Below, in pieces: positions 1 through 64,000 of a stretch of DNA of 64,000 nt. The notes beneath the pieces were generated by a model, which saw nothing but the letters and a program-made list of their open reading frames with translations, did no database searches and was not told where the DNA came from. Each line of letters opens with the position of its first letter. Within the stretch, counting starts at the first letter, position 1. The translations under genes and the position numbers were made by a program. Source of the DNA: Stappia sp. 28M-7 (lineage in GTDB: Bacteria; Pseudomonadota; Alphaproteobacteria; Rhizobiales; Stappiaceae); the NCBI RefSeq assembly GCF_014252955.1, contig NZ_JACMIA010000001.1, positions 682,001 to 746,000 on the forward strand, written 5' to 3'.

Positions 1-102
1 CACGACCGCGAAATTGTCCTCCATCAGCAGGCGGAACGACTCTCGCGCCGAGCTGAAGAGGCTGCGCCCTCGAATGGCGCCCTGATCGGGAACTTGCGTC
101 AT
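1..102 (-). CDS. ABC transporter permease, DppC-type (N-terminal fragment)
   Basis: Only the first 34 codons lie in the window; the gene continues beyond base 1. The visible N-terminus (MTQVPDQGAIRGRSLFSSAR..) is a short cytoplasmic lead such as precedes the first membrane helix in DppC/OppC permeases. Its ATG overlaps the stop of the upstream dppB-type gene by 4 bp (ATGA), so the two are translationally coupled. The assignment rests mainly on position: binding protein, DppB permease, then this gene is the standard order. Too little is visible to judge substrate. Confidence 0.6.
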   Translation of the reverse strand, partial: MTQVPDQGAIRGRSLFSSARESFRLLMEDNFAVV

Positions 103-1064
103 TTGTAGACAACCCTGGGATCGAGCTTGCCGTAGACGAGGTCGGCGGCGAGGTTGGCCAGCACGATCATCACGGCGAGAAGGAAGAAGGCCGCCTGGGC
201 GAGCGGATAGTCCTGGCGGGTCACGGCGAGCACGAGCTCGCGTCCCACGCCCGGCCAGGAGAAGACGATCTCGATGACCACGATGCCGGCGATGGTCTCG
301 GCCAGTGCCGGAAACAGCCAGGTGATCAGCGGCAGCATCGAGTTGCGCGCGGCATGCCAGGCGACACGCCGCTGCGGCACGCCCTTGGCGCGGACCAGCT
401 CGATATAGTCCTCCGTCCGGTTCTCCACGACGCCCGAGCGCATCAACAGCAGGTTCTCGGGCATGAAGTAGATGATGACCGCGATCAGCGGCAGCGCCAG
501 GTGATGCAGGAAGTCTAGGGTGAAGTAGCGGGCAAAGCCCGTCGTCTCGCCCGGATCGCCCATGCCGAAGCCGGGAAACCAGCCGAGCGTCGAGGAAAAC
601 ACGGTGAGCAGCGCGATGCCGATGACGAAGTTCGGCACGCCGCGGATGACGGTGGCAAGAAAGATGCCCGAGCGCTCCAGCTTGCCGCCGCGCCGGGCCC
701 AGCCGACGGCCGTGCCGATGGCCGCGCCGAGGGCGGCGCCCAGCAGCAGACCGGGAACGGCGATCCACAGCGTGTTGACGATCAGCGGCCACAGAACTTC
801 CCACACCGGCTTGCGGTAGAAGAAGGAGGAGCCGAAATCGCCCTGGAGAAGGTTGCCCAGATAGGCGAGGTACTGGTCCCACATGGTGCCGGTCAGGCCC
901 CACTGTTCCAGCAGCGCCTGGCGCGCTTCGTCGGTGAGGCCGCGCTCCAGCAGGATCGCGGTCGGGTCGGCGGGCATCACGCGGAACATGAAGAACATGA
1001 TCGTCGTGACGGCCCATACGACGAGCACGCTCTGGGCGAGACGTCGAAGGATATAGGCGCGCAT
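99..1064 (-). CDS. Peptide/opine-type ABC transporter permease (DppB family)
   Basis: Inner-membrane permease of 321 aa, the usual DppB length. The N-terminus matches the family signature (MRAYILRRLAQSVLVVWAVT.. followed by RVMPADPT), and the C-terminal half carries the EAA-type loop (residues about 225-245, ELVRAKGVPQRRV..HAARNS) that contacts the ATPase. About six hydrophobic helices are visible. It sits downstream of the binding protein (110-bp gap with a hairpin) and overlaps the next permease gene by 4 bp. No ATPase gene is visible; it should lie beyond base 1. Substrate unknown: peptides, opines or other small oligomers are all possible for this family. Confidence 0.9.
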   Translation of the reverse strand: MRAYILRRLAQSVLVVWAVTTIMFFMFRVMPADPTAILLERGLTDEARQALLEQWGLTGTMWDQYLAYLGNLLQGDFGSSFFYRKPVWEVLWPLIVNTLWIAVPGLLLGAALGAAIGTAVGWARRGGKLERSGIFLATVIRGVPNFVIGIALLTVFSSTLGWFPGFGMGDPGETTGFARYFTLDFLHHLALPLIAVIIYFMPENLLLMRSGVVENRTEDYIELVRAKGVPQRRVAWHAARNSMLPLITWLFPALAETIAGIVVIEIVFSWPGVGRELVLAVTRQDYPLAQAAFFLLAVMIVLANLAADLVYGKLDPRVVYK

Positions 1065-1142
1065 GGCTTACTCGGGCTGGCTTGTGCGGGACCGTGCCCC
1101 GCTGCGACAGGGCGCGGCGGGGTGGTCAAGTCAGTCGGGGAG

Positions 1143-1163
1143 CCGGGGCGCGGAACGCCCCGG
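1143..1163 (-). other. Intercistronic hairpin after the binding-protein gene
   Basis: An 8-bp GC stem (CCGGGGCG / CGCCCCGG) around a 5-nt loop lies just after the binding-protein stop and before the permease gene. No T-run follows in the transcribed direction. It may stabilise the 3' end of the binding-protein mRNA or attenuate readthrough, giving more binding protein than permease. Inferred from structure only. Confidence 0.45.
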
Positions 1164-1174
1164 TCCGGGATGGC

Positions 1175-2800
1175 TTACTTCTTGGGGAAGTGCAGGCGGC
1201 CCTGTCCGTCCCAGCCGTAACCCGCGTCCTCGAGGATCTTGCGGGCGGCGTCGACGTCGAAGGGAACCTGCGGCAGCTCGGAGTTGTGCCACATGCCGAG
1301 CTGGACCGGCACCGGGCCTTCGCCGGCCGGGACGGCGAAGCCGAGCCAGCCTTCGATCGCAGCCCGCTGCTTGGCGGTGGCAACGCGCAACGCCTTGCGG
1401 AACGCAGGGTCGGTGAACGGGGCCTTCTGGTTGTTCAGCCAGATGAGCATGGAGCCGTGCGAGGGGATCTCGAGGAAGTCGAGATGGTTGTTCTGCGCGG
1501 CAAGGTCGCTCATCGCGGCAACCGGCAGCACCATGCTGGCGATATCGCCGGTGCCCGAGAGCATGGCCGAGCGGATCGCATCCGCCTGGCCGAGCGCCAG
1601 ACGACGCACGCCGTCATATTCGGCAGCGTGGAAGTGCTCGGTGAAGGTCTCGAGCTCATGCGTCTCGTTGACCCGCCAGCTCTTGAACTTGAAGGGACCG
1701 GAGCCGATCACGGCGCCGTCGGCGACGACATCGCGAGCGACCTTGTCGCCTTCATAGTTCGCCCAGTGATGCTCGGGCAGGATGAACAGGTAGGTGAGGA
1801 CGGTCGTCACGAAGGACGCGTCCGGAGCCTTCAGCTTCACGTTGAAGGTGAGGTCGTCGACCTTCTCCGCGCCGGCCAGGTTGGCGATGCGCGAGGACAT
1901 TGCCGGCGGCTGCAGCTCGACCACGGTGTTGATCGTGAAGACGGCGTCATCCGCGTTCACGGCCTCGCCGTCGTGGAACTTCATGCCTTCGCGCAAGGTG
2001 ACCTTCACCGTCTGCGGATCGGTGAATTCCCATGCGGCGGCGGCCCACGGCACGGTCTCGCCCTTGGAGTTGTTCTTGGCGAACGTGTCGAAGATGAAAC
2101 GCACCCAGCCCACGGCGCCTTCTTCGGCCATCGGGTTGTAGGTGGTCACGTCCTCGTAGTGCGCCCAGTCGAGGATGCGGTCGTCGGTCTTCGGCTTGGC
2201 CGAAAGCCACGGATCGACCAGGCCCTCATGCGCGGCGACCGGCGCCGGGCTGGTGACGTTGTCCCACTTGTCGCTGTTCCACAGGATGCCGTAGACGGTG
2301 TTCGTCGCCGGCCACCAGGGCGCGACATCGTGGAAATACTTCTGCGCCTCGTGCACCAGCGCCAGGCGCTCGTCCTGGTTCACCAGTTCGCGCTGCTTCT
2401 TGACCATCTCGGTATAGGCTTCGTCGCACCACTTGGCGCCGTTGCGCCGGGCGCCGCAGGCGCCGAGGTCATGAAGCCAATAGGTCGGATCCACGCGATC
2501 CGGGTCCGCGCCGACGGTGAAGACGGCCATGTCCTCGAGGCCGCCGCCGACCATGATGTTGGAGATGAAGCTGCTGAACTGGACCGGCTGCATCTGGAAG
2601 GACAGGCCGAGCTTGGCCCATTCCTCGCTCAGGACGCGTGCGGACTGTTCGTACATCGGGCCCATGTCGGCCGCGTAATAGGCGATCTGGAGCTGGGGAA
2701 CCGGCTCTCCGAGATCCTGGGCCATGGCGGGCGCGCAAAGCGCAGCAATACCGGTCGACAGCGACAGCGTCGCGGCCAACCGCCTGATCTTGGCAGTCAT
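1175..2800 (-). CDS. Family 5 ABC substrate-binding protein, apparently circularly permuted
   Basis: Periplasmic binding protein of 541 aa with a Sec signal peptide (about residues 1-28, ending AMAQ). The ATG at 2800 is chosen because GGGAGGAAA precedes it and the signal peptide follows directly. After the signal, residues about 36-180 resemble what is normally the C-terminal third of SBP_bac_5 proteins (partner lobe, ..ADPDRVDPTYW.., WCDEAYTEMV, LVHEAQKYF..VAPWWP). Residues about 200-541 resemble the normal N-terminal and middle parts (VPWAAAAWEF, LREGMKFHDGEAVNADDAVF, ending VDAARKILEDAGYGWDGQG). The order is therefore rotated while total length stays normal. It heads an operon with DppB/DppC permeases. 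Family call is firm; ligand unknown. Confidence 0.88.
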   Translation of the reverse strand: MTAKIRRLAATLSLSTGIAALCAPAMAQDLGEPVPQLQIAYYAADMGPMYEQSARVLSEEWAKLGLSFQMQPVQFSSFISNIMVGGGLEDMAVFTVGADPDRVDPTYWLHDLGACGARRNGAKWCDEAYTEMVKKQRELVNQDERLALVHEAQKYFHDVAPWWPATNTVYGILWNSDKWDNVTSPAPVAAHEGLVDPWLSAKPKTDDRILDWAHYEDVTTYNPMAEEGAVGWVRFIFDTFAKNNSKGETVPWAAAAWEFTDPQTVKVTLREGMKFHDGEAVNADDAVFTINTVVELQPPAMSSRIANLAGAEKVDDLTFNVKLKAPDASFVTTVLTYLFILPEHHWANYEGDKVARDVVADGAVIGSGPFKFKSWRVNETHELETFTEHFHAAEYDGVRRLALGQADAIRSAMLSGTGDIASMVLPVAAMSDLAAQNNHLDFLEIPSHGSMLIWLNNQKAPFTDPAFRKALRVATAKQRAAIEGWLGFAVPAGEGPVPVQLGMWHNSELPQVPFDVDAARKILEDAGYGWDGQGRLHFPKK

Positions 2801-2901
2801 AGCGTTGTTTCCTCCCACGCACCTTGCCTTGTTTCCTCCTCGAGACCGGAACGGTGCGGCTTTGCCGCGCGTTTCGGATCCCTCGTTTCGGTAGGTGCTG
2901 A

Positions 2902-2978
2902 TCAAAAGTGTATACGAAAATGCCGACTGTCAATGATTTCGATCTTGATTTCCTGCCATCAATGTCAAAAGTGAATGC
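2902..2978. promoter_or_regulatory. Direct repeat in divergent promoter region
   Basis: The 259-bp gap between the binding-protein gene (minus) and the fumarylacetoacetase gene (plus) is AT-richer than its surroundings. It holds two near copies of a 14-mer, TCAAAAGTGTATAC (2902-2915) and TCAAAAGTGAATGC (2965-2978), 63 bp apart, about six helical turns. The first includes the palindrome GTATAC, a common centre of GntR-type operators. They are candidate operators for both flanking transcription units; no footprint evidence. Confidence 0.4.
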
Positions 2979-3059
2979 AATACAACGTTGCCAGCTGGCG
3001 CAAGCCGGAGGACGGACAAGGGGCAAACACCCTTTGGGCAGCGTCTTTGGGAGGAAAAA

Positions 3060-4336
<1,277 letters not shown>

Positions 4337-4340
<4 letters not shown>

Positions 4341-5188
4341 AACTGTGTCGTTTTGGAGAAAACCGCCTGGGCGTGGTGCGTGGAGAGGGCGTTCACGACG
4401 TCTCCGCCGTGCTGGAGGACCTGCCGTCCCACACCTATCCGCTGCCCGATCATGACCCGCTGATCGCCGCGCTGGACGGGCTGCGCCCGAAGATGGAGGC
4501 GCTTGCCGACGAGACGCCGGCCGTGCCGCTCGCCAGTGTGCGCCTGCTGCCGCCGGTTGCCTCGCCGCGCAAGATCATCGGCGCGCCGGTGAACTACCGC
4601 CTGCATCTCGACGAAGCGCTGGAAGACCCGAACATCCATCACGGCACCAACATCATGCCGATCGACAAGGCGGGCCTCTTCCTCAAGGCGACGAGCTCGC
4701 TGATTGGGGCGAGCGAGCCGGTGACGATCCGGTTTCCGGAGGTCCGCAACGACCACGAGGTCGAACTGGTCGCGGTAATCGGCCGCAAGGCCGACCGGGT
4801 GTCGCGGGAGACCGCGCTGGACCATGTCGCCGGCTATGCGATCGGGCTCGACATGACCGTGCGCGGCACGCAGGAGCGCAGCATGCGCAAGTCCTGCGAC
4901 AGCTACTCGGTGCTCGGCCCCTGGATGGTGACGGCGGACGAGATCCCCGACCCGTCCGATCTGGAGCTGGAACTGGCCGTGAACGGTGTGACGCGGCAGA
5001 AGGCCCGCACCGCCGATCTCATCCGCGACCTGGCAACGCTGATCGAGCGCGCCTCGTCCTTCTACACCCTGATGCCGGGCGACCTGCTGTTCACCGGCAC
5101 GCCCGAGGGCGTCAGCGAGGTGAAGGCCGGCGACGAGATGCGCGCCAAGATCAGCAGCATCGGAACCATGACGGTCGCGGTCCGCTGA
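4337..5188 (+). CDS. FAH-family hydrolase (single-domain)
   Basis: A 283-aa fumarylacetoacetate-hydrolase-fold enzyme, probably acting on an acylpyruvate or beta-diketo acid. Features seen: MKLCRFGENRLGVVRG N-terminal domain, then PRKIIGAPVNYRLH, the acidic metal-binding block NDHEVELVAVIGRKADRV (about residues 136-153), GYAIGLDMTVRG and the C-terminal MPGDLLFTGTPEGV. These are the conserved FAH metal and substrate loops. Translation is coupled to the fumarylacetoacetase gene by ATGA. It differs clearly from both neighbours in sequence, so it is not a recent duplicate. Exact substrate not determinable. Confidence 0.85.
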
Positions 5189-5214
5189 CCGCGACGAGGA
5201 GGGAAGGAAAGACC

Positions 5215-5910
5215 ATGGATTACATCTTTGAGCCGACACCGGTCAGCAGCCTGCCGGTCGCCGGTGAGACTGGGCGGTTTCCGGTACGCCGGATCTTCTG
5301 TGTCGGCCGCAACTACGCCGACCACATTCGCGAGATGGGCTTTCAGCCGGAGCGCGAGCCGCCGTTTTTCTTTACCAAGCCGGCCGACGCGCTGGTGCAG
5401 GACGGCGAGACGGTCGCTTATCCGCCGCTGACCGAGAACTTCCACCACGAGGCCGAACTGGTGATCGCCGTCGGCAAGGAAGGCGCGGACATTCCGGTCG
5501 AAAAGGCGCTGGAGCATGTCTACGGCTATGCGACCGGCAACGACCTGACGCGCCGCGACATCCAGATCGCGCTGCGCGACCGCGGCCGCCCGTGGGACTG
5601 GAGCAAGGCGTTCGATCGTTCCGCCGTCTGCGGCGAGATCACTCCGATGCCGGGCAAGGCGCTGCCGGACGAGACCCGCGTGCTGCTCACGGTCAACGGC
5701 GAGACCCGCCAGGATGCAACGCTCGACCTGCTGATCTGGTCGGTGCCGGAGATCATCGCCGCACTGTCTTCGTCCGTGACCATCCGCCCCGGCGATCTCG
5801 TCTACACCGGCACGCCGGCCGGCGTCGGCGCGATGGTGCCGGGCGATGTCTGCCGTGTCGAGATTTCCGGCCTTGCGCCGGTGACGACGACAATCGGACC
5901 GCGCGGCTGA
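5215..5910 (+). CDS. Fumarylpyruvate hydrolase-like FAH-family enzyme
   Basis: A 231-aa short FAH-family enzyme. It resembles fumarylpyruvate hydrolases of the gentisate pathway (NagK type): CVGRNYADHIREMG, PFFFTKPADALV, the metal ligands in FHHEAELVIAVGKEG, then YATGNDLTRRDIQ, a GRPWDWSKAFDRSA block and PGDLVYTGTPAGVG at the C-terminus. The likely reaction is cleavage of fumarylpyruvate to fumarate and pyruvate. GAGGAGGGAAGG lies 12 nt before the ATG. It is third in a run of three FAH-type genes and is followed by a hairpin terminator. No gentisate dioxygenase is in the window, so the pathway is unproven. Confidence 0.8.
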   Translation: MDYIFEPTPVSSLPVAGETGRFPVRRIFCVGRNYADHIREMGFQPEREPPFFFTKPADALVQDGETVAYPPLTENFHHEAELVIAVGKEGADIPVEKALEHVYGYATGNDLTRRDIQIALRDRGRPWDWSKAFDRSAVCGEITPMPGKALPDETRVLLTVNGETRQDATLDLLIWSVPEIIAALSSSVTIRPGDLVYTGTPAGVGAMVPGDVCRVEISGLAPVTTTIGPRG

Positions 5911-5937
5911 ACGCAGCCACAGTCTACCCCAACGCAT

Positions 5938-5970
5938 TGCGGCCTGCTCCGGCAACCGGGGCAGGCCGCA
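5938..5970 (+). terminator. Hairpin terminator between convergent genes
   Basis: A 15-bp stem (TGCGGCCTGCTCCGG / CCGGGGCAGGCCGCA, one G-U pair) with a CAA loop, followed by GTCGTTTC. It lies between the last FAH gene (plus) and the FAD dehydrogenase gene (minus) and probably ends the FAH transcript. The T-run is weak. Confidence 0.65.
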
Positions 5971-5996
5971 GTCGTTTCAGGGGTTTGTCGATGAGC

Positions 5997-7697
5997 TCAA
6001 GGCTCCAGCCCTGCCGCCGTGTGGCCGACGATATAGCCGAAGGTGAGGGCGGGGCCGAGCGTGATGCCGGCGCCCGGATAGCTGCCGGCCATGATCGAGT
6101 TCATGTCATTGCCGCAGGTATAGAGGCCGGGGATCGGCGTGCCGTCGGTGGCGAGGACCTCGCCGCGCCCGTTGGCCGAGAGGCCGATGCTGGTGCCGAT
6201 GTCGCCTGGGAAGATCTCGATGGCATAGAGCGGCGCCTGGTCGAGCGGCCGCAGGCAGGGATTGGGAGCGTTTTCCGCATCGCCCAGATACGTCTGGTAG
6301 GCGGTCGATCCCTTGCCGAACGCACGGTCGGTGCCTTCCGCCGCATCCGTGTTGAAGCCGGCGATGGTCTGCGCCAGCGCAGCTTCCGGCACGTTCATGG
6401 CGCGGGCAAGTTCCGCCGCAGTGCGGCCGCGCTTCAGGTAGCCCGAGCGCAGGTGCTGGCCGAAGGGCGCGGGGAACGGGCGCACCGCACCCATGCCGTA
6501 GCGCCGCAGCGCCTGATGATCGCAGACCAGCCAGGCCGAGGTATTGCCGCTCGACAGCATCGCCTGGACGAAGTCGTGATAGGACGTCGCCTCGTTGGCG
6601 AACCGCTTGCCGTCGGGCCCCACCGCGATGACACCGGGCTTTGCCCGGTCGAGAAAGAGGTGAGGGAAGGGGCGGGGGCCGCCCTTGCCCGGCAGCAGCG
6701 AGACCGGCGTCCAGAACGCGGCGTTGCTGTTGCCTTCGGTGATCGCTGCGCCGACCTTCGTTGCGAGGTCCAGCGTGTCGCCGGTGCTATCGGCCGGCGA
6801 CATGGAATAGTGCGGGGCGCCGGCTGCGACATGCGGCATCACCTGCTTGCGCCGGGCCGCGTTCTGCGGAAACCCGCCCGCCGCCAGCACCACGCCGCGC
6901 CGCGCGGTGAGCGTGCGTGTCGCGCCGTCATGGATGACGTCCACGCCGTCGACCCGGCCGTCGGTGCGGCGGATGCCGGCAAGCGGCGTTTCCAGGAAGA
7001 TCGGGATGTCGAGCGCCAGCACGCTTTCGGCCAGCCGGCCGGCGACGGCCTGCCCGAGCACCAGGCGGGTGCCGCGCGGATGGGTCAGCCGGTCGCGAAT
7101 ATGCCGGGCCATCAGCCGCGCCGCATGCATCGCGGAAGGCAGCGAGCGCGTCATCTTCATGAAATGGCCGATGTCGAAGCGGTTCAGCAGCAGCCCGCCG
7201 AAGATGGTGAAATCGGCGATTGGCGGGCGCAGCTTCGCGAACCAGCGGCCGAGCCGGCGGCCGTCATAGTCCTTGGCGTCCAGCACGCGGCCGCCGAGCG
7301 CGGCGCCCGGCGTGTCCGGATGATAGTCGGGCGAGTAGGCCCGGTAGTCGAACTGAAGCGCGGTGTGCTTCTCGAAGAAGTCGACCATGCGCGGGCCGTT
7401 GTCGAGAAAGGCGTGTACGACATCGGCGTTGAGCCGGTTGCCGGTCTCGGCCTCGATGTAGCGGAAGGCCTCCTGCCTGTCGTCGCTCATGCCGCCGGCG
7501 CGCATCTTCGGATTGTCGGGGATCCAGATCGCCCCGCCGGAAACCGCCGTCGAGCCGCCGAAATGGGCCGATTTCTCGATGATCGCAACCTCGAGCCCGG
7601 CAAGCCGTGCGGCGATGGCGGCCGCCATGCCGGCTGCCCCCGAGCCGACGACGATCAGGTCGTACGCATCCTTCAGGACCGGATCGTTCCGTGTCAT
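5997..7697 (-). CDS. FAD-dependent dehydrogenase (3-ketosteroid delta-1-dehydrogenase / fumarate-reductase flavoprotein-like)
   Basis: A 566-aa flavoprotein. The N-terminus has a Rossmann dinucleotide fold (YDLIVVGSGAAGMAAAIAAR, residues about 11-30), then an acidic strand end (IIEKS) and GGSTAVSGGAIWIP, typical of the FAD-binding half of KstD and fumarate-reductase flavoproteins. The C-terminus has the second FAD motif (GLYTCGNDMNSIMAGSYPGAG). No signal peptide is seen, so it is probably cytoplasmic. Its start overlaps the upstream SDR stop by 4 bp. It probably introduces a double bond or oxidises a cyclic substrate together with the SDRs; the steroid name reflects family only. Confidence 0.82.
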   Translation of the reverse strand: MTRNDPVLKDAYDLIVVGSGAAGMAAAIAARLAGLEVAIIEKSAHFGGSTAVSGGAIWIPDNPKMRAGGMSDDRQEAFRYIEAETGNRLNADVVHAFLDNGPRMVDFFEKHTALQFDYRAYSPDYHPDTPGAALGGRVLDAKDYDGRRLGRWFAKLRPPIADFTIFGGLLLNRFDIGHFMKMTRSLPSAMHAARLMARHIRDRLTHPRGTRLVLGQAVAGRLAESVLALDIPIFLETPLAGIRRTDGRVDGVDVIHDGATRTLTARRGVVLAAGGFPQNAARRKQVMPHVAAGAPHYSMSPADSTGDTLDLATKVGAAITEGNSNAAFWTPVSLLPGKGGPRPFPHLFLDRAKPGVIAVGPDGKRFANEATSYHDFVQAMLSSGNTSAWLVCDHQALRRYGMGAVRPFPAPFGQHLRSGYLKRGRTAAELARAMNVPEAALAQTIAGFNTDAAEGTDRAFGKGSTAYQTYLGDAENAPNPCLRPLDQAPLYAIEIFPGDIGTSIGLSANGRGEVLATDGTPIPGLYTCGNDMNSIMAGSYPGAGITLGPALTFGYIVGHTAAGLEP

Positions 7698-8455
7698 GCG
7701 ACATCTCCCGGGCGGGGGTAGCGGCCGACGGCCCAGCCGCCGTCGACGCGAAGCGTCGCGCCGGTGATGAAGGCGGCCTCGTCGCTGGCGAGGAAGGCGA
7801 CGGCGTCTGCCACCTCGCCCGGCGTTCCGACCCGGCGCAGCGGCGCCTGCTCGATGAAGACATGCTTGCGCCAGGTCTCCGTGCGGATCCGCTCGGCGGT
7901 CAGCGGCGTTTCGATGAGGCCGGGAGCGACCGCGTTGACGCGGATGTTCTCAGGCCCGAAGTCGGTCGCCATCTGGCGGGTCATGCCGTCGACGGCGGCC
8001 TTGCTGGTGCTGTAGCCGGCGCTGCCGGTCGCTCCGACGATGGCGTAGATCGAGGCGATGTTGACGATGGCACCGCCGCCGGTGCGGCGCATCTCGCCGA
8101 CTGCGAACTTGCTGAGCATGAAAACCGGCAGCACGTTGATCTCGAAATAGCGCCGCACATCCTCGGCGCTGGTCTCGTCGGCGCGGCCGCCCCCGCCCAC
8201 TCCGGCATTGTTGACCAGAATGGCGAGCGGGCGCCCGGCAAGGGCATTGGAAAGAGTGTCGGGCAGCGCCGGGTCGGTGACGTCAGCCGTCACCGTCTCG
8301 ATGCCTTCCGGCAGTCGGGACAGCCCGTCCGCGTCGCGGTCGACGGCGATGACGGTCGCTCCTTGCGCGGCAAGGCGTTCGGCGATGGCGAAGCCGATGC
8401 CGGAGGCTGCGCCCGTGACGATGGCCAGACGGCCAGAGAAACGATTGGTGTCCAT
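7694..8455 (-). CDS. Short-chain dehydrogenase/reductase
   Basis: Classical SDR of 253 aa. Visible are the cofactor motif TGAASGIGFAIAERL (about residues 14-28), the NNAG motif (LVNNAGVGGG), the catalytic Ser (NIASIYAIVG region) and YSTSKAAVDG giving Tyr-x3-Lys. The C-terminal tail GATLRVDGGWAVG is typical. An Asp after the second strand (AVDRDAD) favours NAD(H). It is coupled by a 4-bp overlap to the FAD dehydrogenase gene, suggesting sequential oxidation of the same substrate. Substrate unknown. Confidence 0.88.
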   Translation of the reverse strand: MDTNRFSGRLAIVTGAASGIGFAIAERLAAQGATVIAVDRDADGLSRLPEGIETVTADVTDPALPDTLSNALAGRPLAILVNNAGVGGGGRADETSAEDVRRYFEINVLPVFMLSKFAVGEMRRTGGGAIVNIASIYAIVGATGSAGYSTSKAAVDGMTRQMATDFGPENIRVNAVAPGLIETPLTAERIRTETWRKHVFIEQAPLRRVGTPGEVADAVAFLASDEAAFITGATLRVDGGWAVGRYPRPGDVA

Positions 8456-8481
8456 GATCCCGTCCTCGGGTCGGGGGATGG

Positions 8482-9216
8482 TCAGAAGCTGGTGGTGCCG
8501 CCGAGCGAGCGGCCACCGTCGACAAGCAGCACCTGACCCGTGATGAAGCCGGCTTGCGGCGAGCCGAGAAAGGCGACGGCATGGGCGATATCGTCCGGCG
8601 CGCCGAGCTGGCCCATGGGCTGCTGCGCCCGCAGGCCGTCCAGATCGGTATCCGAGCGCGCCTTCAGCATGTCGGTCTCGATGACGCCGGGGGCGACCGC
8701 GTTGACGCGGATCTTGCGTTCGGAAAGGTCGAGCGCCATGGCGCGGGTCAGGCCTGCGACGGCCGCCTTGGAGGCGACGTAATGGGCGTAGTGGCGCGCG
8801 CCCAGCATCGCCCGCGAGGCGATGTTGACGATGGCGCCGCCCGGCTGCATGCGCGCGGCGATCTTCTGCGACAGGTCGAACAGGGCGACGAGGTTGACCT
8901 CGTACATCCGCCGGAAATCATCGGGCGCCAGCTCGAAGAAGCCCTTCACGTTGAAGATGCCAGCATTGTTGACGAGCAGGCGCACGTCGCCGGCCTCCTC
9001 GGCGAGGCGGGCGACGGCAGCCGCATCCGTGACGTCCAGTGCATGGGCGCGGGCGCTGCCGCCGCTTGCGCGGATGGCGGAGGCGACGGCTTCCGCGTTG
9101 TCCGCGGCAAGATCGGCGACGATGACCTGATGGCCGTTCTCGGCAAGGACACGGGAAATGGCCGCGCCAATTCCCGCGCCGCCGCCGGTCACGATGGCGA
9201 TGGGGTTCTGTGTCAT
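8482..9216 (-). CDS. Short-chain dehydrogenase/reductase
   Basis: Classical SDR of about 244 aa starting at MTQNPIAIVTGGGAGIG; an upstream in-frame start at 9285 would add a poorly conserved 23-residue tail. Motifs: TGGGAGIG cofactor loop, VNNAG, NIASRAMLG (Ser), YVASKAAVAG (Tyr-x3-Lys), and the family end GQVLLVDGGRSLGG. Asp at the end of strand two (VADLAAD) suggests NAD. It is one of three SDRs in this minus-strand operon, between the TRAP binding protein gene and another SDR. Substrate unknown. Confidence 0.87.
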   Translation of the reverse strand: MTQNPIAIVTGGGAGIGAAISRVLAENGHQVIVADLAADNAEAVASAIRASGGSARAHALDVTDAAAVARLAEEAGDVRLLVNNAGIFNVKGFFELAPDDFRRMYEVNLVALFDLSQKIAARMQPGGAIVNIASRAMLGARHYAHYVASKAAVAGLTRAMALDLSERKIRVNAVAPGVIETDMLKARSDTDLDGLRAQQPMGQLGAPDDIAHAVAFLGSPQAGFITGQVLLVDGGRSLGGTTSF

Positions 9217-9299
9217 TGGCAATGATCCGTCAGGTCGAAAGGGGAGGCAAAAGAGCGGCGGGCACCGTGGGGAGAGGTCCGGCACCCGCCGCAGGAGCG

Positions 9300-10421
9300 T
9301 CAGTTCAGGCCGAAGCTGTTCTCGTCGATCTTCGAGTACAGGTTCTCCTGGAGGATCTTGGCCAGCGCGTCGGCGTCGGTGCGGTCGACCCCTTCAAGCA
9401 GCCCCTTCCACTTCGTCTGAAGTGCCTGGAACTCCTCGATGAGGTCGGTCGGATCCTCGACCTTGCGGTCGTCCATAGACTTCTTCGGCAGGCCTGCGAC
9501 GAAGTTGGTCTGGAACTCCTTCAGCTTGGCGCTGAGGTCCTCGGACGGCTCGATGATCTCGAGGCCGCGCTCCTTGGAGCCTTCCATCGCCGCGGCGACG
9601 CCGACGTGATAGGCGACCTGCGCACGAGCATTGCCGATGGCCATGTTGTCGAGCAGCACGCGTCGCTGTTCGGGGGCAAGCCCCTTCCAGAAGCCCGGGT
9701 TGATCACGTAGTTGGCGCCCAGCACCACGCCCATCGGCAGGGTCGTCACGGACTTGGCGACTTCCCAGAACTTGTTGCCCTTGTCGAGGTTGGTCGGGTC
9801 CGACATGGTGCAGTCGATGGAGCCGCGGCTGAGGCCGGAATAGACGTCGCCGATCGGCACGGAGACCGGAACGCCGCCGAGATTTTCGACCCAGGAAGTC
9901 TGGGCGCCGCCGGCGGTGCGGATCTTCAGGCCCTTGGCATCGGCGGCCGCGCGGATCGGCTTCACGCAGATGAAGTTGTAGACCGGGGTCGAGTAGCCGC
10001 CGGCGAAGATGCCGCCGTTCTTCTTCCACTCGCCGACGATGCGCGCGTTGGTCATGCCCATTTCGGTATAGGCGAAGGCCGAGGCGATATCGTCATCGGA
10101 AACGAAGACGAGGTCGTTGAGCACGTTGTTGAGCGGCAGCTCCGAGGGGGTGTAGCCCGGATAGACGATGCCGAGCTGGGCGACGCCGTCGCGGATCGCC
10201 TGCATGGTCGACTTGGCCGGCACCAGCGCGCCGCTGGAATAGACCTCGAAGGTGATGGCGCTATCGGTCGCGGCCGCCACGTCCTTGGAGAACTTCTGGT
10301 AGGTCTCCTCGTTGAGGATGTGGACCGGAGCCATCCAGTTGGTGGCCTGGTACACGTCCGCATAGGCGGCCGAGCCCATCAGGCCGGCAGTCAGGGTCGC
10401 AAGGGCGAGCAGTTTCTTCAT
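9300..10421 (-). CDS. TRAP transporter solute-binding protein (DctP family)
   Basis: Periplasmic receptor of a TRAP carboxylate transporter, 373 aa with a signal peptide (MKKLLALATLTAGLMGSAAYA, cut before DVYQ). DctP features: IVYPGYTPSELPL near residue 90, then GLKIRTAGG, where the conserved Arg (about residue 168) normally pairs with a substrate carboxylate, and GSIDCTM at about residue 208. Downstream in the operon come two SDRs and the FAD enzyme; upstream are the membrane subunits. The ligand is presumably the organic acid that this operon degrades. Confidence 0.9.
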   Translation of the reverse strand: MKKLLALATLTAGLMGSAAYADVYQATNWMAPVHILNEETYQKFSKDVAAATDSAITFEVYSSGALVPAKSTMQAIRDGVAQLGIVYPGYTPSELPLNNVLNDLVFVSDDDIASAFAYTEMGMTNARIVGEWKKNGGIFAGGYSTPVYNFICVKPIRAAADAKGLKIRTAGGAQTSWVENLGGVPVSVPIGDVYSGLSRGSIDCTMSDPTNLDKGNKFWEVAKSVTTLPMGVVLGANYVINPGFWKGLAPEQRRVLLDNMAIGNARAQVAYHVGVAAAMEGSKERGLEIIEPSEDLSAKLKEFQTNFVAGLPKKSMDDRKVEDPTDLIEEFQALQTKWKGLLEGVDRTDADALAKILQENLYSKIDENSFGLN

Positions 10422-10490
10422 GTCTTCCTCCCATGTTCCGGCGCTTCTTGTCGGGCGCCGATCGGATCAGGCGAACGAGGTGTTTGGGGG

Positions 10491-11795
10491 TCAGTTCGCC
10501 ATGATTGCGGGCAGCCACAGGCTGATGGCCGGGAAGGCGATCAGCAGGGCCAGCGTGATGAAGTCGGCCAGGATGAACCAGCTGACGCCGGCAAAGATCT
10601 GGCCGAGGGGTATGGTGCTGCCGAGACTGGATCTGATGACGTAAACGTTCATCCCGACCGGCGGCGTGACGAGGCCGATCTCCAGCAGCTTGACGGTCAG
10701 GATGCCGAACCAGATCAGGTCGACGCCGAGCAGGGCCAGCATCGGCGCCAGCACCGGCAGGGTCAGCAGCATGATCGAGATGCTTTCCAGGAAGCAGCCG
10801 AGCACCAGATAGAGCGCGCCGATCATCAGGATCACGGTCAGGGCGCTGTAGCCGTCGAAGAAGTTGGTGACCCAGACCGGCACCGTGGACAGGGCGATGA
10901 AGCGGGCGAACAGCGCTGCGCCGACGACGATGATGAAGATCGCCGCGGTGCCGAGCGCCGTGTCGATCAGCGCGCAGCGCATCACCCGCATGTCGAGCTG
11001 GCGCCGGGTGATGGCGATGATGCAGGCCAAGAACGCGCCGATGGCGCCTGCCTCGGTGGCTGTGAAGATGCCGGTGAAGATGCCGCCGAGCACGCCGGCG
11101 ATCAGCACGGGCAGCGGCCACACGTCCTTGATCAGCTCGATCTTCTCGGCCCAGCTGTAGACGGCATCGCTCTTGGGCGCGAGCTGGGGATTGAGCATGG
11201 TGCGCAGCGAGATCATGCCGACGAACATCACGGCCGACAGCAGGCCGGGAATGAGACCGGCGATGAACAGCTCGCTGATCGACACGTCCATCATCAGGCC
11301 GAAGACGATCAGCAGGACGCTCGGCGGGATCAGCGAGCCGAGCGTGCCGGCCGCCGCGACCGAACCGGCCGCAAGCGAGGGGGCATAGCCGGCCTTCAGC
11401 ATTTCCGGGATGGCGATGCGCGAGAAGGCGGCGGCCGTCGCGACGCTCGACCCGCTGGCGGAGGCGAACAGCGCGCTGGAGGCGACCGTCGCCGAGGCGA
11501 GCCCGCCGGGCACCCGGTTGAGGAACACGCGGGCCGCGGCGAACAGGCCCTTGGTCAGGCCGGCGCCGGAGGCGATGTAGCCCATCAGCAGGAACATGGG
11601 CACGGCGGACAGGTTCCAGTCGCCGACGAGCTCGTAAGGCACGGCCTTGACGATGCCGATCGCCGGCATGGTGCCGAGCATGGCGAAGATGCCGCCGACC
11701 GCGACCGCACCCATGGCAACGCCGATGGGAACGCGCAGGCCGATGAGGACGAGCGTCAGGACGATGCCGACGAAACCGATTTCAAGACGGTCCAT
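10491..11795 (-). CDS. TRAP transporter large permease (DctM family)
   Basis: A 434-aa inner-membrane protein with about 12 hydrophobic segments. DctM hallmarks are PIGVAMGAVAVGG near the N-terminus, a glycine/serine-rich segment with SSVATAAAFSRIAIPEM, PPSVLLIVFG and VTPPVGMNVYVIR near the C-terminus. The start at 11795 is chosen because it gives the usual N-terminus and lies 10 bp after the small-subunit stop. It works with the adjacent DctQ and DctP proteins in sodium-coupled carboxylate uptake. Confidence 0.92.
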   Translation of the reverse strand: MDRLEIGFVGIVLTLVLIGLRVPIGVAMGAVAVGGIFAMLGTMPAIGIVKAVPYELVGDWNLSAVPMFLLMGYIASGAGLTKGLFAAARVFLNRVPGGLASATVASSALFASASGSSVATAAAFSRIAIPEMLKAGYAPSLAAGSVAAAGTLGSLIPPSVLLIVFGLMMDVSISELFIAGLIPGLLSAVMFVGMISLRTMLNPQLAPKSDAVYSWAEKIELIKDVWPLPVLIAGVLGGIFTGIFTATEAGAIGAFLACIIAITRRQLDMRVMRCALIDTALGTAAIFIIVVGAALFARFIALSTVPVWVTNFFDGYSALTVILMIGALYLVLGCFLESISIMLLTLPVLAPMLALLGVDLIWFGILTVKLLEIGLVTPPVGMNVYVIRSSLGSTIPLGQIFAGVSWFILADFITLALLIAFPAISLWLPAIMAN

Positions 11796-11805
11796 GATCG
11801 GGGCC

Positions 11806-12336
11806 TCAGACTGGATCAGCGTGCTGGGGCTGGTCGTCCGCCGGCAGGACATCGCGGCCGGACAGGATCAGCACGAGGCGGGTGAACTGGGCGAGGCAGG
11901 CAAGGCCGAGGCCGAGCGGCAGCAGGAACTTGGTCGGCCAGACGACGACCTTCCATGCGCCTTCGACGATCTCGCCGATTTCCCAGGCATAGATGGCCGG
12001 CTGCCAGGAGAGCCAGGCGATCAGCCCGTAGACGGCGAGCGACAGCAGCGTGCCGAGCAGCAGCATGGCACGCCGGGTGGCCGGGCCGGCCATGTCGAAG
12101 AACAGCTCCACCACGATCGGGCCGTTCTTCACCTCGAGCCAGGCGAGCGGCAGGAACACGACCGAAATCATGTAGTAGCTGGCCACCACCTCGGCGGTGC
12201 CCGGGATCGGGGCGTTGAGGAAGTACTTGCCGGCGACGTCCGCCGTCACGTGCAGCATCATCGCCAGCAGGGCGAGAGCTGCGAGCCCGGCAAGCAGGGC
12301 GGCGATCTGGTTGAGGGCACGCTCCAGCATGATCAT
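11806..12336 (-). CDS. TRAP transporter small permease (DctQ family)
   Basis: A 176-aa protein with four hydrophobic helices (about residues 10-32, 48-67, 88-112 and 136-158), the DctQ layout. The conserved middle part VFLPLAWLEVKNGPIVVELFF is present. The ATG at 12336 overlaps the SDR stop by 4 bp (ATGA); a second ATG two codons on is also possible. The gene lies immediately before the large permease gene. Confidence 0.88.
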   Translation of the reverse strand: MIMLERALNQIAALLAGLAALALLAMMLHVTADVAGKYFLNAPIPGTAEVVASYYMISVVFLPLAWLEVKNGPIVVELFFDMAGPATRRAMLLLGTLLSLAVYGLIAWLSWQPAIYAWEIGEIVEGAWKVVVWPTKFLLPLGLGLACLAQFTRLVLILSGRDVLPADDQPQHADPV

Positions 12337-13091
12337 TGCATCCGGTAGCCGCCGTTGATGTCCAGCGTGGCGCCGGTCACATAGGCACCATCCGGACCGG
12401 CGAGATAGGAAACGGCTCCGGCGACATCCTCCGGCGTGCCGATCCGGCCCATCGGGATGTTGCGGGAAATCTCCGCGTCCTGGGACGGGTCGAGCGACAG
12501 GCGCAGCATCGGCGCGTCGATCAGCCCGGGGGCGACCGCGTTGACGGTGACGCCGAGGGGCGCAGCCTCGCGGGCACCGGCCTTGATGAGGCCGAGGATC
12601 GCGCTCTTGCTGGCGATATAGGCCGAGCTGGAGCGGTAGCCGCCGAGCTGGGCCGCGACGGAGGAGAAGCCGACGAAGCGGGCGTGATCCAACGGGGCGC
12701 GGGTGCGGTGGCGCAGATACTCGCGCAGCAGCAGGAACGTGCCTGTGCTGTTGATCGTCTGCGTCTTGTCCCACTCCTCGAAACTGGTCTCGGTGAGAGG
12801 ACGGCGCTGGCCGTTCTCGTCGAGGATCAGGATGCCTGCGGCGGCCACGAGCACGTTGACCGGGGCGATGTCCGTCTCGACCTCGCGAAGGCAGTCGATC
12901 ACCGCCTCTTCGCTGCTGACGTCGAGCGCAAGTCCGACATGACCGGTGCCCGGCAGCGAGGCGGCAACCTCGCGCCCCCGCTCGGCGTCCATGTCGGTGG
13001 CAATGATGGAAAAACCGTCCGCGGCAAGCCGCTGAGCGACGGCGCGGCCTATACCGCCTGCCGCGCCGGTGACGAACGCTGTGAGCGCCAT
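12333..13091 (-). CDS. Short-chain dehydrogenase/reductase, first gene of TRAP operon
   Basis: Classical SDR of 252 aa: TGAAGGIGRAVAQRL cofactor loop, an acidic residue after strand two (ATDMDAE, suggesting NAD), FSSVAAQLGG with the catalytic Ser, YIASKSAILG (Tyr-x3-Lys) and a C-terminal TGATLDINGGYRMQ. It is the first gene of the minus-strand operon running through the TRAP genes to the FAD dehydrogenase. Its promoter region is shared with a divergent GntR gene, so that regulator probably controls it. Substrate unknown. Confidence 0.88.
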   Translation of the reverse strand: MALTAFVTGAAGGIGRAVAQRLAADGFSIIATDMDAERGREVAASLPGTGHVGLALDVSSEEAVIDCLREVETDIAPVNVLVAAAGILILDENGQRRPLTETSFEEWDKTQTINSTGTFLLLREYLRHRTRAPLDHARFVGFSSVAAQLGGYRSSSAYIASKSAILGLIKAGAREAAPLGVTVNAVAPGLIDAPMLRLSLDPSQDAEISRNIPMGRIGTPEDVAGAVSYLAGPDGAYVTGATLDINGGYRMQ

Positions 13092-13120
13092 CCGTATCCT
13101 CCCTTATTTGATCGGAAGGA

Positions 13121-13237
13121 TTGGATACATTCTAACGTCTGTCAATGGCATTTCTGCGGTATTGTGATTGTTTTGGATAAATTCCTGAGCAAGCCAGCTT
13201 GTCAGCCCGCCAGAAACAGGTCATTTTGGATCCATGA
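13121..13237. promoter_or_regulatory. Three phased TTGGATA-type repeats (candidate GntR operators)
   Basis: In the divergent gap between the SDR/TRAP operon and the GntR gene are TTGGATACATTC (13121-13132), TTGGATAAATTC (13173-13184) and TTGGATCCATGA (13226-13237). Starts are 52 and 53 bp apart, five helical turns each, so all three lie on one DNA face. The last covers the regulator's own start codon and contains the palindrome TGGATCCA. This suggests looping or cooperative binding by the regulator, with autorepression. Inferred from pattern only. Confidence 0.5.
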
Positions 13238-13977
13238 CATCGCTCGATCAGGTTTCGGCAAACACAGCCGACGTCACCAGCGCAGATGCTGCGGCAACCG
13301 CCATCCGCGAGATGATCCTGGAAGGCAGGTTTGCTCCCGGCGAACGGCTGCATCAGGACCAGCTTGCGGAAATTCTTGGCGTTTCGCGCACGCCCTTGCG
13401 CACCGCGCTGGCCCGGCTGGCCCAGGACGGGCTGATCGACTACGAACCCAATCGGGGCTATCGGATTCGCCGCTTCCTGGTCACCGACATCCGCCAGGCC
13501 TTCACCGTCCGGGCGAACCTGGAAGGGCTGGCGTGCCGGCTGGCGGCGGAGGCGGGATTGAGCCAGGGGCAGCTGGCCCGCATGGAGGCGCTGGTCGACG
13601 AGGGCGATGCGATCCTGTCCGTCGGGCGTCTCGACCCGGATCAGCTGCCGGCCTATCGGCGCATGAACGTGGAGTTTCACGAGACCATCATCGGTGCGGC
13701 CGGAAACCGATGGATCGGCCGCTTCGTGCACCAGTCGCACAACGTGCCGCTCGTCTCCGACCGCGTGATCCTGTGGGATGATTTCGAGGTTATCCACCGC
13801 TCCCATGACGACCATCGCCGCATTCTCAAGGCGCTGGGCGACAGGGACGGCACGCGGGCGCAGAACCTGATGAGCGAACATGTCATATTCGCCGGCCAGC
13901 TGCTCGCCGACCGGCTGGAGGCCGACCCGGAGGCGGCGCTGCGCCAGGCGAGCCAGGCACAGGCCGGACATTTCTGA
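13234..13977 (+). CDS. GntR-family transcriptional regulator with FCD domain
   Basis: A 247-aa regulator. The N-terminal winged helix-turn-helix runs from about residue 17 to 85: AATAIREMILEGRFAPGERLHQDQLAEILGVS is followed by RTPLRTALARLAQDGLI and the NRGYRIRRF wing. The C-terminal all-helical FCD ligand domain (about residues 95-235) has conserved His positions (FHETIIGAAGN, HDDHRRIL, EHVIFA) that usually bind a metal and a carboxylate. It is divergent from the TRAP/SDR operon and followed by a GST gene. The likely role is ligand-released repression of both. The start lies within an operator-like repeat. Confidence 0.9.
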   Translation: MTSLDQVSANTADVTSADAAATAIREMILEGRFAPGERLHQDQLAEILGVSRTPLRTALARLAQDGLIDYEPNRGYRIRRFLVTDIRQAFTVRANLEGLACRLAAEAGLSQGQLARMEALVDEGDAILSVGRLDPDQLPAYRRMNVEFHETIIGAAGNRWIGRFVHQSHNVPLVSDRVILWDDFEVIHRSHDDHRRILKALGDRDGTRAQNLMSEHVIFAGQLLADRLEADPEAALRQASQAQAGHF

Positions 13978-13997
13978 AAACCCACTGGAGATTGTTG

Positions 13998-14612
13998 ATG
14001 AAGCTCTTCTTTTCCTCCGCCTCGCCCTATGTGCGCAAGGTCATGGTCGTCGCTCACGAGAAGGGGGTGGTCGACAAGATCGAACTGCTCGGCTCAGCGG
14101 CAAACCCGGTCAATCGCGACCAGACCATCGTTGCCAAGAACCCGTCCGGCAAGGTGCCGACCATGCTGCTGGACGACGGGTCCGCGATCTATGACAGCCG
14201 GGTGATCTGCGCCTATGTGGATGCCCAGGCCGCTTCGCCGGTCCTGGTCCCGGCCGAAGGCAACGAGCGCTTTGCGGTGATGACGCTGGAGGCGCTCGCC
14301 GACTCGATCCTCGATGCGGCGCTGCTGGCCCGCTACGAGAAGATCATGCGGCCCGAAGCGCTCTATTGGGCCGACTGGCATCGCGGCCAGATGGAGAAGA
14401 TCGACAGCGGCCTCGATGCGCTGGAGACGACCTGGCTGTCGCACCTGGAAGGACCGCTGTCGATGGGATCGATCGCGGCGGCCTGCACTCTCGGCTATCT
14501 CGACTTCCGTTTCCCCGACAAGGATTGGCGCAGCGCCCATCCGGGCATCGCGGCCTGGTTCAAGACGGTCTCGGAGCGCCCGTCGATGAAGGCGACCATG
14601 CCGAAGGGCTGA
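13998..14612 (+). CDS. Glutathione S-transferase family protein
   Basis: A 204-aa protein. The N-terminal thioredoxin-fold domain (residues 1-80) reads MKLFFSSASPYVRKVMVVAH, with SPYVRKV giving the usual Ser/Tyr thiol site, NPSGKVPTMLLDDG with the cis-Pro, and DSRVICAYVD for glutathione gamma-glutamyl binding. A helical C-terminal domain follows. The ATG at 13998 has GGAG 7 nt upstream; in-frame TTG codons at 13992 and 13995 are less likely. It follows the GntR gene by 20 bp. With FAH-type genes nearby it may isomerise a maleyl intermediate, but it looks more like the general YibF-type GSTs. Confidence 0.82.
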   Translation: MKLFFSSASPYVRKVMVVAHEKGVVDKIELLGSAANPVNRDQTIVAKNPSGKVPTMLLDDGSAIYDSRVICAYVDAQAASPVLVPAEGNERFAVMTLEALADSILDAALLARYEKIMRPEALYWADWHRGQMEKIDSGLDALETTWLSHLEGPLSMGSIAAACTLGYLDFRFPDKDWRSAHPGIAAWFKTVSERPSMKATMPKG

Positions 14613-14659
14613 TCCCTCTGGCCCGCCGCTGGCGTGGCTGTCCATGGTGATGAAGAAAG

Positions 14660-14693
14660 GGGCGCGGATCGCAAGGGTCCGCGCCCTTTTTCG
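14660..14693 (+). terminator. Rho-independent terminator after GST gene
   Basis: GGGCGCGGA pairs with TCCGCGCCC across a short GC-rich loop and is followed directly by a TTTTT run. It lies between the GST gene (plus) and the convergent LysE gene (minus). Confidence 0.8.
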
Positions 14694-14746
14694 TCGGTGC
14701 GTAGCGGCCGCTATCTAAAGTGTGCCGGTTGGCGGGGGCGGCAGGC

Positions 14747-15394
14747 TCAGGTCTTCAAGCTGTCGAGGATCAGCCACAGGCCGGACAGGCCATAGACGGC
14801 GGCCAGCGCATAGCGGAAGCCGGTCGAGTTGGCGACCTCCTCGCGTTTCAGCACGCGAGAGGAAAACAGCAGCACATAGGCCGAGAAGATGCACAGGCCC
14901 AGGACGAGGCAACCCAGCACGATCACCAGCGGGGCGTACCAGGGCGAACCGGGCCGCACTCCTGCGGTGATGATCAGGATCCAGCCGACGCTCGCCTTGG
15001 GGTTGAGGATCTGGATCAGGAAGCCGCGCCGGAAATGGCCGGCAAGCCCCGCGATGCCTTTGGCCTGCGGCGTCTCCGGCCCACCGGCCGGCCCCGTTGA
15101 CGGTTTCCAGTGGCGGAAGGTCTTCCAGGCCAGCCACACGAGGTAGCCGCCGCCGGCAAGTCCGACCGCCATCATTGCCGCCGGCATGGCGACCAGCACC
15201 GACGAGAGGCCGAAGGCGGCGAGCAGGGCCCAGGTCTGTCCGGCGGCCATCACGCCGGCCATGACCGCAAACCCGGACGGACGGCCCTGCCGGATCGCCG
15301 TCGTGGCGATCGTCATGTTGCCCAGGCCCGGACTGGCTGCCCCCACGATGTAGATGAGAAACGCCGAGATCATGTTGGCTTCGTCGTAAGTCAT
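14747..15394 (-). CDS. LysE/RhtB-family amino-acid exporter
   Basis: A 215-aa inner-membrane protein with about six helices. LysE-family features: an N-terminal helix ending in a GAASPGLGNMTIATTAIRQG motif (normally PGP in the family, here SPG), GYLVWLAWKTFR in the middle, and a C-terminal KASVGWILIITAGV segment corresponding to the NPK block (ILNPKASVGW). The role is probably efflux of an amino acid or similar metabolite. It stands alone, convergent with the GST gene. A start at M8 is possible. Substrate cannot be predicted. Confidence 0.82.
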   Translation of the reverse strand: MTYDEANMISAFLIYIVGAASPGLGNMTIATTAIRQGRPSGFAVMAGVMAAGQTWALLAAFGLSSVLVAMPAAMMAVGLAGGGYLVWLAWKTFRHWKPSTGPAGGPETPQAKGIAGLAGHFRRGFLIQILNPKASVGWILIITAGVRPGSPWYAPLVIVLGCLVLGLCIFSAYVLLFSSRVLKREEVANSTGFRYALAAVYGLSGLWLILDSLKT

Positions 15395-15857
15395 GACCGG
15401 CAGGGACTTTCGGGACGGAGGGAGGTAGGCGGCGCTTCCTTTACAGGCTCGCCGACAGGTAATGCAAGTTTTGATTGCATGAGTTCATTTGCTCGCGCGG
15501 TGGTTCATGTTTGCCGATTTCTCTTCTTGCAGCGTGATGCGCGCGCGCCTCGACGATTAACGTCAAAACACTTCTTTGGAAGCAAGAAGAAATCAATATC
15601 GTTACAAATTACAATGATGCTGAATTTTCGTAAATAACAATCCTTCGAGCTCTTTGTAATCGTCTTCATATTTGAAGGGACCCACGTCATATATTTAAAG
15701 AATTTCGGCATCAAAAGGCGCGCTGTTAGCCTGATCAAGTGATAAATAGAGTTTTTTCGTCCTAGCGCGATGTATTTTTCGCGAAAAATACTTCGTGCAA
15801 AGAGGTCATCCGACGGTCCGTTCCGGCGACTTGCGGGCTGCGATTGGAGGAAGAGTC
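15395..15857. other. AT-rich leader upstream of the biosynthetic cluster
   Basis: A 463-bp gap without a credible gene. From about 15480 to 15800 it is markedly AT-rich compared with the GC-rich flanks. It must hold the promoters of the LysE gene (minus) and the desaturase gene (plus). A perfect 20-bp palindrome ends it (listed separately). A 77-codon open frame on the minus strand (15505-15738) has low-complexity AT-driven composition and no ribosome site, so I do not call it. The low GC may mark a foreign or silenced promoter region. Confidence 0.55.
15772..15791. promoter_or_regulatory. Perfect 20-bp palindrome, candidate operator
   Basis: GTATTTTTCGCGAAAAATAC is fully self-complementary. 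It lies 66 bp before the desaturase start, where it could overlap the promoter of the cluster. Dyads of this length and AT/CG/AT make-up are typical of dimeric repressor sites. No regulator gene adjoins the cluster, so the binding protein is unknown. Confidence 0.55.
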
Positions 15858-16835
15858 ATGCTGAACAGAGGCGACCAGATCGCTCATCAGATGTTCCAGG
15901 AGGCGCAACTGCCAGGGCAGCCGCGCCAGAAGGTCATCGACAGTCCGCACCTGCACAAGATGCAGAGGATGCACTTTTTCCTGTTCGATGTGCTGCCGAT
16001 TCTCGGCACTGCCTGCGCGATCGTGTTGCTCTTCTTCCATCCGGTCACGTCCGTGGACCTGACGCTCTTCCTCGTCTTCTGGACACTGAGCGGTCTCGGT
16101 ATCTCGATCGGCTATCACCGCCTTTTCACCCATCGCAGCTTCAAGGCCTCGGCGCCGGTCCGGGCGCTTCTCGGCATCTTCGGTTCGATGGCGGGGCAGG
16201 GCGGCGTGATCTCCTGGACGGCGATGCACCGGCGTCACCACGAGCTGGGCGACCAGGAGGGTGATCTGCACTCGCCGAACCTGCACGGCAGTGGTTTTTC
16301 AGGGAAGATCAAGGGCTTCATCCACGCGCACTTCACCTGGATGGTGGCGCATCCCTATCCCAACGTCGTCCATTACGCGCCGGACCTGCTCAAGGACCGC
16401 GTGATGATCTGGGTGAACCGCCACTACTATACCTGGATCATCCTCGGCCTGCTGATCCCGACCGTCATCGGCGGGCTGGTGAGCCAGTCCTGGATGGGCG
16501 CGCTGACGGGCTTCCTATGGGGCGGCATGGTGCGGATGTTCGTGGTCGAGCAGGGCATCTTCGCGCTCAACTCGCTCTGCCACCTGATCGGCCGGCGTCG
16601 CTTCGTGACCGACGATCAGAGCACCAACATCAGCTGGCTCGCGCCCTTCATCTTCGGCGAGTCCTGGCACCACAACCACCATGCCTTCCCCGGTTCGGCG
16701 TCCTTCGGGCTCGCCTGGTACCGCATCGATCCCGGTTACTGGGTCATCCGCTTGCTCGCTCTTTTCGGTCAGGCCTGGGACATCAAGGTCCCGTCGAAAG
16801 AGCAGATCAAGCGCCGGGAAATTCGCAGCGCCTGA
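15858..16835 (+). CDS. Membrane acyl (CoA/ACP) fatty-acid desaturase
   Basis: A 325-aa di-iron desaturase. All three histidine boxes are intact: H87-x4-H92 (GYHRLFTH), H124-x2-HH128 (HRRHH) and H271-HNHH275 (WHHNHH). Four or so membrane helices flank them (for example residues 44-61, 68-85 and 192-208). The layout matches delta-9 acyl-lipid/acyl-CoA desaturases. The ATG at 15858 has TTGGAGGAAGAG before it. As first gene of the cluster, 33 bp before an acyl carrier protein gene, it probably desaturates the fatty chain of the product, possibly while ACP-bound. Confidence 0.88.
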   Translation: MLNRGDQIAHQMFQEAQLPGQPRQKVIDSPHLHKMQRMHFFLFDVLPILGTACAIVLLFFHPVTSVDLTLFLVFWTLSGLGISIGYHRLFTHRSFKASAPVRALLGIFGSMAGQGGVISWTAMHRRHHELGDQEGDLHSPNLHGSGFSGKIKGFIHAHFTWMVAHPYPNVVHYAPDLLKDRVMIWVNRHYYTWIILGLLIPTVIGGLVSQSWMGALTGFLWGGMVRMFVVEQGIFALNSLCHLIGRRRFVTDDQSTNISWLAPFIFGESWHHNHHAFPGSASFGLAWYRIDPGYWVIRLLALFGQAWDIKVPSKEQIKRREIRSA

Positions 16836-16868
16836 CCCGACGCACTTGCAGGAAGAGGAGGAGTTCCC

Positions 16869-17156
16869 ATGGATCACGTTCAGATTGCGGAAAAGGTCGA
16901 CGAGGCCGCCGTATTTGCCTGGCTCAAGACCTACATCTCCAACGTGCTCGGCATGGACCAGGCGTCCATCAAGGGCAGCGACGGCCTCGATTCCCTCGGT
17001 CTCGACTCCGCCCTGACCACTGCTCTGGCGATGGACCTGGAAACCTGGCTCGGCGTCGAAATCCCGCTCGCGATCCTGTTCGAGGCGGAAACGCTCGACA
17101 ACATCGCCGCCGGCGTCGCCCGTGAGGCCGAGCGCCAGCACGCGACGGCAGGATGA
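16869..17156 (+). CDS. Acyl carrier protein
   Basis: A 95-aa carrier. The phosphopantetheine site is LGLDS with Ser47, in the context DGLDSLGLDSALTTALAMDLE. The helix IV region (VEIPLAILFEAETLDNIAAG) is typical of carrier proteins in polyketide or FAAL systems. A strong AGGAAGAGGAGG precedes the ATG. The stop overlaps a possible start of the methyltransferase gene. It probably receives an acyl chain from the FAAL encoded downstream and presents it to the tailoring enzymes. No phosphopantetheinyl transferase is in the window. Confidence 0.88.
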   Translation: MDHVQIAEKVDEAAVFAWLKTYISNVLGMDQASIKGSDGLDSLGLDSALTTALAMDLETWLGVEIPLAILFEAETLDNIAAGVAREAERQHATAG

Positions 17157-17167
17157 GGGCAGATACC

Positions 17168-18055
17168 ATGAAGACGGAACAGCCCGACTACGGCGGCTCA
17201 ATGGCCGCGGTCCAGTACCACTACGATGTCAGCCGCGATTTCTACCGCCTGTGGCTCGACGAGTCGCTCACCTACTCCAGCGCCCTGTGGGAGGGCGAGG
17301 ACGACACGCTGGCCGCCGCCCAGCAGCGCAAGATCGACCATCACCTGCGCGAAGCCCGGGCGGACAAGGCGGAATCCCTGCTCGACGTCGGGTGCGGCTG
17401 GGGCGCGCTGGTGCGCAAGGCCAGCAGCTATTCCGGCCTGAAGCGGATCGTCGGCCTGACGCTGAGCGAGGACCAGGCGGACAATGTGCGCAGTTTCGGC
17501 ATCCCGCAGATCGAGGTGCGCCTCGAGAGCTGGACCCAGCACAAGCCGGACCGGCCCTATGACAGCATCATCTCGGTCGGCGCCTTCGAGCATTTCGCCA
17601 AGCCCGAGGACAGCCGCGAGGTGAAGATCGAGACCTATCGCGACTTCTTCGCCACCTGTTCCAAGTGGCTGACGCCGGGCGGACGCATGTCGCTGCAGAC
17701 CTTCGTCTACGGCACCATGCGCAACGAGGAAGCCAGCCAGTTCATCAACGAGGAGATCTTCCCCGCCGCCGACCTGCCGCGGCTGGACGAGATCGCCGCG
17801 GCGGCGGACGGGGTGATGGAGGTGACCTATCTGGTCAACCACCGCCTGCACTACGCCCGCACCTATGATGCGTGGGCGCGCAACCTGCGCCGGCGTCGCG
17901 ACGAGGCGGTGAAGCTGGTCGGCGAGACCGTCACCGAGCGCTACGAGCGCTATCTCAAGCAGACCTCCATCGGCTTCTACACGGGCAAGATCGGCCTGCT
18001 GCGTATTTCGCTGCGCCCGACCGATCGCCCGGTTTCCGAAACCTCGAGGATGTGA
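17168..18055 (+). CDS. SAM-dependent methyltransferase, cyclopropane-fatty-acid synthase family
   Basis: A 295-aa protein similar to the catalytic domain of CFA/mycolic-acid methyltransferases: AVQYHYDVSRDFYRLWLDES, then SLTYSSALW, SAM motif I LLDVGCGWGALV (residues about 71-82), and SVGAFEHFAKPED, which corresponds to the substrate/bicarbonate site region. It lacks the N-terminal extension of housekeeping Cfa enzymes and so resembles the short CmaA/PcaA type that acts on acyl-ACP. The ATG at 17168 has GAGGGCAG before it; an ATG at 17153 overlapping the ACP stop would add five residues. Following a desaturase, it probably cyclopropanates or methylates the double bond. Confidence 0.85.
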   Translation: MKTEQPDYGGSMAAVQYHYDVSRDFYRLWLDESLTYSSALWEGEDDTLAAAQQRKIDHHLREARADKAESLLDVGCGWGALVRKASSYSGLKRIVGLTLSEDQADNVRSFGIPQIEVRLESWTQHKPDRPYDSIISVGAFEHFAKPEDSREVKIETYRDFFATCSKWLTPGGRMSLQTFVYGTMRNEEASQFINEEIFPAADLPRLDEIAAAADGVMEVTYLVNHRLHYARTYDAWARNLRRRRDEAVKLVGETVTERYERYLKQTSIGFYTGKIGLLRISLRPTDRPVSETSRM

Positions 18056-18198
18056 GTGGAGCCGGGTCGGCGCTTCTCGCCGGCCCGCCACCCGCATCGG
18101 AAACACTACCGGCGGCGCGTGCGCGTGCCGCCGGACGCCGAAGGCTTGCCGTCTTCTTGCCCGCCCAGCGACAGGGACCAGCAACAGGGAACCGTGCC

Positions 18199-19491
18199 AT
18201 GACCGTCACCGCCCCAGCAGCAGAAACCCAGGCAGGCAGCGTTGCTGCCCGCGTGCCGGCCGGCCAGGACATCGTCTTCAACCCGCTCGATCCGGCGTTT
18301 CGTGCAGATCCCTATCCGGTCTATGCGCGCCTGCGCCGCGAGGCTCCGATCCTGCGCACCAAGGGCACGCTAATCCTGTCGCGCTATGAGGACGTGCTTG
18401 CCGTCATGCGCAGCCGCAAGTTCAGCGTCCGCCTGATCCCCGACACGGTGGTCAAGCAGGCCGCCCGTCTGCGGTTCGAGGACTACGGCCAGATGCTGCG
18501 CTTCCTGCAGACCTCCATCGTCTTCACCGACAATCCCGAGCACATGCGCCTGCGCCGGCTGGTCAACCAGGCCTATTCCAACGAGGCGATCAACGCTCTC
18601 CTGCCGGTGCTGACCGACCGGATCGAGCGCCTGCTCGCGGCCCATGCCGCCCGTGGCGGTTGCGACATCATGGCGGACGTCGCCGTGCCGCTGCCCATCG
18701 ACATCCTGTGCGACTGGATGGCGGTGGATGACGAGGCCCGCCCCGGCATTGCCGAGAAGGTCCATGCGGTGCGCTACCTGCTCGACCCGGGCATGATGAA
18801 CCGCTCCGCCTTCCAGAAGGCGGCAAGCAGCATGCGCGAGCTGACCGGCTATTTCGGCGAGCACGCCGCCCGCATCCGCAAGTCGGGCAAGGACACGATC
18901 ATCGCGAGGCTCTGCGAGGCGCAGGTCGATGGCGCGGGCCTGACGGAGGAGGAGATCGCCTTCGCCTGCGTCATGTCTTTTGTCGCCGGGACCGAGACGA
19001 CCCAGTGCCTCATCGGCAATCTCGTCGATGCCATCCTCGATCACCGCGAAAAGTTCGAGGCGCTGGGCGATGACCCGGCCTCGATCCGCTCCGCGATCGA
19101 GGAAGTCACCCGCTACGAGACGCCGCTGCAGTTCACCAAGCGCCTTGCCGTTGAGGATTGCACGGTCGGCGGCATCGACATCTCCGCCGGCGAGCAAATC
19201 CTGCTCTGCCTCGGCTCGGCCAATCGCGACGGCGAGGTCTTCGAGGCCCCCGACGAGCTGCGCTTCGACCGCAAGGGAACCGCTCATATCGGCTTCGGCT
19301 TCGGCATGCATTCCTGCCTCGGCGCACTGCTCGCCCGTGTCCAGGGCGATGCCTTCCTCAAGGTGCTGCTGAACGGCTACGGCGATTTCGAGCGCGTCGA
19401 TCCCGAGCGCCGCTGGCAGGCCAACAGCCTGATCCTGCGCGGCCCTGAGCGGCTGGACATCCGCTTCTCCACGCAACGGGGGACAGCGTGA
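18199..19491 (+). CDS. Cytochrome P450
   Basis: A 430-aa soluble bacterial P450. The heme loop is FGFGMHSCLG with Cys373 as the axial ligand. The I-helix oxygen-binding motif is FVAGTETTQ and the K-helix ExxR is in EEVTRYE. No membrane anchor is present, so it needs ferredoxin partners, which are not in the window. The gap of 143 bp before it has no other gene. Its stop overlaps the thioesterase start (GTGA). In this cluster it presumably oxidises the acyl chain or the amino acid part, probably while carrier-bound. Confidence 0.92.
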   Translation: MTVTAPAAETQAGSVAARVPAGQDIVFNPLDPAFRADPYPVYARLRREAPILRTKGTLILSRYEDVLAVMRSRKFSVRLIPDTVVKQAARLRFEDYGQMLRFLQTSIVFTDNPEHMRLRRLVNQAYSNEAINALLPVLTDRIERLLAAHAARGGCDIMADVAVPLPIDILCDWMAVDDEARPGIAEKVHAVRYLLDPGMMNRSAFQKAASSMRELTGYFGEHAARIRKSGKDTIIARLCEAQVDGAGLTEEEIAFACVMSFVAGTETTQCLIGNLVDAILDHREKFEALGDDPASIRSAIEEVTRYETPLQFTKRLAVEDCTVGGIDISAGEQILLCLGSANRDGEVFEAPDELRFDRKGTAHIGFGFGMHSCLGALLARVQGDAFLKVLLNGYGDFERVDPERRWQANSLILRGPERLDIRFSTQRGTA

Positions 19492-20318
19492 GCGCGAGGG
19501 CTGAAATCTTTGCCAGCGACCGCGCGCGGGCGGCGGTCGATCTCTACGTGTTCCACCATGCCGGTGGCAGCCGCCACTCGTTTGCGGCCTGGCAGTCGAA
19601 GTTTCCCGCGGAAGTCGCGCTGCACCGGGTGCAGCTTCCCGGCCGCACGGCGGAGACCTGCCACGTCCTGCCAAAATGGGCCGGTGCCCTGGTCCCCGGC
19701 CTTGTCCGCAACTTCCTGAAATCCCGCGCGGGATCCCGGCGGCCTTTCGTCTTCTACGGTCACAGCTTAGGTGCGCTGATCGCCTTCGAGCTGACCCGCT
19801 TCCTCCGGCTGATCGGCGAGGACATGCCCGCCGGCCTCGTCGTCGCCAGTCGCCGCGCGCCCCATTGCCAGCTCAGCCACGGCGAGCTGTTCAGCCTTCC
19901 CGATGATGAGCTGGTTGCCGCGCTCCATCGCCTTGGCGGCGTGCCGGAGCATATGCGCGGCAAGGAGGACTGGCTGCGTCAGGTGCTGCCCGTCATTCGC
20001 GCCGACCTGCAGCTGTCCGACATCTATCGCTATGCCGGCCAGCCGCCGCTCGACTGCCCGATGCTGGCGGTGAAGGGCTCCGACGATCCGATCATGTCGC
20101 TGCGCGAGCTCATCGAGTGGTCGGCCCACACCACCGGCAGTTTCACCTGCGGCGAGCTGCCGGGCGCGCATTTCTTCGATGCCGACGGGACGCGCCGCCT
20201 TGAGGCGATCCTCATCAGGACCCTGGCCCGCTGGGCCGAATTCGAACCCGCGGGCACGTCCGCCCGCCCCATGCCCCTTCCGGAGGAGAGACCATGCTGG
20301 ACAAGAGCCGGGATCTGA
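19488..20318 (+). CDS. Type II thioesterase
   Basis: An alpha/beta hydrolase of 276 aa resembling editing thioesterases of NRPS/PKS clusters. Seen are the N-terminal FHHAGGSRHSFAAWQ, LPGR, the nucleophile elbow GHSLG with Ser93, a later Asp in KGSDDPIM and a His in GAHFF, which complete the triad. It starts with GTG coupled to the P450 stop. Its 3' end overlaps the FAAL gene by 25 bp. The expected role is clearing stalled acyl or aminoacyl groups from the carrier proteins; product release is also possible because the NRPS lacks a thioesterase domain. Confidence 0.87.
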   Translation: MSARAEIFASDRARAAVDLYVFHHAGGSRHSFAAWQSKFPAEVALHRVQLPGRTAETCHVLPKWAGALVPGLVRNFLKSRAGSRRPFVFYGHSLGALIAFELTRFLRLIGEDMPAGLVVASRRAPHCQLSHGELFSLPDDELVAALHRLGGVPEHMRGKEDWLRQVLPVIRADLQLSDIYRYAGQPPLDCPMLAVKGSDDPIMSLRELIEWSAHTTGSFTCGELPGAHFFDADGTRRLEAILIRTLARWAEFEPAGTSARPMPLPEERPCWTRAGI

Positions 20319-22093
20319 GCAGCGTCAGCGTTCCCACCCTTTGGGGGCTCCTCGATTCCTACGCGGCCGCGCGGCCGGACGACCGGGCCTTCCTCTATCT
20401 CGGCCCGGAGAATGTCGAGCAGGAGGCGCTGACCTATGCCGAGCTGCACCGGCTGGCGCGCATCTACGGCCAGCGGCTGCGGCAGCACACACGCCCCGGC
20501 GACCGGGCGATCCTGATGTTCCCGACCGGCCTTGCCTTCGTCGTCGCCTTCTTCGCCTGCCATTTCGCCGGCGTCGTGCCGGTGCCGATGGTGCCTCTCA
20601 AGGGCTCGCGCCTGCGCAACACGGTGCATGCCATCGCCGAGAACGCGGCCGCTGCCGTCGTCTTCAGCAATCTCGACCAGGCTTCGCTCGTTCACGCCCA
20701 GCTGAGCCCGCTGCCGAGCTACCGGGACGCCACCTTCATTGCCATCGATCTCGATGAAGGCGGGCCTGCGCCGACCGCCGACCCGCATGAGGCGCTGCCG
20801 CACGAACTCGCCTTCATCCAGTACACGTCCGGCTCCACCTCGGTGCCGCGCGGCGTGATGGTCAGCCATGCCAATCTCGCCGCCAACCTGGAGATGATGG
20901 CCGAGGCCTTTGGCAACGACGACAATCCGACCTATGTCGGCTGGGCGCCGCTCTATCACGACATGGGGCTGATCGCGAACGTGCTGGAGCCCTTCTATCT
21001 CGGCACGTTCTGCATCCTGATGTCCCCCAATCTGTTCGCCCACCGGCCCTGGCTGTGGCCGAAGGCGATCAGCGATTATCGCGCGGTGGTCAGCGGCGGG
21101 CCGAACTACGCCTACGACCTGTGCATCGAGCGCCGCGACCTGATCATTGATGCCGGCCTCGACCTGTCGTCGTGGAAGCTTGCGTTCAACAGCGCCGAGC
21201 CGGTGCGCGCCGGCACCCTGCAGCGCTTCACCGAGGCCTTTTCCGGCATCGGCTTCCGTCCCGAGACTTTCTACCCCTGCTTCGGCATGGCGGAGGCGAC
21301 GCTGCTGATCACCGGCGGCAGCCGGAGTGAGGTGCCGATCCTGCGGCCGGTGAGCCGGGTAGGGCTGGCGCGGGGCGCGGCCGTCGCACCGAGCGACGAG
21401 AAGGACGAGACGCAGGCGATCGGCTGCGGCAGGGCGCTACGCGACGAGACGCTGCGCATCGTCGATCCGGAGACCTTCGACGCCATGCCCGATGGCGAGA
21501 TCGGCGAGATCTGGGTCGCCGGCCCGCATGTGCCGCTCGGATATTTCGACAATGAGGAGGTCTCGCAGCGCACCTTCCATGCCCGCATTGCCGGCGAGGA
21601 AGACGGCGAGCGCTATCTTCGCACCGGCGACCTCGGCTTCGTGCTGGAGGGCGAGCTCTATGTCACGGGCCGCCACAAGGACCTGATCATCGTCCGCGGC
21701 CACAACGTCTACCCGCAGGATATCGAATATGTGGCGGAGCGTGCCTGGCCGGGCCTGAAGAACAATTCCGGCGCAGCCTTCGCGGTCGAGGATCCCGACA
21801 GCGGCATTCAGACGCTGGTGCTCGCCCAGGAAGTGCGGATCGGCAACCGCCAGTCGATCGATATCGACGCGGCGACGCGGGCGATCCGCCAGGAGATCCT
21901 GCGCGAGGCCGATGTCACCTTCCACAAGATCATCCTGCTGGAGCCGGGCTCGATCCCCAAGACCTCGAGCGGCAAGATCCGCCGGGCCGAGACCCGCAAG
22001 CGCTACCTAGACGAGACGCTCGCGATCCTTGCCCGCCGGCCGTCCCAGGCTGCCGAGGCCGAACCGGCAAAGGCGGCGAGCGGCGACGACTGA
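20294..22093 (+). CDS. Fatty acyl-AMP ligase (FAAL)
   Basis: A 599-aa adenylate-forming enzyme of the FadD32/FAAL group. It has the ATP loop YTSGSTSVPRGVMVSHANL (about residues 176-194), the FAAL-typical GWAPLYHDMGLI, FNSAEPVRAGT, YPCFGMAEATL, and the hinge and C-terminal region GDLGFVLEGELYVTGRHKDLIIVRGHNVYPQDIE. The C-terminal lysine lies in KTSSGKIRR. FAALs activate a fatty acid as acyl-AMP and pass it to a carrier protein rather than CoA; the likely partner is the ACP encoded upstream. Overlap with the thioesterase gene suggests coupled translation. A strong terminator follows. Confidence 0.92.
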   Translation: MLDKSRDLSSVSVPTLWGLLDSYAAARPDDRAFLYLGPENVEQEALTYAELHRLARIYGQRLRQHTRPGDRAILMFPTGLAFVVAFFACHFAGVVPVPMVPLKGSRLRNTVHAIAENAAAAVVFSNLDQASLVHAQLSPLPSYRDATFIAIDLDEGGPAPTADPHEALPHELAFIQYTSGSTSVPRGVMVSHANLAANLEMMAEAFGNDDNPTYVGWAPLYHDMGLIANVLEPFYLGTFCILMSPNLFAHRPWLWPKAISDYRAVVSGGPNYAYDLCIERRDLIIDAGLDLSSWKLAFNSAEPVRAGTLQRFTEAFSGIGFRPETFYPCFGMAEATLLITGGSRSEVPILRPVSRVGLARGAAVAPSDEKDETQAIGCGRALRDETLRIVDPETFDAMPDGEIGEIWVAGPHVPLGYFDNEEVSQRTFHARIAGEEDGERYLRTGDLGFVLEGELYVTGRHKDLIIVRGHNVYPQDIEYVAERAWPGLKNNSGAAFAVEDPDSGIQTLVLAQEVRIGNRQSIDIDAATRAIRQEILREADVTFHKIILLEPGSIPKTSSGKIRRAETRKRYLDETLAILARRPSQAAEAEPAKAASGDD

Positions 22094-22099
22094 CCGAAT

Positions 22100-22141
22100 G
22101 CGGACCGGGCCGGCAAGGCCCGTCCGGTCCGCGGATTTTTT
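22100..22141 (+). terminator. Strong Rho-independent terminator inside the biosynthetic cluster
   Basis: GCGGACCGG (22100-22108) pairs with CCGGTCCGC (22124-22132) over an inner GGCC/GGCC stem, followed by GGATTTTTT. It separates the desaturase-to-FAAL operon from the downstream hotdog-to-LnmK operon, so the cluster is probably at least two transcripts. Confidence 0.85.
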
Positions 22142-22169
22142 GCAAACGTGACGAGGTGAAGACAGGTCC

Positions 22170-22595
22170 ATGTCCGAGGAAAAACTGCCGGTTCTCTCGC
22201 GTGACGAGATTGGAGCAGTGATCGGCAAGACGCCTTTCGCGGTATGGGTCGGGGCGAGCCTCGATACCTATCGCTACGGCGAGGTGGAAATTAGCATTCC
22301 CATGCGCCGCGAGCTGACCCAGCATCACGGCTTCGGCCATGGCGCCATCATCGGGTTTCTGGCCGACAGCGCCTGCGCCTGGGCGGCCGCCTCCGTCGCC
22401 GGCGATGTCGTGACCTCCGAATACAAGCTCAACATGTTCGCTCCCGCCGTCGGCCAGACGCTGGTCGGCCACGGCCAGGTGCTCAATTACGGCGGGCGCC
22501 ATGCCGTCTGCCGCGCCGATGTCTACGCCCTTTCGGGCACGCGCAAGAAGCTGGTGGCGACGGCGCTCGCCACGATCTTCCAGGTCAAGCCGTAA
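22170..22595 (+). CDS. PaaI-type hotdog thioesterase
   Basis: A 141-aa single hotdog domain. The active-site helix reads HHGFGHGAIIGFLADSACAWAA (about residues 51-72), with the HG-x-GHG and Asp typical of PaaI/YdiI acyl-CoA thioesterases, then TSEYKLNMFAPAVGQTLVG. It starts 28 bp after the terminator run. In the cluster it may hydrolyse an acyl-CoA or acyl-carrier intermediate, or release the product. Family call is good; role is inference. Confidence 0.82.
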   Translation: MSEEKLPVLSRDEIGAVIGKTPFAVWVGASLDTYRYGEVEISIPMRRELTQHHGFGHGAIIGFLADSACAWAAASVAGDVVTSEYKLNMFAPAVGQTLVGHGQVLNYGGRHAVCRADVYALSGTRKKLVATALATIFQVKP

Positions 22596-22634
22596 GGCCG
22601 GCCTTCCGACCCACCCCAACCAGGAGTTCGCGTC

Positions 22635-23660
22635 ATGCAGCACGTTGAAAGCACTCTCGGTCCCGATGTCCCGATCGTGGTCTGGTCGCCGCGCGACGGC
22701 GCCCGTTTCAGCCTCGACGAGCTCGCCGCCTATCTTGCCGAGTCCAAGGACCGGATTTCCGCGCAGCTCGATGAAAACGGTGGCGTCCTGCTGCGCGGGT
22801 TCGACTGCGTTCACACGTCCAGCGACTACCAGAAGGTCCTCGACGTGGTCGCGCCCGATCTGATGGACTATGTCGGCGGCACCTCGCCGCGCAAGGTCGT
22901 CAACGGCCGGATCATGACCGCGACCGAGATCCCCGGGTCCTACTCGATCCCGCTGCACCAGGAAATGTCCTACACGGACAATTCGCCCGACCGCATCTCC
23001 TTCTTCTGCGAGCGGCCGCCGGAAGAGGGCGGGCAGACGACCATCGGCGACATGCGCGCGATCACCCGGGCCATCGACCCGAAGGTCCGCGAGCGCTTCG
23101 AGGTCCATGGCGGTGTGCAGCTCTGCCGCAACCTGCCGCTGCCGGAGAAGGTCGCCTCCCGGCCGGGCGTGCCCAAGACCTGGCACGAGGTTTTCGCTAC
23201 CGACCGGCGCGAGGACGCCGAGAAGGTCGCCGCCAAGTCCGGCTGGCGCTACGAGTGGCTGGACGACGGATCGATGCAGCTGTGGCAGGAGGTGCGGCCC
23301 ACCACCCGGCAGCACCCGCGCTCCGGCGACGATGTCTGGTTCAACCAGGTGCACATCTTCTCGCCCGTCTCCGCGCTGAAATGGGCCCGGCTCGACGGCC
23401 GCACCGAGGCCGCCGACCGGTTGGCCCGCGCGCTCGAGGAGGCGCCGCAGCTTCTCGACCACATGCGCTACGGCGACGGCACGGAGATCGCGGCCGAGGA
23501 CGTGCTGCACATCTACGACGTGCTGCTGGAGAACGAGAAGCCGGTGCAGTGGCAGAAGGGCGACGTGCTCGTCCTCGACAACATCCTTGTCGCCCATGGC
23601 CGCAAGCGCTTCTCCGGCGACCGCAGCGTTCTGACCGCGCTGATCCAGCACGCCCACTGA
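22635..23660 (+). CDS. TauD/TfdA-family Fe(II)/2-oxoglutarate dioxygenase (SyrP-like)
   Basis: A 341-aa non-heme iron oxygenase. The metal triad is His108-x-Glu110 (PLHQEMSY) and distal His321 (NILVAHGRKRFSGDRSVL), with the following Arg expected to bind 2-oxoglutarate. Glu in place of Asp in the HxD/E motif and overall length match the SyrP group, which hydroxylates carrier-bound aspartyl residues in NRPS pathways. ENGGVLLRGFD near residue 47 is a family landmark. A typical ribosome site (CAGGAG) precedes the ATG. Hydroxylation of the NRPS-loaded amino acid is the most likely role, unproven. Confidence 0.87.
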   Translation: MQHVESTLGPDVPIVVWSPRDGARFSLDELAAYLAESKDRISAQLDENGGVLLRGFDCVHTSSDYQKVLDVVAPDLMDYVGGTSPRKVVNGRIMTATEIPGSYSIPLHQEMSYTDNSPDRISFFCERPPEEGGQTTIGDMRAITRAIDPKVRERFEVHGGVQLCRNLPLPEKVASRPGVPKTWHEVFATDRREDAEKVAAKSGWRYEWLDDGSMQLWQEVRPTTRQHPRSGDDVWFNQVHIFSPVSALKWARLDGRTEAADRLARALEEAPQLLDHMRYGDGTEIAAEDVLHIYDVLLENEKPVQWQKGDVLVLDNILVAHGRKRFSGDRSVLTALIQHAH

Positions 23661-23675
23661 CCCTCGTGCCCAAGG

Positions 23676-23696
23676 CCCGGCGGCGCGCCCGCCGGG
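23676..23696 (+). other. Intercistronic hairpin
   Basis: An 8-bp GC stem (CCCGGCGG / CCGCCGGG) lies in the 64-bp gap between the dioxygenase and aldolase genes with no T-run after it. It is probably an mRNA-stabilising element or a weak attenuator rather than a terminator. Confidence 0.4.
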
Positions 23697-23724
23697 TCAA
23701 GCCCCATCCGAACGGGAGACAGCC

Positions 23725-24534
23725 ATGCTGAAGACGGTTTCCAGCACAAAATCCGGCGAGGCGCAGGACGAGATGGCCGCCGAGGAGCGGCGCATGCGCG
23801 TCCAGCTTGCCGAGTTCTATCATCTCGTTGCCTATCTCGGCTGGACCGAGATGATCTTCAATCATATTTCCTTGCGTGTTCCGGGGCCCAACCGCCACTA
23901 CCTCGTCAATCCCTTCGGGCTGCACTACGAGGAGATCACGCCGGACAATCTCGTGAAGGTCGACGTCGAGGGCAACCTGGTCGAGCCGTCGGACTATCCG
24001 GCCAACCGGACGGGCTTTGCCCTGCACGGGGCGATCCACGAGGCGCGCGACGACATCCACTGCATCGCCCACACGCACACGACGCCGATTTCCGCGATCG
24101 CGCTGAAGGAAGGCGGCTTCACCTATGACGACTTCTATGGTGCGCAGCTCTTCGGCCGCGTTGGCTACCACGCCTTCGAGGGCGTGACGGTCTTTGCCGA
24201 CGAGCGTCCGCGCATGGTCGCCAGCCTTGGCGACAAGAACGTGCTGGTACTGCGCAACCACGGCATTGCGGTCGGCGAGCGCGACGTGCCGCGCACCTTC
24301 TGGCTGCTCTACAACGCGCAGCGCGCGGCCGAGATCCAGTGCCAGGCCGGCATGCTGCCCGGTGCCAATACCCCTCTCACCGACGAGGTGCGGCTCCGCA
24401 GCGCGGCGGCGGCCGAAGAGCTGGTCGCGGGCGATGCCTTCGCCGCCAAGCTCTTCGACGCGATGGTACGCAAGGTGCGCCGTGATCGTGGTCCGCTCTG
24501 GGCCAGGGATACCGGAACCGACCGGCTCGAATAG
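23725..24534 (+). CDS. Class II aldolase/adducin-family protein
   Basis: A 269-aa protein with the AraD/FucA fold. Visible are WTEMIFNHISLRVPG near residue 40, the zinc-binding HTHTT (IAHTHTTPISAIAL, about residues 112-125), YHAFEGVTVFADE, and LRNHGIAVGERDV with the third metal His. Many members of this branch are found in secondary-metabolite clusters and decarboxylases, where the reaction is unknown. It stands 64 bp after the dioxygenase gene. It might perform a retro-aldol or aldol step on the hydroxylated amino acid, but no specific substrate is shown by the sequence. Confidence 0.82.
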   Translation: MLKTVSSTKSGEAQDEMAAEERRMRVQLAEFYHLVAYLGWTEMIFNHISLRVPGPNRHYLVNPFGLHYEEITPDNLVKVDVEGNLVEPSDYPANRTGFALHGAIHEARDDIHCIAHTHTTPISAIALKEGGFTYDDFYGAQLFGRVGYHAFEGVTVFADERPRMVASLGDKNVLVLRNHGIAVGERDVPRTFWLLYNAQRAAEIQCQAGMLPGANTPLTDEVRLRSAAAAEELVAGDAFAAKLFDAMVRKVRRDRGPLWARDTGTDRLE

Positions 24535-24584
24535 GCGGCGTCCCGCCGGCCTGCCGACCCCGAAATCGCGGAGGATCATGTCCC

Positions 24585-25529
24585 GTGACACTGCAAGAGA
24601 GAAACCGGTCCCGGTCCGGGCCAGGGGTGGCGTCCCACCGGGACCGCGCAACAGGCTGGGCAAGCACCCACCGGGTCCATCTCGGCATGCCGCATCTCGC
24701 CTTCAGCGGCCTGTCGGAGGCATGGCTGCTGAAGGAGCTGGGCCATCGCCACTGGATCCAGCTCGCGCGCATGGCGGAATACGACTTTCCCGACTTCTAT
24801 GACGAGGCCGGGCACACGGTCTATGCCGCGTTCCGCTCCGTGCGGATCGAGGGCGCGCGCTTCGATCTGGCCAAGGAAAACGACACGCTGGTGATCCGCT
24901 CCAGCCTGTTCCGCCTGTCGCGCACCCAGGTGCAGAGCGAGCACCGGCTGAGCATCGGCGGTGCCCTGCTCGGTGTGGTGCGCATGGTCTCGGTCTTCGT
25001 TCACCGCAACGGCCAGACGTCGAACCGGTCGGTGGTCCGCGTCGAGATCCAGGGTCTGCCGCCGGTCTCCGAGGCCAGCAAGCCGAACCTGGCGAACGGC
25101 GGTGTCGACGGCACCTTGTGGGCCTGGGACGAGGGGGCGATCGTTGCCGCCGATCATCGGCCGCAACTGTTCTTCCCCTGTCCCTCGCAGGACTTCAACG
25201 GGGCTGGCTTTCTCTACTTCGCCAATGTCCCGGCCTTCGTGGACCGGGCGGAGTGGAACGTCGATCCGGACTTTGCGCGCAACGCCATCACCCGTTGGCG
25301 CAGCGTCGCCTATCACGCCAATATCGATCCCGGCGAAGCCATCTCCATCGAGCTCGTCGACTTCGAGCGGGACGACCTGTTGTGGCGGCACCGCTGCCGG
25401 GTGACCCGGGCAACTGACGGCAAGCACATGGCGGATGTCCTGAGCGTGCGCAGCCGCGTCGAAGTGGCCGGATCGCGGCGCGTGGCCGCCCGGCAGGAAG
25501 TCGGCTGCGCCGACCGGCCCGACTGTTGA
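24585..25529 (+). CDS. LnmK-like / Pnap_2097-family double-hotdog biosynthetic protein
   Basis: A 314-aa protein resembling the LnmK/Pnap_2097 family. The N-terminal hallmark is RVHLGMPHLAFSGLSEAWLL followed by ELGHRHW (about residues 30-57); the second half has PCPSQDFNGAGFLYFANVPAFVDRAEWN, the start of a second hotdog domain. LnmK in leinamycin synthesis is a methylmalonyl acyltransferase and decarboxylase that loads propionyl onto ACP. The start is GTG at 24585, with GGAGG 9 nt upstream; a nearby ATG at 24578 is in another frame. Whether this protein is an acyltransferase, decarboxylase or dehydratase here is unknown. Confidence 0.62.
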   Translation: MTLQERNRSRSGPGVASHRDRATGWASTHRVHLGMPHLAFSGLSEAWLLKELGHRHWIQLARMAEYDFPDFYDEAGHTVYAAFRSVRIEGARFDLAKENDTLVIRSSLFRLSRTQVQSEHRLSIGGALLGVVRMVSVFVHRNGQTSNRSVVRVEIQGLPPVSEASKPNLANGGVDGTLWAWDEGAIVAADHRPQLFFPCPSQDFNGAGFLYFANVPAFVDRAEWNVDPDFARNAITRWRSVAYHANIDPGEAISIELVDFERDDLLWRHRCRVTRATDGKHMADVLSVRSRVEVAGSRRVAARQEVGCADRPDC

Positions 25530-25852
25530 CCATCTGACGGGACAAGGGCAACCGGGCGAGGAGCGGCCAGGCGAACGGCGCGCTCGCCCGGCAGGGGGTC
25601 TTTGTTCCCATCCAGAAGTTGCATTTCCTGAAATATGGAGTGCGAACAGCGGTTGGTGATAGGGAAAATTTACATCGCCACGTTGTCGTGATACCCCTCT
25701 TCAGATCCTGCATAAGTGCGGAACATCTGTAATCTCAAACTCTTTCAAGAAAAAACCCGTTCAGAGCGCCTGAGGGCCGAATTGATGCCGTCTTGCATCG
25801 CGGTTTCCTACGTCCTGCAGAAGGGTTTGGTTGCGGTCATCGGGAGAAGGGT
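25530..25852 (+). other. Intergenic region before the NRPS gene
   Basis: A 323-bp gap. A 9-bp stem (CCGGGCGAG 25552-25560 / CTCGCCCGG 25583-25591) with a 22-nt arm follows the LnmK-like gene and may end its transcript. The part from about 25610 to 25770 is AT-richer and probably holds the NRPS promoter; I see no confident -35/-10 pair. The NRPS ribosome site is GGGAGAAGGGT just before 25853. Confidence 0.45.
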
Positions 25853-28800
25853 ATGACATATTCGGTGTTGCGGCGGATCGAGGAGCTTGCCTTCGGTCAA
25901 GGTGACCGCGTCGCGATGGAAGAGGGCGCCCGCCAGCTGACCTATGCCGGCCTGTACGAGGCGATCCGCAGGGCCGGCCGCCAGGGCCTGTCCCGCTCGG
26001 CCCGCGGGCTTGTCGGGATCAATGGGCGTCCCTCGATCGAGTCCGGCGTCGGCATTCTCGCCGCCATGGCATCGGGCGATGTTGCCGTTCCGGTCGACGG
26101 GCGCTTGCCGCTCGCCCGCCAGCAGGCCCTTCTCGACTGGTGCGACACCTTGAGCGACCATCAGGAGATCGCCGGCATCGTCGCCGAGCTGGACGGCAAG
26201 GCGCCGCAGCCGGATGCGCGCGGCTGCATCGCGCCGCGCGCCCCGCGTCAGGCCGCCTACATCGCCTTCACCTCCGGCACCACCGGCGAGCCCAAGGCCA
26301 TCGAGGGCACGATGGAGGGCATCGACCATTTCATGGCCTGGCAGTCGGGTCTTGTCGGCAGCTTCTGCGAGGTGCCGCGCGTCTCCTGGCTGACGCCGCT
26401 GTCCTTCGACGTGATGTATCGCGACCTGCTGTTGCCGCTGGTGACGGGGGGCACGCTGGTCATTCCGGATGCGGAAGCCGGGTTCAACATCGCCTCCGGC
26501 TGGCAATGGCTGACGAGCGAGCGGATCGACATCGCCCATGTGGTGCCGTCAATCGTGTCCGCGTGGCTTACCTCCGGCGATCTGCCCAAGCTCGACGTCA
26601 AGGCGCTGTTCTTCGCCGGCGAGCCGCTGAAAGTGCCGTTGGTTGCCGCGCTGCGCGGCCGCTATGGCGGACGCATCTACAATCTCTACGGCCCGTCCGA
26701 GGGCACGATGGCGAAGTTCTGCCGCCTGATCGACGAAGACTGTCCGACGAACGGGACGCTCTATCCCGTGGGCCGCCCCATCGCCGACGACGTGACATTC
26801 GAACTCGCCGACAATGGCGAGATCGTGCTCGCCTCGCCGCATCTGACCAACGGCTATCGCCAGCGCGACGGCGGCGCCGATCCGTTTCCGCAGGTCCGGC
26901 CCGGCTGGTACGCCTATCGTACGGGCGACAGGGGCGAGGTCATCGGCGGTGATCTCTTCCTGCTCGGCCGTCTCGACAACCAGATGAAGGTCAACGGCAT
27001 TCGCATCGAGGCCGGCGAGGTCGAGCGCCTTGCCGAAGGATGCGAGGGCGTCGAGCGGGCGGTCGCGGTCAAGCTGTCGCCTCCCGAGGTGCCTGGCGAG
27101 ACGCTTGCCCTGTTCTGGCAGGGCGCCCCGGACCGGGAACCGGCCCTGCGCGAGCGCCTTTCGGACGCTTTGCATCCGGCGGTGATGCCCTCGCTCTACA
27201 CGCATCTTGCCAGCTTCCCCGTCACCTTGAACGGCAAGGTCGACCGCAAGGCGCTCGTCGCGGACGCAGCCGCCTTCCTCGCGGCCGGACAAGGAGACCT
27301 CTCCGGCGACATCCATGGCGACCCAGCCGAGCGCCACGTCCAGCAGGTGATCTCGCGGGTGCTGCGCCGCCCCTGCGGCCTCGATACGGATTTCATCGGC
27401 CTTGGCGGCAATTCGCTGATGTTCGGCCTGATCGCCTTGCAGCTGGAGACGGCCTTCGGCATCGCCATTCCCCAGTCGCGCTTCTACGAGGCGGGCACGC
27501 CGCGCGCCATCGCTGCCTGGCTCCTCGCCAATGGCGGGGAGCTGCGTGAGGGGGCGGCAGACGGGAACGAGGTCCAAGCCCCCGCATCCTTCGACGTGGC
27601 GGACGGGGACTACCGGCCGCTCACCAGCCGTCAGCAGACGATCTACGACATCTTCTGCAAGGACATCTTCGGCGCCGCTATCAACATGACCCTTCAGATG
27701 CCGTTCCGCGCTGCCGAGGCCGAGCGGCTGAAGCGCGTCTTGCTGCGCCTGATCGAACTCAACGACTGCTTCCACCTGCGCTTCCGCCGGAATGGCGACA
27801 CGCTGCTGCAGACCATGGTCTCGAACGGTTTCGGCCCGGCCGATTTCGAGGAGGTCACGGCCGACGATGCAGAGTTCGATCCTCTGTCCACCGCCTTCGG
27901 CGAGCGGACCTTCGACCTCGACGGGGCGCGGCCCTTCCGGATCCTGCTGCTGACCAGCCCCTCGGGCGCGGGACGTCTCGTCCTGTCCATGCATCACCTC
28001 ATCAGCGACGGCATGTCGCGCGAATACATCCGCCGCGACATCGAGGATGCGCTGGCCGGGGCGCCGGTGCCGGTGCGCAGCCCCTTCCGCGCGGCCATCG
28101 CCGCCGAGACCGGCGAGAGCAGGGCCCGCGCCACCGCCTTCTGGCATGCGCATATCGATGGTGCACCGCCGATGCCGCGCTTCGTCTCCGGCCTCGACCG
28201 TAGGAATCTCTCGGCGCGTATGCTGACCTTGCCGCTCGGCGTCGATCACGGCGCGCTGCTTGCCCGCGCTCGTGCGCTCAACGCCAGTGTCTTTCCCTAT
28301 CTGATGGCGCATTTCTACCGGGCGATGGCCGCCCATTCCGGGGTCTCGGACCTGATCATCCGGGTCACCACCCATGGGCGCTATCGCCCCGAACTGCTCG
28401 ACACGCTGGGCCTGCTGTTCAGCGCCGTCCCGCTGCGGATCAACGGGGCGGGGCAGAGCACATCGGCCATCGTCGCCAAGCTGTCGCGCATGCTGGAGGC
28501 CGCGCCCGGGCATCAGGACGTGTGCTTCCGCGATCTTGCCCGTCTGGTCGGCGAGCCGGACGACGAGCATGTCCACCCGGTCACGGGGGTCAGCTTCGCG
28601 CTCGATGGCTACGACGTCAGCGAGGCGATGCCCGCCGGTCTTTCCCTCGATGCGCGTTCGCAGGTCATCCGCGCCTCGTTGCCGCATGAGGCGCTGGTCT
28701 TCGCGCGGACCTACAGCGATGGCTGCGTGCTGCGGTTTCTCTACCGCTCCAAGGCGTTTTCCGACAGCGACATCCAGTCGATTGCCGCGCATATGCGCGA

Positions 28801-28885
28801 AACGATCTCGCGGGAACTGGCGGAGGCCGAAAGCGAGAACCTGGCGGAAATCGAGATGGGCCGCCGCGCGGCGCAGTGCTCCTAG
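25853..28885 (+). CDS. Non-ribosomal peptide synthetase, single module A-PCP-C
   Basis: A 1010-aa protein. Adenylation domain about residues 1-470: A3 AFTSGTTGEPKAI (138-150), A5 NLYGPSEGT (277-285), A7 YRTGD (355-359), A8 GRLDNQMKVNGIRIEAGEVE, A10 LNGKVDRK with Lys462. Carrier domain about 490-560 with FIGLGGNSL, Ser521. Condensation domain about 588-1000 with HHLISDG (His714/715, Asp719) and a later LLFSAVPLRI. Aligning by eye to GrsA suggests a specificity code D-V-R-H-F-A-L-M-A, unlike standard codes I know. The order A-PCP-C, with C last and no thioesterase domain, is unusual. It presumably joins an amino acid to the FAAL/ACP acyl chain. Its stop shares the bases CTAG with the convergent protease gene. 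Confidence 0.93.
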   Translation: MTYSVLRRIEELAFGQGDRVAMEEGARQLTYAGLYEAIRRAGRQGLSRSARGLVGINGRPSIESGVGILAAMASGDVAVPVDGRLPLARQQALLDWCDTLSDHQEIAGIVAELDGKAPQPDARGCIAPRAPRQAAYIAFTSGTTGEPKAIEGTMEGIDHFMAWQSGLVGSFCEVPRVSWLTPLSFDVMYRDLLLPLVTGGTLVIPDAEAGFNIASGWQWLTSERIDIAHVVPSIVSAWLTSGDLPKLDVKALFFAGEPLKVPLVAALRGRYGGRIYNLYGPSEGTMAKFCRLIDEDCPTNGTLYPVGRPIADDVTFELADNGEIVLASPHLTNGYRQRDGGADPFPQVRPGWYAYRTGDRGEVIGGDLFLLGRLDNQMKVNGIRIEAGEVERLAEGCEGVERAVAVKLSPPEVPGETLALFWQGAPDREPALRERLSDALHPAVMPSLYTHLASFPVTLNGKVDRKALVADAAAFLAAGQGDLSGDIHGDPAERHVQQVISRVLRRPCGLDTDFIGLGGNSLMFGLIALQLETAFGIAIPQSRFYEAGTPRAIAAWLLANGGELREGAADGNEVQAPASFDVADGDYRPLTSRQQTIYDIFCKDIFGAAINMTLQMPFRAAEAERLKRVLLRLIELNDCFHLRFRRNGDTLLQTMVSNGFGPADFEEVTADDAEFDPLSTAFGERTFDLDGARPFRILLLTSPSGAGRLVLSMHHLISDGMSREYIRRDIEDALAGAPVPVRSPFRAAIAAETGESRARATAFWHAHIDGAPPMPRFVSGLDRRNLSARMLTLPLGVDHGALLARARALNASVFPYLMAHFYRAMAAHSGVSDLIIRVTTHGRYRPELLDTLGLLFSAVPLRINGAGQSTSAIVAKLSRMLEAAPGHQDVCFRDLARLVGEPDDEHVHPVTGVSFALDGYDVSEAMPAGLSLDARSQVIRASLPHEALVFARTYSDGCVLRFLYRSKAFSDSDIQSIAAHMRETISRELAEAESENLAEIEMGRRAAQCS

Positions 28886-30627
28886 CGCGGCAGAGGGAAA
28901 ATCCGGGAGGCGAGGTTGAGCCGGTCGCTCTCCTCGCTCGTGCTCTTGCACTCTTCCGCCAGTTCCACCCGGTAGGCCCGTGACACGATCCCCACCACCG
29001 CGACCTCGCCGTCCGGCAGGGCGGCCAGCACCGGCCCACCGGAGGCCCCTGAGAGCGTGTCGGTGGAGATGCACAGGTAGTCGGCCTCGGGTTTCTGGCT
29101 GTCGATCGGCAGCGGGTTCTCGCGATCCTTGGAACTGTTGGACGAGATCGTCGCCGTGCAGGAGGACGACGGGTGCACCGCGCCGTTGGCCAGCATGGCG
29201 AGACGGGCGGTGTGGGGGAAGCCGAAGCCGGCCAGCCGCGTGCCCGGCGGAATATCGCCGCCGGCTGCACTTTGCGCGGAATAGACGGGCATGCCGGAGG
29301 CTGCGAGCTGCTGCGGGACGTCCGTGTCCGTATCGAGCTGGACCCTGACCGTATCGTGGCTCGTGCGCGTCACCGCCCGGCAGCCATAGACGCTGCCGGG
29401 CGCAAGCGGCTGCTCCTCGCCGATTCGCGCGGCAAGGCCGAACACGGCCCGAAAGCCTGCTCCGGGCGGACAGGCGATGGTTTCGCCGATGTCCGGCAGC
29501 TCGCTGCGGCCGGTTCCCGGGGTGTCGATCAGATGAAGATTGGCGAGGCAATGCGCTGCGGTCCAAACGTGCCTGCGGTCGACATCGAGAAAGCCCGAGC
29601 AATGGCTGCGCGACTGGAACTTGCAGTGTTCGGCAGGCAGCAGGTCGAGCAGCATGTCGCCGCCTGAGCGGCGCACGAAACCGGCCTCGGTGACGAGGGC
29701 GACCGCGCCGGCCATCCGCTGCAGGCGTTCCGCGTGGCTCGGGCCCGGACAGGCGATACGATAGCTCGTCGTTGCACCGACGTCGCAGGCGGTTATCTCG
29801 CCGAACGTCGCGGCGGCAGCCATTCGGGCGGAACCTTCCATGGCGACACCGGCAATGCCGTCGTCGCCGATGATCATCTTGTGGATGTCGACTGTGCCGA
29901 TGATCGAGAAATACCTTGCGTCCGCGAAGGGAAACCCGTCGGGACCGAGCTGCTCCAGGACCGGTGTTCCGGGCTCTGCCTGGAGCACCTGGCGCAGGAA
30001 CTCGTGATACTCGCCAACGGTGACCTGACGCGGGCCGGACGCGGCAAGCAGGTTGGCGATCTCGCGATTGTCGAGCAGCGCAGAGGCCGAAGGCAACAGC
30101 CCCTCGCGCCGCAACGAAAAGCCCTCCCGGGCAAAGTCGGCCGCGGTCAGCCGCAACGCCCGCTCTGGCTCGTCTTGCAGCTGCAGGTGTTCCTCGAGCC
30201 GGACGCGGAATTGCGACAGCCGGTCGAGGCCCGGTTCCGCGGAAGGGAAATTGCTCAGCCGGCGGGCCAGCTGCGGATCGAGCCGCTGCAGCAAGGTCTC
30301 GCTCTGCTGGCGCAAGCTCTCCGTTTGCGGCAGCAGCTGGCCGTGCTGCCCGGCGACGGCAGGCGGCTGCCAGCCGTTCTGCAGCCAGGGCTGCGCGCTG
30401 CTCCCATTGAGGCCGGGCAGGGCTCCGGGGTTTCGCAACCCTTCCAGGCCCCGCAGCTCGCGCAGCTCCCGGAGTTGCTCCTGGAACTGCCGGGTGTTCT
30501 GCAGCTCCTGGCGGAATTGCTCCTGGCCCGCAGCACGTCCGGCACCGAGCAGCAGGACAAGCACGCTCATGACGATGACGGGCGGAAGCAGACGACGAGG
30601 GTAGTCCCTGAAGATCTTCATGGTCAT
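28882..30627 (-). CDS. Exported trypsin-fold protein with N-terminal coiled coil
   Basis: A 581-aa exported protein, last gene of the six-gene operon. An N-terminal signal/anchor helix (residues about 12-33) is followed by a Gln/Glu/Leu/Arg-rich stretch (35-65) with heptad spacing and further helical segments to about 215. The C-terminal S1-like domain has WTAAHC (His359) and LSGASGGPVLA (Ser529). The usual Asp before the nucleophile motif is Ala (GASGG rather than GDSGG), and the catalytic Asp is only tentatively Asp425. At least eight Cys lie in the protease half. The start overlaps the upstream protease stop by 4 bp. It may be an active V8/HtrA-like enzyme or a scaffold with weakened activity. 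Confidence 0.8.
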   Translation of the reverse strand: MTMKIFRDYPRRLLPPVIVMSVLVLLLGAGRAAGQEQFRQELQNTRQFQEQLRELRELRGLEGLRNPGALPGLNGSSAQPWLQNGWQPPAVAGQHGQLLPQTESLRQQSETLLQRLDPQLARRLSNFPSAEPGLDRLSQFRVRLEEHLQLQDEPERALRLTAADFAREGFSLRREGLLPSASALLDNREIANLLAASGPRQVTVGEYHEFLRQVLQAEPGTPVLEQLGPDGFPFADARYFSIIGTVDIHKMIIGDDGIAGVAMEGSARMAAAATFGEITACDVGATTSYRIACPGPSHAERLQRMAGAVALVTEAGFVRRSGGDMLLDLLPAEHCKFQSRSHCSGFLDVDRRHVWTAAHCLANLHLIDTPGTGRSELPDIGETIACPPGAGFRAVFGLAARIGEEQPLAPGSVYGCRAVTRTSHDTVRVQLDTDTDVPQQLAASGMPVYSAQSAAGGDIPPGTRLAGFGFPHTARLAMLANGAVHPSSSCTATISSNSSKDRENPLPIDSQKPEADYLCISTDTLSGASGGPVLAALPDGEVAVVGIVSRAYRVELAEECKSTSEESDRLNLASRIFPLPR

Positions 30628-31799
30628 TGCTCCGTCCCGCCAGCAAGCCCGATCTCGCTGGGATCGATGCCGAAAGCGGATGCCATTCCTGCGATCTCGG
30701 CATGGTAGGCCAGGAGGTTGGTGAAGTGGCTGAGCGTGCGTGGGTGCAGGCAGAAGCTCGGGTCATCGCCTGCCGCGCCTGTTCCGGGCGAAAAATCCGC
30801 GTTTCGTCCGAAGCTGGTCAGGCCGATCAGGCGCGGTCCGGCGGCGGCGGCGATGGCGGGGCCGATATCCTGGACCGGTGCCGCATAAAAGCCGCCTCCG
30901 CTGTCGCCGACACAGGCGCGAGACATCGGCTCGTCCGGCCCGCTGCCGCCGCTGACAAGCGGTCCGGACAGCAGCTCCAGCCACGTGTCCCGCTGATGGG
31001 GCGGGACCGGCTGCTCGCCGGCATCCAGCAGCATCAGCCGGGCATAGAGAAGCCACTGCGGGCTCGTCAGCCGGTCGTTGTCCGTCTCCACTGTCTTGCC
31101 CCAGCCGGCGGTGAAGAAATGCAGCCTGTCCTTCTCCAGCATCTCGTCATCGGCGAGACGCGCCGGCATGACTTCGGAGCCGGAAAGCGGTTCCGGCAGG
31201 TGGAGCGCCGCAAGATCGAAACCCAGCTCCGGCTGAAGTCGCCTGTAGCGCCCGGCGATCAGCATTGAGGATGCCGGGTGAGGGAGCGAAAGCGCGCGCT
31301 GCTGGTCCCGGCGGTGGTGTCCGTACCAGACGGTGACTTCGCTGAGATAGAAGTTGAGGTCTTTCGGGATCAGGCAATGGGCGGCGGTCAGCACCAGTTG
31401 CGGGTGCACCAGCACGCCGCTGCACTCTGTCGCTTCCCTAGCGGGACTGGCTCCATGTTTCAGCACCATCGTCAGGCGGACCATGTCCCGCAGGCTGCCC
31501 GGCTGTGCGGGCAGTCCGCCGATGATCGTCATGCCCGGAGCCGGCGGCAGGGGCGTGAAATCCGTCGGATCGGGCAAGGGCGGGGCGAAGGCCGCGCTGG
31601 GCAGGTCCGCCTCCGGCCGGGACCGCTCGCGCTCCAGGAAGGCATCCAGCGCGAGGACGAGCGGTGGTTCGGTCGAGGGGGCCTTTTCGGTATCGCCCGT
31701 CCCGTTGGCCGTCGCGCTTGCAGCCGGAAACAAGGTCGCCAGAAGCAGGGCCGCAACAACGCGTTTCAGCCCGCATGCCGATGTCCTTTCCGCGTCCAT
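30624..31799 (-). CDS. Secreted trypsin-like serine protease (zymogen-type)
   Basis: A 391-aa S1-family protease. A signal peptide (residues about 10-32) leads into a Pro-rich propeptide, then a trypsin-like N-terminus IIGG at 92-95, typical of zymogens cleaved to free the Ile amino group. The triad is complete: His141 (LTAAHC), Asp195 (GFDLAALHL) and Ser300 (ACVGDSGGG). It is followed by about 90 residues with further Cys. AAAGGGGGA lies before the ATG. It is fifth of six genes, between two other S1-type genes. Probably periplasmic or secreted; what activates it, and its substrate, are unknown. Confidence 0.88.
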   Translation of the reverse strand: MDAERTSACGLKRVVAALLLATLFPAASATANGTGDTEKAPSTEPPLVLALDAFLERERSRPEADLPSAAFAPPLPDPTDFTPLPPAPGMTIIGGLPAQPGSLRDMVRLTMVLKHGASPAREATECSGVLVHPQLVLTAAHCLIPKDLNFYLSEVTVWYGHHRRDQQRALSLPHPASSMLIAGRYRRLQPELGFDLAALHLPEPLSGSEVMPARLADDEMLEKDRLHFFTAGWGKTVETDNDRLTSPQWLLYARLMLLDAGEQPVPPHQRDTWLELLSGPLVSGGSGPDEPMSRACVGDSGGGFYAAPVQDIGPAIAAAAGPRLIGLTSFGRNADFSPGTGAAGDDPSFCLHPRTLSHFTNLLAYHAEIAGMASAFGIDPSEIGLAGGTEQ

Positions 31800-31866
31800 T
31801 GCGATCCCCCTTTGCGCCGTCTCGCGGTTTCCGTTCCCTGTCTCGATATCCGCCCAGCTTGCCCGG

Positions 31867-33165
31867 TCAGAACGCCGGATCGCCGACGCGCTTGCGCCAG
31901 TTGATCCAGGCCATCACCTGCGGCGTGATCAACGTGTAGATGCCGCCTTCACCGCATCGTCCTCCTGTGGCGGCGCGCGAGGTGATGCCGGCAACGTAAT
32001 AGGCTCCGAAATACCGGATGAAGGCCGGCCCGCCGCTGTCGCCCTGGCACGTATCGCCGCCGGTATGTCCGTCGACGAGCACGGCCTCCCGCCCCGGCGC
32101 GCAGTCGTAGTTGGCCTGGGCATAGGCCCTGCTGCAGGTCGGATCCGCGACCGGCACGCGTACGCCGACCTTTCCCCAGTAGCGGCGGTCGTCGGAGATG
32201 AAATCGGAGATCCCGAAGCCCACGACGGTCATGTGCTGCAGGGCGGGGGAGGTCAGCAGCTCCAGCGGGGCGAAATGGGCCTTTGCGCGATCCTGGATGA
32301 GATCGACTAATTCCGGCTTGTCCGCGGGGCTGTCCATGGCCGTCCGGTCGGGATCGAGATAGATCAGCGCCAGGTCGCTCCCCTTCAGCAGGCGCCCCTG
32401 CGATAGCGCTGCGCAAAAGGCGGGGTCGAGCAGGGCAGGCTGCCGGGTGCGGTCGATACGGCTCGAACGCTGGCCCGCCAGCAACGGCCCGTACTCGTAG
32501 CGGGACCGAGGCTCGGCGATCGGGGCAAGCAGATACTTGCCGCGCCGGTCGGCAACGGAATCGTAGACGACCACGGCAGTCGCTCGGCCATCCGCCGACA
32601 GCAGATCGAGATCGCAAACGCAATGGGCGGCGGTCAGCACCGTCAGATCGCTCACCAGTACGCCGGTGCAAAGACCGGAAAGCGCAGCATCGTCCTCGCC
32701 GGCGCCCCGTGTCTGGAGAATGGCAACGGTTTCGCGGAACCGCTGTCCTGCCGTCTGTGCATTTTGTCCGACGATGCGAGCCCCGATGCCGACGACAAAG
32801 GGGGTGAGGCTGCTGTCCCGCGGCGCGCTCAGGCGGTTATGCACCAGCGGATCGCGGTCGAGCGCGGTCTCGATGTCGCGCCCCCGGCTTGGTCCCCCCC
32901 GTTCCATCCAGTCGTTGAATATCGCCCTGTAGGTCTCGGGGCTGGTGAATGTCTGGCTTCCACGATCCGAGAATGTCTCGATCTTCTGCGCGCCAGACGC
33001 GTAGTCCTCGCCCAATTGGCCTCTCAGTGCGTTCAGGTCGCCAAGAGTGTCGCGGAATTCTCGCTCGACCGACATTTGCGCCCGTGCCGGCCCGCTCGGC
33101 AGCAAAGCCCCGCCGGCAATCGCCGCGACGCAGCACACCAGACGCAGGAGGGCGGGGCCGGCCAT
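31867..33165 (-). CDS. Secreted trypsin-like serine protease (zymogen-type)
   Basis: A 432-aa S1 protease with signal peptide (residues 1-30, ending ARAQ) and a propeptide of about 100 residues. IVGQ at 131-134 is the likely activation N-terminus. The triad is His181 (LTAAHC), Asp264 (GSDLALIYL) and Ser377 (CQGDSGGPAF); VAGITSRA and the C-terminal ITPQVMAWINW helix are classical. The start at 33165 has an AGGGG ribosome site and directly precedes the signal sequence; an upstream frame extension to 33243 overlaps the previous gene and lacks support. The gene lies 8 bp after the lipoprotein gene. Confidence 0.88.
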   Translation of the reverse strand: MAGPALLRLVCCVAAIAGGALLPSGPARAQMSVEREFRDTLGDLNALRGQLGEDYASGAQKIETFSDRGSQTFTSPETYRAIFNDWMERGGPSRGRDIETALDRDPLVHNRLSAPRDSSLTPFVVGIGARIVGQNAQTAGQRFRETVAILQTRGAGEDDAALSGLCTGVLVSDLTVLTAAHCVCDLDLLSADGRATAVVVYDSVADRRGKYLLAPIAEPRSRYEYGPLLAGQRSSRIDRTRQPALLDPAFCAALSQGRLLKGSDLALIYLDPDRTAMDSPADKPELVDLIQDRAKAHFAPLELLTSPALQHMTVVGFGISDFISDDRRYWGKVGVRVPVADPTCSRAYAQANYDCAPGREAVLVDGHTGGDTCQGDSGGPAFIRYFGAYYVAGITSRAATGGRCGEGGIYTLITPQVMAWINWRKRVGDPAF

Positions 33166-33173
33166 CGCAACCC

Positions 33174-34559
33174 CTACTGTCCGATGGAGCAATAGCGGGC
33201 GCAGTCCGGCGTGTCGCCGCGCCCAGAGCACAGCAGCTGGCACGCGCAGATCGCCTCGCAGCTGTCGCTGCCGCCAAAGCTGCTGCAGCGCGCGATGCAG
33301 GCCTGCACGCCTCCCCCCGAGGACAGGGCCAGCCCGGCGGCCACCGTCTGCGCGTCGGTCGCTCCACCGCCTCCGCTGCCGCTTCCACCGGTTCCCTCTC
33401 GCGCTTCCCTGAGGGCCGCAAGGGCGGTGATCAGTTGCGCTTCCGCGGAGATGAGATCGGCACGCGCACGAATGAGGTTTGCCTCGCCGCTCCCGATATT
33501 GATCTTAAGCTGGATGATCTGGGCCGGCAGGTTGACGATGGCCTGGGCGATGTGGAGCGGAACCTTGACGAAGGATTCAAGCTCGCTGGTCTTTTCGATT
33601 GTAACGTCCCGCAGCATTCCCTCTTCGAAATCCAGGGTGGTGGTGCGGGTCGCGAAGAAGGTGCGATTGACGCCGACGGACAGGATCGGCGCCTCGTTCT
33701 CCATGGCGATCATCGACTTGTCGAGGATCTGCCAGCCGCCGGCGAGCTTGCGGTTCTTCTGCGTCAGCACATAGACCGCATAGGGCAGGCGAGGCCGATA
33801 GAGGATGCCGCGATTGTAGCTGGCGGCCGGCAGCGCGGCGCCGCCGCCTTCCCGGTAGGCAAGTTCGCCCGTGCTGCCCGAGCCGAGCAGAAGCCGGTCG
33901 CGCTCGCGGCGGCTGAGCTTGCGCTCGCACACGGACGACAGATGCGCGAGCGACACGACCTCGTCCTGTCCGGGCACGACGACGCACAGGCCGAAGCTCC
34001 TGAGGTTATCGTTGAGCACCCGCATGGATGCCGGATCGAACGGATCGAACGTATCCTTGTATCTGCGTTTCAGCCCGGCTGCCTGAAGTCCCGCTTCGCT
34101 GCGCAGGGCCGCGGCCTTGGCCAGCGCAAAGCCGGTGTCGGCGATCGTCTTGAGGATCTCTTCCGACCTGTCCTCGGCATTCGCGGTGATCTTGGACAGG
34201 AGCTGGCTTGCTGTCTTGACGATGGCGAGCTTGTCGTTGGAGGTCGGTGAGCCGAGAAAGTCGAGGCAGTAGCTGCGCCGCCGGTCCGGAAGCCGCACGG
34301 GCGTGAGCGTCTGGACGCGCACGTCGGTCGGACCCGTCTCCTCGACCGAGATGTTGAGGTAGGTCTTCGGCAGGAAATACGAGCCCGCGCTGCCGTGGCA
34401 CCCGTTCGTGGCGGTGGCGCCGCCGGTCTCATAGTCCTGCGTGCCGACCATGCTGCAGGCGGCGGTCGCGAGCGTGGCGAGACCTGCAAGGGCACTGATG
34501 ATCAGGCGTCGACCGTGTCCCTGTTCCTGCGCCCTTGCGAATATGCGAGTGGAAATCAT
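33174..34559 (-). CDS. Lipoprotein with Cys-rich C-terminal tail (paralogue of next gene)
   Basis: A 461-aa protein of unknown function. The signal peptide ends in a lipobox (ATAAC, lipidated Cys at about residue 35); Ser at +2 favours the outer membrane. Blocks shared with the adjacent paralogue are SYFLPKTYLNISVEET, YCLDFLGSPTS, RGILYRPRLPY and PILSVGVNRTFF. A Gly-rich linker (GTGGSGSGGGG) leads to a tail of about 40 residues with eight Cys, resembling a disulphide-rich mini-domain. It stands third in the operon, before the proteases. It might be an anchor, inhibitor or substrate for them; nothing in the sequence decides this. Confidence 0.75.
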   Translation of the reverse strand: MISTRIFARAQEQGHGRRLIISALAGLATLATAACSMVGTQDYETGGATATNGCHGSAGSYFLPKTYLNISVEETGPTDVRVQTLTPVRLPDRRRSYCLDFLGSPTSNDKLAIVKTASQLLSKITANAEDRSEEILKTIADTGFALAKAAALRSEAGLQAAGLKRRYKDTFDPFDPASMRVLNDNLRSFGLCVVVPGQDEVVSLAHLSSVCERKLSRRERDRLLLGSGSTGELAYREGGGAALPAASYNRGILYRPRLPYAVYVLTQKNRKLAGGWQILDKSMIAMENEAPILSVGVNRTFFATRTTTLDFEEGMLRDVTIEKTSELESFVKVPLHIAQAIVNLPAQIIQLKINIGSGEANLIRARADLISAEAQLITALAALREAREGTGGSGSGGGGATDAQTVAAGLALSSGGGVQACIARCSSFGGSDSCEAICACQLLCSGRGDTPDCARYCSIGQ

Positions 34560-34574
34560 CCTGTGCCTCGCCTG

Positions 34575-35993
34575 TCATTTCTGGTTCGAAAAGCCGGCCA
34601 CCGGATCGACCGATGGGCCGGCGAGTGCCGCGGGGCAGCCGTAGTAATCCGTCGCCTTGTCGGAGAAGAACGCCTGCTTCCGCCATTTCTCGCGGGCGGT
34701 CTTGCGCTCTCCGTCCAGTTTCGCGGCTTTCAGGATCTCGTTGAATTTCGCGTCCGCGACCGCCGCCGGCAAAGCGCTGGCGCTTCCGGTGGAGGGGGCG
34801 GAGCCCAGTCGCGGGTCGCGGTCTTCCGCCAGAGCGGCGATCATCTCGGTCTGCAGGTCGGCAAGGTAGGTCTCGAGCTCGGCCAGCCGTTCGCGGTCCT
34901 GCGCGGTGTTGATCTTCACCTGGATCAGCGTCGCCGGCAGGGCGACGAGGGCGCTCGCCACCAGGAACGGGACGGTCGCGGCCGCTTCCAGTTCGCTGCC
35001 CTTGTAGATGCAGACATTGCCGAGCACGCCGTTGTCGAACCGCAATATCGTGATCCGGTCGGAGAAGAAGGCGCGGCTCACCCCGACCGAGAGGATCGGC
35101 GAGACGTTTTCCAGCAACAGCCGCTCGCGCCGGGTCAGCTCCCAGCGGCGATGCGCGCGCTTTTCCAGTACCAGCAGCGTGTGATCGAGGCGCGGCCGGT
35201 AGAGGATGCCGGACAGCAGCCTCTTGTCGGTCACCTTCGGCGCCAGCGGCGTGGTCGGCAACAGGGCGCCGCGACGTCCTGCGCCTTGCCGCCTCTGGGC
35301 CGCGACCCATTTCGGCGGAGCGTGTCGCGCAGTCTTTTCGGGGGCATCGCAATATGCGTCGATGCCGGCCCGGTCCGGGTCGAAGGACCAGCCCGGATTG
35401 ATCAGGCAGAAGCCGAGCGAGGAGAGCCGCTCGTTCATCGCCGCCATGTCGGCATGGTCGAACGGGTCGACCTCGTAGCGGAACGGGACGCTGCGCGTTG
35501 TATCGGAGCCCAGCGTCTGCGACCGCAGACCCGTGGCGAGCGTGAAGGCCGCCCGCGTCAGGGTGACGGCGATCTCGCGGCTCCTGTCGATGATATCGGT
35601 GGCAACTAGCGTCAGCAGGCCGCCATTGGTCTTCTTCACGTCGACGATGTCGTCGGAGGTCGGGCTCGCGAGATAGTCGAGGCAGTAGACATGGCGCGGA
35701 TCGGCAACGGCCCGTACATTCGGACCATCCAGGGTGCGTTGTTTCCCTCCGCCGTCCGTCGTCTCGACCACGGCGATCTGCAGCACGGAGCGCGGCAGCG
35801 CGTAGCTGCCAAGGCTGGCCGAGCGGCAGGAGACGGCATGCGTGTCGTCGAGAAACTGCGATCCCGCGACGGCGCAGCCGGAAAGAGCGGCGGCCGCCGC
35901 GACCAGCAGCGCGGCAAGGTGCCATCGGCGCGCGGGCGCCGCGCATCCGTCGCGCGCCAAGCGCGCGCTCCGGGTGGTTTCGGTCCCGCTCAT
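34575..35993 (-). CDS. Lipoprotein, paralogue of the downstream lipoprotein
   Basis: A 472-aa protein of unknown function with a lipobox (ALSGC, lipid Cys at about residue 40, then Ala-Val, suggesting outer-membrane sorting). It shares ordered blocks with the next gene: SYALPRSVLQIAVVETT, YCLDYLASPTSDD, DPFDHADMAAMNERL, SGILYRPRLDH, NVSPILSVGVSRAFF and ATLIQVKIN. It lacks the Cys-rich tail and Gly linker; its end instead has a charged helical part and YYGCPAALAG. A 4-bp overlap with the upstream gene and a 15-bp gap to the paralogue show co-transcription. Ancient tandem duplication is the simplest origin. Confidence 0.75.
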   Translation of the reverse strand: MSGTETTRSARLARDGCAAPARRWHLAALLVAAAAALSGCAVAGSQFLDDTHAVSCRSASLGSYALPRSVLQIAVVETTDGGGKQRTLDGPNVRAVADPRHVYCLDYLASPTSDDIVDVKKTNGGLLTLVATDIIDRSREIAVTLTRAAFTLATGLRSQTLGSDTTRSVPFRYEVDPFDHADMAAMNERLSSLGFCLINPGWSFDPDRAGIDAYCDAPEKTARHAPPKWVAAQRRQGAGRRGALLPTTPLAPKVTDKRLLSGILYRPRLDHTLLVLEKRAHRRWELTRRERLLLENVSPILSVGVSRAFFSDRITILRFDNGVLGNVCIYKGSELEAAATVPFLVASALVALPATLIQVKINTAQDRERLAELETYLADLQTEMIAALAEDRDPRLGSAPSTGSASALPAAVADAKFNEILKAAKLDGERKTAREKWRKQAFFSDKATDYYGCPAALAGPSVDPVAGFSNQK

Positions 35994-36877
35994 GGGCAGA
36001 CCAGTGTCAAGGTGCCGCCGCTGACGATGCTGGCTCTCAGCTGCTGGCCGCCCGGGCCGCAGCGGAAGAAGACGCTGATGAGCCGTTCGCCCTGCGGATT
36101 GGGGTCATAGCCTCCGCACACGGTGGTGATGTCGACATTGGCGATCTGGCAGGCCGCAACCTCGGTCCGTCGTTTCAAGGCATTGCTGCTGCTGACGTCG
36201 CCGCCCGGCTTGACCGGGTCGAAAAGGCACTTCGAGCGCACCCAGTTGGTCACCGTGGAGCTCTCGCATCTGAGGTTCTGGATGGCCCGGTCGCCGGCCC
36301 AGGCGCCGAGAATTTCCAGTTGAGGCGGGAGGAGATCGGCGGGGGGAGGAGGGGCGCCAGTTGCAAGGCTGGCCGCAAGGGCATGGGTGTCCTGCGTCGC
36401 GTCCTCCAGGCACGCGGAGAGAAGCTGCAGGTTCGACAATCGCTTGGAGAGTTTTTCGTCGGCTGGGGCGTCGGCCTTGATCTCGCTCGTTCCCTCGCAT
36501 TTGCAACTGGCGGCGAACGCCGCCTCCGACGGGGTCAGCAGCTTGATGATATCGTTGTGGCAGGCCTGGGCGCGGGCCGAGCCTTCCTTGAGCCGCACCA
36601 TCAGCGCGCCGGCTTCGGCAAGCCCCGTCAGCGGCCCAGCCGTCTTCGCGGGTGGCGGCGGGCTCGCAGGCTCGGCCGGCGGCGCATCGGGAGCTTTCGC
36701 GCCCGTGGCCTGAGCGGGCCCGGCGTCGTTTCGCGCTTCCCTGTATTTCTTCGACTGTTCGTCGCAGACCACCGCCCGCACGTCCGGCGGCGCGCAGTCT
36801 ATGTCGTCGTTTGCACCGGCGTTGCCGTTAAGAACGGCCAGAAAAAAGACGCCGGCAACCACCCCCCGTAGCGCCAT
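35990..36877 (-). CDS. Exported Cys/Pro-rich protein of unknown function
   Basis: A 295-aa protein, first gene of the operon. The ATG at 36877 is chosen because AAGGA lies 10 nt before it and a signal peptide follows (ALRGVVAGVFFLAVLNGNAGA); a TTG 8 codons upstream is less likely. After a short Cys-containing start comes a Pro/Ala-rich linker (residues about 60-80), a helical Cys part (ACHNDIIKLL, SCKCEGTSE, LSACLEDAT) and a C-terminal part with QNLRCESSTVTNWVRSKC and VCGGYDPNPQ. Even Cys spacing suggests disulphides. I do not recognise the family. Context ties it to the lipoproteins and proteases. Confidence 0.7.
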   Translation of the reverse strand: MALRGVVAGVFFLAVLNGNAGANDDIDCAPPDVRAVVCDEQSKKYREARNDAGPAQATGAKAPDAPPAEPASPPPPAKTAGPLTGLAEAGALMVRLKEGSARAQACHNDIIKLLTPSEAAFAASCKCEGTSEIKADAPADEKLSKRLSNLQLLSACLEDATQDTHALAASLATGAPPPPADLLPPQLEILGAWAGDRAIQNLRCESSTVTNWVRSKCLFDPVKPGGDVSSSNALKRRTEVAACQIANVDITTVCGGYDPNPQGERLISVFFRCGPGGQQLRASIVSGGTLTLVCP

Positions 36878-37106
36878 GGTAAACAAATCCTTAAAGTGCA
36901 ATGCGCAACCCTAGGTCAGGTTGTGGTGAAAACTCAATCTGAATCTCTTGCTCATCCGGAAGGGGCGGGTGCCGAGAGGGCCTAAAAAATGCCCCCGGTT
37001 GCGGCCAGAAAGTGCTAGTTTCCCGTCGGATAGCGTGGCATGCGACCACGATATCGAGTGCGATAGTGACGTGGGCTGGGGCTGGAACTTGCGTAAGGAA
37101 AAGTCG
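36878..37106. promoter_or_regulatory. Divergent promoter region, protease operon / type I exporter
   Basis: A 229-bp gap from which the six-gene secreted operon (minus) and the type I secretion genes (plus) diverge. It is the only non-coding space available for both promoters, so co-regulation is likely. The exporter's ribosome site AAGGAAAAG is at its end. I see no confident operator or RNA element. Confidence 0.5.
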
Positions 37107-38819
37107 ATGACGCGGGCGCCGGCGGGCGCAACGGTGGTGGACCGGGTCTTCCGCAGCGTGAGGTCTGCGCTTTTCGGCGTGGCGGTGGTCAGTCTTCTGG
37201 TCAACCTCCTGATGCTGACCGGCCCGGTCTACATGCTGCAGGTCTATGATCGGGTTCTGGCCAGCGGTTCTGTGCCGACGCTGCTGGTGATCAGCGGGTT
37301 CGCCCTGGTGCTCTATGCCGTTTTCGGCATTCTGGAGGGGCTGCGCTCCCGTATCCTGGCGCGCATCGGCCAGCGGATCGATGCCCAGCTTTCCGGCCTC
37401 GCTTTCGCGATTTCGTCCCGGCTGCCGCTGCGCATGGGCGCCGGCGCGGCGAAACTGCGGCCGGTGCAGGATCTCGACGCCGTTCGCACATTCATGTCCG
37501 GCCCCGGACCGGCGGCGATCTTCGACCTGCCCTGGATGCCGGTCTATTTCGCCCTTCTGTTCCTCTTCCACCCGCTGCTCGGCTGGCTCGCCATCGGCGG
37601 TGCCGCACTGATCTGCGTCCTGATCGGCCTCAACGAGGCGACCTCGCGCAAGCCGGCCACGGAGGCCGCGCGCGCCGCCAGTCGCCGTGCGGCGGTCGAG
37701 GAGGCCGGCCGCCGCAATGCCGAGGCACTGGGCGCCATGGCGATGGATGGCCCCCTGACGCAGCGCTGGGAGCGGGAGAACGAGGCCTTTCTCGATGTCC
37801 AGCGCCGGGCGCAGGACTGGTCCGGCTTCTTCGCAACGGCGATCAAGACTGTGCGCTTCCTGCTGCAGTCCGCCGTGCTCGGTCTCGGTGCCTGGCTGGC
37901 GATCCTGGGCGAGGTGACGCCGGGCGTCGTCATCGCCGGATCCATTCTCACCTCCCGCGCGCTTGCCCCGGTGGAGCAGGCGGTGGCCCAATGGCGCCCC
38001 TTCGCGGCGGCCCGTCTTGGCCGTCGCCGCCTGCGCGAGGTGTTCGCCCAACTGTCGGAGCCGGAGATCGAGCGCCTGGAGCTGCCGCTGCCGCTGCGTT
38101 CCCTGACGGTCGAGCAGCTCGCCTGCGGCCCGGCGGGCGTGCCGCGTCCCGTGGTGCAGGGCGTCGCGCTGGAGCTTTCCGCCGGCGACGGGCTCGGCAT
38201 CATCGGCCCCTCCGGCTCGGGCAAGTCCACGCTGGCCCGCGCCCTTGTCGGCCTGGTGCCGCCGCTGCATGGCTCCGTTCGCCTCGATGGCGCGGAGCTT
38301 TCGCAATGGCCGCCGTCTCGACGGGGCCGCATCATCGGATATCTGCCGCAGGACGTGCAGCTGTTCGACGGGACGGTGGCGGAAAACATCGCCCGTTTCG
38401 AGCAGGAGGGGGAAGACGAGGCGGTGATCGAGGCGGCCCGCATGGCCGACATCCACGACTTCATCACCGGCCTGCCGGAAGGCTACAACACGCTCATCGG
38501 CTCGGAAGGCATGGTCCTGTCCGGCGGACAGCAGCAGCGCATCGCGCTCGCCCGCGCGCTGTTCCGCAAGCCGTTCCTGGTGGTGCTGGACGAGCCCAAT
38601 TCGAACCTTGATTCCGACGGCGAGGCGGCCCTGACGCGGGCGATGCGCGACATGCGCGCCGCCGGGTCCGTCGTCGTCGTCATCGCCCATCGGCCCAGTG
38701 CGATCGCCGCTGTCGACAAGGTTCTGTGCCTGCGCGATGGCCGCATGGCGGCCTTCGGCCCGAAGGACGAGGTGCTGAAGCGCGTCGTCGCGCCGGTGCC
38801 GCAGTCGGGAGTGGCATGA
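37107..38819 (+). CDS. Type I secretion permease/ATPase (PrtD family)
   Basis: A 570-aa ABC exporter with fused membrane and ATPase domains. Membrane part about residues 20-310, with PVYMLQVYDRVLASGSVPTL, the PrtD/HlyB-type signature. ATPase part: Walker A GPSGSGKST (about 372-380), Q-loop YLPQDVQLFDGTVAENI, signature LSGGQQQR, Walker B FLVVLDEP, and switch His in VIAHRPSA. No N-terminal peptidase domain is present. One base separates it from the HlyD gene. The family exports C-terminally signalled proteins (RTX proteases, lipases). No such substrate or TolC gene is near, and the adjacent proteases have Sec signals, so the cargo is unknown. Confidence 0.9.
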   Translation: MTRAPAGATVVDRVFRSVRSALFGVAVVSLLVNLLMLTGPVYMLQVYDRVLASGSVPTLLVISGFALVLYAVFGILEGLRSRILARIGQRIDAQLSGLAFAISSRLPLRMGAGAAKLRPVQDLDAVRTFMSGPGPAAIFDLPWMPVYFALLFLFHPLLGWLAIGGAALICVLIGLNEATSRKPATEAARAASRRAAVEEAGRRNAEALGAMAMDGPLTQRWERENEAFLDVQRRAQDWSGFFATAIKTVRFLLQSAVLGLGAWLAILGEVTPGVVIAGSILTSRALAPVEQAVAQWRPFAAARLGRRRLREVFAQLSEPEIERLELPLPLRSLTVEQLACGPAGVPRPVVQGVALELSAGDGLGIIGPSGSGKSTLARALVGLVPPLHGSVRLDGAELSQWPPSRRGRIIGYLPQDVQLFDGTVAENIARFEQEGEDEAVIEAARMADIHDFITGLPEGYNTLIGSEGMVLSGGQQQRIALARALFRKPFLVVLDEPNSNLDSDGEAALTRAMRDMRAAGSVVVVIAHRPSAIAAVDKVLCLRDGRMAAFGPKDEVLKRVVAPVPQSGVA

Positions 38820-38820
38820 G

Positions 38821-40161
38821 ATGGCCCCTCGCGAAACCGACCGCTCTGCCGGTGCCGGTCATGTCGACCGCCAGCTGAGCCGCAGCGTCCGCCGCCATCT
38901 GCTCGTCTCGCTGCTGGTCGCCGTGCTGCTGCTCGGCGGGTTCGGCGGATGGGCGGCGCTCGCTCGCATTTCCGGCGCGGTGGTCGCGCCCGCCGTCGTC
39001 GTGGTGGAAACGAATGTCCGCCGCATCCAGCATCAGGAAGGCGGCATTGTCCGCGAGATCGCCGTGCAAAACGGCGACCGCGTTTCGGCCGGCGATCTCC
39101 TGGTGCGTCTCGACGACACGGTGACCCGCGCCAATCTGGCCGTGGTGACGCGCCAGCTTGTCGACCTGTATGCGCAGGAAGCCCGCCTGGTCGCCGAGCG
39201 CGACGAGAGCGAGGAAATCGCCTTCAACGAACGGGCCCGCGAGCTTGTCGACGAGGACCAGCTGGCGCTTGTCGAGGACAGCCAGAAGAGCCTGATGGAC
39301 GCACGGCGCAAGTCCGTCAGCGGCCGCAAGGACCAGCTGGGCGAGCAGATCGTTCAGTATCGTCGGCAGATCGAGGGGCTCGACGCGCAGCTTGCCGCCA
39401 AGGGCGAGGAGATCGCCCTCATCGAGGACGAGCTGACGGACCTCATGGGGCTTCTCGAAAAGCGCCTCGTCGCGCGGGCCCGCGTCACCGCCCTGCAGCG
39501 CGACCGCACGCGGCTCAAGGGCGAGCATGGCGGCCTCGTCGCCAAGATCGCCGAGGTCAACGAGGCGATCAGCGAGCGGCGCATCCTGATGCTGCAGATC
39601 GACGAGCAGTCCCGCGCCGAGGTGCTGGAGCAGCTGCAGGACACCCGTGCCCGCATCGCCCGGCTGGAGGAGCAGAAGATCGCGGCCGAGGACCAGCTCC
39701 GCCGCGTCGAGGTGCGCAGTCCCCACGCCGGCACGGTCCACCAGCTCGCGGTGCACACGATCGGCGGCGTCGTCGGCCAGGGCGAGACCTTGATGCTGAT
39801 CGTGCCACAGGGCGACCTTCTGGTAATCGAGGCGCAGGTGCAGCCGCGCGACATCTCGCAGATCGTGCCGGGGCAGGAGGCGCGTGTCCGCTTTCCCGGC
39901 TTCGACCAGCGCACGACGCCCGAGCTTGCCGCCCGCGTGCGTACCATCTCGGCCGATCTGGCCCGGGACAATGTGACCGGCGCCCGCTACTTCATCGCCC
40001 GTCTCGTCATTCCGGACGAGGAGCTGGCGCGTCTCGATGGCGAGCTTCTGGTGCCCGGCATGCCGGCGGAGGCCTTCATCACGACCGAGGACCGCACGGT
40101 GCTGTCCTACCTGGTGCGCCCGGTCACCGATCAGATCGCTCACGCCCTTCGCGAGCGATGA
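38821..40161 (+). CDS. Type I secretion membrane-fusion protein (HlyD/PrtE family)
   Basis: A 446-aa adaptor that spans the periplasm between the ABC exporter and an outer-membrane TolC. Seen are a cytoplasmic lead, one membrane helix (residues about 23-43), a lipoyl-like segment (RRIQHQEGGIVREIAVQNGDRVSAGDLLVRLDDT), a long coiled coil (about 110-290), the second lipoyl half (VRSPHAGTVHQLAVHTIGGVVGQGETLMLIVP) and a beta-barrel region. Length and order match PrtE. No gene follows until the riboswitch, so TolC must be encoded elsewhere. Confidence 0.9.
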   Translation: MAPRETDRSAGAGHVDRQLSRSVRRHLLVSLLVAVLLLGGFGGWAALARISGAVVAPAVVVVETNVRRIQHQEGGIVREIAVQNGDRVSAGDLLVRLDDTVTRANLAVVTRQLVDLYAQEARLVAERDESEEIAFNERARELVDEDQLALVEDSQKSLMDARRKSVSGRKDQLGEQIVQYRRQIEGLDAQLAAKGEEIALIEDELTDLMGLLEKRLVARARVTALQRDRTRLKGEHGGLVAKIAEVNEAISERRILMLQIDEQSRAEVLEQLQDTRARIARLEEQKIAAEDQLRRVEVRSPHAGTVHQLAVHTIGGVVGQGETLMLIVPQGDLLVIEAQVQPRDISQIVPGQEARVRFPGFDQRTTPELAARVRTISADLARDNVTGARYFIARLVIPDEELARLDGELLVPGMPAEAFITTEDRTVLSYLVRPVTDQIAHALRER

Positions 40162-40211
40162 GCCCGACCCCCGCTTGACGTCCCCTTCCTTCCCTCCTAT
40201 CGTGCCGCAAA

Positions 40212-40300
40212 ATTCGTTGGGGTGCCTTAACCGGCTGAGAGACGCGAACCGCGTCAACCCACTGAACCTGATCCGGGTCATGCCGGCGTAGGGAACGAAT
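40212..40300 (+). ncRNA. TPP riboswitch (THI element)
   Basis: The thiamine pyrophosphate aptamer core is intact: GGGGTGCC (40219-40226), the GGCTGAGA loop (40233-40240), ACCC, then CTGAACCTGATCCGGGTCAT and GCGTAGGGA. The closing P1 stem is ATTCGTT (40212-40218) with AACGAAT (40294-40300). It lies 146 nt before thiD and controls the thiamine operon, turning it off when TPP is bound. After it, AGCCC..GGCC-GCAA-GGCC..GGGCT (about 40303-40328) can form a hairpin that may be part of the expression platform. Confidence 0.96.
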
Positions 40301-40446
40301 GCAAGCCCGAACGGCCGCAAGGCCGGGCTCTGCCGCAAGATCGTCGCGGCCATCCGTCTTCCCGAAACCGCAGTCCGGATCGTGCCTTTCACGCGGCGCG
40401 TCGCTTCCCTTCGTCGGAGCCGCGCCCGGCAGGAACGGGGAACGTC

Positions 40447-41307
40447 GTGGCAAGGGACACGAAACCGGACTACGCCGCGGGCGGATCGGGCAAGGGCCCG
40501 GCCATCGCGCTGACCATCGCCGGCTCGGACAGCAGCGGCGGCGCCGGCATTCAGGCGGATCTCAAGACCTTTTCCGCGCTCGGCGTTTATGGCGCCAGCG
40601 CGATCACGGCGATCACGGCGCAGAACACCCGCGCCGTGACCCATATCCACGACATCCCGCTCGACGTGGTCACCGGACAGATCGCCGCCGTTCTCGATGA
40701 TCTCGACGTCGGCGCGGTGAAGATTGGCATGCTGTCCTCGCCGGAGATCGTCACCTGTGTCGCCGCCGCGCTTGCCGGCTATGCGGGACCCGTGGTCGTC
40801 GATCCGGTCATCGTCGCCAAGTCCGGCGCCAAGCTCCTGCGCGAGGAAGCGATCGCCGCGCTGAAAGATCAGCTGCTGCCGCGCGCAACGCTGATCACGC
40901 CGAACCTGCCGGAAGCCGCCAGCCTGCTCGGCGAGGCACCGCTGCGCGACACCGGCGAGGCGGAGCGCCAGGGCCGCGCGCTGCTGGCGCTCGGTCCCGG
41001 CGCCGTCCTGATGAAGGGCGGCCACGGGGAAGGGGCCGAGTGCACCGACCTCCTGCTCGCCGCCGGCGAGCCGCCGCTCGCCTTCACGGCGGAGCGGCTT
41101 CACACCCGCAACACCCACGGGACCGGCTGCACGCTCTCCTCGGCCATCGCCGCCGGCCTCGCCAGAGGCCTTCCGCTCGCCCGTGCTGTCGCCGAAGCTC
41201 ATTCCTGGCTGCACGCGGCCATCGCCGCCGCCGACACGCTGCATGTCGGCTCCGGCCACGGCCCGGTGCATCACTTCCATGCCCTGTGGCGGGAGGATGC
41301 ACGATGA
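40447..41307 (+). CDS. thiD: Hydroxymethylpyrimidine/phosphomethylpyrimidine kinase
   Basis: Phosphorylates HMP and then HMP-P to give the pyrimidine half of thiamine. The 286-aa protein has the ribokinase-like ThiD signature: ALTIAGSDSSGGAGIQADLKTF (about residues 20-41), KIGMLSSPEI, VVVDPVIVAKSG, ITPNLPEAASLLG and HGTGCTLSSAIAAGLARG with the catalytic Cys/Gly anion hole. Start is GTG at 40447 with GGGGAA upstream. The N-terminus has about 18 extra residues compared with E. coli. First gene of the riboswitch-controlled operon; overlaps thiO by ATGA. Confidence 0.95.
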   Translation: MARDTKPDYAAGGSGKGPAIALTIAGSDSSGGAGIQADLKTFSALGVYGASAITAITAQNTRAVTHIHDIPLDVVTGQIAAVLDDLDVGAVKIGMLSSPEIVTCVAAALAGYAGPVVVDPVIVAKSGAKLLREEAIAALKDQLLPRATLITPNLPEAASLLGEAPLRDTGEAERQGRALLALGPGAVLMKGGHGEGAECTDLLLAAGEPPLAFTAERLHTRNTHGTGCTLSSAIAAGLARGLPLARAVAEAHSWLHAAIAAADTLHVGSGHGPVHHFHALWREDAR

Positions 41308-42314
41308 AGATCTCTGTCATCGGCGGCGGCGTCGTCGGCCTCTGCGTTGCCACCGTACTTGCCGAGCGCGGGCAGGAGGTGACGCTGTTCGAACGTGCCG
41401 AGGCGCCGGGCCCGGCCTCCTGCTCCTGGTGGGCGGGCGGCATGCTCGCCCCCTGGTGCGAGGGCGAGAGCGCCGAGGAGCCGGTGGTGCGGCTCGGCCG
41501 CGACGCCATCTCCTGGTGGTCGCAGCGCGTCGGCGGCGTCGTCCTCAACGGCAGCCTGGTGGTTGCCCCGCCGCGCGATACCGCGGACCTGCGCCGCTTC
41601 GCACGGATGACCGAATGCCATGAGGCGGTCGACGGCGAGCGCATCGCCGAGCTGGAGCCGGACCTTGCGGGCCGCTTCCGCCAGGGGCTGTTCTTTGCCG
41701 GCGAAGGACATCTCGATCCGCGCCGGGCACTGGCCGATCTCGTGGCCCGGCTGCAGGGGCTGGGCGCCGACTTGCGCTTTGCGACGGACATGCTGCCGCA
41801 GGATGCGCCGGGCGACCGCGTGATCGATTGCCGCGGCCTGGGCGCTGCGGCCGACGTGCCGGAGCTGCGCGGGGTCAAGGGCGAGATGCTGGTCCTGCAT
41901 GCGCCGGACGTGTCGCTGTCCCGGCCCGTGCGCCTGCTGCATCCGCGCATCCCGCTTTATGTGGTGCCGCGCGGCGAGGGCGTCTTCATGGTCGGTGCCA
42001 CCATGATCGAAAGCGGCGAGCGCTGGCGCATCACCGCCCGCTCGATGATGGAGCTGCTCGGCTCCGCCTACACGCTGACCCCCGCCTTCGCCGAGGCCGA
42101 GATCCTGGAGACCGGCGTCGATGCGCGCCCGGCCTTCCCCGACAACCTGCCGCGCCTGTTGCGCGACGGCCGCATCCTGCGGGCCAACGGCACCTATCGG
42201 CACGGCTATCTGCTGTCGCCGGCACTGGCCCAGCAGGCGGCCGATCTGCTTCTCCACCCTGAAACCGAACCGGAGTTCTTCCATGGCCATAACCGTCAAC
42301 GGCGCTCCGCTTGA
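41304..42314 (+). CDS. thiO: Glycine oxidase / thiamine biosynthesis ThiO
   Basis: FAD enzyme that oxidises glycine to the iminoacetate used in thiazole formation. 336 aa, beginning with the dinucleotide fold MKISVIGGGVVGLCVATVLAE and acidic strand end FERAE; SCSWWAGGMLAPWCEGE is the ThiO/DadA landmark. C-terminal DARPAFPDNLPRLLRDGRILRANGTYRHGYLLSPAL contains the FAD-binding Gly and substrate Arg region. It overlaps thiD at the start and thiS at the end (32 bp). Confidence 0.93.
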   Translation: MKISVIGGGVVGLCVATVLAERGQEVTLFERAEAPGPASCSWWAGGMLAPWCEGESAEEPVVRLGRDAISWWSQRVGGVVLNGSLVVAPPRDTADLRRFARMTECHEAVDGERIAELEPDLAGRFRQGLFFAGEGHLDPRRALADLVARLQGLGADLRFATDMLPQDAPGDRVIDCRGLGAAADVPELRGVKGEMLVLHAPDVSLSRPVRLLHPRIPLYVVPRGEGVFMVGATMIESGERWRITARSMMELLGSAYTLTPAFAEAEILETGVDARPAFPDNLPRLLRDGRILRANGTYRHGYLLSPALAQQAADLLLHPETEPEFFHGHNRQRRSA

Positions 42315-42480
42315 GCTTGCGCCGGGGTCGCTGGCCGCGATCCTCGAGGCGCTCGACTATGGCGACGCCATCGTCGCCACCGCCCTCAATGGCGATTTCG
42401 TCCCGGCAGAGGAGCGCGCCGACACGCAGGTGCGCGACGGCGACCGGGTCGAGATCCTCGCCCCCATGCAGGGAGGCTGA
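42283..42480 (+). CDS. thiS: Sulfur carrier protein ThiS
   Basis: A 65-aa ubiquitin-like sulfur carrier for thiazole synthesis. MAITVNGAPLELAPGSLAAIL at the start, VATALNGDFVP in the middle, DGDRVEILAPMQGG at the end, with the Gly-Gly tail that becomes the thiocarboxylate. It overlaps the end of thiO and lies 3 bp before thiG. The adenylyltransferase ThiF needed to charge it is not in this operon. Confidence 0.93.
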   Translation: MAITVNGAPLELAPGSLAAILEALDYGDAIVATALNGDFVPAEERADTQVRDGDRVEILAPMQGG

Positions 42481-42483
42481 CCC

Positions 42484-43257
42484 ATGCCCGTCTTCTATGG
42501 CGAAACCATCGAGAGCCCGATGCTGCTCGGCACCTCGCTCTATCCCTCCCCGGCGATCATGGCCGAGGCGGTGCGGGCCTCTGCCTGCGATATCGTCACC
42601 GTATCGCTGCGGCGCGAGTCCGGCTCGGCCCGCGCGGGGCAGGATTTCTGGGGCTTCATCCGCGACCTCGGCGTGCGCGTCCTGCCCAACACCGCCGGCT
42701 GCCATTCGGTGCGCGAGGCGGTGACCACGGCAAAGATGGCGCGCGAGGTGTTCGGCACGCCCTGGATCAAGCTCGAGGTCATCCATGACGCAGAGACGCT
42801 GGCCCCCGACGTCTTCGGCCTTGTCGAGGCGGCGCGCATCCTCTCGGGCGAGGGGTTCCAGGTGTTCCCCTACTGCACCGAGGATCTCGGCGTTGCCGAG
42901 CGGCTCGTCGAGGCCGGCTGCGAGGTCCTGATGCCCTGGGGCGCGCCCATCGGCTCGGCCCGCGGGCTCAACAACGTCTACGGCCTGCGCTCCCTTCGCG
43001 CGCATTTCCCGGACATTCCGCTGGTGGTCGATGCCGGCCTCGGCGTGCCCTCCCATGCGGCGGCCGCCATGGAGCTCGGCTACGACGCGGTGCTGCTCAA
43101 CACGGCGGTGGCCAAGGCCGGCGATCCGGTCGCCATGGCTCGTGCCTTCGCACAGGCCGTGGAGGCCGGACGCCTCGCCTACACGGCCGGGGCGATGGAG
43201 CCGCGCGACATGGCCGCCCCGTCCACGCCGGTTCTCGGAAAGGCTTTTCTGGAATGA
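42484..43257 (+). CDS. thiG: Thiazole synthase ThiG
   Basis: A 257-aa TIM-barrel that forms the thiazole phosphate from deoxyxylulose phosphate, ThiS thiocarboxylate and the glycine imine. Conserved blocks: [40 protein letters not shown] with the Schiff-base Lys, [46 protein letters not shown] and [12 protein letters not shown]. Its stop overlaps thiE by 4 bp. Confidence 0.95.
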
Positions 43258-43856
43258 CCGCCTTCGACCGCTTCTATCCCATCGTCGACAGCGCCGCCTG
43301 GATCGACCGCATCGTGCCGCTCGGCGTGCGGCTCGTGCAGCTGCGGATCAAGGACCGCAGCCCGGCGGAATTGCGCGCTGAGATCCGTGCCGCAGAGGCT
43401 ACCTGCCTTGCGAATGACTGCCTGCTGGTGGTCAACGACTATTGGCAGCTCGCCATCGAGGAGGGCTGCCGCTTCGTCCATCTCGGGCAGGAAGACCTTG
43501 CCGATGCGGATGTCGGCGCGATCCGCCGCGCCGGGCTCGGCCTTGGCCTCTCCAGCCACGACGGCGAAGAGCTTGAAACCGCGCTTGCCGTTTCGCCGGA
43601 CTACATCGCGCTCGGGCCGGTCTATCCGACCATCCTGAAGAAGATGAAGTGGGCGCCGCAGGGGCTGGAAAAGCTCGGCGACTGGAAGCGCCGGATCGGC
43701 GACATCCCGCTCGTCGCCATCGGCGGCATGAGCGTGGAGCGCGCTGCCGGTGCCTTCGCCGCCGGTGCCGACATCGTCTCCGTCGTCACCGATATCACCC
43801 TCAACCAGGATCCCGAGGACCGGGTCCGGCAATGGCTCGCGGCAACGCGCGCCTGA
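43254..43856 (+). CDS. thiE: Thiamine phosphate synthase
   Basis: Joins HMP-PP and the thiazole phosphate to thiamine phosphate. The 200-aa TIM barrel has [40 protein letters not shown] (diphosphate and metal binding), [29 protein letters not shown] and [24 protein letters not shown] replaces the more common GxST loop. Coupled to thiG by an ATGA overlap. Confidence 0.93.
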
Positions 43857-43888
43857 TCTTGCACACCTTCAGCCGAGGTTCGTCACCA

Positions 43889-44824
43889 ATGCGTATCCTG
43901 ACTTTCGTTCTCGCCCTTCTCGTCGCCCTGCCGGCCGCTGCGGCCGACAAGATGACGCTGCTGCTCGACTGGTACGTGAACCCCGATCACGGCCCGATCA
44001 TCATCGCCAAGGAGAAAGGCTTCTTCGCCGACGAGGGCCTCGACGTCGAGGTCGTCGCTCCGGCGGATCCGTCCGCGCCGCCGAAGCTGGTCGCCGCCGG
44101 CAAGGCGGACCTTGCGGTCTCCTACCAGCCGCAGATCCACCTGCAGGTCGCCGAAGGCCTGCCGCTCAAGCGCGTCGGCACGCTGATCGCCTCGCCGCTC
44201 AACTGCCTGATGGTCAAGGACGACGGCCCGGTGAAGACCATCGCCGACCTCAAGGGCCGCAAGGTCGGCTACTCCGTCGCCGGCGTCGAGGAGGCGCAGA
44301 TGCGCGCTGTGCTCTCCCGCCACGGGCTGACGATGGACGACATCGAGATGGTCAACGTCAACTGGTCGCTCGCCCCGTCCGTCATGTCCGGGCAGGTCGA
44401 TGCGGTCATCGGCGCCTATCGCAATGTCGAGCTGCACCAGATGGCCATCGAGGGCGTGAAAGGCCGCTGCTTCTTCATCGAGGAAGAGGGCATGCCGTCC
44501 TATGACGAGCTGATCTACGTTGCCAATCCGGAGCTGATGGACAAGGCGAAGATCGTCCGTTTCCTTGCCGCGACCGAGCGCGCCACCCAGTACATCGTCA
44601 ACCACCCGGAGGAGAGCTTCGAGATCTATGCCGGCACCGCGCCGGAGCTGAACGACGAGCTCAACAAGCGCTCCTGGGCCGACACGATCCGTCGCTTCGC
44701 CCTGCGCCCCGCCGCGCTCGACCATGGCCGCTACGCCCGTTTCGAGGAGTTCCTCAAGGAGCACGGCCTGATCGAGACCATCCGCCCGGTGTCCGACATC
44801 GCCATCGATGTGAGCGTCCAATGA
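43889..44824 (+). CDS. thiY: HMP-precursor ABC transporter binding protein (ThiY, NMT1/THI5-like)
   Basis: Periplasmic receptor for a thiamine pyrimidine precursor such as formylaminopyrimidine. 311 aa with a signal peptide (MRILTFVLALLVALPAAAA). NMT1/THI5-like landmarks: LLLDWYVNPDHGPIIIAKEKGFFADEGLDVEVV (about residues 23-55), DLAVSYQPQ, PSVMSGQVDAVIGAYRNVE. The ATG at 43889 fits the signal peptide. Its stop overlaps tenA by 4 bp, and thiZ/thiX follow, the known salvage arrangement. Confidence 0.9.
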   Translation: MRILTFVLALLVALPAAAADKMTLLLDWYVNPDHGPIIIAKEKGFFADEGLDVEVVAPADPSAPPKLVAAGKADLAVSYQPQIHLQVAEGLPLKRVGTLIASPLNCLMVKDDGPVKTIADLKGRKVGYSVAGVEEAQMRAVLSRHGLTMDDIEMVNVNWSLAPSVMSGQVDAVIGAYRNVELHQMAIEGVKGRCFFIEEEGMPSYDELIYVANPELMDKAKIVRFLAATERATQYIVNHPEESFEIYAGTAPELNDELNKRSWADTIRRFALRPAALDHGRYARFEEFLKEHGLIETIRPVSDIAIDVSVQ

Positions 44825-45549
44825 GCGGCGCGGAGAGGATCGTGGAGGCAGCTTACGGCTCGCCGGTCTACGGCGCGTGGCGCCAGGAGGCGGCCGGCGA
44901 CTGGCAGGCCTATACCCACCATGCCTTCGTCGAACAGCTCGGCGCCGGCACGCTGCCGCGGGAGATCTTCCTGCATTACCTGACGCAGGATTACATCTTC
45001 CTGTTCCACTTCGCTCGCGCCTGGGCGCTGGCGGTGGTGAAGTCCGAGACGATTGCGGAGGCGCGCTTTGCCTCCTCCATCGTCGACGGGCTGATGAACA
45101 CCGAGATGAGCCTGCATGTCGACATCTGCGGCAAGGCCGGCATCTCGGAGGCGGCCCTGCTTGCCGCCGCCGAGGAGCGGGAGAACCTCGCCTATACGCG
45201 CTTCGTGCTGGATGCCGGCATGTCGGGTGACTTCCTCGATCTCGTCGCGGCGCTGGCGCCTTGCGTCATGGGCTATGGCGAGATCGGCGCGCGGCTTGCC
45301 CGCGAGGGTGCGGTCGACACGCCGTACCGGCAGTGGATCGACACCTATGCGGGTGAGGACTACCAGGGCCTTTGCGCCAGCGTCGGCGAATTGATCGAGA
45401 CCTCCGTGCGCGGGCGGCTCGGCGATGCTCCGGCCGCCCTGCCGCGCTGGGCCAGCCTGTCGAAGCGCTTCCGCACCGCTACGCGGCTGGAAATCGGCTT
45501 CTGGGAAATGGGCCTGCGCGGCCCGACCGTTGCCCCGGACCTGACGTGA
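44821..45549 (+). CDS. tenA: Aminopyrimidine aminohydrolase TenA
   Basis: Hydrolyses amino-HMP from degraded thiamine to HMP for re-use. 242 aa, all-helical: YTHHAFVEQLGAGTLP, LTQDYIFLFHFARAWALA, and LAPCVMGYGEIGARLA, where Cys is the catalytic nucleophile and Tyr/Glu complete the site, marking the TenA_C class. The C-terminal part (RTATRLEIGFWEMGL) has the second active-site Glu. Flanked by the salvage transporter genes. Confidence 0.93.
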   Translation: MSGAERIVEAAYGSPVYGAWRQEAAGDWQAYTHHAFVEQLGAGTLPREIFLHYLTQDYIFLFHFARAWALAVVKSETIAEARFASSIVDGLMNTEMSLHVDICGKAGISEAALLAAAEERENLAYTRFVLDAGMSGDFLDLVAALAPCVMGYGEIGARLAREGAVDTPYRQWIDTYAGEDYQGLCASVGELIETSVRGRLGDAPAALPRWASLSKRFRTATRLEIGFWEMGLRGPTVAPDLT

Positions 45550-46304
45550 GCAAGGCAGCAGCTCAGGTCTCGGCGCCGGCTTCGGCGCCGGCGCTGCGGC
45601 TGACCGGCGATTTTCACCACGCCGGGCGGCGGCTGTTCTCCGGTCTCGATCTCCCGATCTCTGCCGGCAGCTGGACCTGCCTGCTCGGCCCGTCCGGTGT
45701 CGGCAAGTCTACGGTCCTGCGCCTGCTTGCGGGGCTCGACACCGGCGGCACGTTCGAGGGGGAACTCTCGGCGAGCGACGGTGCACCGGTCGCAACCCGC
45801 ATCGCCTTCATGGCCCAGTCGGACCTTCTGGCGCCTTGGCTCGACGTCGTCGGCAATGTGACGCTCGGCGCGCGGCTGCGCGGCGAGGCGCCCGACCTTG
45901 CCCGTGCCCGCGCCCTGATCGAGCGCGTCGGCCTTGCCGGCCATGTCGACAAGCGCCCGGCGAGCCTTTCCGGCGGCATGCGCCAGCGCGTGGCGCTTGC
46001 CCGCGTGTTGATGGAAGACCGGCCCATCGTGCTGCTCGACGAGCCTTTCGCCGCGCTCGACGCCCGCACGCGGGCCGAGATGCAGGAACTTGCCTTCGAG
46101 GTTCTGGAAGATCGCACTGTGTTGCTCGTCACCCACGATCCGGCCGAGGCCGTTCGTCTCGGCCATCATCTCTTCATCCTCTCCGAGGAGGGGCTGGCGC
46201 GGGTCGAGGCCCCCGCCTCGCCGCCGATCCGCGAGGTGGACGCGCCCGAGACGATGGAAATGCAGGCGCGCCTGTTCCACGCCTTGCGGGGGAGGCCGGC
46301 ATGA
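45546..46304 (+). CDS. thiZ: HMP-precursor ABC transporter ATPase (ThiZ)
   Basis: ATPase of 252 aa starting with GTG, which overlaps the tenA stop (GTGA). Walker A GPSGVGKST (about residues 48-56), Q-loop MAQSDLLAPWLDV, signature LSGGMRQR, Walker B IVLLDEPFAALD, switch His VTHDPAEAV. This is the nitrate/taurine/HMP importer subfamily. It energises the ThiX permease; the ATGA overlap with thiX supports a complex. Confidence 0.9.
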   Translation: MSKAAAQVSAPASAPALRLTGDFHHAGRRLFSGLDLPISAGSWTCLLGPSGVGKSTVLRLLAGLDTGGTFEGELSASDGAPVATRIAFMAQSDLLAPWLDVVGNVTLGARLRGEAPDLARARALIERVGLAGHVDKRPASLSGGMRQRVALARVLMEDRPIVLLDEPFAALDARTRAEMQELAFEVLEDRTVLLVTHDPAEAVRLGHHLFILSEEGLARVEAPASPPIREVDAPETMEMQARLFHALRGRPA

Positions 46305-47083
46305 GCGCACCCAGCCGTCTGACGCCGATGCAGCGGCTGCGCGATGCGCTCGTCGCGGTCGCTGTGGCTCTGTCGCTGTGGCAGGCCATCGTCTGGATGA
46401 GCGGCGTCCCGCCCTTCATCCTGCCGGGCCCCTGGCGGGTGGCGGTGACGCTTGCCGACAATATCGGCCTGATCGCCGATCACGCGCTGGTCACCATCGC
46501 CGAGGTGCTGATCGGCCTCGTCTTCGGCGCCCTGCTCGGCGCCGCCACGGCGCTGCATCTGATGGTCTCGCCGGCCGCGCGCCGTATCGCCCTGCCGATC
46601 ATGGTGTTCAGCCAGGCCGTGCCGGTCTTCGCGCTGGCGCCGCTGCTGACCCTGTGGCTCGGCTACGGCATGGCCTCGAAGATCGCCATGGCGCTGCTGA
46701 TCATCTATTTCCCGGTGGTCTCCACCTTCTATGACGGGTTGCGCCGCACCGATCCGGGCCTGCTCGACCTTGCCCGCACCATGGGCGCAACACCCACGCG
46801 TACCCTGCTACATATCCGCCTGCCGGCGGGCTTGCCGGCCTTCGGGTCGGGGCTCCGGCTTGCCGCCGTCTATGCGCCCATCGGCGCGGTGATCGGCGAA
46901 TGGGTGGGGGCGTCCAACGGCCTCGGCTACCTGATGCTGCTGGCCAACGGGCGCGCCAAGACCGACCTGATGTTCGCCAGCCTCTTCGTGCTGGCGGCCT
47001 TCGCGGTGGCGCTTTACGCGCTGGTCTCGTGGGCAACGCGGCGGATGACGTCCTGGTCGCGCGAGAGCCTCGATACGCTCTAA
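46301..47083 (+). CDS. thiX: HMP-precursor ABC transporter permease (ThiX)
   Basis: A 260-aa inner-membrane protein with about six helices and the BPD_transp_1 EAA loop (about residues 165-185, LLDLARTMGATPTRTLLHIRLPAGLP). IGEWVGASNGLGYLML near the C-terminus is typical of the NMT1-type importer permeases. Last plus-strand gene of the thiamine operon. Its stop codon overlaps that of the convergent pyrophosphokinase gene by 4 bp in all. Confidence 0.9.
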   Translation: MSAPSRLTPMQRLRDALVAVAVALSLWQAIVWMSGVPPFILPGPWRVAVTLADNIGLIADHALVTIAEVLIGLVFGALLGAATALHLMVSPAARRIALPIMVFSQAVPVFALAPLLTLWLGYGMASKIAMALLIIYFPVVSTFYDGLRRTDPGLLDLARTMGATPTRTLLHIRLPAGLPAFGSGLRLAAVYAPIGAVIGEWVGASNGLGYLMLLANGRAKTDLMFASLFVLAAFAVALYALVSWATRRMTSWSRESLDTL

Positions 47084-47736
47084 AGACCGTCCGGATGGGG
47101 CCGGGCGAGCAACACCGCGTTGCCGCACCCGAGCCTGACCTTCAGGCCCTCGCTTCCCGCCACCCGGTTGGAGAGGGTAAGGGACGAGCCCATCGGCACG
47201 TCGCGGTTCGTGAGCGGCCACTCGACGCCGCGCAGCGTCAGGCCGGCCAGATCCGACAGCGCGAGCACGGAAAACAGCGAGCCGGCAGGCAGGTCGATCT
47301 CCTGCTCGCCCGGCAGCAGCGGCCAGCCTTCTTCGTCGCCGCTGGTCATCAGCACGGGAATGCCGCGGGCCCTGAGCGCTGCCCCCTGCAGCAGGTTGCC
47401 CATGGCGTGGTCCGAGCGCGCGCCGCCGAAGACGCCGGCGATCACCAGCCCGCTAGCGCCACGGGCGATGGCCTCCGCCGCCGCCAGCTCGCCGTCGGTC
47501 ATGTCTTTTGCCGGCGGATGGCTCTGGCGCGGCACGTCGCGCCAGGCGGCCGCCATGTCGCTGCCGCTGGAGTCGAAGTCGCCGACCCACAGCTCCGGAC
47601 GCACGCCCAGCGGCTCCGCATGACGGATGCCGCCGTCGGCCGCGATGGTGCGCGCGCCGGCGATCTGCCGCAGAAGCCGCGGCGTCGGGTCGAGATCCCC
47701 GCCGAGCAGGATCAGGAACGGCATCGTTCCGATCAT
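47080..47736 (-). CDS. Thiamine pyrophosphokinase
   Basis: Converts thiamine directly to TPP with ATP. The 218-aa protein has the TPK catalytic domain: FLILLGGDL, IAADGGIRHA, WVGDFDSSG with the metal-binding Asp, and PPAKDMTDGELAAAEA with the conserved Lys-Asp-x-Thr-Asp. GVFGGARSDHAMGNLL follows, then the TPK B1-type C-terminus with VEWPLTNRDVPMGSSLTLSN. Convergent with thiX, so not part of the riboswitch transcript. It lets the cell use salvaged thiamine. Confidence 0.9.
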   Translation of the reverse strand: MIGTMPFLILLGGDLDPTPRLLRQIAGARTIAADGGIRHAEPLGVRPELWVGDFDSSGSDMAAAWRDVPRQSHPPAKDMTDGELAAAEAIARGASGLVIAGVFGGARSDHAMGNLLQGAALRARGIPVLMTSGDEEGWPLLPGEQEIDLPAGSLFSVLALSDLAGLTLRGVEWPLTNRDVPMGSSLTLSNRVAGSEGLKVRLGCGNAVLLARPHPDGL

Positions 47737-47829
47737 CGGTCAAGCCTCCTGTCCGATATGACTTATTGCGAAATCAGCCTTGTATTATCGGTTTTTTCCC
47801 GTCCATGCTCGCGCAAAAGGGAGGACTTC

Positions 47830-49173
47830 ATGAATCTGTCCAACATGCTTGCCCACCGCGCGGAGACGGGCCGTCCGGTGCGTGTCGCGCTGATCGGCGC
47901 CGGAAAGTTCGGCTCCATGTACCTGACCCAGGCGCGCCTGACGGTCGGTGTCCATGTCACCGCCATCGTCGATCTGAATCCTGCCCGCGCGCGCCGCACG
48001 CTGGCGACCTGCGGCTGGCCGGACGAGCAGTCGCGGGCGATGTCGCTGGACGATGCCTGCGCCAGCGGTGCAACCTTCGTCACCGACGATCTGGCCGCCG
48101 TGCTCGCCGACGGGCGCATCGAGGTGGTGATCGAGGCGACCGGCGATCCGTCGGTCGGCATCCGCCATGCGCTGGCGGTGATCGAGGCCGGCAAGCATGT
48201 TGTGATGGTCAATGTCGAGGCCGACGTGCTGGCCGGACCGCTGCTCGCCCGCCGGGCCGAGCAGGCCGGCGTCGTCTACTCGCTGGCCTGGGGCGATCAG
48301 CCGGCCCTGATCTGCGAGCATGTCGACTGGGCGCGCGCCTGCGGCTTCAAGGTCGTGTGCGCGGGCAAGGGCACCCGCTATCTCCCCACCTATCACCAGC
48401 TGACGCCGGAGACGGTCTGGGACGTTCTGGTCCAGTATCTCGGCATCACCGACCGCAGCCTGATCAATCCGAAGATGTTCAACTCGTTCCTCGACGGCAC
48501 CAAGTCGGGCATCGAGATGACGGCGGTGTGCAACGCCACCGGCCTGTTGCCCCAGCCGGACGGACTGTCCTTCCCGCCGGCGAGCCGCTTCGAGCTGTCC
48601 ACCGTGCTGCGGCCGAAGGAAGCCGGTGGCACCCTGCCGATCACCGGCACCACCGAGGTTGTCTCCTCGCTGACGCGCGATGGCGCCGACGTGCCGCATC
48701 ACCTGGCCATGGGCACCTTCGTAGTGATCGAGGGCGAGACCGACTACGCCCGCCAGTGCTTCCGCGAATATCACATGCTGGAGGACGAGACCGGCCGCTA
48801 TGCCGCGCTCTATCGCCCGACCCACATGATCGGCATGGAGCTCGGCCTGTCGGTCGCCTCCGCCGTGCTGCGCAAGGAGCCGACCGGCATGCCGCGCGGC
48901 TTCGTCGCCGACGTGGTGGCGACCGCCAAGCGCAATCTCAAGGCCGGCGAGATGCTGGACGGCGAGGGTGGGGCGACCGTGTGGGGCAAGCAGCAGCCGG
49001 CCTCCGTGTCGCTGGATCGCGGCCTGCTGCCGCTTGGCCTTGCCGCCCATGTCAAACTGGTGCGCGACATCGCCGAAGGCGAGATGCTGCGCTGGGACGA
49101 TGTCTCCATCGACACGACCCAGACCGCCGTTCGCATCCGCCGCGAGATGGAAGAGGCCTTCAGCGCCGGCTGA
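47830..49173 (+). CDS. NAD(P)-binding oxidoreductase with C-terminal SAF domain (homoserine dehydrogenase-like)
   Basis: A 447-aa protein. Rossmann fold: VRVALIGAGKFGSMYL (about residues 17-32), IVDLNPARARR with Asp at strand two (NAD preference). EATGDPSVGIRHALAVIEAGKHVVMVNVEADVLAG follows the dehydrogenase pattern. The C-terminus (about 365-440, ..LPLGLAAHVKLVRDIAEGEMLRWDDVSID) is a SAF domain, as in sugar-acid dehydrases and FlgA. Members of this family oxidise branched or tetronic sugar acids in some bacteria; the substrate here is unknown. GGGAGGACTTC precedes the ATG. Convergent with serine deaminase, 11 bp apart. Confidence 0.78.
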   Translation: MNLSNMLAHRAETGRPVRVALIGAGKFGSMYLTQARLTVGVHVTAIVDLNPARARRTLATCGWPDEQSRAMSLDDACASGATFVTDDLAAVLADGRIEVVIEATGDPSVGIRHALAVIEAGKHVVMVNVEADVLAGPLLARRAEQAGVVYSLAWGDQPALICEHVDWARACGFKVVCAGKGTRYLPTYHQLTPETVWDVLVQYLGITDRSLINPKMFNSFLDGTKSGIEMTAVCNATGLLPQPDGLSFPPASRFELSTVLRPKEAGGTLPITGTTEVVSSLTRDGADVPHHLAMGTFVVIEGETDYARQCFREYHMLEDETGRYAALYRPTHMIGMELGLSVASAVLRKEPTGMPRGFVADVVATAKRNLKAGEMLDGEGGATVWGKQQPASVSLDRGLLPLGLAAHVKLVRDIAEGEMLRWDDVSIDTTQTAVRIRREMEEAFSAG

Positions 49174-49184
49174 CGCGCCGGCCC

Positions 49185-50567
49185 TCAGCAGGCCACGACA
49201 TTGACCGCAAGTCCGCCTTTCGAGGTTTCCTTGTACTTGTCGGTCATGTCGAGGCCGGTCTGCCGCATCGTCTCGATGCAGCTGTCCAGCGGCACGAAAT
49301 GGACGCCGTCGCCCCTCAGGGACAGGGAGGCGGCGGTCACCGCCTTGACCGCGCCGAAGGCGTTGCGCTCGATGCAGGGCACCTGCACCAGCCCGCCGAT
49401 GGGGTCGCAGGTCATGCCGAGATGGTGCTCGAGCGCGATCTCGGCTGCGTTCTCCACCTGCTCGTTGGTGCCGCCGAGCGCCGCGCACAGGCCCGCCGCG
49501 GCCATCGCCGAGGCCGATCCGACCTCGCCCTGGCAGCCGACTTCCGCCCCCGAGATCGAGGCATTCGCCTTGATGATGCCGCCGATCGCGGCCGCCACCA
49601 GCAGGAAGGAGCGGATGCCTTCCTGATTGCAGTCCGGGCAGTGGTCGAGATAGTAGCGCAGCACCGCCGGCACCACGCCCGCCGCTCCGTTCGTCGGCGC
49701 GGTGACCAGCGTTCCGCCGGCCGCATTTTCCTCGTTCACCGCCATCGCATAGACGCCCAGCCAGTCCATCACCGTATGCTGGAAGGGGCGGTTCTGCCCG
49801 GCCTCGCCCACCAGCTTGGCGTGGATCTGGTGCGCCCGGCGCTTGACGTTCAGCCCGCCGGGCAGGGTGCCGCCGCGCGACAGCCCGCGCTCCAGGCAGG
49901 CGTTCATCACGCTCCAGATGCGGTCGAGCCCGGCATCCAGGTCGCCGTCGGGCGTACGTGCCACCTCGTTGCGCCGCTTCATCTCGGCGATGGGCAACCC
50001 GCTGTCGCGGCCCATTTGCAGCATTTCCGCCGCGCTCTTGAAGGGGAAGGGGACGCCCGTTTCCACCGTCGCGGCCATCGGCTCGTTCTGCGCGGCAAGC
50101 TCCGCTTCGCTGACGACGAAGCCGCCGCCGACCGAATAGAGCGTTTCCTCCGCCAGCACGGCGCCGTCCGCATCGAAGGCGCGGAAGATCATGCCGTTGG
50201 CATGGCCCGGCAGCGGCGGGCCGTAGTCGAAGACGAGATCGGTGGTCGGATCGAAGTCCATGTGGCCGACGCCTTCGACGGCCAGGCGCTTATCCTGCGT
50301 CAGCCGGGCGATCTCCTCCTCCACGCAGTCGGGGTCGATGGTCGCCGGATCGTGGCCGAGCAGTCCGAGGCAGATCGCCCGGTCGCTGGCGTGGCCCTTG
50401 CCGGTGAAGGCGAGCGAGCCGTGCAGCGACACCGCAAGGCGCGCCGGCTTCAAGCCCTGCGCGCGCAGAAGATCGAGGAAGCGGGCCCCTGCCACCATCG
50501 GCCCCATCGTGTGCGAGGACGACGGGCCGATCCCGATCTTGAAGATGTCGAAGACGCTGATGAACAA
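49185..50567 (-). CDS. sdaA: L-serine ammonia-lyase (single-chain, iron-sulfur)
   Basis: Deaminates L-serine to pyruvate. The 460-aa protein has both domains of the one-chain form: an N-terminal beta part opening with [27 protein letters not shown], and the C-terminal alpha part with [18 protein letters not shown], a Cys pair (HCPDCNQEG) for the 4Fe-4S cluster, [22 protein letters not shown] and [18 protein letters not shown]. It has its own upstream gap (50568-50748) without a recognisable riboswitch. Confidence 0.93.
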
Positions 50568-50748
50568 TTGATCCTCCCGAAACCGCCGGCGGTGTCGCCG
50601 GTGCGCGCAAGCCTCTCCCGAACCCGTCGCGCGGTCGCGATCATGCGTCGGGAAGCGGCTCGTGTCACCCGTTGCCGGGGGCGGTGACGGTTAAGGGAAA
50701 ATCGCTGTCGCTTTCGCAAGGCCGCGTGTCGCGGCTCAGGCGTCCCCC

Positions 50749-51456
50749 TCAGGCGTCTTCAGGCCACAGGAAGGCGTAGACGGCCAGCGAAAAGCCGATG
50801 TGCTCGGCCAGCAGCGCCACCGCACGGGCGCTGTCGCGCGCCAGCGCCGCCTCCATCAAGGCCGTGTGATGGGCAAGGCCGAGCGTGCGTTCCACCAGGG
50901 CGCGGAAGTCGGCCATCGCCTCCTGCGGCAGGCCGTGGCGGGTTTGCGGGTCGAACAGCATGTGCCGGTGATGGCGCTGCAGCTGCTCGGTGATCTGCTG
51001 CTGGAAACGCGACAGGCTCTCGGAGCGCCCGGCCGACAGCAGCGCGGCGTGGAAGGCGTCGTGCCGCTCTTCCCACAGCGACATGCCGGCATCGTCGATG
51101 CCGGGTTGGGGCGCGGGCGTCAGCGACAGGCGGTGATGGGCGGCGACGATCCGCGCCTCCCAGTCCGCATCGCCCGCCTCGATGGAGCGCACCAGCAGCG
51201 CCTCTTCCACCGTGCGGCGGGCGAGCTGCAGGTCGCGGATCGCGGCGGCGGAGACCGGTGCGACCCGGTAGCCGCGATTGTGCTCGGAGATCACCAGCCC
51301 TTCCGCTTCCAGCCGCGACAGCGCCTCGCGCAGCGGCGTCCAGCCGAGGCCGTAGCGCGCCTTCAGGCCGGCAACGACCAGCGGCGCGCCCGGCGCGATG
51401 CGGCTGCGCAGCAGGTCGGCCTTCAGCCGCTCGTAGGCTTCCTCGGTCTTGGCCAT
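50749..51456 (-). CDS. GntR-family regulator with FCD domain, probable kynurenine-operon regulator
   Basis: A GntR/FCD protein of about 235 aa from MAKTEEAYERLK. Winged helix: RLKADLLRSRIAPGAPLVVAGLKARYGLGWTPLREALSRLEAEGLV; FCD helices with metal-type His/Asp positions (ARIVAAHHRL, ERHDAFHAALLSAGRS, EHIGFSLAVY). The start at 51456 is preferred since earlier in-frame starts (51498 ATG, 51537 GTG) lie against or inside the operator-like palindrome; none has an ideal ribosome site. It is divergent from kynU, so it probably controls the kyn genes in response to kynurenine or anthranilate (inference). Confidence 0.83.
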   Translation of the reverse strand: MAKTEEAYERLKADLLRSRIAPGAPLVVAGLKARYGLGWTPLREALSRLEAEGLVISEHNRGYRVAPVSAAAIRDLQLARRTVEEALLVRSIEAGDADWEARIVAAHHRLSLTPAPQPGIDDAGMSLWEERHDAFHAALLSAGRSESLSRFQQQITEQLQRHHRHMLFDPQTRHGLPQEAMADFRALVERTLGLAHHTALMEAALARDSARAVALLAEHIGFSLAVYAFLWPEDA

Positions 51457-51502
51457 GGGCTCCCGCGCTCTGTCGCCGGATTCGGGTTGGATCGGCATTT
51501 CG

Positions 51503-51529
51503 ATATAATCGATCCAATTATATATAATT
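51503..51529. promoter_or_regulatory. Nested palindromes in the gntR-kynU divergent promoter
   Basis: Two overlapping dyads: ATATAAT (51503-51509) against ATTATAT (51517-51523) with a 7-nt spacer, and a perfect 14-bp palindrome AATTATATATAATT (51516-51529). They lie between the regulator gene and kynU in an otherwise GC-rich region and overlap likely -10 elements. Best candidates for the GntR operator. Confidence 0.6.
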
Positions 51530-51609
51530 CTTGGCACCCCTCGTCCACACTGTTAGGATCGCCGGCGACAGAACGGAGCGCCTTTTCTGCGAGGCGACAG
51601 GAGACGGAC

Positions 51610-52872
51610 ATGCTGACAGGCCAGGACGCGGCCGGCGGAGCCTCGGAGAAGGCTCCCGACATCGCCGCACTCGATCGCAACGACCCGCTCAAGGACAGGC
51701 GCGAGCTCTTTTCGATCCCCGAGGGCGTGATCTATCTCGACGGCAATTCGCTCGGCGTGCTGCCCAGGGCCGTGCCCGCCCGCCTTGCCGAGGCGGTGAC
51801 GAAGGAATGGGGCGAGAGCCTTATCCGCGCCTGGAACGAGCATGGTTGGATCGACCTGCCGCAGCGCGTCGGCGACCGTATCGCCCGCATCGTCGGTGCG
51901 GCCCCCGGACAGGTGACGGCCTGCGACAGCACCTCGGTCAACGTGTTCAAGGTTCTGGCCGCTGCGCTCGCGCTGCGCCCTGACCGCAAGGTGATCCTCT
52001 CCGACAGCGGCAATTTCCCGACCGACCTTTACATGGCGCAGGGCCTGCGCGACTTGCTCGGCCAGGGCCACGAGCTGAAGATCGTCGCGCCGGAAGAGGT
52101 CGAGGCGGCCATCGGTGAGGATGTCGCCGTCGTCATGCTGACCCAGGTCGACTATCGCAGCGGCCGCCTGCACGACATGGCGGCGATCACCGCGATGGCG
52201 CATGCCGCCGGCGCGCTGACCATCTGGGATCTTGCCCACTCGGCCGGCGCCCTGCCGGTGGAGCTGGACGCGGCCGGGGCGGACTTCGCCGTCGGCTGCG
52301 GCTACAAATATCTGAACGGCGGCCCCGGCGCCCCGGCCTTCCTCTATGTCGCGCAGCGCCATCTCGATCATGTCGCACCGCCGCTGACCGGCTGGATGGG
52401 CCATGCCGCGCCCTTCGCCTTCGATCTCGACTACCGCGCGGATGCCGGCATCGGCCGCATGCGGGTCGGCACGCCGCCGATCCTCTCGCTGGTGGCGCTG
52501 GAGGCGGCGCTTGCCGCCTTCGACGGCGTCGACATGGGCGTGCTGCGCGCCAAGTCGATCTCGCTGTCCGAGCTGTTCCGCGCCGAGGTCGAGCGCCGCT
52601 GCCCGGAGCTGGAACTCGCCAGCCCGCGCGATCCGCAGGCGCGCGGCAGCCAGGTCTCGTTCCGTTTCGAGCATGGCTATGCCCTGATGCAGGCACTGAT
52701 CGCCCGCGGCGTCATCGGCGATTTCCGTGCGCCCGACATCGCCCGCTTCGGCTTCACCCCGCTCTACCTGTCCCATGCCGACGTGATGGCCGCTTGCGAC
52801 ATCCTTCAGGAGATCATGGAGACGCGGGCCTGGGACCGGCCGGAGTTCCACCGGCGGGCCAAGGTCACATGA
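51610..52872 (+). CDS. kynU: Kynureninase
   Basis: PLP enzyme cleaving kynurenine to anthranilate and alanine. 420 aa. [19 protein letters not shown] near residue 40, [18 protein letters not shown] (phosphate-binding region), [64 protein letters not shown] containing the PLP Lys, and [13 protein letters not shown] near the end. The ATG at 51610 follows GGAGACGGAC. First of three kyn genes; its stop overlaps kynA (ATGA). Confidence 0.95.
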
Positions 52873-53747
52873 GCGGGAAGGGGGGAGAGATGACGACGGG
52901 TAGTCCTTACGCGAGCGGGCCTTTCGATCCGGCCGAGGACGGCGCGGAGATGGAATTCGACGGTCGCATGTCCTATGGCGACTATCTCAGCCTGAGCCGC
53001 ATCCTGACGGCGCAGAACCCGCTGTCCGAGGCCCATGACGAGATGCTGTTCATCATCCAGCATCAGACCTCGGAACTTTGGATGAAGCTCGCCATCCACG
53101 AGCTGGCCGCGGCCAAGGGGCGCATTGCCGCCGACGACCTGCAGCCGGCCTTCAAGATGCTGACCCGCGTCTCGCGGATCTTCGAACAGCTGACCGGCGC
53201 CTGGCAGGTCCTGCGCACCATGACGCCCTCGGAATACACCCTGTTCCGCGGCGATCTCGGTCAGTCTTCCGGATTCCAGTCGCACCAGTACCGTGCCATC
53301 GAGTTTCTCGCCGGCAACAAGAACGCGGCGATGATGCGCCCGCATGCGCATGTGCCGCGCGTGCACCACTGGCTCGACCAGATCCGCCGCGACACCAGCA
53401 TCTACGACGAGGCGATCCGCCTGCTTGCGCGTTCGGGCCTGCCGATCGACGAGACGCACCTGGCCCGCGACATCTCGCAGCCCTACGAGCGCAACGACAG
53501 CGTCCGCCTCGCCTGGCTGGAGGTCTATCGCGACCCGCATCGCTACTGGTCGCTCTACGATCTTGCCGAGAAGCTGGTGGACTTCGAGGACTATTTCCGT
53601 CGCTGGCGCTTCAATCACGTCACCACGGTCGAGCGCATCATCGGCTTCAAGCGCGGCACCGGCGGCACGTCCGGCGTTATGTATCTGCGCCGCATGCTGG
53701 AAGTGGTGCTGTTTCCCGAATTGTGGGAGATCCGCGCCGACATGTGA
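52869..53747 (+). CDS. kynA: Tryptophan 2,3-dioxygenase
   Basis: Heme enzyme that opens the indole ring of tryptophan to N-formylkynurenine. 292 aa from the ATG overlapping kynU; an ATG at 52890, with AAGGGGGGAG before it, is equally plausible. Landmarks: [34 protein letters not shown] with the substrate-binding His, [20 protein letters not shown], and [26 protein letters not shown] with the heme-ligand His. Spacing to kynB is 79 bp. Confidence 0.95.
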
Positions 53748-53826
53748 GCACGGCGCGCTATATGCCGTATCAGGCAAGGCCGGCCTTGGGAGAGGCCGAT
53801 GGGGACGGGGTCATGGGGAGGACTTC

Positions 53827-54456
53827 ATGCCGACGGGACTGATCGACATCACGCCGCCGCTGCGCCCTGGTGCTGCGGTGTTTCCGGGCGATGCGCCCTA
53901 CCGGGTGGAGCAGACCTTCGCCATCGGCCCCGGCTGCCCGGTCAACGTCACCTCCGTCTCGCTTTCCACCCATTGCGGCGCCCATGCCGATGCGCCCTTG
54001 CATTACGATGCCGACGGCGCTCCCATCGACGCCCTGCCGCTGGAGGACTTCATCGGCCCCGCGCGGGTGATCGATGCGCGCGGGGACGGCCCGCTCTGCC
54101 TGCCGGGAGAGATCGAGGGATATCTGGACGGCGCGCCGCCGCGCGTGCTGCTGCGCCTTGCCGAGGCGCTCGATCCGCAGGTCTGGCCCGAGGGCTTTCG
54201 CGCGCTCAGCCCCGAGACGGTGGAGCTGCTCGCCTACCGCGGCGTGCGCCTCGTCGGGGTGGACGTCCCGTCCGTCGATCCCGACACGTCGAAGGACCTG
54301 CCCGCCCATATGGCATTTCGGCGTCACGACATGCGGATTCTGGAGAATCTCGCCCTCGCCCACGTCGAAACCGGGGATTATGAGTTGATCGCCCTGCCAT
54401 TGAAGCTAGAAGGGCTGGACGCGGCGCCGGTGCGCGCCCTGTTGCGGCGCCTTTAG
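53827..54456 (+). CDS. kynB: Kynurenine formamidase (KynB type)
   Basis: Metal-dependent cyclase-fold amidase hydrolysing N-formylkynurenine. 209 aa. IDITPPLRPGAAVFPGDAPY at the start, then the metal motif STHCGAHADAPLHYD (about residues 46-60), DVPSVDPDTSKDLPAH and a C-terminal YELIALPLKLEGLDAAPVRALLR, all typical of KynB. GGGGAGGACTTC precedes the ATG. Completes the tryptophan-to-anthranilate set; no anthranilate-degrading gene is in the window. Confidence 0.94.
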   Translation: MPTGLIDITPPLRPGAAVFPGDAPYRVEQTFAIGPGCPVNVTSVSLSTHCGAHADAPLHYDADGAPIDALPLEDFIGPARVIDARGDGPLCLPGEIEGYLDGAPPRVLLRLAEALDPQVWPEGFRALSPETVELLAYRGVRLVGVDVPSVDPDTSKDLPAHMAFRRHDMRILENLALAHVETGDYELIALPLKLEGLDAAPVRALLRRL

Positions 54457-54551
54457 GGGCTTGACCCAGGGGCGCGCGGAAAAAAACACCGGCAGGGAGA
54501 GCGGTCGGAAAGGCCGCCACATCGGACCGGGGAGGTCCTGGCGAGGGTACG

Positions 54552-55340
54552 ATGAGCGGACAGGACACGATGCTTGAGGTCGAGGACCTCGTGATGACCT
54601 ATGGCGGCTTCAGGGCCGTCGACGGGTGCTCCTTTTCCGTGCGCGAGGGGACGATCACCGGGCTGATCGGTCCCAACGGCGCCGGCAAGACGACGATGTT
54701 CAATCTGGTGGCCGGCGCCTTCCCGCCGACATCCGGGCGCATCCGCTATCTCGGGCGCGACGTCACCGATCTTTCCACCGACCGGCGGTTCCATCTCGGC
54801 CTGGTGCGCACCTTCCAGATCCCGCACGAGTTTCACCGGCTGACGGCGCTGGAGAACCTGATGATGGTGCCGCCGCGCCAGTCGGGCGAGGGCCTGCTGG
54901 CCAACTGGCTGTCGCCGGGCCGGGTGCGCGCCGACGAGGAGCGCGTGCGTGCCAGGGCTATCGAGACGCTGGCCTTCCTGGAGCTCTCCCATGTTGCGGA
55001 CGAGCGCGCCGGCAACCTGTCCGGCGGCCAGAAGAAGCTGCTGGAGCTCGGCCGCACCATGATGACGGATGCGAAGCTGGTGCTGCTCGACGAGCCGGCC
55101 GCCGGCGTCAACCGCACGCTGCTGCGCAAGCTGGAGGAGAAGATCGCCATTCTCAACCGCGAGCGCGGCTACACCTTCGTCCTCATCGAGCACGACATGG
55201 AGATGATCGAGAAGCTCTGCGATCCGGTCATCTGCATGGCCGAGGGCCGCGTGCTGATCCAGGGCGACTTCGCCGCCGTGCGCTCCGATCCGCGTGTGCT
55301 GGAAGCCTATCTCGGCGAGAGCGTGGGAGACGCCGCATGA
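54552..55340 (+). CDS. Branched-chain-type ABC transporter ATPase (LivG family)
   Basis: A 262-aa ATPase: Walker A GPNGAGKTT (about residues 39-47), LVRTFQIPHEFHRLTALENLMM, signature LSGGQKKLLELGR, Walker B LVLLDEPAAGVN, switch His (IEHDMEMIEKLCDPVICM). The LivG-type long arm between Q-loop and signature is present. First gene of a livGFHM-binding protein set 95 bp after kynB on the same strand, overlapping livF by 4 bp. Confidence 0.92.
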   Translation: MSGQDTMLEVEDLVMTYGGFRAVDGCSFSVREGTITGLIGPNGAGKTTMFNLVAGAFPPTSGRIRYLGRDVTDLSTDRRFHLGLVRTFQIPHEFHRLTALENLMMVPPRQSGEGLLANWLSPGRVRADEERVRARAIETLAFLELSHVADERAGNLSGGQKKLLELGRTMMTDAKLVLLDEPAAGVNRTLLRKLEEKIAILNRERGYTFVLIEHDMEMIEKLCDPVICMAEGRVLIQGDFAAVRSDPRVLEAYLGESVGDAA

Positions 55341-56044
55341 ACGACATTCTCGACATGCGCGATGTCGTCGGCGGCTATGGCGAGGCGGACATCCTGCAGG
55401 GCGTGACCCTGCGCGCGGCGAATTCCGAGATCGTCGTCATCGTCGGCCCGAACGGGGCCGGCAAGTCGACGGCGATGAAGGCGATCTTCGGCCTGCTGCA
55501 TGTGCGCGGCGGCTCGATCCGCGTGGACGGCGCCGACATCACCGGCCTTGAACCCAACCGCATCGTCGAGGCCGGCGTGTGCTACGTGCCGCAGGTCAAC
55601 AACGTCTTCCGCGAGATGACGGTGCACGAGAACCTGGAAATGGGCGCCTTCCTGCGCTCCGGCGACCTGTCGGCCGCTTATGACCGGGTCTATGCCCTGT
55701 TCCCGGACCTGAAGGAGCGGCGCAAGGCGCTCGCCGGCAACCTGTCCGGCGGCCAGCGCCAGATGGTCGCCATGGGCCGGGCGCTCATGCTGGAGCCCAA
55801 GCTGCTGCTGCTCGACGAGCCGACGGCGGGGCTTTCGCCGAAATACATGGAGCAGATCTTCCAGATCTGCCGCGACGTGCGCGACACCGGGGTGACGATC
55901 CTGCTTGTCGAGCAGCACGCCAAGCAGGCGCTGGCCTTCGCCGACCGCGGCTATGTGCTGGCCGCCGGCGCCAACCGTCACGAGGGGACGGGCGCCGAAC
56001 TCCTCGCCGACGAGGATGTCGCCGCCATGTTCCTGGGAGGCTGA
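55337..56044 (+). CDS. Branched-chain-type ABC transporter ATPase (LivF family)
   Basis: A 235-aa ATPase, shorter than the LivG partner as usual. Walker A GPNGAGKST (about 38-46), YVPQVNNVFREMTVHENLEMGAFL, signature LSGGQRQMVAMGRALM, Walker B LLLLDEPTAGLSP, then VEQHAKQAL, where the usual His-loop motif is VEQ-xx, as in LivF proteins. Coupled to livG by ATGA. Confidence 0.92.
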   Translation: MNDILDMRDVVGGYGEADILQGVTLRAANSEIVVIVGPNGAGKSTAMKAIFGLLHVRGGSIRVDGADITGLEPNRIVEAGVCYVPQVNNVFREMTVHENLEMGAFLRSGDLSAAYDRVYALFPDLKERRKALAGNLSGGQRQMVAMGRALMLEPKLLLLDEPTAGLSPKYMEQIFQICRDVRDTGVTILLVEQHAKQALAFADRGYVLAAGANRHEGTGAELLADEDVAAMFLGG

Positions 56045-56049
56045 CCGAC

Positions 56050-56922
56050 ATGGATGCGATGGAACTGATCAACTTCTATCTGGTGCCGGGCATCGTCGTC
56101 GGCTCGATCTATGCGCTCGGCGCGGTCGGCATCACGCTGGTCTTCGCGATCCTGCGCTATGCGCATCTCGCCCATGGCGACCTGGCCACCCTCGGCGCTT
56201 TCCTGGCGCTGGCCGTGGTCACGCTGGGCGGCGTGTCTCCCTATGTCGCGCTGCCGATTGCGGTGCTGGCGACCGCCGCCGTTGCCGTCGGCATCGACAA
56301 GGCGTTCTACGCCTATCTGCGGGAGCGTCCGAAGATCGTCACGGTGATGGCCTCGCTCGGCGTCGCCCTGATGGTGCGCGCGGTGGTGCAGATCGTGTGG
56401 GGCGTCGATTCCCAGACCTATACGCGCGGCATCGTGCGGCCCGAGAACTGGTTCGGCATCCGCGTCCGCGACCGCGAGATCGTCACCGTGCTCGCGATGA
56501 TCGCTCTCGTCGCGGCCCTGCAGCTCTTCCTCAAGTACAGCAAGTGGGGCAAGGCCATGCGGGCCATGTCCGACAATCCGGACCTTGCGCTCCTGTCGGG
56601 CGTCGACAACCGCAAGGTCGTGGTGCTGACCTGGCTCATCGTCGGCGGGCTGTGCGGCGCGGCCGGCGTCTTCCTCGGCCTCAATTACGAGCTGAAGGCG
56701 ATGATGGGCTGGACCATGCTGCTGCCGATGTTCGCCGCGGCGATCCTGGGCGGTGTCGGCCGGGTCGAGGGCGCGGTGCTCGGCGGGCTGATCGTCGGCA
56801 TCGCCGAGGAGATGTCGGCGCTGTTCCTGCCGACCGAGTACAAGGCGGCCACCGCCTTCGCCATCCTGCTGTTGATGCTCCTTGTGCGGCCGACCGGCCT
56901 GCTCAAGGGCAAGGTCCTGTAA
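56050..56922 (+). CDS. Branched-chain-type ABC transporter permease (LivH family)
   Basis: A 290-aa membrane protein with about eight helices. LivH features: GSIYALGAVGITLVFAILRYAHLAHGDLATLGAFLAL at the N-terminus, KAMRAMSDNPDLALLSGVDNRKVV (ATPase-contact loop, residues about 168-190) and LPMFAAAILGGVGRVEGAVLGGLIVG. A start three codons downstream (MELINF) is possible. 15 bp before livM. Confidence 0.92.
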   Translation: MDAMELINFYLVPGIVVGSIYALGAVGITLVFAILRYAHLAHGDLATLGAFLALAVVTLGGVSPYVALPIAVLATAAVAVGIDKAFYAYLRERPKIVTVMASLGVALMVRAVVQIVWGVDSQTYTRGIVRPENWFGIRVRDREIVTVLAMIALVAALQLFLKYSKWGKAMRAMSDNPDLALLSGVDNRKVVVLTWLIVGGLCGAAGVFLGLNYELKAMMGWTMLLPMFAAAILGGVGRVEGAVLGGLIVGIAEEMSALFLPTEYKAATAFAILLLMLLVRPTGLLKGKVL

Positions 56923-56936
56923 GGAGGTCGCGCGCG

Positions 56937-57920
56937 ATGGAATGGCTCGGCTTCGTCAACTACGCCGTCTTCATGGCGATCTTCATCGGCATCTATGCGC
57001 TGCTGGCGCTGGGGCTGAACATCCAGTGGGGCTATACCGGCCTCTTCAACGCTGGCATCGCCGGCTTCTTCGCCGTAGGCGCCTACACCTCGGCGATCCT
57101 GACCACGCCCTTCGTGGACGGGCGCGTCGGCGGCTTCGATCTGCCGGTTCCGGTCGGCTGGCTGGGGGCGATGGTGGCCGCTGGCCTGATCGCCTGGCCC
57201 ATCGGCAAGATCTGTCTGCGCCTGCGCTCCGACTATCTGGCCATCGCCACCATCGGCGTCGCCGAGATCATCCGCCTCGTCGTCAAGTCGGAAGGCTGGC
57301 TGACCAACGCCGCGCGCGGCATCACCAACATCCCGCGTCCCTTCGGCGATCTGGCCTACACCATGTCGCAGCTGGCCTATCTCGCCATCGTCGCCGGCGT
57401 GTTGCTCGTCGCCTACCTCTTGGTCGAGCGGCAGTTCGCCTCTCCCTGGGGGCGGATGATGCGTGCCATCCGCGACAACGAGGATGCCGCCCGTGCCATG
57501 GGCAAGGACGTGCCCTACCGGCGGCTCGAGGCCTTCATCTTCGGCTCGGCGCTGATGGGGCTGGGCGGTGCGCTCTTCGCCCATTTCAACCGCACGATCA
57601 CGCCCGAGGCGATCGACCCGATGGTCGCGACCTTCCTCGTGTGGATCATGCTGATCCTCGGCGGGTCGGGCAACAATCGCGGCGCCATCCTCGGCGTTGC
57701 GGTGGTCTGGATCATCTGGTCCATGTCGGAGATCGTCACGGACCGTCTGCCGCACGAATATGCCGTGAAGGCCAAGTATCTGCGCGTCTTCCTGATCGGC
57801 CTGATGCTGCAGGTGGTGCTGCGCTTCCGGCCCGAGGGGCTTTTGCCCGAACCGCAGGGGAGAGGCCGCAAGCCGGACCCTGCGGCAAGCGGTGCACGCC
57901 CGCCGGCGGCGTCCGATTGA
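56937..57920 (+). CDS. Branched-chain-type ABC transporter permease (LivM family)
   Basis: A 327-aa membrane protein: ALGLNIQWGYTGLFNAGIAGFFAVGAYTSAIL, LRSDYLAIATIGVAEIIRLV, RMMRAIRDNEDAARAMGKDV (ATPase-contact loop), LMGLGGALFAHFNRTITPEAI and the family end FRPEGLLPEPQGR. An extra Pro/Ala-rich tail follows. GGAGG is 9 bases upstream of the ATG. Followed by a 187-bp gap with two hairpins, then the binding-protein gene. Confidence 0.92.
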   Translation: MEWLGFVNYAVFMAIFIGIYALLALGLNIQWGYTGLFNAGIAGFFAVGAYTSAILTTPFVDGRVGGFDLPVPVGWLGAMVAAGLIAWPIGKICLRLRSDYLAIATIGVAEIIRLVVKSEGWLTNAARGITNIPRPFGDLAYTMSQLAYLAIVAGVLLVAYLLVERQFASPWGRMMRAIRDNEDAARAMGKDVPYRRLEAFIFGSALMGLGGALFAHFNRTITPEAIDPMVATFLVWIMLILGGSGNNRGAILGVAVVWIIWSMSEIVTDRLPHEYAVKAKYLRVFLIGLMLQVVLRFRPEGLLPEPQGRGRKPDPAASGARPPAASD

Positions 57921-57963
57921 GGCTTGTGAGGGCGGCGCGTTTCGGTTGAAACTGCCGCCACCG

Positions 57964-58082
57964 GGCAGCCGGGCCTCCGGCTGCCGCAAGCGCGGAAGGC
58001 GCCGTTCCGGGCAGGGCCGCATGGCCCGCGGGGAGCGCCTGCCGCGAGACAGAGAACGGCCGGGGAGATTTCATCCCGGCCG
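57964..58082 (+). other. Two hairpins before the binding-protein gene
   Basis: GGCAGCCGG/CCGGCTGCC (57964-57985, 4-nt loop) and CGGCCGGG/CCCGGCCG (58057-58082, 10-nt loop) lie in the gap between the permease and binding-protein genes. No T-run follows either. They may partly end the upstream transcript or protect the 5' end of a separate binding-protein mRNA, giving more binding protein. Confidence 0.45.
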
Positions 58083-58107
58083 GATAACCATAAGGTGGAG
58101 GTTTATC

Positions 58108-59307
58108 ATGAGGACGTTCCGTATTGCCGCGGCTGCGGCTCTCCTGGGAGCGACGGCGCTCGCGGCGCCCGCCCATGCGGACGTGAAGATCGGTCTGCTC
58201 GGCGGTGTTTCCGGTCCGATCGCGGCGATGGCGCCGGCGATGATCGACAGCGCCAATCTCGCCATCAAGCAGGTGAACGATGCCGGCGGCGTTCTCGACG
58301 GCCAGAAGCTGGTCGGCGTGGTCGGCGACAGCGCCTGCAACCCGCAGAACGCCACCGACGCGGCCACCAAGGCGGTCAACATCGAGGGCGTCGTCGCCAT
58401 CGTCGGCCCGCATTGCTCGGGCGCAGTGCTCGCCGCCGCCAACTCGGTGACGATCCCGGCCGGCATCGCCATCGTCACCCCGTCCGGCACCTCGCCGGAG
58501 ATCACCTCGCTGCAGGACAACGACACCGTGTTCCGCACCGTGCCCTCCGACGACTATCAGGGCCGGGCGCTCGCCCGCACCCTGCTGGAGCGCGGCACCA
58601 AGAAGGTGGCGGTCGCCTATCTCAACAACGATTACGGCAAGGGCCTTGCCGAGTCGTTCCGCGCCGAGTTCGAGGAGAAGGGCGGCGAGATCGCCGGTTT
58701 CGCCGCGCATGAGGGCGAGAAGGCCTCCTACCGCTCGAACCTTGCGGATCTGGCATCCGGCGGCGCCGACACGCTGGTCATCCTCGACTACGGCGACGGC
58801 TCGGGCCTGACCATGCTGCGCCAGGCGCTGGAAAACGGCTTCTTCGAGAACTTCATCGGCGCCGACGGCATGAAGTCCGATGCGCCGATCAAGGAGCTCG
58901 GCGCCGAGAACCTCGAGACCTTCCTCGCCTCGGCTCCGGTCGGCGAGCAGTCCACGTCGCTGGATGCCTTCAGCAAGGCCTTCTCCGATGTCGGCGGCGA
59001 CCCGAGCGCGATCTTCGTGACCACGTCCTACGATGCGGCCTTCATGCTGGCGCTCGCCATCGAGAAGGCGGGCGGCGACAAGGCCAAGGTGGCCGCTTCT
59101 TTGCGCGAGATCTCCAACGGCGAAGGCGAGCCGATCCTGCCGGGCGAATGGGCCAAGGCCAAGGAGCTGATCGCGGCCGGCAAGGCCATCGACTACAAGG
59201 GCGCGGCCGGCGACCACAACTTCGACGAGGCCGGCGACGTTCCGGGCGCCTATGCCCTGTTCAAGGTGTCAGGCAACGCGTTCGAGGTCGTCTCGGAGAT
59301 GAAGTAA
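58108..59307 (+). CDS. ABC transporter substrate-binding protein (LivK/Peripla_BP_6 family)
   Basis: A 399-aa periplasmic receptor with signal peptide (about residues 1-24, ending AHA). Family landmarks: VKIGLLGGVSGPIAAMAPAMIDSANLAIKQVNDAGGVLDGQKL, GPHCSGAVLAAANSVTIPAGI, TPSGTSPEITSLQDNDTVFRTVPSDDYQGRALA, VAYLNNDYGKGLAESF. C-terminal YALFKVSGNAFEVV. GTGGAGG precedes the ATG. As the last gene of the Liv set next to kyn genes, its ligand may be tryptophan, kynurenine or anthranilate rather than leucine (inference). Confidence 0.9.
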   Translation: MRTFRIAAAAALLGATALAAPAHADVKIGLLGGVSGPIAAMAPAMIDSANLAIKQVNDAGGVLDGQKLVGVVGDSACNPQNATDAATKAVNIEGVVAIVGPHCSGAVLAAANSVTIPAGIAIVTPSGTSPEITSLQDNDTVFRTVPSDDYQGRALARTLLERGTKKVAVAYLNNDYGKGLAESFRAEFEEKGGEIAGFAAHEGEKASYRSNLADLASGGADTLVILDYGDGSGLTMLRQALENGFFENFIGADGMKSDAPIKELGAENLETFLASAPVGEQSTSLDAFSKAFSDVGGDPSAIFVTTSYDAAFMLALAIEKAGGDKAKVAASLREISNGEGEPILPGEWAKAKELIAAGKAIDYKGAAGDHNFDEAGDVPGAYALFKVSGNAFEVVSEMK

Positions 59308-59314
59308 GCCTTCG

Positions 59315-59405
59315 TCCGACCGGGGCGCTCGCGTCCCGGTCGGATCCTCCCCTTGGCGGGGAGCGGAAACGCGAAACGGCGGCCCTGTGAGGGGCCGCCG
59401 TTTTC
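59315..59405. terminator. Tandem terminators between binding-protein gene and rirA-like gene
   Basis: First stem TCCGACCGGG / CCCGGTCGGA (59315-59344). Second, a perfect 12-bp stem AAACGGCGGCCC / GGGCCGCCGTTT (59374-59403) with loop TGTGAG and a TTTTC run, also usable from the other strand because AAA borders it. They end the convergent transcripts of the transporter and the Rrf2 gene. Confidence 0.85.
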
Positions 59406-59434
59406 ATTTCGCGGTCAGGAAATTGTTATGTGCC

Positions 59435-59920
59435 TCAGGCGCCGGCGCCCTGCAGGCTCGCCATCTTGCCGGAGGTGGCGATCTCGCCATCCATCTTCAG
59501 CAGGAAACGGATCTCGGTGCGGTCCTCGGCCAGCTCGGCGATGGTGTGGGAATCGAGCACCATCATGAACGCTTCCAGCGCCTCGTGCAGCAACCCGTTG
59601 AAGCCGCAGGACGTGATCAGCGGGCAGTCCTTGCGGCCCGATTCGAAGCACTCCGCGAGCAGGAAGCTCTCTTCCGCTGCGCGCACCACCTCGCCGACGG
59701 AAATTTCCGCCGCCGGGCGCGCGAGCAGGATGCCGCCGTTGCGGCCGCGCAGGGTGCGCACGAAGCCGCCGTCGACAAGAACCTTCAGGATCTTGAAGAG
59801 ATGCGTCTCCGACATCTCGAAGCTGGCCGCGATATCCGCGACACGGCTCGGGGATCCGGGATTTGCCGCACAGTAGATGAGGGTGCGGACAGCGTAGTTG
59901 GTCTGCTGGGTCAGGCGCAT
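59435..59920 (-). CDS. rirA: Rrf2-family iron-sulfur regulator, RirA-like
   Basis: A 161-aa regulator. Start is MRLTQQTNYAVRTLIYCAAN, the RirA N-terminus (an ATG two codons earlier is possible). The winged helix contains SETHLFKILKVLVDGGFVRTLRGRNGGILLARP. The three cluster Cys are at 91, 99 and 105 (AECFESGRKDCPLITSC), the exact spacing of RirA. RirA represses iron-uptake genes in rhizobia and relatives when iron is sufficient. NsrR (nitric oxide sensing) shares this layout, but the N-terminal sequence favours RirA. No iron gene adjoins it. Confidence 0.85.
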   Translation of the reverse strand: MRLTQQTNYAVRTLIYCAANPGSPSRVADIAASFEMSETHLFKILKVLVDGGFVRTLRGRNGGILLARPAAEISVGEVVRAAEESFLLAECFESGRKDCPLITSCGFNGLLHEALEAFMMVLDSHTIAELAEDRTEIRFLLKMDGEIATSGKMASLQGAGA

Positions 59921-60127
59921 GTGCATAGATATGCGGTGCCGGGGCGGGAACGTCAACGGCTTTGATGGAAAAACCTGACGATGCAATTCAACTTTTGCAA
60001 CGCCTTTATGCCGCTACGTCGGATCGGGGTGGGGAGGGGACGGGAGAGTGAGGGAAGGGCAGTGTAGTCTACAGAATGCGAAATAATGCGAAGGCTGATG
60101 CGGCTCTCCTCCGCCCTGGAAGCCAAT

Positions 60128-60448
60128 AGGCCCCGGATCTCGCGATGCCCGTCCGGGGTGACGGCAGAAGGGATGCGGGGCCGTGCCTCTGCCTCGGAAG
60201 GTCATCCCGGCCGCAGGCGAAGCCGGAGAGCCGGGACCCATTGGCACCCTCAGCCGGGGTGAGGCGGGAACGCATTGCCATCCCCAAGGCTGTCATACCT
60301 GCGAAGGCAGGTATCCAGTATCCGCCGGAACAGATGGTGGCGCCAAGCCAGCCGCCACCGGTGGTCCAGCGGCAGCGCCGAGGCTCGGGCAAAACCGTTC
60401 CGGGATTACTGGATCCCGGTCTTCGACTTCGCCGAAACCGGGATGACA
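60128..60448. repeat. Cluster of REP-like palindromic repeats
   Basis: Four imperfect inverted repeats occur in a row: CCCCGGA..TCCGGGG (60131-60158), GTCATCCCGGCC..AGCCGGGACCCA (60201-60240), GTCATACCTGCGAAGGCAGGTATCC (60292-60316) and ACTGGATCCCGGTC..GACCGGGATGAC-type unit (60408-60447). The wording (GTCAT at one edge, ATCCAG/ACTGGAT at the other) matches extragenic palindromes that are widespread between genes in alphaproteobacteria. Units 3 and 4 point in opposite directions, like a BIME. Confidence 0.7.
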
Positions 60449-60541
60449 TCCTGCGGGTAGGGTTCACGTCGGAGGATCGTTTCCACCGTTCCCTCGCTCC
60501 ATCCTCTCCCTTGCTTTGCGCTTGAAACTCGCTCCCAGAAC

Positions 60542-60557
60542 ATGAATAGTGATTCAT
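60542..60557. promoter_or_regulatory. Operator-like dyad before the TetR gene
   Basis: ATGAAT-agtg-ATTCAT forms a 6-bp inverted repeat, with another AATTCAT right after it (60559-60565). It lies 28-43 bp before the GTG start of the TetR gene, the usual place for autoregulation. Inferred from pattern. Confidence 0.5.
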
Positions 60558-60584
60558 AATTCATATTACACGGGGGGAGACGTC

Positions 60585-61358
60585 GTGGGCGAAGCGAGAA
60601 CGGGCAGGGGCGCGGGGCAGGCCACAGGCCGCGGCACCGCCGCGCGTGGACGCAAGGCTCCGGCCGGGGCGGGCGTCGCCAAGCCGCGCGCGCCCAAGAA
60701 TGACGCAACGGGAACTGTTCCGGCAAGTGCCGTCGCCACCGGCGGCGAGGAGGCCGCCTCCGGCATGCCGAAAACCGCGCGCGGTGCGGCCACCCGTCGG
60801 GCGATCCTCGAGGCTGCCGAGCGTGTCATCGGCCGTCAGGGCTTCAACGAGGCCTCCATCGGTTCCATCACCCGCGAGGCCGGCGTCGCGCAGGGCACAT
60901 TCTACATCTATTTCGCCAGCAAGGACGAGGTCTTCTCCGAGCTCGTTGCCGAAATGGGCCGCATGCTGCGCCATGCGATCAGCGAGGCCACGTCCGGTTA
61001 CGCGGACCGTCTTAAGGCCGAGCGCGAGGGCCTGCGCGCCTTCCTCGCCTTCGTCTCCGCCCATCCCGAGCTCTACCGTATCGTCCAGGAGGCGCAGTTC
61101 GTCGACCGCGACGCCTATCTCGCCTACTTCCGCACCTTCGCCGAAGGCTATCGCGAGGGGCTGGAGCGAGCCGCAAGCGCCGGCACCATCCGCCCCGGCG
61201 ATGCCGAGATCCGCGCCTGGACGCTGATGGGCATCGCCCGCTCGCTCGGCGAGTTCCAGGTGGTGTTCGGCGGCGACATTCCGGTCGACACCATGGTCGA
61301 TGTCGCCCACGACCTCATCGAGAACGGCCTGAAGGTCGGCGCAAGGGACGGCGAATGA
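60585..61358 (+). CDS. TetR-family regulator with basic disordered N-terminus
   Basis: A 257-aa regulator. The GTG at 60585 is chosen because GGGGGGAG lies 5 nt before it. Residues about 1-65 are rich in Gly, Ala, Arg, Lys, Thr and Pro and look disordered. The TetR DNA-binding domain follows: ATRRAILEAAERVIGRQGFNEASIGSITREAGVAQGTFYIYFASKDEVFSELV. The C-terminal helical ligand domain follows (FLAFVSAHPELYRIVQEAQFVD). It overlaps the enoyl-CoA hydratase gene by 4 bp, so an acyl-CoA is the probable effector. Confidence 0.87.
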   Translation: MGEARTGRGAGQATGRGTAARGRKAPAGAGVAKPRAPKNDATGTVPASAVATGGEEAASGMPKTARGAATRRAILEAAERVIGRQGFNEASIGSITREAGVAQGTFYIYFASKDEVFSELVAEMGRMLRHAISEATSGYADRLKAEREGLRAFLAFVSAHPELYRIVQEAQFVDRDAYLAYFRTFAEGYREGLERAASAGTIRPGDAEIRAWTLMGIARSLGEFQVVFGGDIPVDTMVDVAHDLIENGLKVGARDGE

Positions 61359-62164
61359 GCGCCGCCGCTGCCGCCCCGGTGCATTTCGACCGGCGGGAGG
61401 ATGCCGTCTGGCTGACGCTGGACCGTCCCGGGCGCGGCAATGCGCTGGTGCCCGAACTGCTGGCCGCCTTGCGCGAACGGATCGACGAGGCACGGCGGGC
61501 CGAGGCCCCGGCGCTCGTGTTGACCGGGCACGGCCGGGCCTTTTCCGCCGGCGGCGATGTTGCCCGCTTCGCCGAGCTTGCCCGCGACCGCGAGGCCCTG
61601 CTGCGCTTCGCGCGCGAGATCGTCGGCCCGCTCAATGCGGCGATCCTCGATCTTCTCGCCTTTCCCATGCCGGTGATTGCCGCCGTGAACGGTCCGGTCA
61701 CCGGCGGCTCGGCCGGCCTGATGCTGGCCGCCGACATGGTGGTGATGAGCGAGGACGCGTTTCTCCAGCCCTATTATGCGCAGATGGGCTTTGCGCCCGA
61801 TGGCGGCTGGACCGCGCTGCTGCCGGGCCGCATCGGCACCGCGCGGGCGCTGGAGGTGCAGTATCGCAACCAGCGCCTCACCGCCTCCGATTGCCTGCGC
61901 CTTGGTCTGGCGAGCGAGATCTGCCCGCGCGCCGAGCTGGAGGCGCGCGTCGCTGCGCTGACCGCCTCCCTTGCCGAAATGGACCCCGGCACCCTCGCCA
62001 TGACCCGCGCCAATGTCTGGAACAGGGAGCGCCGGGCCGCCGCCGCCGAGGCGCTGGAGCGCGAGCTTCAGGGCTTCCTGGCGCTGATCGCCCGTCCCGA
62101 AACGCGGGCGCGGATGGAGGCCTTTCTCGCGCCGGCGATGCTGGCCGGGGAGGGGCGGCGATGA
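61355..62164 (+). CDS. Enoyl-CoA hydratase/isomerase family protein
   Basis: A 269-aa crotonase-fold enzyme. LTLDRPGRGNALVPELLAAL near residue 20, the oxyanion-hole segment LTGHGRAFSAGGDVARFAEL (about 54-73), and NGPVTGGSAGLMLAADMVVMSEDAFLQPYYAQMGFAPDGG (about 110-150). The second catalytic Glu of hydratases lies in PYYAQMGFAPDGG, where Asp/Gly instead of the usual E suggests an isomerase or other crotonase activity. In an operon with an acyl-CoA synthetase and MaoC dehydratase. Confidence 0.85.
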   Translation: MSAAAAAPVHFDRREDAVWLTLDRPGRGNALVPELLAALRERIDEARRAEAPALVLTGHGRAFSAGGDVARFAELARDREALLRFAREIVGPLNAAILDLLAFPMPVIAAVNGPVTGGSAGLMLAADMVVMSEDAFLQPYYAQMGFAPDGGWTALLPGRIGTARALEVQYRNQRLTASDCLRLGLASEICPRAELEARVAALTASLAEMDPGTLAMTRANVWNRERRAAAAEALERELQGFLALIARPETRARMEAFLAPAMLAGEGRR

Positions 62165-63699
62165 TGTCCTGGGTCACCGACATGGCGGCCAAGCGCGCCG
62201 AACTGACGCCCGCGCGCGTCGCCTTCACCGACCACGAGACCGGCGTGCAGCTGACCTTCGCCGAAGTCGAGGCAAAGGCCAACCGCTCCGCCCGCGCCCT
62301 GCTGGCGCGCGGGATTGCCGCCGGCGAGCGTGTCGCCATCCTGAGCCACAATCATGCGGACTTCTTCGTCCTGCTCTTCGCCGCGCAGAAGACCGGCATC
62401 GTGCTGCTGCCGCTCAACTGGCGCCAGCCGCCGGCCGAGCTTGCGCCTGTCGTTGCCGCCTCCGGCGCGCGGCTGCTGCTGCATGACGGCGCAACGGCGG
62501 CGACCGCTCAGGCGCTTGCCGGTGATCTCGGGCTCGATCTTGTCGGCTTTGCCGATGCGCCCGTTGCGGGCGAGGCGCCGCATCTCGACGGGCTTGCCGC
62601 AGACCTTTCCTGGGCGCCGCTCGGCGACATGCGGGTCGAGGCCGGCCGGCCCTGGTACCTGCTGGCCACCTCCGGCACCACCGGCACGCCGAAACTGGTG
62701 ATCCAGACGGCGGAAATGGCCTGGGCCAATGCGGTCAACTACACCCAGGCGACCGGCCTTTCCGGCACCGACCGCGCGGTCAACTTCCTGCCGCTGTTCC
62801 ACACGGCCGGCATCAACCTGATGACCCTGCCGCTGTTCCTTGCCGGCGGCGAGAGCATCGTTCTGCGCAAGTTCGATGCCCCGGCGGTGCTGTGGTTGAT
62901 CGGTGCCGGCCGTCTCACCGCCTTCTTCGGCGTGCCGGCGATCTACCAGGCGATCGCGCTGGAGCCGAGCTTTGGCGAAACGGACTTTTCCGCCCTGCGC
63001 TCGCTCGGCTGCGGCGGTGCGCCGATGCCCGCGCCCCTGCTTGAGACCTATCTGTCGCGCGGCGTCACCGTGTGCAACGGCATGGGCATGACCGAGACCG
63101 GGCCGACGGTGTTCCTGTCCGATCCGGACAATGCGCCGCGCAAGATCGGCTCCGTCGGCAAGGCGCAGATCCTCGTCGAGGTGCGCCTCGTTTCCGTCAC
63201 CGGCGAGGTGGTCGAAGGGGAAGGCGAGGGCGAGCTGCAGATCCGCGGGCCCGGCGTCACGCCCGGCTATTTCGGCAATCCGCAGGCAAGCGCTGCGGCC
63301 TTCGCGCCGGGCGGCTGGCTGCTGTCGGGCGATGTCGCCCGCCGCGATGCCGACGGCTACTACTACATCGTCGACCGCATCAAGGACATGTACATCTCCG
63401 GCGGCGAGAACGTCTATCCGGCCGAGGTCGAGCGGGTGCTGGTCGCCCATGAGGACGTGCTCGACGCGGTGGTGATCGGCGTGCCGGACGAGAAGTGGGG
63501 CGAGGTCGGCGCCGCCTGGCTGATCGCCCGCCCCGGCGCGGCGATCGATGTCGCCGCGCTGACCCGTTGGTGCCGGGAACGGCTCGCCGGCTACAAGGTG
63601 CCGCGCAGCTTCCAGGTCGTGGACGACCTGCCGCGCACCGCCGCCGGCAAGGTGCAGAAACACATCCTGAGAACGCTGCATGGGGAGAGTGGCCGGTGA
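62161..63699 (+). CDS. Acyl-CoA synthetase (AMP-forming)
   Basis: A 512-aa ANL ligase. ATP loop LLATSGTTGTPKLVIQT (about residues 166-182), FLPLFHTAGINLM, GMGMTETGPTVF, LLSGDVARRDADGYYYIVDRIKDMYISGGENVYPAEVE (hinge and A8), and catalytic Lys in RTAAGKVQKHIL. It activates a carboxylic acid, fatty or aromatic, to its CoA ester for the adjoining hydratases. Coupled to both neighbours by 4-bp overlaps. Confidence 0.9.
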   Translation: MMSWVTDMAAKRAELTPARVAFTDHETGVQLTFAEVEAKANRSARALLARGIAAGERVAILSHNHADFFVLLFAAQKTGIVLLPLNWRQPPAELAPVVAASGARLLLHDGATAATAQALAGDLGLDLVGFADAPVAGEAPHLDGLAADLSWAPLGDMRVEAGRPWYLLATSGTTGTPKLVIQTAEMAWANAVNYTQATGLSGTDRAVNFLPLFHTAGINLMTLPLFLAGGESIVLRKFDAPAVLWLIGAGRLTAFFGVPAIYQAIALEPSFGETDFSALRSLGCGGAPMPAPLLETYLSRGVTVCNGMGMTETGPTVFLSDPDNAPRKIGSVGKAQILVEVRLVSVTGEVVEGEGEGELQIRGPGVTPGYFGNPQASAAAFAPGGWLLSGDVARRDADGYYYIVDRIKDMYISGGENVYPAEVERVLVAHEDVLDAVVIGVPDEKWGEVGAAWLIARPGAAIDVAALTRWCRERLAGYKVPRSFQVVDDLPRTAAGKVQKHILRTLHGESGR

Positions 63700-64000
63700 C
63701 CACGGCAATGGACGAATGGACGGCGCGCTGGGTGCCGACACAGGCGGATTTCGACGCTTTCGCGGAACTGTCGGGCGACGACAATCCCATCCATGTCGAT
63801 GCGGAGTTTTCGGCGCGCACCCGCTTCGGGCGCACCGTCTCGCACGGCATGCTGCTCTATTCGCGCCTCTGGGCCCTGCTGCGCCAGCGCTATCCGGAGC
63901 ACCGCCACGCGGTGCAGGCGCTGATGTTCCCCAATCCCGCCTATGCGGAGGAGGAGCTGGAACTCGCCTTCTCGCAAGCCGGTACCGGCGAGGCCGGCGA
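63696..64000 (+). CDS. MaoC-family dehydratase (5' part, runs off the window)
   Basis: About 101 codons are visible. The GTG at 63696 overlaps the synthetase stop (GTGA); an ATG four codons on is possible. SGDDNPIHVDAEFSARTRFGRTVSHGM is the MaoC hydratase-2 motif with the catalytic Asp and His. It probably hydrates an enoyl-CoA in the same degradative pathway as the crotonase and ligase genes. Confidence 0.87.
   Translation, partial: MTTAMDEWTARWVPTQADFDAFAELSGDDNPIHVDAEFSARTRFGRTVSHGMLLYSRLWALLRQRYPEHRHAVQALMFPNPAYAEEELELAFSQAGTGEAG

Follow-up and report, generated by a model that had tools for sequence, protein, structure and literature searches.

Parts of several described biosynthetic systems recur in the locus reported here, which lies in a 64,000-nucleotide stretch of DNA from the marine bacterium Stappia sp. 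28M-7 (the window). Isonitrile lipopeptide pathways that follow the ScoA-E/Rv0097-0101 logic use a FAAL, an ACP, a hotdog thioesterase, a TauD oxygenase, and an NRPS. In the leinamycin pathway, LnmK, whose fold is a double hotdog, makes propionyl-ACP for a polyketide step. The cyclopropane fatty acid (CFA) synthases and the mycolic acid cyclopropane synthases hold bicarbonate with Glu, His, and Tyr ligands for which strict conservation and an essential role are reported (PMC9821293) and whose mutation is reported to lower activity (PMC11387697). The jamABC alkyne and polyyne cassettes, such as those for cepacin, caryoynencin, and protegencin, are described as horizontally mobile sets with a FAAL, a membrane desaturase, a stand-alone ACP, and a thioesterase (PMC8406139). 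Finally, AmbA-AmbE provide a precedent for carrier-bound amino acid synthesis by a LysE protein, an A-T-C NRPS, and 2-oxoglutarate oxygenases (PMC4357302, PMC8968710).

In the window, Pfam and NCBIfam profiles place eleven genes on one strand between 15858 and 28885, in the order given in Table 1, and each gene named in the preliminary description was found at its position. The starts of two of them, the NRPS and the methyltransferase, are probably later than those of the mechanical open reading frames, because the upstream residues are poorly conserved among seven orthologues. The eleven-gene order is kept in 6 of 14 Stappia genomes, this one included, and also at 50 to 75% identity on a Thalassospira marina plasmid, the one record on which the Thalassospira distribution rests. 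The methyltransferase and the LysE gene are each present in the same six Stappia genomes as the LnmK-like gene. A scan of genome contigs with one protein plus patterns, which reaches close relatives only, returned four Stappia loci. All twelve genes are under purifying selection, with dN/dS values of 0.00 to 0.18 against S. indica and 0.12 to 0.34 against Stappia MMSF_3263. The active-site patterns that we tried were present in 7/7 orthologues apart from three kinds of exception: one thioesterase pattern is absent in Thalassospira, one FAAL pattern is absent in both MMSF_3263 and Thalassospira, and in Thalassospira the C-domain HH motif has Tyr for its first His but retains the second. The preliminary description had proposed a single biosynthetic cluster and had named failure of the genes to be co-conserved in relatives as grounds for abandoning it; this comparison was run, the order is kept, and the proposal stands.

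Table 1. Genes of the proposed cluster, with the probable twelfth member (LysE) listed first
Feature	Coordinates	Strand	Profile matches and remarks
LysE-family exporter	14747..15394	-	PF01810; divergent from operon
Membrane fatty-acyl desaturase (DES)	15858..16835	+	PF00487 FA_desaturase
Stand-alone acyl carrier protein (ACP)	16869..17156	+	PF00550 PP-binding
CFA/CMAS-family SAM methyltransferase (MT)	17168..18055	+	PF02353, 216.7 bits; probable start
Cytochrome P450	18199..19491	+	PF00067
Type II alpha/beta thioesterase (TE)	19488..20318	+	PF00975
Fatty acyl-AMP ligase (FAAL)	20294..22093	+	PF00501
PaaI-like hotdog thioesterase	22170..22595	+	PF03061 (4HBT); TIGR00369 above cut-off
TauD-family Fe(II)/2-oxoglutarate oxygenase	22635..23660	+	PF02668; HxE motif
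Class II aldolase/adducin-fold protein	23725..24534	+	PF00596 (Aldolase_II); NF005451 above cut-off
LnmK/Pnap_2097-family protein	24585..25529	+	TIGR04099, 281.2 bits (cut-off 125); TIGR04098, 234.7 (cut-off 100)
One-module NRPS, A-T-C	25853..28885	+	AMP-binding, PP-binding, Condensation, in sequence; probable start; mechanical ORF from 25793

The LysE gene, which the preliminary description left outside its boundary, is probably the twelfth member because its presence (E ≤ 1e-40) coincides exactly with that of the cluster, in 6 of 14 Stappia genomes, and because Thalassospira has a 56% identical orthologue close to its cluster, separated from it by a LysR gene. The type I secretion genes at 36948 to 40161 were judged to lie outside, as they are not adjacent in Stappia MMSF_3263 or Thalassospira. 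This exclusion is a judgment rather than a proof: they adjoin the cluster in the other 5 of the 6 Stappia genomes, so a link is conceivable. Paralogy may account for the matches to them in genomes that lack the cluster (49% in G001 and 64% in G008) and at another place in G003 (63%). The serine proteases at 28882 to 33243 were also judged outside; the one searched occurs in 2 of 14 genomes, and one of these two lacks the cluster.

On balance, we favor a model in which the twelve genes form a two-module cluster for a small molecule that joins an acyl tail to an amino acid head. The tail module would comprise DES-ACP-MT-P450-TE-FAAL and the head module the hotdog, TauD, aldolase-fold, and LnmK-like proteins, the A-T-C NRPS, and LysE. 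What was observed is which genes are present, their order and conservation, the selection on them, their motifs, and the recurrence of modules; every chemical step that follows is inferred. FAAL would activate a free fatty acid and load it onto the stand-alone ACP, where the tethered chain would be desaturated, C-methylated by the CFA-family enzyme, and oxidized by the P450, with the type II thioesterase clearing stalled carriers. The A domain would charge the T domain of the NRPS with a single amino acid, TauD would oxidize this T-bound amino acid, and the aldolase-fold enzyme would cleave or decarboxylate an intermediate. The C domain would then couple head and tail, a thioesterase would release the product, and LysE would export it. 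Least certain in this model is what the LnmK-like protein and the hotdog protein do. As the preliminary description had suggested, the searches made found no characterized pathway with this gene set.

The tail enzymes carry the expected motifs in 7/7 orthologues: LG(L/M)DS in the ACP, the heme Cys motif FGFGMHSCLG in the P450 (best solved match, E 4.8e-56), GHSLG in the type II thioesterase, and the His boxes HRLFTH, HRRHH, and HHNHH in the desaturase. The nearest relatives of the FAAL are FAALs and not CoA ligases. Thirteen solved sequences match it at E ≤ 1e-60, among them FadD32, FadD23, and further proteins named as fatty acyl-AMP ligases; the top matches bear the names "Polyketide synthase" and "Saframycin Mx1 synthetase B", which we take to be FAALs. 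FAAL models score above CoA-ligase models, although none reaches its own cut-off. These similarities agree with the earlier proposal that FAAL and ACP supply the acyl chain. The methyltransferase resembles the CFA and mycolic acid cyclopropane synthases in fold family, SAM-binding region, and the Glu and Tyr ligands. It differs from them in its pairing with an ACP and a FAAL and in the bicarbonate-ligand His, which is Gln in all 13 aligned module methyltransferases. This position is His in the mycobacterial enzymes 1l1e and 1tpy, both cleanly aligned there (the alignment of 5z9o is gapped at this point), and in the one non-module methyltransferase examined, so the Glu/His/Tyr set is incomplete in the module enzymes. 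Because the replaced His is a conserved ligand, the cyclopropane formation suggested in the preliminary description is not supported as stated.

The tail half, as a block that can be reused, recurs well beyond Stappia in unrelated bacteria. Pseudonocardia alni has DES-ACP-MT-P450-TE-FAAL in the Stappia order, and Rhodococcus opacus has a matching order in which the TE slot holds an open reading frame with no Pfam match. DES-ACP-MT plus FAAL is found in Tistrella and in Polaromonas JS666, where the FAAL lies beyond a transposase and the ACP-methyltransferase-FAAL core is near PKS genes. Two Sphingobium plasmids have a LuxI-type autoinducer synthase (PF00765) followed by ACP-MT-FAAL, with no desaturase match. 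The head half was seen only alongside the tail half. The cluster resembles a portable acyl-ACP tail module combined with an amino acid head module. LuxI enzymes usually take acyl-ACP, and their presence beside the Sphingobium block therefore supports a modified acyl-ACP as the output of the tail module. With less than even confidence, we suggest that the front half is an undescribed, horizontally mobile module that makes a C-methylated acyl-ACP, not via bicarbonate-dependent cyclopropanation, for interchangeable head makers. Its parts would be FAAL, ACP, and the Gln-type CFA methyltransferase, with desaturase, P450, and thioesterase present or not, and the head makers would be an NRPS (Stappia, Thalassospira), a LuxI-type synthase (Sphingobium), or a PKS (Polaromonas).

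The NRPS has a single A domain, as first described. Its pocket, read by eye, is DVRVFALMA(K) and is identical in 7/7 orthologues; to our knowledge, it matches no known code, and the amino acid is not predictable from it. In a midpoint-rooted tree, the C domain forms a separate long branch that does not group with starter, LCL, DCL, or E references. The 29 references came from six plasmid loci, with one short domain dropped, and took their labels from the surrounding genes (4 starter, 1 E, 1 DCL, and 23 unlabeled or LCL-like). Like this locus, the AMB cluster (ambABCDE) of Pseudomonas aeruginosa has a LysE exporter, an A-T-C NRPS, and a 2-oxoglutarate oxygenase. It differs in having a second NRPS (AmbB, AmbE), two oxygenases, and no fatty-acyl genes, whereas here there is one NRPS and one TauD; the locus therefore falls outside the AMB pathway as defined by two NRPSs and two oxygenases.

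The other head proteins are less easily placed. TauD has the motifs PLHQE and AHGR in 7/7 orthologues and is closest to At3g21360 and 9yut among solved proteins; searches for it in phage records (E ≤ 1e-40) and viral contigs gave no match. The preliminary description called it SyrP-like; its assignment here is to the TauD family, and it may, as SyrP-type enzymes do, hydroxylate a carrier-bound amino acid. The hotdog protein is PaaI-like and closest to 3e1e. The aldolase fold of the next protein bears out the preliminary description, and its solved relatives are 3ocr, adducin, TqaM, and NovR. By similarity it could be an aldolase or a decarboxylase, or instead, because TqaM and NovR are among these relatives, an oxidative decarboxylase. 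The LnmK-like protein belongs to its family by sequence: both family models score above cut-off, and the residue aligned with LnmK Tyr62, which is catalytic, is invariant in eight sequences (this numbering fits the 319-residue chain 6x7l). The leinamycin precedent does not explain its role here, since the cluster contains no PKS gene. Besides Thalassospira, the four annotated plasmid loci opened with Pnap_2097-family genes lie in nitrilase/radical-SAM clusters, two of them beside a methylmalonyl-CoA mutase. When 15 non-cluster LnmK-like loci were searched with the window proteins (tblastn), no head gene was found except the LnmK-like one. Stray matches were to the P450 (31%, L040), a FAAL fragment (24%, L035), and the TE (28%, at L046, a locus that came from a family match below the cut-off and where the LnmK-like protein itself gave no match), and ABC genes were matched at L017 and L039.

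How head and tail are joined, and what the tail is, can be read in more than one way: the chain may carry a cyclopropane or a methyl branch, and the link may be an amide or an ester. The preliminary description proposed an N-acyl product; this is not supported as stated because the C domain comes after the T domain of the same module, an arrangement shared with AmbB, where the aminoacyl group is the donor, and because it grouped with no starter, LCL, DCL, or E reference. That description also named the acyl ester as an option. In an AmbB-like route to such an ester, the aminoacyl-T would donate through the C domain to a P450-made hydroxyl on the ACP-bound chain, and the amino group would therefore stay free. 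We consider this possible but lean against it. The A-T-C order, the match of the C domain to AmbB (E 8.6e-8, one of 12 solved matches), and the LysE gene that adjoins both this cluster and the AMB genes all favor it, as do AmbB T-C structures described with T in a donation conformation (PMC8968710). Against these stands PvdL as the best solved match (E 1.5e-20, over a stretch that could be a C or an E domain), as does the LuxI of the Sphingobium version. The PvdL pathway begins with an acyl chain, and the LuxI family consists of N-acyltransferases. A multi-unit product is also possible. An amino acid N-acylated with a cyclopropane chain, as originally described, seems unlikely to us. The CMAS-family match of 216.7 bits and the retained Glu and Tyr would suit it, Gln might in principle still hold bicarbonate, and Labrenzia is reported to make free medium-chain cyclopropane fatty acids (PMC6213206), yet the His-to-Gln change is uniform among the module enzymes at a position called both essential and strictly conserved (PMC9821293) and sensitive to mutation (PMC11387697). 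Labrenzia is a marine relative.

An alkyne-type tail is quite improbable. In it, FAAL, desaturase, and ACP would act as a jamABC cassette that forms a terminal alkene or alkyne, and the methyltransferase would modify the head or another site. Judged by domains only, the locus does hold the three that Mullins et al. take as evidence of alkyne potential (PMC8406139). The desaturase is 38% identical to one from a Streptomyces polyyne-type cassette and groups with 2 of its 3 desaturases (support 0.997; the tree is small and midpoint-rooted), and some polyyne cassettes, such as that in locus L078, also have a P450. However, the seven-gene polyyne cassette has two further desaturases and a rubredoxin, whereas here there is one desaturase, and a rubredoxin-like CxxCG...CxxC(G/A) pattern was not found in 15400 to 29000 or in the Thalassospira region, although the Streptomyces control was positive. 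The locus also adds a CFA-family methyltransferase and an amino acid head module. Across the genera opened, it is the methyltransferase and not extra desaturases that accompanies ACP and FAAL, and on the two Sphingobium plasmids ACP-MT-FAAL is retained where no desaturase was matched. An isonitrile lipopeptide pathway fits by gene classes, with all five equivalents present and FAAL-hotdog-TauD contiguous, but is very improbable given the subfamilies. TauD matches the At3g21360/clavaminate-synthase-like group; three solved sequences reach E 0.001, and none is named an isonitrile synthase, even though ScoE structures are present in the PDB; TauD is therefore not a ScoE-type oxygenase by this measure. 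The hotdog protein is PaaI-like, and the desaturase, methyltransferase, P450, aldolase-fold, and LnmK-like genes are additional to ScoA-E. Finally, the front half does occur elsewhere without the head half, but that two unrelated gene sets lie together by chance is hardly credible when eleven genes at 50 to 75% identity keep their order across two orders of Alphaproteobacteria and LysE tracks with them.

Stappia is described as having few characterized natural products (PMC12997852). The two-module cluster would join the editing of a carrier-bound fatty chain with the oxidation of a single amino acid on an NRPS, a pairing not seen in the pathways compared, and with 12 genes, one A domain, and one ACP, it is a small, testable system. 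The Gln-type module enzymes offer a natural test of the need for the bicarbonate His in CFA enzymes. Beyond Stappia, the recurring ACP-methyltransferase-FAAL block predicts other sites where edited acyl chains would be produced, and the Sphingobium block may make an unusual acyl-homoserine-lactone signal.

All eleven plus-strand genes listed in the preliminary description agree with Pfam and NCBIfam assignments. Desaturase, ACP, methyltransferase, P450, thioesterase and FAAL come first and form what we call the tail module; hotdog, TauD, aldolase-fold and LnmK-like genes and an A-T-C NRPS follow, and together with a LysE gene, a probable twelfth member, make up the proposed head module. Adjacent genes overlap by up to 25 bases or are separated by at most 143, with the sole exception of 323 bases before the NRPS, and this wider gap may contain a separate promoter for it. 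A sigma-70 consensus scan of 15300-29200, a consensus that tells little for this organism, found no promoter-like site. The NRPS probably starts at the ATG at 25853 rather than with the ORF at 25793, since the first 20 residues of the latter are poorly conserved among seven orthologues. For the P450, the top NCBIfam model (a P450-derived glycosyltransferase activator) and the remaining P450 models all fall below cut-off; we read the protein as an active P450 because the heme Cys motif is retained in 7/7 orthologues.

Coordinates of the cluster, its neighbors and the comparison loci
Locus	Positions	Content
LysE gene, window	14747-15394	Divergent from desaturase, 463 bases apart
Cluster, window	15858-28885	Eleven plus-strand genes
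Downstream interval, window	28882-36901	Between NRPS and type I secretion genes, three trypsin-like proteases plus three ORFs that lack Pfam matches
L049, Polaromonas JS666 plasmid 2	3753-18674	Acyl module plus another desaturase and ketosynthase genes, among three insertion sequence kinds (IS1380-like, ISL3, IS21)
L050, Sphingobium indicum B90A pSRL2	8240-12788	ACP-methyltransferase-FAAL
L053, Sphingobium TomMM15	8215-12663	ACP-methyltransferase-FAAL
L078, Streptomyces sp. ADI95-16 linear plasmid	5183-12763	Polyyne-type cassette: FAAL, three desaturases, ACP, alpha/beta hydrolase, rubredoxin, P450

The cluster is under selection. Against S. indica, dN/dS is 0.00-0.18 for 12/12 genes, and against Stappia MMSF_3263 it is 0.12-0.34, with the top value at the NRPS. 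In the comparison with Thalassospira, dS was not computable for six of the 12 genes and is at least 2.2 for the other six. As to the surroundings, the ABC gene comes almost directly after the NRPS in four other Stappia genomes, and the type I secretion ABC match has one internal stop codon in three of eight matching genomes (L061, L062 and L064).

The LnmK-like protein found matches in 9/61 genomes (its own and relatives). Six of the 14 Stappia genomes, its own included, hold close matches, and all six carry the eleven genes in identical order; the methyltransferase and LysE queries (each at E ≤ 1e-40) recover the same six. The other three LnmK-like matches (L015-L017) have no further biosynthetic cluster gene within the 20 kb taken. 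Among 72,556 plasmid records, one, Thalassospira marina NZ_CP024200.1, has all eleven genes with order kept at 50-75% identity. It carries LysE (56%) and LysR genes too, as well as a phosphopantetheinyl transferase roughly 5 kb off, and is the only record with at least 60% identity among the 75 matching TauD (E ≤ 1e-20) and the 184 matching FAAL (E ≤ 1e-60). The window's own genome has one phosphopantetheinyl transferase match (PF01648), located outside the window. TauD at E ≤ 1e-60 recovered solely its own genome among both 385 class-sampled and 398 phylum-sampled genomes; in these samples the cluster looks rare.

The tail module, or part of it, also occurs without the rest of the cluster. 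The methyltransferase matches 33 plasmid records at E ≤ 1e-30, and we opened the best seven (44-74% identity): Thalassospira, Pseudonocardia alni, Rhodococcus opacus, Polaromonas JS666, Sphingobium indicum B90A, Sphingobium TomMM15 and Tistrella. In all seven of these best matches an ACP and a FAAL adjoin the methyltransferase or lie within a few kb, the ACP calls in Rhodococcus and Tistrella coming from tblastn (35% and 29%). Pseudonocardia keeps the whole Stappia tail order (identities: desaturase 55%, ACP 35%, methyltransferase 57%, P450 39%, thioesterase 35%, FAAL 42%). In Rhodococcus the order holds from desaturase to P450 and continues with an ORF lacking a Pfam match, then FAAL, hotdog and another P450. 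The Polaromonas locus runs from FAAL through a transposase to desaturase-ACP-methyltransferase, an additional desaturase and a pair of genes of PKS type. On the two Sphingobium plasmids, where the desaturase has no match, an autoinducer synthase (PF00765, 89 and 86 bits) directly precedes the ACP, and the ORF upstream of it has only weak, sub-cut-off helix-turn-helix matches; the product is possibly an acyl-homoserine lactone with an edited chain. The one locus opened of the 26 weaker matches, Streptomyces NBC_00536, has no FAAL or ACP by tblastn, and its methyltransferase lies in ketosynthase surroundings near a small protein of unknown family.

Mullins et al. (PMC8406139) use the co-occurrence of FAAL, desaturase and ACP domains as a criterion for alkyne potential, and all three occur in the Stappia cluster. 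Two of the L078 desaturases are 36-38% identical to the Stappia enzyme, the third being without match, and these two fall into one group (support 0.997) with the desaturases of Stappia, Thalassospira, Pseudonocardia and Rhodococcus; those of Polaromonas and Tistrella lie outside it. The L078 cassette carries a rubredoxin, however, whereas a pattern scan of the Stappia cluster found no rubredoxin-like pattern.

A cyclopropane had also been proposed. The CFA-type methyltransferase is present, but ring formation now appears less likely. In CFA and mycolic acid cyclopropane synthases, according to two reports, bicarbonate is held by Glu, His and Tyr (PMC11387697, PMC9821293). The module methyltransferases retain Glu and Tyr, but His is replaced by Gln in 13/13 aligned sequences (six from Stappia). 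This change is common to seven genera and, judged from the alignment, is not a single-strain loss; it weakens the case for cyclopropanation, short of ruling it out. At a Cys position near this site, the enzymes of Stappia, Thalassospira and Sphingobium have Ser, and those of Pseudonocardia, Rhodococcus, Polaromonas and Tistrella have Cys. Ligand-site variation is not limited to the module, because a non-module Streptomyces methyltransferase has His but Phe for Tyr.

In the head module, the A-domain pocket DVRVFALMA(K), read by eye from alignments under a position rule, is invariant in 7/7 NRPSs and to our knowledge matches no known specificity code; the Arg at its third position would be compatible with an acidic side chain. 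The TauD protein groups with the solved structures At3g21360 and 9yut. The aldolase-fold protein has 31 solved relatives, among them 3ocr, adducin, TqaM and NovR, the last two of which we take to be oxidative decarboxylases. The LnmK-like protein retains the residue aligned with Tyr62. None of the other head genes was found in 15 non-cluster loci of the LnmK-like family. The four annotated plasmid loci are nitrilase/radical-SAM clusters, two adjoining methylmalonyl-CoA mutase; in L038 and L040 (Caballeronia, Paraburkholderia) the Pnap_2097 gene adjoins the mutase in nitrilase/radical-SAM nitrogen-starvation clusters. This proximity would fit an LnmK-like enzyme acting on methylmalonyl-CoA.

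How head and tail are joined can be read in two ways. AmbB is an A-T-C protein encoded alongside a LysE gene and 2-oxoglutarate oxygenases (PMC4357302), with its T domain in the donor position (PMC8968710). The Stappia NRPS has the same domain order and is likewise encoded with LysE and a TauD-family oxygenase. Because the AmbB T domain occupies the donor position, the amino acid rather than the fatty chain would by analogy be the donor, with a hydroxyl on the chain as likely acceptor, an ester-type join. An amide, on the other hand, is favored by the top solved match to the C domain, PvdL (the matched stretch may be a C or an E domain), and by LuxI-type enzymes, which N-acylate; we keep both joins as candidates. 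Four cluster C domains form a separate long branch in a tree with 29 references, which include just one E and one DCL domain.

According to a BiG-SCAPE study (PMC12997852), 181 clusters from 17 Stappia assemblies sort into 52 families plus 22 singletons, just two families matching MIBiG (sesbanimide and ectoine), and one NRPS cluster of that study's own strain is given as unknown. Our literature search, mainly of titles and abstract openings and with subscription journals mostly outside its scope, found no account of the Stappia cluster; for FAAL, desaturase, ACP and cyclopropane gene clusters it turned up only a mycolic acid review. The preliminary description's view of the gene set as unmatched is borne out, the combination not being found elsewhere in the sets searched. 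In sum, the cluster is real and conserved, and seemingly rare. Most of its parts are of known kinds, and the most interesting is the portable tail module with its Gln-type CFA methyltransferase.
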